DNA of 35,377 nucleotides from Candidatus Altimarinota bacterium (lineage in GTDB: Bacteria > Patescibacteriota > Gracilibacteria > BD1-5 > UBA6164). Below are positions 1-35,377 of the stretch, one piece after another. The notes beneath the pieces are model-generated. The model was not told the origin of the DNA. It did not search any database and worked only from the letters and a program-made list of their open reading frames with translations. The position numbers were made by a program, and so were the translations under genes. Location: contig JAQUWS010000010.1 of the NCBI GenBank assembly GCA_028692735.1, forward strand, positions 1 through 35,377, read 5' to 3'. Within the stretch, counting starts at the first letter, position 1. Each line of letters opens with the position of its first letter.

Positions 1-20
1 ATTTTTTTAAAAATTAAAAT

Positions 21-245
21 ATGAGCTATAATGATTTAATTAATATAGATGAATTAAATAAGAAAAAAGAAGAATTTAATGATGAGAGATGAGAAGTTTC
101 TTTTTATTGCAAAGATTGTAGAAAAATTGTACAAACAAGGAGAGTAAATCCAAATTGATATAAGTTTGTTTGTGAAGAGTGTTGAGAAAGTAATATTTCA
201 ATTTGAACATATGAATGATTAAAAAGTAACTACAAAATTAGTTAA
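21..245 (+). CDS. small zinc-ribbon protein
   Basis: A 74-residue frame under code 25 (TGA = Gly), with four in-frame TGA codons and a TAA stop. It has a charged N-terminal part (about residues 10-25, KKKEEF) followed by a four-cysteine zinc ribbon: C30-x2-C33, 17 residues, C51-x2-C54. This is the same CxxC-x17-CxxC spacing seen at the C-termini of the large paralogs further right, although the sequences between the cysteines differ. No catalytic residues or membrane segments are visible. It could be a small nucleic-acid- or protein-binding zinc protein; I do not recognise a named family. The ATG is the first in the window in this frame and no Shine-Dalgarno sequence precedes it. A gene starting upstream of the window edge is unlikely because the bases before the ATG are AT-rich with a TAA. 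Confidence 0.75.
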
Positions 246-396
246 ACCGTATATATATATAAATGTTTATATAAAGCTAAAAATAAACTTTTTTAAAAAA
301 TAATTTGCTTTTTTATATATTTCGTATATATTATTAAAGACTAAGAGTATAAAGTCTAAATTATTAAAAGAAGTCTATTTATATCTTTTTAACTAC

Positions 397-410
397 TATA
401 CTTTTTCACA
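397..410 (+). promoter_or_regulatory. recA: possible recA promoter -10 with overlapping TGTGAAAA site
   Basis: TATACT at 397-402 lies about 31 bases before the recA start codon and is a plausible -10 box. Overlapping it, 401-410 reads on the minus strand as TGTGAAAAAG. The same half-site TGTGAAAA occurs twice between the first TrmB-like regulator and paralog A (2224-2231 and 2302-2309). No good -35 is seen. Further upstream AGACT (338-342) and AGTCT (353-357) form a short inverted repeat. In such AT-rich DNA all of these may be chance. Confidence 0.3.
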
Positions 411-433
411 TTTTTACAAATTAATTTTTTTTT

Positions 434-1420
434 ATGGATAAGAAAGAAGCTTTAGCAAATGCACTATCAATGATAGAAAAACAATTTTGAAAAGGATCAA
501 TAATGTTACTTTGAGATGATGCTGCTTGACAAAAAGTAGAGACAACTTCTTCTTGATCAATTTGATTAGATATAGCATTATGATGATGATATTGAAGATG
601 AAGAATTGTTGAAATTTATTGACCAGAATCATCATGAAAAACAACTCTGACATTGCATGCAATTGCTGAAGTTCAAAAAGCTTGATGAACAGCAGCTTTT
701 ATAGATGCTGAACATGCGTTGGATCCAGAGTACGCAAGAAAAATATGAGTTGAAACAAATGATCTTATCATATCTCAACCTGATTATTGAGAGCAAGCTC
801 TTGAAATAGTTGATTCATTAGTTCGTTCTGGAGCTGTTGATTTGATTATCATTGATTCAGTTGCAGCTCTTACTCCAAAAGCAGAAATAGAATGAGAAAT
901 GTGAGATAGTCATATGTGATTACAAGCAAGACTTATGAGTCAAGCTTTAAGGAAAATTACATGAGCAATAAGCAAATCAAAATGTACAGTTATTTTCATT
1001 AATCAGATTAGGATGAAAATATGAGTAATGTTTTGAAATCCAGAAACAACTACATGATGAAATGCATTGAAATTTTATGCAAGTCAAAGGCTTGAAATAA
1101 GAAGAAAAGATAAGATAGAAGAATGAACTTGAGATTGAAAAACAATTACTTGAAACAAAACAAGAGTAAAAGTAATTAAAAATAAAATAGCACCTCCTTT
1201 TAAAGAAGCTGAATTTGATGTAATGTATAATGAATGAATATCAAAAATTTGAGAAACTCTTGATATTTGAGTAGATCTTTGAATCATAAAAAAATCATGA
1301 TCATTTTATAGTTATAACGATACAAAATTAGGTCAATGAAGAGAAAATGCTAAGCAATTTTTAAGAGAGAATGATAAAATTGCTCAGGAAATAGAAGAAA
1401 TAATAAAAAATAGTCTTTAA
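434..1420 (+). CDS. recA: recombinase RecA
   Basis: A 328-residue RecA, close to the usual length. It forms the ATP-dependent filament on single-stranded DNA that drives strand exchange and SOS signalling. Walker A GPESSGKTT is at residues 63-71, preceded by an LGGGYGRGR-type segment; the Walker B strand LIIIDS has its Asp near residue 141, followed by [14 protein letters not shown] and the [12 protein letters not shown] segment of the L2 loop/core are present. The C-terminus is short and ends EEIIKNSL, without a long acidic tail. By my count about 34 of 37 glycines are TGA, and they fall exactly on invariant RecA glycines, which fixes the genetic code as 25 rather than 4 (TGA = Trp). The start at 434 gives the canonical N-terminus [21 protein letters not shown]. 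It is single-gene with its own terminator. Confidence 0.98.
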
Positions 1421-1421
1421 A

Positions 1422-1465
1422 AAACTAAAAAAAAATCAACAAATTTGTTGATTTTTTTTTAGTTT
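1422..1465. terminator. bidirectional terminator, 44-bp perfect palindrome
   Basis: A perfect 22 + 22 palindrome built around ATCAACAAA/TTTGTTGAT, flanked by A9 on the left and T9 on the right, so it gives a hairpin plus U-tract in both directions. It begins one base after the recA stop and includes the last seven bases of the convergent TrmB-like gene, serving both. Confidence 0.9.
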
Positions 1466-2220
1466 AAGTGTTCAAAAATAAAATGCATAGAATAAGCTAA
1501 TTCCTCACTATCAATTCTTATTCAAATAGGCACATCTTTAAATATTATTATATAAACTATACTTCATATAATAATTATATTGATTGATGAGTTTGCTGCT
1601 GGTAAATTATTTAATCAATCAATACCTTTAACTCTTCATAAACTTTCCATTAAACTAATTCAATTTCATAAAAAAGTATCTACAAATATCTGATTTTCTT
1701 TTAATTTTGAGAAAAAATCTTCCCTATATCTTTTTGCTATATCATTTGTATTTCAAGCTGCCTCAAGAGTATTTGATGCAAATAGTTTTATTGAAAGATA
1801 TCATTTTTTAATAACATAATTATATATATCATCATAAATATTTTTTAATCATTCAAGACTATCATATATAGTTATTTTTGGTATATCAAAATTATATTTT
1901 TTATTAAACTGAATTAATTCAGTTTCTATATTTTGATAATCATTTTCTAGTTTTTTATAAGAATCTTGTTTTTGTTTTATATATTTTTTAATTAGACTTA
2001 AATCACTTATAAAAAAGTATTTTATGTTGTTTTTTGTTGTTACAGATATAAGATTTTCATCACACAATTTAAGAAGCACTTTATAAACATAAGTCCTCTC
2101 TAAATTTGAATATTTTGCAATTATTGAAGCTGGTTGTGTTCCTAATTTATATAAATTTAAAAAGATTAAAGACTCTTTTTCAGAAAAACCTAAATCATTA
2201 AAAAACTTTTTAAAATGCAT
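1459..2220 (-). CDS. TrmB-like transcriptional regulator 1
   Basis: 253 residues under code 25. The first ~65 residues form a winged-helix domain of the TrmB type (GFSEKESLIFLNLYKLGTQP, then ASIIAKYSNLERTYVYKVL). A coiled-coil linker follows (about residues 72-110, rich in K/E/Q), then a C-terminal effector-like domain with FASNTLE, VDTFLGNGIS, LPAANSSI and a VYIIIFKDVP strand. TrmB family members usually sense a small ligand through the C-terminal part; no ligand can be inferred. It is divergent from paralog A with 134 bp between the starts, and is a clear paralog of the regulator at 20152-20925, which sits in the same position relative to paralog H. That suggests it controls the A-E run, itself, or both. 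Its stop codon lies within the shared terminator. Confidence 0.9.
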
Positions 2221-2223
2221 AGT

Positions 2224-2241
2224 TGTGAAAAAATTATCACA
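2224..2241. promoter_or_regulatory. inverted repeat, candidate TrmB-like operator
   Basis: TGTGA (2224-2228), an 8-base spacer, TCACA (2237-2241). It lies 3 bases upstream of the regulator 1 start codon, so it would cover its translation or transcription start. A matching TGTGA-N9-TCACA lies upstream of the paralogous regulator at 20936-20954. A further half-site TGTGAAAA is at 2302-2309. The binding role is inferred from position and recurrence. Confidence 0.5.
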
Positions 2242-2292
2242 TAATATTTTGTTTATTTTATCATAAAAACAGATAAATACAAATATTTTATC

Positions 2293-2320
2293 TTTACAAA
2301 GTGTGAAAAGTATATATTCT
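2293..2320 (+). promoter_or_regulatory. possible promoter of paralog A run
   Basis: TTTACA (2293-2298), 16-base spacer, TATTCT (2315-2320), placing a start near 2327 and leaving a ~28-base leader before the ATG at 2355. The TGTGAAAA half-site lies in the spacer. AT-rich context makes this tentative. Confidence 0.35.
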
Positions 2321-2354
2321 ATTTAAAAATATATTAATACATAATAAATAATAT

Positions 2355-4184
2355 ATGTCAAATAATATAGAAATGGTAGTTGAATCAAAAGTTTGTAGAC
2401 ACTGTCAAACAAAATTTGAGATAACAGATAAGGATTTGGAATTCTACGAAAAAGTAAGTCCAAGTATCTGATGAAAAAAACATGTAATACCATCTCCAAC
2501 ATTATGTCCAGAATGTAGACAACAAAGGAGATTAGCTTTTAGAAATGAAAGAAAATTATATAAAAGAACATGTGATGCAACAGGAAAACCAATTATTTCT
2601 ATGTTTTCACCAGACAAAAAAATAAAAGTATATAACAAAGAAGATTGGTGGAGTGATAAATGGAACCCAATGGATGAATGAAAAGAGTTTGATTTCAATA
2701 AAACATTTTTTGAACAATTTAAAGAGCTATATAATCTTATTCCTCAAGTAGCACTTGTTGCAATTTGAAATGAAAATTGTGATTATACAAATTTTGCGTG
2801 ATATAATAAGAGTTGTTATCTTTGTTATGATTATTGATGGAATAATGATTGTTCATACATTACAAAATCATATAGAAATTCTAATTCAATAGATATGTTT
2901 TCAAGTCTAGAATGTGAAAATTCTTACTGATTAACAGATTGTTATAAATGTAATAACTGCACAAATTGTATAAATACAGAAAATTCAAGTGATTGTAATT
3001 ATTGTTTTAATTGTAGTTGATGTAATTCTTGTATTTTGTGTTCTAATTTATCAAATAAAAGTTATTACATATTAAATAAACAATACACAAAAGAAGATTA
3101 TTATAAAAAGAAAAAAGAGTTAGATTTGTTGAATAGTTCAGATTTTAAAAAAGAATTTAACAACTTGTTAACAAGTTCTATACATAAATTTAGCAATAAT
3201 TTATCTTGTGAAAATGTATTATGAGATTATTTAAAAGAATGTTCAAATGCTTATTATAGTTTTAATTCCCAAAAGAGTAAAAATATAAAATATGTTAATG
3301 ATGCAATAATAGTTGAAAATTCATATGATGATCTATTCTCATGAAATAATACTTCAATGACATTAGAAACTATATGATGTGAAAACTTAAATAATAGTTG
3401 TTTTTGTTATTCATGTTGGCAATGAAATCACAATATATATTATTCATACTTTTGTCATGCCTCATCAAATTTATTTTGATGTGTGTGAATTCGTAATAAA
3501 GATTATTGCATATTAAATAAACAATATACAAAAGATGAGTATGAAGAATTAGTTCCAAAAATAATAGAACATATGCAAAAAACATGAGAATGGTGAGAAT
3601 TTTTTCCCTCATCAATATCTCCATTTTGATACAATGAAACACTTGCAAATGAGTATTTTCCTTTAAGTAGAGAAAAAGTTCTTTCTATCGTCATTCCTGC
3701 GAAGGCAGGAATCCATAGACAAGATAACTCCTTATTAAATAAAAAAGCCAGTGCTAAAAATAATTTTAATGATTTAGGAATAAACCTGGAATGACAAAAT
3801 ACATTTATAAACTGACCAATATTCAACCGGTCAACTTATGAACAACCAATTCCAAAAGTAGATAAAATTATACCAGCGAGTAAAGTCCCAAAAGATATAA
3901 AAGAAATCCCAGATGATATACTAAATCGGGCTATAGAGTGTGAAATAACTAAAAAACCATTTAGAATAATATCTCAAGAATTAGATTTTTACAGAAAACA
4001 CAATTTACCAATCCCAAGAAGACATCCAGATCAAAGACATCTAGATAGGATGGCTTTAAGAAATCCAAGAAAACTTTATGATAGACAATGTGATAAATGT
4101 GTAAAAGATATTAAAACAACATATGCTCCTGAAAGATCTGAAATAGTTTATTGTGAAAATTGTTATAATAAAGAAATTTATTAA
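2355..4184 (+). CDS. paralog A: zinc-finger / Cys-rich repeat protein
   Basis: 609 residues under code 25 and the reference for the plan shared by A-O. Residues 14-54 form a four-cysteine finger (C14-x2-C17 ... C51-P-E-C54) with FEITDKDLEFYEKVSP between and CRQQRR after, resembling the probable zinc-ribbon zf-trcl. Residues ~68-110 are a degenerate second ribbon ending DWWSDKW. From ~130 to ~400 comes a Cys/Asn/Tyr-rich region in two modules, each closed by a variant of NK-x-Y-C-I-L-N-K-Q-Y-T-K-E-E-Y (near 232-250 and 375-395). Then GEWGEFFP (~411), the conserved tail IPDDILNRAIECEITKKPF and NLPIPRRHPDQRH, and a C-terminal ribbon C579-x2-C582-x17-C600-x2-C603. No signal peptide or membrane helix, so probably cytosolic; function unknown. 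An in-frame palindromic element (3690-3795) interrupts the linker before the tail. First gene of a run with 14 bp to B. Confidence 0.9.
3690..3795. repeat. in-frame palindromic element, type 3, in paralog A
   Basis: Bounded by GTCATTCC (3690-3697) and GGAATGAC (3788-3795), with an internal hairpin ATTCCTGCGAAGGCAGGAAT near the left end. It encodes IVIPAKAGIHR and onward, ending LEG with TGA read as Gly. VIPAKAGIH/WIPAFAGMT-type translations belong to a dispersed palindromic repeat known from many bacteria. Length 106 bp; it sits at the linker before the conserved tail. Confidence 0.85.
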
Positions 4185-4198
4185 TTAATTTTAGAAAA

Positions 4199-5878
4199 AT
4201 GTTTGAGAATGAAAAAATAGTTGAAACAAAAAACTGTAGACAATGTCAAACAACGTTTGAAATAACGGATAAAGATTTAGAATTCTATGAAAAAGTAAGT
4301 CCAAGTTTTTGATGAGATAAATACATAATCCCAACACCAACTTTATGTCCTGAATGTAGACAACAAAGAAGATTATCATTTAGAAATGAAAGAAAACTCT
4401 ACAAAAGAATTTGTGATGCAACTTGAAAACCTATAATTTCAATCTTTTCTCCAAATAAATCTTTTAAAGTATATAATCAAGAGTTTTGGTGGAGTGATAA
4501 GTGGAATCCTTTAGATTATGGGAGGGATTTTGATTTTAATAAAACATTTTTTGAACAATTCTGAGAATTAGTAAAAGTAATACCAAGAGAGTCTGCTTTT
4601 ACAAAAAATATGACAAACTCTCCTTACTCAAATTTTGAATCTGATGAAAAAGACTGTTATTTAACAGTTTGATGACACTATAATGAAAATTGTATGTATT
4701 GAACGTATTATGTAAGTTCAAAAAATAGCATGGATTGATATTGGTGATGGTACATAGAAAATTGCTATGAAACAGTAAATGTAATGAATTGTTTTAATTG
4801 TAAATATATACAATATTGTGAAAATTGTTCATCTTGTGATTTTTGTTATGATTGCATTTGATGTACCGAATGTATTTGATGTGTATGATTAAGAAATAAA
4901 AAATATTGTATTTATAATAAGCAATATTCAAAAGATGAATATAAAAATATAATTAATGAAAATAATATTATTGGTAAAAAAAATTATAATAATTTGTTAT
5001 TAAATCATCCTAGAAGATCAACAAATATAATATGATCATCTAATTGTATTTGAAATGATATATTAAATTCAAAAAATTGTTCTAATTGTTTTTACGTTGA
5101 AGAGTCAGAAGATTGTAGGAATTGTTTTATAATTTGAAAAATAAAAAATGCAGTGGATATAACTTCAGTATGATATTCTGAAGTTTGTTATGAATTATGT
5201 TCATCAAATGATTTATATTGATGATTTGCTTGTTTTAGCTGCTGGTGATGACAAAATATATGCTATTGTGATATTTGTTATGATTGTGTAAATTGTTTTT
5301 GATGTGTATGACTTAGTAATAAAGAATATTGTATTTTTAATAAACAATATATAAAAGATGAGTATCAAGAATTAGTGCAAAAGATTATAAAACATATGAT
5401 AAAAACTTGAGAATGGTGAGAATTTTTTCCTGTATCAATATCTCCATTTTGATATAATGAAACAGTAGCACAAGAGTATTTTCCATTAAAAAAAGAAGAA
5501 TCAATTTTGAAATGATTTAATTGGTCAGATTATGAACAACCAATTCCAAAAGTAGACAAAATTATCCAAGCATTAAAACTTCCAAATAATATTAAAGAAA
5601 TCCCAGATGATATACTAAACCGGGCAATAGAATGTGAAATAACTAAAAAACCATTTAGAATAATAAAACAAGAACTAGATTTTTATAGAAAACACAATTT
5701 ACCAATACCAAAAAGACACCCAGAGCAAAGGCATTTAGATCGTATGATATTAAGAAATCCAAGAAAACTCTATGATAGAAAATGTGATAAATGTAAAAAA
5801 GATATAAAAACAACATATTCTCCAGAACGACCAGAAATAGTATACTGTGAAGACTGTTACGATAAAGAAATCTATTAA
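4199..5878 (+). CDS. paralog B: zinc-finger / Cys-rich repeat protein, no insertions
   Basis: 559 residues. This member carries no palindromic element, so it shows the uninterrupted linkers: the finger loop reads VSPSFGGDKYIIPTPTLCPEC, trimmed here to C13-x2-C16 and a CPEC pair, and the tail linker reads EYFPLKKEESILKGFNWSD. The second ribbon is degenerate (CDATGKPIIS). The central region is very rich in Cys and Gly, with the module boundary repeated twice as FGCVGL/IGCVGL plus NK-x-YCI-x-NKQY. C-terminal ribbon at C529, C532, C550, C553. It follows A by 14 bp and precedes C by 20 bp, consistent with co-transcription; no Shine-Dalgarno is seen before the ATG. Function unknown. Confidence 0.9.
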
Positions 5879-5898
5879 TAATATATCAAAACTAATTT

Positions 5899-7728
5899 AT
5901 GTTTAAAAATGAAAAAATAGTTGAAACAAAAATTTGTATACAATGTCAATCAGAGTTTGAAATAACAGATAAAGATTTAGAATTCTATGAAAAAGTAAGT
6001 CCAAGTTTTTGATGACAAAAATACTCAATCCCAACACCAACATTATGCCCAGATTGTCGCCTTCAAAGAAGATCTGTTTTTAGAAATGTTAGAAAATTAT
6101 ATAAAAGAACCTGTGATGCAACATGAAAACCAATAATTTCAATATATTCACCTGATAAACCATACAAAGTATATAATCAAGAATTTTGGTGGAGTGATAA
6201 ATGGGATGCTTTGAAGTATTGAATAGATTTTGATTTTACTAGATCATTTTTTCATCAAATAGGTTATTTAATAAAGTCAGTTCCAAAGATTTCATTAAGT
6301 ACAGAAAAATTAGAAAACTCAGATTATGTAAATTATAGTTGACGGATAAAAAATTGTTATTTAGTTTTTATATCTGCATATGATGAAAATTGTTATTATT
6401 CAAACTGATTAAGATATTCTGAAAATACTATGGATTCTACTTTTTCACAATATTTAAATAATTGCTATAACATAATTGATTCGTTAAACTGTACAGGATG
6501 TTTTTATTTAAGTAATTCAAAAAATTGTAATAATTGTTATTATTGAGAAAATTTGGAATGATGTAGTAACTGCCTATATTGTATGAATTTAAAAAATAAA
6601 CAATATTGTGTACTAAATAAAGAAATATGAAAAGAAGAATATGATAAAATAAAAGATTCTTTTTTGAATAATAAAGAATATATAAAAAAATATAAAGAAT
6701 TACTTATTAAAAGTCCACATAAAAATACTTTTAATATATTAAGTGAAAATTGTGAATGAGAATACATTGTTAATAGTAAAAATATTTATCAATGATTTGA
6801 TTTATCAAATGTTCATGATTGTAAATATGTTGATTGGTTACTTGATTCAAAAAATTGTTATGATGTTTACGATTGGTGAGAAACAGCAGAACAATGTTAT
6901 GAATGTTATAAAATATGAAAATGAGTTTACAATACTTTGTTTTCTGCTTTTTGTATAGAAAATATAAGTAATTTAATTTATTGTTATGATTGTGTAAATA
7001 ATTGTTCAAATTGTTTTTGATGTGTATGACTAAAAAACAAATCATATTGTATTTTAAATAAACAATATACAAAAGACGAGTATGAAGAATTAGTTCCAAA
7101 AATCATAGAACATATGATGAAAACAAGAGAATGGTGAGAATTTTTTCCATCATCAATGTCTCCATTTTGATACAACGAAACAGTAGCAAATGAATATTTT
7201 CCTTTGAGTAGAGAAAATGGTATTAATATAAATGTCATCTCGAGCGAAGTCGAGAGATCTGTCGGAGAGTTAAATAAAAATTTATGAAAAAATAATGTTA
7301 TTCTCAAAGAACAGATTCCTCCATTACAGTCGGAATGACAGTCAACATTCCTACACTGACCAGTCTTCAACCGGTCAACCTATGAACAAGAATTTCCAAA
7401 AGTAGACAAAATTATCCCTGCAAGCAAACTTCCAGAAGATATCAAACATATACCAGATGATATTTTAAATTGGGCAATAGAGTGTGAAATAACAAAAAAG
7501 CCATTTAGAATAATTAGCCAAGAACTAGAGTTTTACAGAAAACACAAATTACCAATACCAAAAAGACATCCAGACCAAAGGCATCTAGATCGTATGAGTT
7601 TAAGAAATCCAAGAAAGCTATTTGATAGAACTTGTGATAAATGTGGAAAAGATATTAAAACTACTTATTCTCCAGAAAGACCTGAAATAGTATACTGTGA
7701 ATATTGTTACAATAATGAAATTTATTAA
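5899..7728 (+). CDS. paralog C: zinc-finger / Cys-rich repeat protein
   Basis: 609 residues, start MFKNEKIVETKIC. Finger at C13-x2-C16 with the second pair CPDC; the usual CRQQRR is CRLQRR here. Second ribbon degenerate (CDATGKPIIS ... YNQEFWWSDKW). The central region has repeated NCY, NCNNC and ENCYYSN motifs; the first module ends NLKNKQYCVLNKE and the second FGCVGLKNKSYCILNKQY. In the later block GEWGEFFP is REWGEFFP. C-terminal ribbon C579, C582, C600, C603 with CEYC. A type 4 element (7234-7339) occupies the tail linker. Gaps of 20 bp to B and 17 bp to D place it within the run. Function unknown. Confidence 0.9.
7234..7339. repeat. in-frame palindromic element, type 4, in paralog C
   Basis: Starts GTCATCTCGAGCGAAGTCGA, whose CTCGAGCGAAGTCGAG is a hairpin, and ends CGGAATGAC. 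Translated in frame as VISSEVERS and onward, ending SEG with TGA as Gly. Only copy of this type in the window, but at exactly the same site as the other types. Confidence 0.8.
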
Positions 7729-7745
7729 TGAACTTAAAATAATTT

Positions 7746-9626
7746 ATGTTTAACAATGAAAAAATAGTAGAAACAAAAATTTGTAGACAATGTCAAACAA
7801 AGTTTGATATAACAGACAAAGATTTAGAATTCTATGAAAAAATAAGTCCTGTTTTTAAAATACATCACCCTAATCCTCTCCTTATAGGAGATGGGATAGA
7901 AAAGTCCTTCTCAAGAAAGGATAATGATTTAGGATGAGGTTTAAAAGAAATCAAATACTTAATCCCAACTCCCACTCTTTGTCCAGATTGTAGACAACAA
8001 AGAAGATTAGCTTTCAGAAATGAAAGAAAATTATACAAAAGAACCTGTGATGCAACATGAAAACCAATAATTTCAATTTATTCACCTGATAAACCATACA
8101 AAGTATATAATCAAGAATTTTGGTGGAGTGACAAATGGGATGCTTTAAAGTATTGAAAAGAATTTGATTTTAGTAAATCATTTTTTCATCAAATAAAAGA
8201 ATTACTTGATAGTGTTCCAAAACAATGTCTTATATGAGCAAATAATACAAATTCAGAATACACAAATTTAACAGCAAACAATAAAGATTGTTACTATATC
8301 TTTGAAAGTTCAAATAATGAGAATTCATTGTTTTGATATTGGCTTCAAAAAAGCAATAATTGTGTAGATTGTAACTTTATTCATGAATGTGAAAATTGTT
8401 ATGAATGTATGAATTGTTATAATTGTTTTGAATCAAAATTTTTATTTTCATGTAAAAATTGTAGAAATTCATATTTTTTAGAAGATTGTATTTGATGTAA
8501 TAACTGTTTTTGTTGTACAAATCTTGTTAATAAAGAATATTACATATTCAATAAAAAATTTACAAAAGATGAATACTTTAAGGAAATTCAAAATTTGTTA
8601 TTGAATAATATAACAAAACAAAGATTTATAGATTTTTCAAAAAAACAAGTAAAAAAGAATTTAAGGATTCTAAATTCAGATAATTGTATATGAGATCAAA
8701 TAGAAAATTCAAAAAACTGTATAAATTGTTTTCATTCTCATGATGCAGAAGATTGTAAATATTGAGAACATGTTTGGAGAAATGCAAAAAATTGTGTTGA
8801 TGTAAGTACTGCATGAAGAGATGCTAGTTTTATATATGAATCAATTAATTGCTGAATCCAAACTCATAATTTTAAATTTTGTGTACAGTGCTGGAGTTGA
8901 TCAAATATAATGTATAGTTTTTTTTCAGATAATATAAATAATTGTTTCTGATGAGTATGACTAAAAAACAAATCATACTGCATCCTAAACAAACAATATA
9001 CCAAAGAAGAATATGAAAAACTAGTACCAAAAATAATAGAACATATGCAAAAAACATGAGAATGGTGAGAATTTTTTCCATCATCAATGTCTCCATTTTG
9101 ATACAACGAAACAGTTGCGAATGAATATTTCCAATTGAATTCAGATGATATTTTAAATTGTCATTCTGAACTTGTTTCAGAATCATCAAAAGGTATAAAA
9201 TCCTTATTTAATGATTCCGGACTAAATCCGGAATGACAGTCAACATTACTACACTGACAAATATTCAACTGGTCAACATACGAACAACCATTTCCAAAAG
9301 TAGACAAAATTATCCAAGCGTTAAAACTACCAGATGATATTTCTCAAATCCCAGATGATATACTAAATTGGGCAATAGAGTGTGAAATAACAAAAAAGCC
9401 ATTTAGAATAATTAGCCAAGAACTAGAGTTTTACAGAAAACACAATTTACCAATACCAAGAAGACATCCAGACCAAAGGCATCTAGATCGTATGAGTTTA
9501 AGAAATCCAAGAAAACTCTATGATAGAAAATGTGATAAATGTAAAAAAGATATAAAAACAACTTATCCTCCAGATAGACTAGAAATAGTATACTGTGAAG
9601 ACTGTTACAATAAAGAAATCTATTAA
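7746..9626 (+). CDS. paralog D: zinc-finger / Cys-rich repeat protein with two insertions
   Basis: 626 residues, start MFNNEKIVETKIC with finger C13-x2-C16. A type 1 element is inserted between the two cysteine pairs, enlarging the finger loop by about 28 residues (HHPNPLLIGDG...) before YLIPTPTLCPDC. Degenerate second ribbon CDATGKPIIS. Central modules end NLVNKEYYIFNKKFTKDEY and GLKNKSYCILNKQYTKEEY. A type 2 element (9160-9237) fills the tail linker. C-terminal ribbon C596, C599, C617, C620. Shares a 117-bp identical block with E around the second element. Gap of 16 bp to E. In code 11 it would stop soon after the finger, in the first element. Function unknown. Confidence 0.9.
7863..7939. 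repeat. in-frame palindromic element, type 1, in paralog D finger
   Basis: Left arm ATCACCCTAATCCTCTCC, right arm ends GGATGAGG, with GGAGATGGG and TCCTTCTC internal pieces, giving long imperfect pairing. It codes for HHPNPLLIGDG and ends DLGGG where TGA is Gly. CTCACCC...GGGTGAG repeats of this sort are dispersed in many bacterial genomes. Same insertion point as in E and G. Confidence 0.8.
9160..9237. repeat. in-frame palindromic element, type 2, in paralog D tail linker
   Basis: GTCATTCTGAACTTGTTTCA starts the element; it contains GATTCCGGACTAAATCCGGAAT as a second hairpin (quoted arms GATTCCGG and CCGGAATGAC) and ends ATGAC. It translates as CHSELVSES with the right arm NPEG. Identical to the copy in E except the final bases. 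Confidence 0.85.
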
Positions 9627-9642
9627 TTATCAAAACTAATTT

Positions 9643-11517
9643 ATGTTTAATAATGAAAAAGTAGTAGAATCAAAAGTTTGTAGACAATGTCAAACAAAGT
9701 TTGACATAACAAACAAGGATATAGAGTTTTATGAAAAAATTAGTCCTATTTTTAAAATACCTCACCCTAGCCCTCTCCTTACAGGAGATGGGAAAGAAAA
9801 GTCCTTCTCAATAAAGGAGAAGGACTTAGGATGAGGGTTAAAAGAAATCAAATACCTAATCCCAATACCAACACTTTGTCCAGATTGTAGACAACAAAGA
9901 AGATTGGCTTTCAGAAATGAAAGGAAATTGTACAAAAGAACCTGTGATGCAACATGAAAACCAATAATTTCAATATATTCACCAGATAAATTATACAAAG
10001 TATATAATCAAGAATTTTGGTGGAGTGATAAATGGGATGCTTTAAAGTATTGAAAAGAATTTGATTTCAGTAAATCATTTTTTGAACAATATGAAAAGTT
10101 ATATGTTAGTGTTCCAAAGATTTCACTATATGGAAATAATAATGAAAATTCTCTATTTTGAAATGATACAACAAACAACAAAAATTGTTATTTAATTTTT
10201 GCTTCAGATTTTAATGAAAGTTGTTTTTATTGAGTATTTAATAATTCTGTTGATTCTATGGATTCTCTAGAATCAAAAAATATAAACAATTCCTATGAAT
10301 GTTTTAATTGTAGTAATTGAACTAAACTTTTTTATTCAATAGATTCTAATAATTGTACTAACTCATCTTTCTTAATAAATTGTGATAATTGTGAGTATTG
10401 TTATTTATCTCATAATTTGATAAATAAGAAATATTATTTTTTAAATAAACAATATTCCAAAGAAGAATATTTTAATTTGATTTCAAAATTACCTATTTTT
10501 GATGCAAAAAAAATGTTTGCTGAAGTGAGAGAAAAAACAATCTATAAAAATTTAAAAATATCAAATAGTGAAAACTGTTATTGAAACTACATAAAAAATT
10601 CCAAAGATTGTAAATACTGCTTTGATGTTTCTGATTGAAATAATTGTAAATATGTTTATTTCTGAAGTCAAAAATTATCTGATTGTATGGATACAATTAT
10701 GGCAAGTATAAATGCTTCAAAATGTTATGAAGTGCAAACTTGTTTAGAAAACTGTTATAATATAATTTGATGTAATTTTTGTAACAATATACAAAACACA
10801 TATTATTCAGATTCTTGTATAAATTGTTCAAATTGTTTTTGATGTGTATGATTTAGAAATAAATCATATTGTATTTTAAATAAGCAATATACAAAAGATG
10901 AGTATGAAGAATTAGTTCCAAAAATAATAGAACATATGCAAAAAACATGAGAATGGTGAGAATTTTTTCCCTCATCAATATCTCCGTTTTGATACAACGA
11001 AACAGTAGCAAATGAATATTTCCAATTGAATTCAGATGATATTTTAAATTGTCATTCTGAACTTGTTTCAGAATCATCAAAAGGTATAAAATCCTTATTT
11101 AATGATTCCGGACTAAATCCGGAATGATGAAATACTTTTATCCACTGACCAATATTCAACCGGTCAACCTACGAACAAGCATTTCCAAAAGTCGACAAAA
11201 TCATCATAGCATCAAAACTTCCAAAAGATATAAAAGAAATCCCAGATGATATCCTAAACCGGGCAATAGAATGTGAAATAACTAAAAAACCGTTTAGAAT
11301 AATAAGCCAAGAACTAGAGTTTTACAGAAAACACAATTTACCAATACCAAGAAGACATCCAGACCAAAGACATTTAGACCGTATGAGTTTAAGAAATCCA
11401 AGAAAATTATATGATAGAAAATGTGACAAATGTAAAAAAGATATAAAAACAACATATTCTCCAGAAAAGCAAGAAATAGTTTATTGTGAAGATTGTTATA
11501 ATAAAGAAATTTATTAA
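9643..11517 (+). CDS. paralog E: zinc-finger / Cys-rich repeat protein with two insertions
   Basis: 624 residues, start MFNNEKVVESKVC, finger C13-x2-C16. Type 1 element in the finger loop (9760-9837) and type 2 element in the tail linker (11051-11128), so the same combination as its left neighbour D, consistent with D and E arising by tandem duplication. The central region differs strongly from D (SLFGNDTTNNKNCYLIF..., ESKNINNSYECFNCSN), showing that the middle diverges faster than the ends. First module lacks most cysteines at its close (NLINKKYYFLNKQY). C-terminal ribbon C594, C597, C615, C618. Last gene of the A-E run; no hairpin terminator is apparent in the 92 bp that follow. Function unknown. 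Confidence 0.9.
9760..9837. repeat. in-frame palindromic element, type 1, in paralog E finger
   Basis: CCTCACCCTAGCCCTCTCC at the left, GGAGAAGGACTTAGGATGAGG at the right (arms given without the middle). Translates as PHPSPLLTGDG, ending DLGGG through an in-frame TGA. Same position as the D and G copies; the internal AAGTCCTTCTC/GAGAAGGACTT pairing is best preserved here. Confidence 0.8.
11051..11128. repeat. in-frame palindromic element, type 2, in paralog E tail linker
   Basis: Identical to the D copy for all but the last bases, where GGAATGAC has become GGAATGAT and the next codon is a second TGA. The identity extends 40 bases to the left into coding sequence (11011-11127 matches 9120-9236). 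Confidence 0.85.
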
Positions 11518-11552
11518 ATAATTTCAAAAATAAAATAAAATTAACTAGTAAA

Positions 11553-11580
11553 TTGATTTTTTATACTTTTATTATATAAT
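11553..11580 (+). promoter_or_regulatory. promoter of the TraG/VirD4-like gene
   Basis: TTGATT (11553-11558), 16-base spacer, TATAAT (11575-11580). Start expected near 11587, giving a leader of ~23 bases before the ATG at 11610. One of the better sigma-70-like matches in the window. Confidence 0.5.
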
Positions 11581-11609
11581 ATTAACAATAGTAGTATTAT
11601 TTTTAAAAA

Positions 11610-13859
11610 ATGTTAAAAAGTCATTTAATAAAAATTTATCATTCATATAATTTATGAAGAAAACACTTTCAAGAATTTCTGAAAGATATAGCTAAAACTC
11701 TAGATCATAAAAGGATTGTTTTTTGAATTAATTATAATAAGTGAGAGTATTTTTATAGTTTAGATATAGAACAAAAAGTTCTAACATCATTTGAATCACA
11801 ATTTTATAGTTTTTTTAACAATTTTCAGATAGATTCTGATACAAAAAACTATAATACATTTAATACAGAGAAAACAGTTGTATGAGAACTATATCTAAAA
11901 AATAGTTATTTTTTTCCTTTTAAGATGACTGATGGAGATACTACAGATTTTATATCAAGTATCTTCAGATCATTTGAAAATATGGATGTTATAAATGATA
12001 AAATTTGAATATTTGTAGATATTACACCAATAAAAGAAGAAAGTATAGCCTTTTTTATTAAATCTAAATGGAATTTTTTCAAATTTAAAATAAGACTTAA
12101 ATTTCAGTTTTTTAAATATATGTTTAATTACAAAGTTCAAAAAAACTGGAAAGCAGAATGATATAAATATTATGAATCAAAAATAGAAAATGAATTATTT
12201 AAAACAAAAATATTTATAGTTGTTGAATCAAGTACAAAACAAATAGCAATAAATAAGTTAAGATCAGTTGCTTCAAGATTTTTAATATTTAAAAACTACC
12301 CATTAAACCAATTTGATATAAAGATAAATACATGAGTTGACCAAAGTAAGTTAAAAGATTATGCTTATGGAGAACCAATGAATATGTCATCCTTAGAGAT
12401 TTCAAACTTAATTTGTTTTCCAAAAAATCCTCAAAATGAAACAGGGTTATTAAAAGTAACATCAAAAAAACTTGCTTTGCCGATTTGAATTCCTACTTTT
12501 GAGTATGAGAAGCTTAAAAATTGAGAAATTTACCCAAAAAACATACCAAACAATATAAACATAATATGAATTTCAGATTATAGATCTATAAATGTACCTA
12601 TTTGAATATTTGATGAAGATAGATTAAGACATATATATGTTATCTGAAAAACATGAGTTTGAAAATCAAAATTTCTTATAAGTAATATAATAAATGACAT
12701 AAAACAATGAAGATGATTATCTATAATTGACCCTCACTGAGACTTGATTGAGGAAGCTATTTCTCATATTCCAGCAAATAGAGCAAAAGATGTTATTATA
12801 TTTGATCCTACAGATGAGAAATATCCTTTTTGTATAAATCCTCTTGATGTATCAAAAGATGAATCAAAACAGATACTTGCAAAATGATTTATTGATATAT
12901 TTAAAAAGTTTTTTTGAAGCAATTGGAATCCAAAACTTGAACATGTTTTAAGAATGATATTTTTGGCCTTGCTTGATAAACCAGGAGCAACACTTTTTGA
13001 TATAATCAGAGCATTAACAGATAAAGATTTTAGATATGAGATGATAGAAACAATTGAGGATGATGTTGTAAAAAATTTCTGGACAAACGAATTTGCTTGA
13101 TGGTCTCAACAATTCAATACAGAAGCAATTATGCCTATCTTAAACAAAGTATGACAGGTTCTTTCAATTGAAGTATTAAAAAATATTTTTTCATCTAAAG
13201 ATAATAAACTTGATTTTAGAAAAGTTATGGATGAAAAAAAGATTTTGCTAATAAAACTACCAAAATGAAAACTTCAAGAAGAAATAATGTGATTTTTATG
13301 AGCTATGTTTGTGACCAAGATTTACCAAGCTGCTATGAGTAGACAATGACTTGATAAAGAGAAAAGAATACCATTTTTCTTATATGTTGATGAGTTTCAA
13401 AACTTTGCAACAGATACTTTTTCTGAGATACTTTCAGAAGCAAGAAAATATGGATTATGATTAGCTATTGCACACCAATTTATAAAACAAATCCCTGAAA
13501 ATTTGACCAGAGCCATCTTTTGAAATATCTGAACACTTATAAGTTTTAGAATTTCAAGTGAAGATTCTTTGTATATAAAACAACATTTTGAGCCATATCT
13601 AGATGCTTATGATTTAGCAAACTTAAATCAAAGATGTTTTTACTGTAAAACAATGGTAAAATGACAAGTAAAAGATCCATTTTCTTTAAAGTCACTATAC
13701 ATCCCAGATGTAAAACTTGAAAAAGATTTCCTAGAAAACTTATATGCTCTATCAAGAAGTAAATATTCAAGAAGCTTACTTGAAGCAAAAAAAGTTATGG
13801 AAGTAGAACAAAAAGATGTATTAAACAAAATAGAAAATTTTGCTGAGCCTATAATTTAA
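11610..13859 (+). CDS. TraG/VirD4-like (DUF87/HerA-related) DNA-translocation ATPase
   Basis: 749 residues. The C-terminal half is a P-loop ATPase of the conjugative coupling-protein/TraG type: Walker A GKTGVGKS at residues 346-353 (all three Gly encoded by TGA), LSIIDPHGDLIEEAI after it, Walker B FFLYVDEFQNFA with D594-E595, then SEARKYGLGLAIAHQF and IFGNIGTLISFR, as in VirD4/TraG relatives common in CPR genomes. The N-terminal ~340 residues are a divergent domain (VVGELYLKNSYFFPFKM, WKAEGYKYY). No clear membrane helices, unlike true VirD4, so it may act with a membrane partner outside the window or be a soluble relative. Role: ATP-driven movement of DNA or protein, possibly type IV pilus/secretion or DNA uptake. 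No relaxase or mating genes are nearby. It separates paralogs E and F, with a promoter before and a hairpin after. Confidence 0.85.
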
Positions 13860-13885
13860 TACTTGCAAATTACTTATTTTCTTTT

Positions 13886-13919
13886 AAAATACTAAAAATT
13901 AAAAATTTAGTATTTTTTT
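13886..13919 (+). terminator. hairpin terminator abutting paralog F start
   Basis: Stem AAAATACTAAA (13886-13896) with TTTAGTATTTT (13906-13916), 9-base loop, followed by more T. It ends 3 bases before the ATG of F, so it may also influence F translation or act as an attenuator. Confidence 0.75.
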
Positions 13920-15635
13920 ATGTCATTTCTAAAGGAAAAAATAGTTGAGAAAAAAACTTGTAGTATGTGCCAAGAAGAATTTTCTATTTATGAAAAAGAT
14001 TTAGAAATGCTAGAAAAAATGTCACCAGAAATCAATTGAAAAAAACACTCTTTTTCATTACCAAATAAATGTCCAGAATGTAGAAGAAAAATAAGATATA
14101 CATGGAGAAATACAAATAAATTATTTCGTAGAAAATGTGATGCAACAAATAAAGATATCTTAGCTTTTTATGGCTCTAAAGTAAAACATCCAGTTTATGA
14201 TATAGATTATCGGAATACCGATAGATGGAATCCACTAGATTATGGAAAAGATTTTGATTTTTCTCGTCCATTTTTTGAACAATTTTCTGAATTAAAAGAC
14301 AAAGTTCCACATTATTCAAGAAGTATATTGAGATTTGAAAACAGTGATTATTCAAACAATGCTTCAGACTTAAAAAATTGTTATCTATGCTTTAATTGAT
14401 GACAATCAGAAGATTCTTATTATGTTATAACATTTAAAGATTTGCTAAATTGTGTAGATTGTTTTTCAATAGATAAAAGTGAGAATTGTTATGAATGTAT
14501 AGATGTAGAAAATTGTAATAAAGTTTTTTACTCACAAAATTCAAAAAATTGTTTTAATTCATATTTTATAAAAAATTGCATAAACTGTAGTGATTGTTTT
14601 TTATGCAAAAATCTATCATGAAAGAAATATCATATTTTAAACAAAGCATATTGAAAAGAAGAATATGAAAAAAAAGTTAATGAACTGTTAAAAGACAATA
14701 AAATTTCTAATTTAGAAAAAATATTTAAAGAATTTTCTATAAAATTACCTGAAAAAGCAGTAAATTGATTAAACAATGAAAATATTTTATGAGATTATAT
14801 TTATAATAGTAAAAATATATTTAATTCTTTTTGAATTAAAGAATCTGAAGATTTAAGATATTGTTCAAATTTAAAAGATAATTCAAAATATTTAATTGAC
14901 GTTGATGTTTTTGGTTGGGATCTAGAAAAAAGTTATAATTCAGTAGTTGTATGACATTATTCGGATAATCTATTTTGTTGTTATGATTGTTGGGAAAATT
15001 GCAATAACTTATACTATTGTTCATCATGTGTAAGAAATATAAAAAATTGTTTTTGATGTGTATGATTACACAATAATTATGAATATTGTATTTTAAATAA
15101 ACAATATACTAAAGAAGATTATGAAAAACACGTTTCAAAAATAATAGAAAATATGCAAAAAACATGAGAATGGTGAGAATTTTTTCCACCAAAATTAAGT
15201 GATTATTGATATAACGAAACAGAGTGAATGTTTTTTGATACTATGGCACAAGATTTAGCTATAAAAAGATGATTTAACTGGTCAAGTGAAGAAATATCTT
15301 TACCAAAAGTAGAAAAAATAATTCCAGCATCAAAATTACCAGAAGATATAAAACAAATTCCTGATGATATACTAAATCGGGCAATAGAATGCGAAATAAC
15401 AAAGAAACCTTTTAGAATAATTACACAAGAATTAGAGTTTTATAGGAAACATAATTTACCAATTCCAAGAAGACATCCAGATCAAAGACATCAAGATCGT
15501 ATGGCTTTAAGAAATCCAAGAAAATTATTTGATAGAAAGTGTGATAAATGTTGAAAGGAAATAAAAACTACTTATGCTCCAGATAAACCAGAAATAGTTT
15601 ACTGTGAAGAGTGTTATAATAAAGAAGTATATTAA
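13920..15635 (+). CDS. paralog F: zinc-finger / Cys-rich repeat protein, no insertions
   Basis: 571 residues. Finger C14-x2-C17 with a more divergent loop (FSIYEKDLEMLEKMSP) and CPECRRKIR instead of CRQQRR. Second ribbon reads CDATNKDILAFYGSKVKHP, also degenerate. Central modules end NLSGKKYHILNKAY and GLHNNYEYCILNKQY; the latter has an extra residue. GEWGEFFPPKLSDYGYNETEG precedes the tail (quoted partly: GEWGEFFP). C-terminal ribbon C541, C544, C562, C565. No palindromic element at either site. Its loop and middle differ from A-E, so it is an older branch. The start lies directly after a terminator hairpin, leaving no room for a conventional promoter-leader unless transcription reads through or starts inside the previous gene. 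Function unknown. Confidence 0.9.
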
Positions 15636-15653
15636 TTTTTTTAAAATAATATT

Positions 15654-16025
15654 ATGCAAATATATGAAGATCAATTTATGGTTTTATCTAACAAAAACAA
15701 TATAATAAAACTAACTTGGAAAAAAGAAACTAAGAATCTGGACAATGATTTATTTAAAAATGAAGCTTTAAAATATATAGAAATATTTTAAAAATCAAAC
15801 ATTAAGAATATAATTGTTGATATGAGAAATTTTTGATTTGAATTAAATCAGGAAGTAATAGATTGGAGAAATAAAAATATAATTGCTGTCTACAATGAAA
15901 TTTGACTGAAAAAATTTGCTTTTATAAGTGATAAACCAAGTGTAAAACAAGACAATCAAAAAAATGCCTTTATTACTAGAGATTTTTTCACAGAAGAAGA
16001 AGCTAATAAATGGCTTAATAATTAA
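15654..16025 (+). pseudogene. STAS/SpoIIAA-like small protein with in-frame TAA
   Basis: Reads as a 123-residue protein with one TAA at codon 46 (15789-15791). Both sides match one domain: MQIYEDQFMVLSNKNNIIKL before, then SNIKNIIVDMRNFGFELNQE, IGLKKFAFISDKP and the ending FFTEEEANKWLNN after. The layout resembles STAS/SpoIIAA-like domains. TAA is one substitution away from AAA, CAA or GAA, which would suit the EIF-x-KSN context. It is either a recent pseudogene, a read-through gene, or a sequencing error. Two in-frame TGA glycine codons occur in the second half. It sits between F (18 bp) and G (9 bp), as if inserted into the run. Confidence 0.65.
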
Positions 16026-16034
16026 TTATTTTTT

Positions 16035-18011
16035 ATGTTTCAAAACGAAAAAGTTGTCGAAATAAAAACTTGTAGACATTGTAACTCTAACTTTGACATA
16101 ACAGATAAAGATCAAGAATTTTATGAAAAAGTAAGCCCTATTTTTAAAATACCTCACCCTAGCCCTCTCCTTATAGGAGATGGAAATAACAAATCCTTCT
16201 CAAGAAAAGAGAGGGACTTAGGATGAGGTTTAAAAGAAATCAAATACTTAATCCCAACACCTACACTTTGTCCAGATTGCAGACAACAAAGAAGACTAAG
16301 CTTTAGAAATGAAAGAAAATTATATCATAGAACGTGTGATTTAACATGAAAAGATATAATTTCAGTTTATTCACCAGATAAAGCATATAAAGTTTATGAA
16401 CAAAGTGAATGGTGGTCTGATAAGTGGAATCCATTAGATTATTGAGTTAATTTTGATTTTAAAAGAAGTTTTTTTGAACAATTTTATGAACTAATGAAAA
16501 AGGTTCCATTACAAAGCTTAAATAATAAATTATATGAGAATTGTAGTTATATAAATGATTGTATCTCATGCAAATCTAGTTATCTAACTTTTAACTCAAC
16601 ACATTTTGAAAATACAATGTATTCATATATTCTTAGGGATTGAGCTGATTGTGTTGATACTGATTTTTGTGATAAATGTTTCAATTCATACAATTTAATT
16701 GAGTGTTGATGAAATTCACATTACCTATATTATTCAGCCAAATCTTCAAAATGCTTAAATTCCTATTTTTTATATAATTGTTTTAATTGTGAAAATTGTA
16801 TTTGTTGTACAAATCTTAACAATAAAAAATACTATATTTTCAATGAAGAGTATTCAATAGAATCTTATAAAAAAAAGAAAGATGAATTATTTGAAAAATG
16901 ATTTTCTTTCCTGATTAAAGAGTATAAAAAACTTATAGATAAATCATTCAAAAGACATATGTTTTGATATTCAAATGAAAATGTTTTTTGAGACAATATG
17001 TTTTATAGTAAAAACTGTTATGAATGTTATGATTCAAACCACTTAGAAGATTGTAAATATGTTTATACAGCTATGGAAACAAAAAATTCTCAAGATATTT
17101 ATCTTTTTTGAAATAATTTGGAATTATCTTATGAATCTGTTTTTGTTTGAGAAAATTCATATAAAATTACATTTTCTTATTGATGTAGTGTAAATTGCTA
17201 CAATCTGTTATATTGCTATAATCTTACATCATCTTCAAATTGTTTTTGATGCATTTGACTTCGTAATAAAGAGTATTGTATTTTAAATAAACAATATACA
17301 AAACAACAGTATGAAGAACTAGTACCAAAAATTATAGAACATATGCAAAAAACTTGAGAATGGTGAGAATTTTTCCCAAGTAGTTTAAGTCCATTTTGAT
17401 ACAATGAAACTGTAGCTCAAGAATGGTTTCAACTTAGTCGTAACAATGTTTTAGATTGTCAATCTGAACATCAAAACCGTCATCCTGAACATCAAACCTG
17501 TCATCCTGAACATCAAACCTGTCATCCTGAACATCAACCCCGTCATCCTGAACTTGTTTCAGGATCTATAATGCAATGAAATACAACAAAACATAATATT
17601 AAAGATACTGAAACAAGTTCAGCATGACAATTAAAAAATTGACCAATTTTCAACTGGTCAGATTATGAAGCTCAATTTCCAAAAGTAGAAAAAATAATTC
17701 CGAGCAACAAACTCCCAGACAATATTTCTCAAATTCCAGATGATATACTAAATCGGGCAATAGAATGCGAAATAACTAAAAAACCATTTAGGATAATAAA
17801 ACAAGAACTAGACTTTTACAGAAAACATAACTTACCAATCCCAAGAAGACATCCAAATCAAAGATATTTAGACAGAATGAATCTTAGAAATCCAAGAAAA
17901 CTTTATGATAGAAAGTGTAATAAATGCTGAAAAGATATAAAAACGACCTATTATCCTGAAAGAACTGAAATAGTTTATTGCGAAGAATGTTATAATAAAG
18001 AAGTTTATTAA
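16035..18011 (+). CDS. paralog G: zinc-finger / Cys-rich repeat protein with two insertions
   Basis: 658 residues. Finger C13-x2-C16 (CRHC); type 1 element in its loop (16152-16228). The second ribbon is CDLTGKDIIS with EQSEWWSDKW. Central modules end NLNNKKYYIFNEEYSIESY and GLRNKEYCILNKQYTKQQY. The tail linker holds the largest insertion in the window: four 21-bp units plus a full type 2 palindrome (17458-17628), adding about 60 residues including repeated HPEHQT heptads. C-terminal ribbon C628, C631, C649, C652 (CNKC). From 17542 to about 17925 it is nearly identical to J, 9 kb away, although their central regions differ. Convergent with regulator 2, 15 bp away. Function unknown. Confidence 0.9.
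16152..16228. repeat. in-frame palindromic element, type 1, in paralog G finger
   Basis: CCTCACCCTAGCCCTCTCC left arm and GGATGAGG right end; translates PHPSPLLIGDG ... DLGGG with TGA as Gly. Inner part (GGAAATAACAAATCC) has drifted relative to E. Confidence 0.8.
17458..17628. repeat. type 2 element with four extra 21-bp tandem units, in paralog G
   Basis: Units start at 17458, 17479, 17500 and 17521, each a variant of GTCATCCTGAACATCAAACC plus one base; the fifth, from 17542, is the full left arm GTCATCCTGAACTTGTTTCA. The right arm TGAAACAAGTTCAGCATGAC (17609-17628) pairs with it. Each unit codes for seven residues, (C/R)HPEHQ(T/P). The element is open in frame and includes two TGA-encoded glycines. 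Confidence 0.85.
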
Positions 18012-18026
18012 AGAAGTAACGAAAAA

Positions 18027-18773
18027 TTAGTTTTTGTCACAATGTTCCCATATAAACTTGAACCAAGTTTTATAACTTTCTGCTAATTCTTTATTTATCA
18101 TAACAAATATTGATCACTTATCTCAAAAATTTCATATTCATACAGAGTTAAATGTAACAACATAATCTCAAAAAACATCAACAATTCAAGGGGTTTCGTA
18201 TCAAAGTGGTAAAAATTTATATTCTCAAGAAGCTGTATTTAGTATATCTTTTCTATCTCTAACTCTAGGATCAAAAATTATTTGAACTTTTTTTCACTTT
18301 TTTTCTAAAGTTTTTTTAAAATTTCCTTCTAGATTTATAGAAATTCAAGGTGTTACCCAGTTTCACTTTGCTCATAAAAAATATGTATCTTCAGCAACTC
18401 TTATTCTATCTCTTATGTAATTTTTATATCATTCAATCCCTTTGTAAATAAAAGCAGATTCTTTTATTTCATTTTTATTTTTTATATTTTCAAGATATGG
18501 AAGAATCTTTTTTAGTGATTGTTCTTTTTCATATACAATTTCAAGAAGTTTTTTTGGATCAGTTGCTACATATAAGTTTTCTTTTTGTCAAAAAATAGGA
18601 AAAATAATTCATTTTTCTATCAATCTTTCAAGTGTATCATAAATACTTCTTCTATGAATATTCGATTTTCTAGCAACTTCTAAAACACTAGCTTCTCAAA
18701 TTTCAAGTATAGCTTCATATATACTTGCTTCATTTTTAGTCATTCCTATTTCTTGTAATTCCTTTTGAAACAT
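18027..18773 (-). CDS. TrmB-like transcriptional regulator 2
   Basis: 248 residues. N-terminal winged helix (GMTKNEASIYEAILEIGEAS, VARKSNIHRRSIYDTLERL, then a GIIFPIF wing) of the TrmB type, followed by a helical linker (KKLLEIVYEKEQSLKKIL) and a C-terminal domain with AEDTYFLGAKG, VQIIFDPRVRDR and VVTFNSVGIG. It has two TGG tryptophans near the end (YKTWFKFIWEHC) beside TGA glycines, so the two codons are kept distinct. It is not closely related to regulators 1 and 3 in the C-terminal half. Divergent from the asparaginase-fold gene with 155 bp between, so it may control that gene. Convergent with G. Confidence 0.9.
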
Positions 18774-18841
18774 AAATTCATAAGATGAAAAATAAATTTA
18801 ATATATTATATCTATTTATTACTATTAGTCAAATATATGGT

Positions 18842-18859
18842 GATACATATCCCCGTATC
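18842..18859. promoter_or_regulatory. inverted repeat, candidate operator between regulator 2 and asparaginase-like gene
   Basis: GATAC (18842-18846), 8 bases (ATATCCCC), GTATC (18855-18859); the local CCCC is unusual in this AT-rich DNA. Two GTGATA repeats flank it. Position between divergent genes suggests an operator; not proven. Confidence 0.45.
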
Positions 18860-18909
18860 GTGATATTTACGAATTTAAAGGAATAAATATATATTAAATA
18901 CATTATAGT

Positions 18910-18915
18910 TATAAT
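18910..18915 (+). promoter_or_regulatory. -10 box of the asparaginase-like gene
   Basis: TATAAT ending 13 bases before the ATG, so transcription would start about 6-8 bases ahead of the start codon, giving a nearly leaderless mRNA. No convincing -35 at the expected distance. Confidence 0.4.
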
Positions 18916-18928
18916 TTAATGTATTTAT

Positions 18929-20134
18929 ATGATTACACAACAATACACTCCTTGACAGCAAGAATTCTTACAAATAGCAGAAAAAGAAGATATCAAAGCA
19001 TCTGTATTTTGAGATATAATACCAGATATCAAATATAAAACAGAAAATTTTGATAATTCTAAGCCAACAATTGCATATTTACATACAGGTTGAACATTAA
19101 TGATGGTTCCAAGTAAAAATGATGAAAATAGATTATCATTTGATTGAGCTATTGATATTCCTAAAGTTATTGAAATTTGTAATTACATTTGTAATTTAGA
19201 AGATAAAATGAATGTGATTGGTATTTATGTTTCCAATATAGATTCAAAAGATGTAATATCAAAATTTTGGCCTATATTTGCTAATACTATAAAAAGTATT
19301 TACAATATAGTTGATTGAACTGTTGTATGACATGGGACCCATACACTTGATTATTCATCTACTGCTATGGCATATGCACTACAAAGATTAGCTAATCCCA
19401 TAGTATTTACTGCTTCTCAAATACCTATATTATGACATCTATGAAGTGATTGATTACCAAACTTAACATGAGCTATGGATATAGCTGCAAACTGAAATAT
19501 AGCAGAAGTATTAGTATATTTTAACTGAAAAATATTAAGAGCTACTAGAGCTTCCAAAGTAGATGATGCAAGATTAGATTGATTTGATTCAAAAGTTATT
19601 CACCCAATATGATATTATACTTGAGCATGAATTGAGATATTTCCAAATAGTTCCATACCAAGATGAAGAAATAGAAAATATGAACTCTCATTTAGCCCAC
19701 ATTTTTCCAATTCAGTATCTTCAATAAAAATAAATCCTTCAACTCATAATAATTCAATACGAGAAATAAAAGAAGCTAGTCAAAATGATGTATGATTTAT
19801 ATTAGAAACATATGGTAGTTGAGCTGTCCCAAAAAATATTGCCCCATCTTTAGAAGAATGTATAAAAGCGGATTTTCCTATTTTTCTAAGTTCTAGTTGT
19901 TGAAATTCTTGAATATCTAATTCTATGCAAAACCATGATGATGATGCAAAAATGATCTCAGATTTATGAATTCCTAATGTATGAGATATGTCTACAACAG
20001 CTGCAGTAGTAAAATTGATGCATATAGTATGAAATAATCCTTGAGCTCCATTAAAATTAATTGTAGATGAAATGCTAAAAAAGTCATATGCTTGAGAAAT
20101 CACTGTAAGTAGAGAAAATACATTTAGATTTTAG
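18929..20134 (+). CDS. asparaginase-fold protein (L-asparaginase I / GatD-like)
   Basis: 401 residues. Asparaginases hydrolyse L-asparagine to aspartate and ammonia; GatD, of the same fold, supplies ammonia to tRNA amidation. Here the first nucleophile motif is present as HTGGTLMMVP (T56 by analogy with the TGGT threonine). IVFTASQIPILGHLGSDG, IAANGNIAEVLVYFNGK, TRASKVDDARLDGFDS and YGSG (295-298) follow, and the C-terminal domain has IPNVGDMSTTAAVVKLMHIVG (shown in part: GDMSTTAAVVKLM). The second catalytic motif, usually HGTDT, is HGTHT at 135-139 (CAT for Asp at 138), which removes a residue that normally contacts substrate. About 50 residues precede the TGG motif, somewhat like GatD, but no GatE is nearby. 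So fold is secure, activity uncertain. Divergent from regulator 2, convergent with regulator 3 (17 bp). Confidence 0.85.
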
Positions 20135-20151
20135 TAAAATTATATAGTTTT

Positions 20152-20925
20152 CTAATCCTTTTTTATCTCAACTTTTCTGAAAAGAAAGTGCATTATGCTA
20201 GCATATTCTTCGGATTCAATTTTTATTCAATAAGGAATTTCTTTAAAAATTATTATATATACATTATCTCAAAAAATAAATGTTTGAATTGAAGAGTTTG
20301 ATGCAGGTAATTTTGATACATTTTCCATATCACTTCATTTTACTATTTCCTCCAATATAGATATTCCATTTCATAAAAAAACATCAAGGTGTATTTTTTT
20401 GTTTTTTAGTTTTTCTAGAAAATTTGGTGAATATTGAAGGAAATTATTTGAACTTTTATTTTCAAAAGTATTACTAGCAAAAAATTTAATTAACTTATAT
20501 CATTTTTCTCAAGCGGAATTTACTATATCATCATAAATATTTTTAATTCAATCAATTCACTCGTAAAAGATTATGTTTGGTTTTCATGAGAAACTTTGTT
20601 TTTCTAATTCATCAAATTCTTTTTTTAACAAGTGCATATTATCCTTCTTTTTTTCTAATTCATCTACTTCAGCATTTAGTTTATACTCAAAGATATTTTT
20701 ATTAGCAACAAAAAATAATTTAGTTCAATCTTTAGTTATTTCTGATATAAATCATTTTTTAACAAGTTGTAACAAACTCTTATAAGTATTTGTCCTTTCG
20801 TCTCATATGTGTTTTGCTATAGTTGATGCTGGTTTCTTTCAGTATTGATACAAAAATATAAAAATCTGACTTTCTTTTTGTGTAAGTCAAAAACTTTTAA
20901 GTATATCGATTAAATTTTCTCTCAT
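20152..20925 (-). CDS. TrmB-like transcriptional regulator 3
   Basis: 257 residues, clear paralog of regulator 1 (1459-2220): both have the winged helix beginning near GLTQKES/GFSEKES, the linker IKNIYDDI, FASNTxE, VDxFLGNGIS, LPAxNSSI, VYIIIFKxxPxGI and MHFxF near the end. Residues 1-65 are the DNA-binding part (PASTIAKHIGDERTNTYKSL), ~75-110 a K/E-rich helical linker. It is divergent from paralog H with 109 bp between starts, mirroring regulator 1 and A, and shares the upstream TGTGA/TCACA repeat. The inference is that it controls the H-O run and itself. Convergent with the asparaginase-like gene. Confidence 0.9.
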
Positions 20926-20935
20926 AAAATCTAGT

Positions 20936-20954
20936 TGTGAATATAGTAGTCACA
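20936..20954. promoter_or_regulatory. inverted repeat, candidate TrmB-like operator
   Basis: TGTGA (20936-20940), 9 bases, TCACA (20950-20954), 10 bases upstream of the regulator 3 start codon. Same arms as the repeat at 2224-2241 in front of regulator 1, with a spacer one base longer. Confidence 0.5.
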
Positions 20955-20972
20955 GTATTTATACACTAAAAT

Positions 20973-21000
20973 TTGTAAAAAGTCAAATATTTTATATTAT
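20973..21000 (+). promoter_or_regulatory. possible promoter of paralog H run
   Basis: TTGTAA (20973-20978), 16 bases, TATTAT (20995-21000), predicting a start near 21007 and a ~28-base leader, the same as estimated for A. Tentative because of AT richness. Confidence 0.3.
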
Positions 21001-21034
21001 CAAGAAGTAATAAATATTTTTTAATATATAAATT

Positions 21035-22954
21035 ATGTCTTTTCAAAACGAAAAAACTGTAGAAACTAAAACTTGTAAACAGTGTCAAAGTAAGTTTGAT
21101 GTAACTGACAAAGATTTAGAATTTTATGAAAAAGTAAGCCCAGTTTTTACTACTTGTCATCCTGAATTCGTTTCAGAATGACAAAGTCAAATAATCAAAA
21201 ATCTTTGAAACTGAAAAATCAAATACCTTATCCCAACACCTACACTTTGTCCTGAGTGTAGACAACAAAGAAGATTGTCTTTTAGGAATGAAAGAAAACT
21301 ATATAAAAGAAAATGTGGGGCTACATGAGAGAATATTATTTCTATTTATTCTCCAGATAAACACTTTAATGTTTATAATCAAGAATTCTGGTGGAGTGAT
21401 AAATGGAATCCTTTGGAATATTGAAAAGACTATGACTTTTCCAAAAGCTTTTTTGAACAATTTAAAGATTTAGCTTTAGTTCAACCTAGAATATCTTTAC
21501 ATAATGTAAATAATGAAGATAGTTTTTTTATTAACCAATGTGGTTATTCAAAAAAGTGTTACTTATCATTTAATACTGATTATTCTGAAAACTGTTATTA
21601 TTGTAATAATGTTTTTAAATCAAATAATTGTTTAGATTTATATAATGCAGATAATTGTGAATTGTGTTACAATAGTGTAGATATAAAAAATAGTTATAAA
21701 ATAAAAGATTCTCAGATATGTAAAAATTGCTCAGATATATATTACTGATATAATTTGGTTAATTGCAAAAACTGTTTTTGATGTATTAATTTATCCAATA
21801 AAGAACATTACATTTTCAATAAAAAATATTCAAAACAAGATTATTATGATAAGGTTAATGAATTACTCAATAATAAAAGTAATAGTTTAGATATTTACAA
21901 CAATTTAAAGCTCCAATTAGCTCACAAATACATTAACATTAACAATAGTGAATCTATTTTATGAGACAATGTTTTTGACAGTAAAAACATGAAATATTGT
22001 TTTGATTGTTTTTCAGATGAAAACTTAGCATATTGTTGTATTGTAAGTGACTGAAAAAATATATATGATTTTGATATTTGATGATATTATTCTGAATTAA
22101 ATTATGAAGTAGTTTCTTCATGAGACAACAATAATAACATTTGTTTTAATTCAAATATATGGTGACATAGTAATAATATATATTATTGTGATATTGTGAT
22201 AAATTCATCTAATCTTTTTTGATGTATTTGAATTCGCAATAAATCCTATTGTATCTTAAATAAACAATATACAAAAGAACAATATGAAGAATTAGTTCCA
22301 AAAATCATAGAACATATGATGAAAACATGAGAATGGTGAGAGTTTTTTCCATCATCAATATCTCCATTTTGATACAATGAAACAGTAGCTCAAGAATTTT
22401 TTCCTTTGAGTCGTGAAGATGTCCTTTATCCCATCATTCCTGCAAAGGCAGGAATCTATAATAATTCCTTGTCATCCTGAACGAATGTTAAGAATCCCTT
22501 TAGCAATGCTAATAATAAAAATGTAAATTTAAGGAATTCTTCGTTACTCTCAGAATGACAAACTATAAACACTTTCCTTCACTGACCCATCTTCAACTGG
22601 TCAGATTATGAAGTCCCTTTTCCAAAGGTAGATAAAATTATTAAAGCAAATATACTTCCAATAAATATAAAAGATATTCCAGATGATATACTAAACTGGG
22701 CAATAGAATGCGAGGTTACAAAGAAACCTTTTAGAATAATTACACAAGAATTAGAGTTTTATAGAAAACATAATTTACCAATTCCAAGAAGACATCCAGA
22801 TCAAAGACACCTTGATAGGATGGCTCTAAGAAATCCAAGAAAATTGTATGATAGAAAATGTGACAAATGTAAAAAAGAAATAGGAACAACATATTCTCCT
22901 GATAGAAAAGAAATAGTTTATTGTGAGGAATGTTATAATAAAGAAATCTATTAA
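21035..22954 (+). CDS. paralog H: zinc-finger / Cys-rich repeat protein with two insertions
   Basis: 639 residues. Finger C14-x2-C17 (CKQC) with a minimal 27-bp element in the loop (21156-21182). Second ribbon reads CGATGENIIS, so the usual CDAT is CGAT. Central region: NADNCELCYNS, NCKNCFGCINL, module ends LSNKEHYIFNKKYSKQDY and GIRNKSYCILNKQYTKEQY. Tail linker holds a composite element (22433-22559) like that in O. C-terminal ribbon C609, C612, C630, C633. First gene of the H-O run, divergent from regulator 3, so the likely promoter-proximal member. A 17-bp-stem terminator follows. Function unknown. Confidence 0.9.
21156..21182. repeat. minimal in-frame palindrome in paralog H finger
   Basis: GTCATCCTGAA and TTCAGAATGAC form an 11-bp stem with one mismatch. 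It is the type 2 outer arms with almost no inner part, coding for CHPEFVSEG with TGA as Gly. It may be an eroded or founding form. Confidence 0.75.
22433..22559. repeat. composite in-frame palindromic element (type 3 + type 2) in paralog H
   Basis: Begins with the type 3 hairpin ATTCCTGCAAAGGCAGGAAT, then GTCATCCTGAACGAATG and, after a middle rich in A, AAGGAATTCTTCG and CAGAATGAC. Nested pairing (AAGAATCCC side with GGAATTCTT side). Here the type 2 part is read in a different frame (TCC TGA ACG) from D, E, I and J, yet remains open because TGA is Gly. Confidence 0.75.
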
Positions 22955-22971
22955 AACTTGTAAAAATGCTG

Positions 22972-23009
22972 AAAATAACTAAATTATATTGTATAATTTA
23001 GTTATTTTT
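22972..23009 (+). terminator. strong hairpin terminator between H and I
   Basis: A perfect 17-bp stem (22972-22988 with 22992-23008), loop TTG, T-run at the end. It ends 7 bases before the ATG of I. The same stem and loop recur between J and K. Confidence 0.85.
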
Positions 23010-23015
23010 GTTAAA

Positions 23016-25001
23016 ATGAATGAAGAAAAAGTAGTTGAAATAAAAATTTGTAAACATTGTAACAATAACTTTGACATAACAAACAAAGATTTAGCCTTTT
23101 ATGAAAAGGTAAGTCCAATGTTTTCTAACTGTCATCCTGAACTTGTTTCAGGATCATTAAAAGGTCAAAACAATTTAAATGATTCCGGATCACGTCCGGA
23201 ATGACAAGTTTTATCTGGGATTAAAGAAGAATCAAACTGAAAAATCAAATACTTAATCCCAACACCAACACTTTGCCCAGATTGTAGACAACAAAGAAGA
23301 CTTAGTTTTAGAAATGAAAGAAATTTATATAAAAGAAAGTGTGATGCAACTTGAAAAGAAATTATTTCAATCTTTTCTCCAAATAACCCTTTTAAAGTAT
23401 ATAATCAAGAGTTTTGGTGGAGTGATAAGTGGAATCCAATGGATTATGGGATAGAATTTGATTTTAAAAGAAGTTTTTTTGAACAGTTTAATAATTTATT
23501 AATTAATTTTCCAAAGAGTAACTTGGTAGCTTCTGAAAATGAGAATTCTGATTTTACAAATCACTCAGCACGGTTAAAAGATTGTTACTTAATTTTTGAT
23601 GCTTGACATGATAGAAATTGTTATTATTCTACAATGATAAATTATTCAAATGATTGTTTAGATTGTTTAAAATTAGAAAATTCTGAATTATGTTATCAAT
23701 GTACTGAATGTAGGTGATGATATAATTTAATTTATAGTGTTAGATGTATTGATTGTAAAAATTCTTATTATTTGTTTGATTGTTTAAATTGTGAAAATTG
23801 TTTTTGATGTAAAAATCTTATAAATAAAAAATATTATATTTTTAATAAAAAATACTCTAAAAAATGATATTTTGAAAAAATAAATAAGTTGATTAACAAC
23901 TGAACTTTTGATGAAAGTCTTATAAAAGAAGTTAAAAAACATATTAACAAATTTCCTTATAAAGAAAATAATATTGTTCAAAGTGAAAATAGTTCATGAA
24001 ATAATATAAACTCAAGCAGAAATGCTATTTATTCTTTTGATGTTTTTGATGTAGATAATGTAAAATATTGTCAATGAATACATAAATCTAAAGATTGCAT
24101 GGACATAACGGTCTGGTGATGAAATCTTAGTAATTCATATTATTGTATGAGTATATGACCTAATGCAAGTAATAATTTATTTACATTTTTATCATATCCT
24201 AATTGTAATAACTTAATATATTGTAGTTATTGTGTAAATTGAACATGTAATTGTTTTGCTTGTACCTGACTTAATAATAAGCAATACTGTATATTAAATA
24301 AACAATATTCAAAAGAACAATACGAAGAGTTAGTACCAAAAATCATAGAACATATGATGAAAACTGGAGAATGGGGAGAGTTTTTTCCAAGTTCAATGAG
24401 TCCTTTTTGATACAATGAAACTGTAGCAAATGAGTATTTTCCACTTAGTCGCTATAATGTTTTAGATTGTTATCCTGAACATCAAACCCGTCATCCTGAA
24501 CATCAAACCTGTCATCCTGAACATCAACCCCGTCATCCTGAACTTGTTTCAGGATCTATAATGCAATGAAATACAACAAAACATAATATTAAAGATACTG
24601 AAACAAGTTCAGCATGACAATTAAAAAATTGACCAATTTTCAATCGGTCAGACTATGAAGCTCCATTTCCAAAGGTAGAAAAGATAATTCCTGCAAACAA
24701 ACTGCCTGACAGCATTTCTCAAATCTCCGATGATATATTAAATCGGGCAATAGAATGTGAGGTTACAAAGAAACCTTTTAGAATAATTAGACAAGAATTA
24801 GAATTTTACAGAAAACATAATTTACCAATACCAAAAAGACATCCAGATCAAAGACACCTAGATAGGATGTCACTTAGAAATCCAAGAAAATTATATGATA
24901 GAAAATGTGACAAATGTAAAAAAGATATAAAAACTACATATTCTCCAAAAAGCCCAGAAATAGTTTATTGTGAAGAATGTTACAATAAAGAAGTTTATTA
25001 A
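23016..25001 (+). CDS. paralog I: zinc-finger / Cys-rich repeat protein with two insertions
   Basis: 661 residues starting MNEEKVVEIKIC, finger C12-x2-C15 (CKHC). An upstream in-frame ATG at 22989 is rejected because it lies in the terminator loop. Type 2 element in the finger (23131-23205), tandem type 2 element in the tail linker (24469-24618). Second ribbon CDATGKEIIS with YNQEFWWSDKW. Central region has a long NCNNLIYCSYCVNGTCNCFACTG run (NCNNLIYC shown). In the GEWGEFFP block Gly is spelled GGA/GGG instead of TGA, unlike its siblings. C-terminal ribbon C631, C634, C652, C655. A 186-bp block around the first element is identical to J. Gap to J is 20 bp. Function unknown. Confidence 0.9.
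23131..23205. repeat. in-frame palindromic element, type 2, in paralog I finger
   Basis: 75 bp from GTCATCCTGAAC to CCGGAATGAC, with CCGGATCACGTCCGG as an inner hairpin. Encodes CHPELVSGS ... SRPEG. Identical to the J copy. Confidence 0.85.
24469..24618. repeat. type 2 element with three extra 21-bp tandem units, in paralog I
   Basis: Units at 24469, 24490 and 24511, full arm from 24532, right arm ending at 24618. One unit fewer than in G. The first unit has GTTATCC for GTCATCC. The inner part (from GGATCTATAATG) matches G and J. Confidence 0.85.
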
Positions 25002-25021
25002 AAATATATAAAAAAGTAATA

Positions 25022-27010
25022 ATGAATCAGGAAAAAATAATAGAAACAAAAACTTGTAAACATTGTCAAACAAAGTTTGATATAACTGACAAAGATTTAG
25101 CCTTTTATGAAAAGGTAAGTCCAATGTTTTCTAACTGTCATCCTGAACTTGTTTCAGGATCATTAAAAGGTCAAAACAATTTAAATGATTCCGGATCACG
25201 TCCGGAATGACAAGTTTTATCTGGGATTAAAGAAGAATCAAACTGAAAAATCAAATACTTAATCCCAACACCAAAACTTTGTCCAGACTGTAGAATGCAG
25301 AGAAGATTAACTTTTAGAAATGAATTTAATTATTATAAGACAAACTGTGACCTATGTAATAAAAATATAATTTCTGTACACTTAAAACAAAATTCAAAGT
25401 TTCCTATTTATTGTCAACACTGTTGGCGGAGTGATCATCGGAATCAATTATGATATTGAGTAGATTTTGATTTTAGTAGGGCTTTCTTTAAACAATATCT
25501 AGATTTACAAAACAAAGTTCCAAAAATCAATATGATAAATGATAACTGAGTTAATAGTGAAAATTCAGAGTATTGTTACAACTTTTCATATTGAAAAAAT
25601 AATTACTTAATTACTACTGCATGGCATGCTGAAGAATCTATGTATTGTCAATATTGATGATATTTCAAATACAACATAGATTGTAATCTCATATTTAAAT
25701 CAGAAATTGCATATGAATGTTCTGGTTGAAGTGACATATATAATTGCTTCTTCTTAAATGACTCAAACAATTGTAATAACTGTTTCTTATGAATTGATTT
25801 AAAAGGATGTTCAAATTGTTTTTGATGTATTTGATTAAGAAATAAAAAGTATTATATATTTAATAAAAAATATGAAAAAGAAGAATATGAAAAAATAACT
25901 AAAAATTATTTGAATTGATCATATAAACAATTACAAGAAATAAAAAAAGAATTTTATGATTTTTCTCTTAAATATCCTCGTATAGCAACTCATCAAAATA
26001 ATTGTACAAATAGTATTTGAGATAGATTAAATAATTGTAAAAATGTATTGTGAAACAATATTTATAATTGAGAAAATTGTAAATATTACTGGTGATGAGC
26101 TGATAGCCCAAGAATGAGTTATGATATATTTATATGATGAAATCATGATTTATGATATGATTCAATTGTTCCAGATAACACTTATCAAGCTTGTTTTACA
26201 AATTATTGTGATAATAGTAAGTTTGTATTTTATTCTGATAATTGTTTTAGTTGTTCAAATATTTTTTGATGTATCTGACTTCGAGACAAATCATATTGTA
26301 TTTTAAATAAACAATATACAAAACAAGAGTATGAAATACTAGTACCAAAAATCATAGAACATATGCAAAAAACTTGAGAATGGTGAGAATTTTTCCCAAG
26401 TAGTTTAAGTCCATTTTGATATAACGAAACTCTAGCAAATGAGTATTTTCCACTTAGTCGCTATAATGTTTTAGATTGTCATCCTGAACATCAATCCCGT
26501 CATCCTGATTCTCAATCCCGTCATCCTGAACATCAAACCCGTCATCCTGAACTTGTTTCAGGATCTATAATGCAATGAAATACAACAAAACATAATATTA
26601 AAGATACTAAAACAAGTTCAGCATGACAATTAAAAAATTGACCAATTTTCAACTGGTCAGATTATGAAGCTCAATTTCCAAAAGTAGAAAAAATAATTCC
26701 GAGCAACAAACTCCCAGACAGTATTTCTCAAATTCCAGATGATATACTAAATCGGGCAATAGAATGTGAAATAACTAAAAAACCTTTTAAGATAATTAAA
26801 CAAGAACTAGACTTTTACAGAAAACATAACTTACCAATCCCAAGAAGACATCCAAATCAAAGATATTTAGACAGAATGAATCTTAGAAATCCAAGAAAAC
26901 TTTATGATAGAAAGTGTGATAAATGTTGAAAAAATATAAAAACGACTTATGCTCCAGATAGAAGTGAAATAATTTATTGTGAAGAATGTTATGAAAAACA
27001 AGTTTACTAA
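25022..27010 (+). CDS. paralog J: zinc-finger / Cys-rich repeat protein with intact second ribbon
   Basis: 662 residues, longest in the set. Finger C12-x2-C15 with a type 2 element in the loop. Uniquely here, the second ribbon is complete: C109-D-L-C112, 18 residues, C131-Q-H-C134, where siblings have CDAT and NQEF; the following WRSDHRNQ matches their WWSDKW. This explains the siblings' segment as a decayed zinc ribbon. Central region has module ends GLRNKKYYIFNKKYEKEEY and GLRDKSYCILNKQY. A tandem type 2 element is in the tail linker. C-terminal ribbon C632, C635, C653, C656. From 26541 on it is nearly identical to G, while the finger block is identical to I, so the gene is a mosaic. Ends QVY rather than EVY. 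A duplicated hairpin follows. Function unknown. Confidence 0.9.
25137..25211. repeat. in-frame palindromic element, type 2, in paralog J finger
   Basis: 75-bp copy identical to 23131-23205. The identity extends beyond the element on both sides: 25089-25274 equals 23083-23268. Confidence 0.85.
26478..26627. repeat. type 2 element with three extra 21-bp tandem units, in paralog J
   Basis: Units at 26478, 26499 and 26520, full arm from 26541, right arm ending 26627. The second unit is divergent (GTCATCCTGATTCTCAATCC). Encodes CHPEHQS, RHPDSQS, RHPEHQT and RHPELVSGS. Confidence 0.85.
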
Positions 27011-27034
27011 TACTAATAAACTTGTAAAAACAGT

Positions 27035-27073
27035 AAAAATAACTAAATTATATTGTATAATTTAGTTATTTTT
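27035..27073 (+). terminator. strong hairpin terminator between J and K
   Basis: A perfect 18-bp stem (27035-27052 with 27056-27073), loop TTG, essentially the same sequence as 22972-23008. It ends 4 bases before the ATG of K. A short stretch before it, ACTTGTAAAAA, is also shared with the H-I gap. Confidence 0.85.
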
Positions 27074-27077
27074 ATTT

Positions 27078-28676
27078 ATGCAAGAAAAAATAGTAGAAAC
27101 AAAATTCTGTAATCAATGTTTAATTAATTTTGATATAACTGATATAGATATTGAATTTTTAGATAAACTTTCACCTATTATAGCATGACAGAAATTTCAA
27201 ATCCCTATCCCTAAATTATGTCCAAATTGCCGTAAAACTCAAAGACTTGCATGGAGAGTTGAAACAAAACTATATAAAAGAAAATGTGATTTTAGTTGAA
27301 ATGATATAATTTCATGGTTTAAACCAGATATCCCTTATACTGTTTATGATGAAAAAATATGGGATTCAGATAAATGGAATCCTCTAGATTATTGAAAAGA
27401 TATTGATTTTTCAAAAACAATTTTTGAACAATTTTATGAACTTTTACTAAAAGTTCCTTTACCATCAAAATGAACAGTAGGGAATGAAAATTCAGATTAT
27501 TGTAATTCAAGTTCTTACTTAAAAAATTGTTATTTAACATTTTCTGCAAATTATTCAGAAGATATTTACTATTGTGTTGATATAGTAAAAAGTAGTACTT
27601 GTGTTGATTGTATATGAGTAATTGAGTCTGAAAATTGTTATGAATGTTCAGCAACTTTAAAATGATATAATCTTGAACATTGTTATGATACAAAAAATTG
27701 TAGTGATTCAAAATTTCTTCTTTCTTGTGAATGATGTTCTGACTGTTATGGATGTTTCTGACTTATAAATTCTAAATATCATATTTTTAATACTCAATAT
27801 TCAAAAGAAAAATATTTAGAAAAATACAAAGAAATTATTTCGCAAACTTTATCTGAACAAAAAATACAATTCAAAAATTTTTATACTTGAAAATATATAA
27901 AAAGTATTCTACCAAATACTTGATCTGAAAATGTTTATGAAAGTGAAAATATAATAAATAGTGAAAATGTTAGTCATTGTCGTCATGCATATTGAGCTCA
28001 AAATATTAGGTATTGTCAAAGAATGCAAACTCCAATAATAAATCTAGCTATGGATTTTACTTGATTTGGTAATAATGCTGAAAAGATATATTATTCTCAA
28101 CAAGTTTGAAATAATTCTTTAAGTGTATATTTTTCTAGTAGCTGTTTTAATGAGATTTCAAATATTTTTTATTCTATGTTTTGTAGAAACAATGTTTCAA
28201 ATTGTTTTGCTTGTATTTGAATTAGAAATTCATCTTATTGCATATTAAACAAACAATATACCAAAGAACAGTATGAAGAATTAGTTCCAAAAATAATTGA
28301 ACATATGATAAACTCTTGAGAATGGTGAGAATTTTTCCCAGCAAATTTTTGTCCAAATTGATATAATGACTCTATTTCGCAGATTATAAAACCTTTAACA
28401 AAACAAGAAGCAATAGCATTGTGATTTAATTGGTCTGACTACGAGGCACCTTTTCCAAAAGTAGACAAGATTATACCCGCTAATAAATTACCAGAAGATA
28501 TAAAAGAAATCCCTGATGACATACTTAATCGGGCAGTAGAATGTGAAATAACTAAAAAACCTTTTAGGATAATCAAGCCAGAATTAGAATTTTATAGGAA
28601 ACATAATTTACCTATTCCAAAAAGACATCCAGACCAAAGATACAAAGATAGGTTAGAATGGTACATTAATTATTAA
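27078..28676 (+). CDS. paralog K: zinc-finger / Cys-rich repeat protein, C-terminal ribbon absent
   Basis: 532 residues. Finger C11-x2-C14 (CNQC) with CPNCRKTQR; loop FDITDIDIEFLDKLSP. Second ribbon CDFSGNDIIS. Central modules end GLINSKYHIFNTQY and GIRNSSYCILNKQYTKEQY; the second module has few cysteines. The tail is conserved through NLPIPKRHPDQRYKDR and then ends LEWYINY, so the last ~40 residues including CxxC-x17-CxxC are missing. This looks like a natural shorter form, since O has a similar RYK-x-R-L ending, rather than a frameshift. No palindromic elements. Start is directly after the J-K hairpin; only 9 bp to L. Function unknown. Confidence 0.9.
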
Positions 28677-28685
28677 TCACTATTA

Positions 28686-30389
28686 ATGCAAGAAGTACAA
28701 CAAGAAACAAAAAAATGTAAAAATTGTGATTCTTTATTTGATATTACTCAAAGTGATATAGATATTTATAAAAAACTATCACCGATTTTTTGATGAAGTA
28801 GATATGATATACCATATCCAGCTTTATGTCCAGATTGTAGACAACAAAGGAGGCTAGCTTTTAGAACAGAAAGAAAATTATACAAAAGAAAATGTGATAT
28901 TACTTGAAAAAATCTTATTTCAGTTTATTCTCCAAATAATAATGATATAGTTTATGAATATGATTATTGGTGGAGTGATAAATGGGATGCAATTGATTAT
29001 TGAGTCAATTTTGATTTTTCAAAAACTTTTTTTAAACAAATCCAAGACTTATCTTTAAAAGTCCCAAAACCTCATATTGAGATTAGCTTTAGTGAAAATT
29101 GTGAATTTACAAATCAATCATGATATAATAAAAATTCATACTTAATTTTTGAGGCATGATACAATGAAAACTGTTTATATTCAAGAAGCATACGGCACTC
29201 AACCAATACTATTGATGTTTTGTACACAAGAAATGCTCATAATTGCTATGAATGTATTGATTGTGAAAATATCTATAATGTTAAATTTTCATATAGAGTA
29301 AATGACAGTAAAGATTCCCAATACTTATTTGATTGTAATAATTGTGAATATTGTATTTGATGTTGGAACTTAATTTGAAAAAAATATTTTATATTAAACA
29401 AACAATATACTAAAAAAGAGTATGAAGAATTTCTAATAAAATTTAATACGGATAGCAATTTCAGAAAAAACTTTATAGATGATTTACACAAGAAAAAAAT
29501 AAAGCTAGGAATCAATAAAAATCTTAATAATCTTTTATCTCAAAATGTACTTTGAGACGGTATTATCTCTTCAAAAAATTCTCTATGATACAACATAAAA
29601 GAAAGTGAAGATTGTAGATATTGTTATGATGTATATTTATCTGAAACTTGTATGGATTATACATATTGGGGAAACAATGCTAGTCTAATTTATGAATGTT
29701 TAAATGTATGAAACTGAGCTCATAAAACTATTTTTTGTCTATCATGCTATGATAATGTAGATAATCTTATATATTGTATAAACTGTGTTAATAACTCATC
29801 AAACTGTTTTTGATGTGTCTGATTAAAAAATAAAAGTTATTGTATTTTTAATAAACAATATTCAAAAGATGAGTATGAAATCTTAGTTCCTCAAATAATT
29901 GCTCATATGCAAAAGACTTGAGAATGGTGAGAATTTTTTCCACCAAATATATTTACTTTTTGATACAACAATACAGTTGCTATGGAATATTATCCTTTAA
30001 CAAAAGAACAAGCTCTTGAAAAATTATTCCTATGGGATGATTACGAACAAGAAATTTCAAAAGTAGAAAAAATAATTTCCGCAAACAAACTTCCAGACAA
30101 TATAAAAGACATCCCAGATGATATACTAAATCGGATAATAGAATGTGAAATTACAAAAAAGCCCTTTAGAATAATTAAACAAGAACTTGAGTTTTACAGA
30201 AAACACAATTTACCAATCCCAAGAAAAAGTTTTGATCAAAGACACCTTGAAAGAATGCAACAAAAGAACCAAAGAAAACTATTTGATAGAAAATGTGATA
30301 AATGTTGAAACGATATAAAAACCACTTATCCACCTGAAATGAAAGGAAAAGTATATTGAGCAAAGTGTTATGATGAGGAGATTTATTAA
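28686..30389 (+). CDS. paralog L: zinc-finger / Cys-rich repeat protein with damaged C-terminal ribbon
   Basis: 567 residues, finger C11-x2-C14 (CKNC), loop FDITQSDIDIYKKLSP, CPDCRQQRR. Second ribbon CDITGKNLIS with WWSDKW. Module ends NLIGKKYFILNKQYTKKEY and GLKNKSYCIFNKQYSKDEY. The C-terminal ribbon has C537, C540 and C561, but position 558, normally Cys, is Gly: codon TGA in place of TGT. Under a standard code this would be a nonsense change; here it is a one-base missense that removes a zinc ligand. The tail also has KSFDQRH for RHPDQRH and PEMKGKVY for PERPEIVY. No elements. Followed by a hairpin without T-run (30391-30415) and then M. Function unknown. Confidence 0.9.
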
Positions 30390-30390
30390 A

Positions 30391-30415
30391 AATTAAAAAT
30401 TCTTTATTTTTAATT
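30391..30415. repeat. intergenic hairpin between L and M
   Basis: AATTAAAAAT (30391-30400) pairs with ATTTTTAATT (30406-30415) across a 5-base loop. It is followed by CC and A-rich sequence, not T, so on the + strand it is not a classical terminator. All-A/T stem, possibly weak. Confidence 0.45.
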
Positions 30416-30429
30416 CCAAAAAAAGAAAA

Positions 30430-31917
30430 ATGAAAGATTTAAAATATTATGAAAATATAATAAAAGATAAAAGAAAAAAAACTCTTTTTAAAGATTTTTT
30501 AATTGAAATACTTAGTTGGTCTCCAGTTAATCTTCAGAAAATAGATTGATTTGTATCAAGGTTTCCAAAAACTCAAAGAATAAAATGAATTGTTGATATT
30601 AAAGAATTTGAAAATAACAGGGATGATTTGCTGAAAAAAAGTATAGGTTATGATTCAGATATAAATTTTTTTGAAAATTTTAAAAATTTATTTTTAAATA
30701 TTAGAATGTGTAACACTTTGAGTTTTTGATATAATGAAAATACTGAATTTGCAGATACTATTTTTATGTCAAAAAAAGTATATCTAGGTTTTATAATTAT
30801 TAACAATTGTGAGAATATAATGTATTCAATATCAGTAAAGGATAATTGTAATGATGTTATAAATTGATTATCTGTTTGGAATTGATCAAGTATTGTTTAC
30901 CAGAGTGCTTGAATTCTGAAATGATTTAAAATATTTTATTCAAGATATATTATTAATTCAAATAATATTTGGTTTTCTTCGAACTTGATATGATGTGAAG
31001 AATGTATTTTTTGCAGTAATTTAGAGAATAAGAAATATTACATAAATAATAAAGAATTTGAAAAAACACAATATTTTATACAAAAAGAAATTATTTTAAA
31101 AGATAAGTATAATTTTATAGATTTTTTTAATAATGTTGATAAAAAATGAGAAAATCTTCTTTCAGATAATGTTATTTGAAATTATATAATAAATTCTTCA
31201 AATGTAAATAATTGATATTTTTGTTCAAATGTTAGGAATGGAAAAAATATTTTTTTAGTTGGATGAATGGATAACAATACAAATATTTATGATGCATTCA
31301 CAGCTTGATCACCTTATTGAGATGATTTATATTGAGTTATGTGAGTTTCATGAAACAATATATATAATTCAGCTCATATAATAGAAAGCTCAAATATTTT
31401 TTATTCTTATTTTCTTAATAGTTGTTCATATTGTTTATGATGTATTTGACTAAAAAATAAACAATATTGTATTTTAAATCAACAATATACTAAGGAAGAT
31501 TGGGAAATAGAAGTTTTAAAAATTTTTAAAAAAATGGAGGAAGAATGAATATTATGAAATTTTTTTCCTTGAACTATAAATCCATTTTATTTTAATGATA
31601 CAATTTCTTGATTAATATGATGATTTAAAAAAGAAGAAGTAAAGGATAAGTGATACATGTGGCGAGATAAAATGATAAAGGTAGATGTCCCCAAATGAAC
31701 TGAAATAATAAAAGTAGATGACTTGATTAATTATGAATGATATGATGAAAATGAAAATTGGTTTATAAATCCCAAAATACTTAAGTTTATAATACAAGAT
31801 AAAAAGTGAAACTACTATAAAGTTATAAAAGAAGAATATGATTTTTTAGTTAAAAACTCTTTACCTTTACCAAGATTACATCGGTTTGATAGAATGAAGT
31901 TATGTTTTTGAATTTAA
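30430..31917 (+). CDS. paralog M: divergent Cys-rich repeat protein lacking both zinc ribbons
   Basis: 495 residues. The N-terminus (MKDLKYYENIIKDKRKKTL...) has no CxxC finger; only about three residues of LSWSP recall the family. The central two-module part is retained: NLENKKYYINNKEFEKTQY and GLKNKQYCILNQQYTKEDW mark the module ends, and GILGNFFPGTINPFYFNDT stands for GEWGEFFP...PFGYNET. The tail IIQDKKGNYYKVIKEEYDF and NSLPLPRLHRFDRM matches FRIIKQELDFYRKHNLPIPRRH loosely. It ends LCFGI without a C-terminal ribbon. It thus shows that the solenoid-like core and tail can stand without zinc fingers. 40 bp after L, 16 bp before N. No elements. Function unknown. Confidence 0.88.
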
Positions 31918-31933
31918 TACATGTTATTTTAAA

Positions 31934-33643
31934 ATGCAAGAAAAAACAATTCGAACAAAAACCTGCAAACATTGCAACTCCCAATTTGAAATTACTAACA
32001 AAGACTTGAAATTTTACGATAAAATTTCACCTGTTTTTGCATGAAAAAAATATGATATTCCTACACCCACATTATGCCCAGACTGTAGAAAGCAAAGAAG
32101 ATTAAGTTTTAGAAACGAGAGGATTTTGTATAAAAAAGAATGTGATTTTTCTAAACAAAGCGTAGTTTCAATATATTCTCCAGACAAGGATTATATAACT
32201 TATGAACAAAATATATGGTGGAGCGATAAATATTCACCTTTTGATTATTGAATAGACTTTGATTTTTCTAGACCATTTTTTGAGCAATTTCAAGAATTGC
32301 AAAAAGCAGTTCCTCGTATTTCTATTTTAAATTGATTTAGTGATAATGCTGATTATTGAAATCATTCATATTACAATAAAAATTCATATTATGTTAATTC
32401 TTGCTGATATGTTGAGGATTCATACTATTGTGTAACTTCAACAAATTGTAAAAATTGTGTAGATTGTTTAAAACTAACTAATTCTCAAGTTTGTTATGAA
32501 GCAATAAATTCTGATAATTGTTTTCACTGTTTTTATGTTCTAAACTGTAATAATTGTTCATATTTATATCTATGAGAAGACTGTATTTGATGTAAAAATT
32601 GTTTGTGATGTAAATGATTAAATAATTCAGAATATTATATTTTGAATAAACCATATTCTAAACAAGATTATCAAAAAGAATATGATAAAATCTTTTTAAA
32701 TAATGATTCAAAAAAAGATTTTATTAATAAATATAAAAAATTAAGATTAACAGTTCCTTCAAAAAATCTAAACATTATTAATTCTGATAATATAGCTTTT
32801 TCAGATAATATATTAAATTCAAGTAATCTATATTGATGCTTTGATTGTTATAATTGAGTCAATTTGAAATATTGCACTGAAATGTATTATCAAGAAGTAG
32901 AGAATTGTTATGATTATGATATTTGGTGAGAGAATTCTTCATATATTTATGAAGTACATTGTTTTTGAAATGGAAGCAAAATTTTATTTTCAAATATTAT
33001 TTGGTGATGACATAATATTTATTATTGTGACAATTGTTTAAATAATCCAAAAGATTGTTTCTGATGTGTATGACTAAAAAATAATGAACAATATTGTATT
33101 TTTAATAAACAATATTCAAAACAAGAGTACGAAAAACTAGTTTCCCAAATAATAGAACATATGCAAAATACTTGAGAATGGTGAGAATTTTTTCCGAGCA
33201 CTCTAAGCCCATTTTGATATAATGAAACTGTGGCGATGGAGTATTATCCATTGACAAAAAAACTAGCCACTGAAAAATGATTTAAATGGTCAGATTATGA
33301 ACAACCATTTCCAAAAGTACAAAAAATAATTCCTGCAAATAAACTTCCAGAAAATATTAAAAATATACCAGATGATATTTTAAACCGGGCAATACAATGT
33401 GAAATAACAAACAAATTATTTAAAATTACAAAACAAGAACTAGAATTTTATAGAAAACATAATTTACCAATCCCAAAAAAACATTTTAATCAAAGACATC
33501 TAGAAAGAATGCAACAAAGAAATCCAAGAAAAATTTTTAACAGAAAATGTGATAAATGCAATAAAAATATAAATTCTTCATATTCTCCTATTAGAAAAGA
33601 AATAGTTTATTGTGAAGAATGCTACGACAAAGAAGTTTATTAA
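31934..33643 (+). CDS. paralog N: zinc-finger / Cys-rich repeat protein, no insertions
   Basis: 569 residues, start MQEKTIRTKTC, finger C11-x2-C14 (CKHC), loop FEITNKDLKFYDKISP, CPDCRKQRR. Second ribbon reads CDFSKQSVVS with EQNIWWSDKY. Central part: NCKNCVDCLKL, NCFHCFYVLNCNNC, GCKNCLGCKGLNNSEYYIL at the first module end; GLKNNEQYCIFNKQYSKQEY, with one extra residue, at the second. Tail has AIQCEITNKLFKITKQELEF and KKHFNQRH. C-terminal ribbon C539, C542, C560, C563 with a divergent interior (NKNINSSYSPIRKEIVY, 17 residues). 14 bp to O. Function unknown. Confidence 0.9.
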
Positions 33644-33657
33644 TAAAAACCAAAAAT

Positions 33658-35377
33658 ATGAGAAAAAAATGTTTACATTGTAATAAAGAATTTGTTATTT
33701 CAGATGAATTAATAGAAGCTTATAACATGTTTTCCCCCGTAATAAATTGAAAAAAATACGCATTTAATATTTCTGATTTTTGTCCAGATTGTTATGAACA
33801 AAGAAGATTATCATTTAGAAACAAAAGACAACTATACAAAAGAAAATGTGATTTTTCAAACAAAGAAATTATTTCTTTATACTCTCCTGATAAAAACTAC
33901 AAAATTTATGATAAAGATATTTGGTGGAGTGATAAATGGAGTGCATTAGATTATGGAATAGTTTTTGATGAAAGTAAATCTTTTTTTTCTCAACTTGATG
34001 AGTTATTACATAAAGTACCATTTCCAAATTTAAGTATAGTAAACTCGCAAAACTCAGAGTTTAATGATGGTTTGTTAAATTCTAAAAATGCATATATGTG
34101 TTTTTGATGTAATTCTATTGAAGATACATATTATACAGAAGAATCAAGATTAATAAAAGATTCTTCAGATGTTTGGTGGTCAAGTATTATAGAAAAATCT
34201 TATGAATGTGTAGATAATGCAAATATATATAACTCAAAATATTGTTATAATTGAGGGAATTGTATAAATTGTTATTTTTGTAAAAAATGCAACAATTGTA
34301 ATGCTTGTTTTATGTGTTATTCTCTAGAATGAAAAAAATACCACATTTTAAATAAAGCTTATACTAAAGAAGAATATAAAGAAAAAATGAAAGATATAAA
34401 TCTTTGAGACTATGAAAAAGTGTTAAAATATCAAAAGATATTTCAAGACTTTGAAAAAACATTACCACATGTCAATTTAAATACTTATGCAACCGAAAAT
34501 TGTATAGGAGATTATATATACAACTCAAAAAATTGTTTTAATTGTTTTAATGTAGTTGAGTGACAAGATTGTTATAATTTGTATGAATGATGAAGATGTA
34601 GTAATGTCTATGATTCAAGTTTTATTTATGATTTAGAATGACCAGTTATAGGGGCTATAAATGTATTTAGGGATTCAAAAAATATATATTTCTCAGAATA
34701 TGTATATGATAATAGCTTCAATATATATTATAGTTTTAACCTTAAATCTTGTAAAAATTGTTTTGCTTGTGTTGGTTTAGTATGAAAAGAATATTGTATA
34801 TTCAATAAACAATATAAATCACAAGATTATTTTAAAGAACTAGAAAAAATTATAAATTATATGATAATAAACAATATTTGGTGAACATTTTTTCCACCAA
34901 ATATTTCAAGATTTTGATACAACGAAACAGAAGCTCAGGAATATTATCCTATGAATCGTGATTTAGTAATCAATACTAACTTGTTCATCATTCCTGCAGT
35001 AGGCTCAAGAATCTATGAAAATTTCTTGTCATCCTGAACGAATGTGAAGGATCCCTTTAGCAATGCTAATAATAAAAATGTAAATTTAAGGGATTCTAGT
35101 TACTCAAGAGAATGACAGACTTTTCTTCATTGACCAATTTTCAATCGGTCAGACTATGAATCCCCACTTCCAAAAGTAGACAAAATTATTCCAGCAAATA
35201 AATTACCAGATAATATAAAAGATATTCCTGATGACATACTAAATTGGGCAATAAAATGTCAAGAAAGTAACAGACCTTTCAAAATTATTCCTGAAGAATT
35301 AAAATTTTATAGAGAAAACAATATTCCAATTCCAAGGTTTCACTATGATATAAGATATAAACATAGACTATTAACAA
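33658..35377 (+). CDS. paralog O: zinc-finger / Cys-rich repeat protein, runs off the window
   Basis: At least 573 residues; the 3' end is cut by the window edge. Short N-terminus MRKKCLHC with finger C5-x2-C8 and CPDCYEQRR. Second ribbon CDFSNKEIIS with DKDIWWSDKW. Central part includes NCINCYFCKKCNNCNACFMC; module ends SLEGKKYHILNKAYTKEEY and GLVGKEYCIFNKQYKSQDY. The block is GGTFFPPNISRFGYNET. A composite element (34985-35116) fills the tail linker. The tail reads IPDDILNWAIKCQESNRPF and NNIPIPRFHYDIRYKHRLL, resembling K, so a C-terminal ribbon may be absent; this cannot be seen. 14 bp after N. Function unknown. Confidence 0.88.
34985..35116. repeat. composite in-frame palindromic element in paralog O
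   Basis: Begins TCATCATTCCTGCAGTAGG, continues with GTCATCCTGAACGAATGTG and ends GAGAATGAC. A stretch of about 40 bases around CCCTTTAGCAATGCTAATAA is shared exactly with the H copy. GGATCCCTTT and AAGGGATTC give the nested pairing. Read open through two TGA glycine codons. Confidence 0.75.

Follow-up and report, generated by a model that had tools for sequence, protein, structure and literature searches.

A subfamily of asparaginase-fold proteins with histidine in place of the HGTDT aspartate

The aspartate and lysine referred to as Asp90 and Lys162 are described as invariant in all L-asparaginases and indispensable (consulted sections of PMC6667453). What, then, becomes of the active site, and of the reaction, when the aspartate of the HGTDT motif is a histidine? 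The question is raised by a gene in the middle of the DNA analysed here, a stretch of 35,377 nucleotides from a Candidatus Altimarinota bacterium (contig JAQUWS010000010.1; hereafter "the window"). The gene lies on the plus strand at 18929..20134 and encodes, under genetic code 25 with 26 TGA codons read as Gly, a protein of 401 residues with the domains PF00710 and PF17763 and a predicted asparaginase fold. Its motif at 19331..19345 (plus strand; CATGGGACCCATACA) reads CAT GGG ACC CAT ACA in frame, i.e. H135-G136-T137-H138-T139, the substituted codon being the CAT of His138 at 19340-19342 (plus strand). The initial annotation had read this as HGTHT in place of HGTDT, and had suggested changed chemistry or a non-enzymatic role. 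The substitution itself is confirmed: HGTHT aligns gap-free to HGTDT in four PDB alignments among the matches listed, with type I asparaginases of Yersinia and E. coli.

We therefore asked what kind of protein carries the motif. A Pfam scan returned Asparaginase N (1.5e-38) and Asparaginase C (7.1e-12), both above cut-off, and the solved proteins nearest by sequence are, among the matches listed, type I asparaginases. The TGGT motif (19085..19096, plus strand), which holds the nucleophile-equivalent Thr56, and the YGSG motif are both found in the translated ORF, as had been claimed. Against the NCBIfam type I model TIGR00519, the protein reaches 152.3 bits and falls short of the curated cut-off of 260.5; against two GatD equivalog models it reaches 128.9 and 121.4 bits (cut-offs 310 and 324, respectively). 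Most ordinary homologues align to it only from about residue 40-48 onward. The N-terminal extension (residues 1-45; 18929..19063, plus strand) has residues kept in all four members of the subfamily described below, namely Q10, F13, L14, A17, F27, G28, P32, I34 and E39. Structure prediction gave a pLDDT of 44.8 from three sequences, and of 78.8 with a pTM of 0.83 from seven. The latter model superimposes on guinea pig type I asparaginase (5dnd) with a Z-score of 35.4 and 2.4 Å over 325 residues, on type I entries, bacterial enzymes included, with Z-scores of 31-35 (VIA-align), and on GatD (1zq1) with a Z-score of 35.1. By the features tested, the HGTHT protein is an asparaginase-fold variant and not a type I L-asparaginase.

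CAT and GAT are one base apart and the window genome is a draft of 98 contigs, so the histidine might reflect a sequencing or assembly error, or a pseudo-asparaginase in decay. A search of 379 genomes of the phylum yielded one relative of the window protein, 47% identical and also with HGTHT, in G245, a Peribacteria genome which uses the standard code and belongs to another family of the window genome's class. A two-member model built from the proteins of G245 and of the window genome (G000) was then run against 353 genomes of the class, and scored G245 at 788 bits, G000 at 747 and G588, a genus-mate of G245, at 568, everything else lying at or below 180; given how the model was built, only the 568 bits of G588 is an independent score. 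The two-member alignment used as a query of genome_contigs gave two loci, one in Peribacteria, presumably the G245 locus, and one in a Kerfeldbacteria genome. A single-protein peptide-pattern search had no match in genome_contigs or viral_contigs, nor did a four-member alignment search of viral_contigs, and the HGTHT form was found in no other genome among the 10 of the Kerfeldbacteria genome's order and 380 sampled from its class, that genome itself included.

HGTHT is present in all four distinct proteins of the subfamily. The three others are 46-52% identical to the window protein, all ORFs are full-length, the genomes are separate and span two genetic codes, and the four proteins form one clade with long branches and an SH-aLRT support of 100 in a quick tree. 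Because all four keep the histidine at only 46-52% identity, its presence is more than chance. The orthologue alignment proposed in the initial annotation thus excludes uniformly Asp-bearing orthologues and refutes a sequencing error, and decay or artefact as an explanation is hardly credible. Within the clade, the G588 protein is closer to that of Kerfeldbacteria (62%) than to that of its genus-mate G245 (55%), which suggests horizontal transfer.

How much of the catalytic machinery is left? The catalytic residues of type I asparaginases are given as Thr, Tyr, Thr, Asp and Lys, with the Tyr contributed by the partner subunit, in the consulted part of a review (PMC8256714), which describes the proton route of these enzymes as not clarified. 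According to calculations on guinea pig type I asparaginase (PMC12128190, in the sections consulted), Tyr308' activates Thr19 and the proton passes via water to Asp117, which is the HGTDT aspartate; Asp117 and Asp84 also hold the substrate amine, and the Asp84-Ser85 pair is substrate-binding. In the HGTHT subfamily, TGGT with Thr56, Asp105-Ser106, Thr137, His138, Lys210 and His336-Asp337 are invariant in all four members. Asp105-Ser106 (19241..19246, plus strand) would, by alignment, be the equivalents of Asp84-Ser85. Lys210 (19556..19558, plus strand) aligns with the lysine of the Thr-Lys-Asp triad and is also found in homologues on viral contigs; loss of the triad lysine is thereby ruled out. 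The C-terminal motifs, previously described as intact, are not. The column of the type I catalytic Tyr holds Q, E, Q and V in the four members, the loop that surrounds it is three residues longer and has no Tyr ahead of the conserved His336-Asp337 (19934..19939, plus strand), and none of the four retains the Glu of the DMTxEAA motif usually present in the C-terminal part. Aligned across the three-residue insertion, His336 would occupy the place of the Tyr. In the predicted model, residues 324-330 within this loop have pLDDT values below 50, and the loop of the partner subunit cannot be placed because the model is a monomer. At the level of sequence, therefore, an HGTHT subfamily exists, in which His138 is fixed in the four known members and the Tyr loop has a new form that includes His336-Asp337.

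Together, the change at the Tyr site and the published roles of the aspartate make the changed chemistry suggested in the initial annotation likely. We see an even chance that these proteins make up a subfamily of their own among class 1 (type I-like) asparaginase-fold amidohydrolases, with the Tyr'-Asp proton relay replaced and, together with it, one amine-binding Asp. Thr56 would still attack the amide, Thr137 and Lys210 would still protonate the leaving ammonia, and proton acceptance may have been taken over by His138 and/or His336'. The natural substrate would be an amide whose alpha-amine is modified or missing, and probably not free L-Asn, because the HGTDT Asp that binds the alpha-ammonium is gone; a complete loss of amine binding is argued against by the second amine-binding residue, Asp105, which is kept. 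A fully specified version, in which His138 and a dyad contributed by the partner subunit, His336'-Asp337', make up a Thr-His-Asp arrangement, the substrate is an alpha-amine-free amide and the TrmB-type regulator described below acts as the switch by sensing substrate or product, is in our judgement quite improbable.

Two other explanations have to be weighed against a replaced relay. Firstly, His138, perhaps with His336'-Asp337', may merely stand in for the Asp of an ordinary L-asparaginase/glutaminase acting on the same substrate, more slowly or at another pH. PF00710 searches found one further asparaginase gene in the window genome, of the T-N-N type (Thr, Asn and Asn at the nucleophile, Asp and Tyr' sites), the HGTHT gene alone in G245 and G588, and the HGTHT gene with one degenerate relative in the Kerfeldbacteria genome. 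A canonical Thr/Asp/Tyr copy was thus not found by this search in the four draft genomes with the HGTHT form, as expected if the variant does the ordinary job, although an absence that rests on a PF00710 search of drafts is not proven. Ser106, which binds the alpha-carboxylate, and Asp105 are retained, which also suits an ordinary substrate. Yet Asp90 is reported as critical for binding canonical substrates (consulted sections of PMC6667453) and the NCBIfam type I cut-off is missed, and we regard this explanation as unlikely. Secondly, hydrolysis may simply have gone with the Asp, since the E. coli type II double mutant in which Asp90 and Lys162 are replaced is dead (same sections of PMC6667453). 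The protein would then be a non-enzymatic, ligand-binding paralogue, serving as a sensor, a store or a partner of the TrmB-like regulator with which it has a promoter in common. The need for Asp90 in canonical substrate binding (PMC6667453, as consulted) points the same way; the invariance of the catalytic residues Thr56, Thr137 and Lys210 in all four members points the other, and with Asp105-Ser106 equally invariant, the non-enzymatic role raised in the initial annotation is possible but not favoured. We found no account of the HGTHT variant in the open-access literature searched, whose scope excluded subscription papers, and it goes unmentioned in the consulted sections of a survey of bacterial asparaginases (PMC9500103).

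If a relay has been replaced, how do other members of the fold vary at the same sites? Among 103 distinct asparaginase-fold ORFs, taken from the best-scoring genome loci and hence not a random sample, 50 have D at the Asp position, 42 have N, 4 have H and 3 (short HGTYT ORFs) have Y, with another residue or a gap in the other 4. The 98 ORFs of at least 300 residues were aligned jointly with 13 further sequences, nine from plasmid records that belong to other phyla and four from viral contigs, and twelve divergent rows were removed (L104, L112, L114, L116, L118, L119, L120, L139, L141, L142, L143 and L144), leaving 99, mostly from Patescibacteria. At the nucleophile, Asp and Tyr' sites, these are T-D-Y (50 rows), S-N-Y (19), S-N-F (7), T-N-N (15) and T-H-(Q,E,Q,V) (4), with G-D-Y, C-D-F, V-D-Y and T-N-gap, the last an Arthrobacter plasmid record, as singletons. 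The active-site states are thus nearly discrete: Thr/Asp/Tyr, Ser/Asn/(Tyr,Phe), Thr/Asn/Asn and Thr/His/(His-Asp loop). A quick tree, computed after removal of the Asp and Tyr' columns and with SH-aLRT as its only support measure, calls for a single change in the His clade and likewise in the Ser clade (support 100 for each), and for three in the T-N-N state.

The two sites of the relay could then be compared. We took the non-Ser rows that have Asp or Asn at the first site and Tyr, Phe or Asn at the second (Tyr'), leaving out the Arthrobacter row; the two sites match in all 68 of these rows. The inferred changes number three at each site and three jointly, and all three independent pairs go in the same direction (sign test p = 0.25, too few for significance); with the Ser-type rows included, three of four pairs do so and one shows no difference. 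The Ser-type clade breaks the coupling, as its 26 rows combine Asn with Tyr or Phe. We read this as Tyr' and Asp switching as a unit outside the Ser clade, on the strength of three inferred changes. The His clade fits such a coupling but adds no test of it, being of single origin.

Other variants came to light in the same survey. The Ser clade (L018-L021, L023-L026, L028-L032, L034, L037, L052, L057, L061-L064, L066 and L069-L072) has Ser for the nucleophile Thr and HGTNT for HGTDT; in 24 of its 26 rows Gly-Ser replaces Asp-Ser, so that both amine-binding Asp sites are altered. The HGTYT ORFs (L113, L117 and L121) are short asparaginase N-domain ORFs of 128-186 residues from genomes of the Kerfeldbacteria order. 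In G705, an ORF of 825 residues (L112/L164), divergent from a TrmB-like gene, comprises two asparaginase folds; in the first, Ala sits at the nucleophile site and Asn at the Lys site, and the second has HGTDT.

Does the neighbourhood of the HGTHT gene tell the remaining explanations apart? Divergent from it lies a TrmB-family regulator gene (18027..18773, minus strand; Pfam TrmB 4.6e-15, 55.7 bits for a cut-off of 25.6), whose product scores far under the cut-off of the NCBIfam TrmB equivalog. In the Kerfeldbacteria genome an orthologue, 51% identical, is divergent from the HGTHT gene at the same position; an adjacent divergent TrmB orthologue is thus seen for two of the four members. In G245 a remote TrmB relative lies about 0.7 kb from the HGTHT gene with another ORF between, and in G588 one lies 3.4 kb away. 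We examined 42 TrmB loci (12 + 30, drawn from the top-scoring matches in the 41 and 37 genomes that gave any), of which 8 have an asparaginase on the divergent side of the TrmB gene. Besides the two HGTHT loci, the divergent partner of the TrmB orthologue is a T-N-N asparaginase in G013, G017 and G018, two short and degenerate asparaginase-like genes in G664, the 825-residue double protein in G705 and, with an ORF that by eye resembles a membrane transporter in between, a T-N-N asparaginase in G753. Of the other 34 loci, 32 have no asparaginase match in the flanks examined; L079 begins inside the TrmB gene, its divergent side lying outside the locus, and a partial asparaginase match near the TrmB gene of G940 (L165) was set aside, another ORF lying between.

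A strong TrmB-like gene of this kind is found in the locus of 0 of 39 canonical and 7 of 59 non-canonical asparaginase ORFs of at least 300 residues (Fisher p = 0.040, in a test that ignores kinship, three of the seven being from one genus, and that scores only the first domain of G705). All seven TrmB-linked ORFs lack the complete canonical active-site set as aligned, and G664 adds its short degenerate pair, which is what a ligand-binding partner of the regulator would lead one to expect. That weight is reduced by the kinship within the seven and by the unscored second domain of G705 with its HGTDT, while the transporter-like ORF that adjoins the TrmB-linked asparaginase of G753 suits metabolism. 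Nor does linkage to TrmB imply sensing: in Pyrococcus furiosus, TrmBL1 binds upstream of the L-asparaginase gene PF2047, whose expression is up under gluconeogenic conditions and which is annotated as an ordinary enzyme (PMC4706686, in the parts consulted). A known TrmB-family regulator of an ordinary asparaginase gene favours an ordinary enzyme here as well, but by analogy the precedent fits both enzymatic readings. A protein without hydrolytic activity therefore seems to us improbable, to the same degree as an ordinary asparaginase.

A candidate TrmB operator, TATCCCCGTATCGTGATA, lies between the two genes (18848..18865, no strand assigned), with one of 12 positions mismatched against TATCAC-N6-GTGATA. 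It is the only TATCNC-N6-GTGATA match in 1.53 Mb of the window genome, the reversed control pattern having two. With about 0.6 matches of up to one mismatch expected in the window by chance, and two for the control, the argument for this operator is its place and not its count. In the 200 bases before TrmB-like genes, an N6 palindrome with at most 2 of 12 mismatches is found in 17 of 42 cases versus 15 of 840 shuffles, the N6 form having been picked after inspection of the promoters. The Kerfeldbacteria promoter has one mismatch at N5 spacing and four at N6. A longer box, GGTGRTATTTRCCACTC, stands just before many TrmB-like genes (L077-L183) with 0-2 mismatches, suggesting a widely shared candidate operator. 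The window has no copy of it, even with 3 mismatches allowed, and a 15-base version has no match in 1.53 Mb of the window genome at up to 1 mismatch; because of this, the operator in the window is claimed through its central palindrome only. An Rfam scan of the window returned nothing at gathering scores. Under the replaced-relay reading, the divergent regulator would control both the HGTHT gene and itself via the palindrome between them.

The rest of the window has a different content. Most of it (2355-11517, 13920-18011 and 21035-35376) is made up of fifteen paralogues of a Cys-rich protein; two members that were scanned gave weak, below-cut-off matches to CxxC treble-clef models (PF23477, and TIGR04272 for one of them). 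Several paralogues, e.g. 7746-9626, 9643-11517, 16035-18011, 22989-25001 and 25022-27010, contain in-frame repeated peptides (ELVSGS, IPAKAGI, HPEHQ and GGGLKEI types) in corresponding places, and these resemble repeat elements inserted within reading frames. The window holds a further pair of TrmB-like genes, at 1459-2220 and 20152-20925, which share 42% identity and each of which is divergent from one Cys-rich paralogue. Relatives of the TrmB-like regulator at 18027..18773, in G655 (L085) and G637 (L087), other genomes of the class, are 48% and 44% identical to it and adjoin the same Cys-rich family.

An aspartate called invariant in all L-asparaginases (PMC6667453, as consulted) is thus naturally replaced, by His in one clade, while Asn takes its place in other clades. 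Except in the Ser-type clade, the partner Tyr is seen to change along with it. Such natural variants could serve to test how the proton travels in type I asparaginases, and they make the name "asparaginase" unsafe for many Patescibacteria genes.

How, finally, does the HGTHT pair compare with known systems? With Thermococcales TrmB/TrmBL1 the regulator shares the TrmB domain, together with a similar candidate palindrome in the promoter and a presumed target gene of the asparaginase family. The Pyrococcus target PF2047 is listed as a singleton gene, whereas the asparaginase-fold gene of the window is divergent with its putative regulator, and the glycolytic/TrmBL1 motif, TATCAC-N5-GTGATA, has a spacing of 5 (PMC4706686, parts consulted); the palindromes described here often have 6, and that of Kerfeldbacteria 5. 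With type I L-asparaginase (E. coli AnsA, guinea pig ASNase1) the protein has in common the two-domain fold, the TGGT Thr, the HGT Thr, the Asp-Ser pair and the Lys; it differs in the His for the HGTDT Asp, in a His-Asp loop without Tyr, in the extra N-terminal 45 residues and in a score below the NCBIfam cut-off. GatD, subunit D of the archaeal Glu-tRNA(Gln) amidotransferase, has the same fold, but the HGTHT protein stays far under both GatD equivalog cut-offs; GatD keeps HGTDT and needs GatE. In the T-N-N (HGTNT) proteins of Patescibacteria both relay sites are likewise replaced and the Thr and Lys kept, and those of G013, G017 and G018 have a divergent TrmB orthologue, as the HGTHT gene of the window does; they differ in having Asn at both sites, in lacking the three-residue loop insertion and in belonging to other clades.
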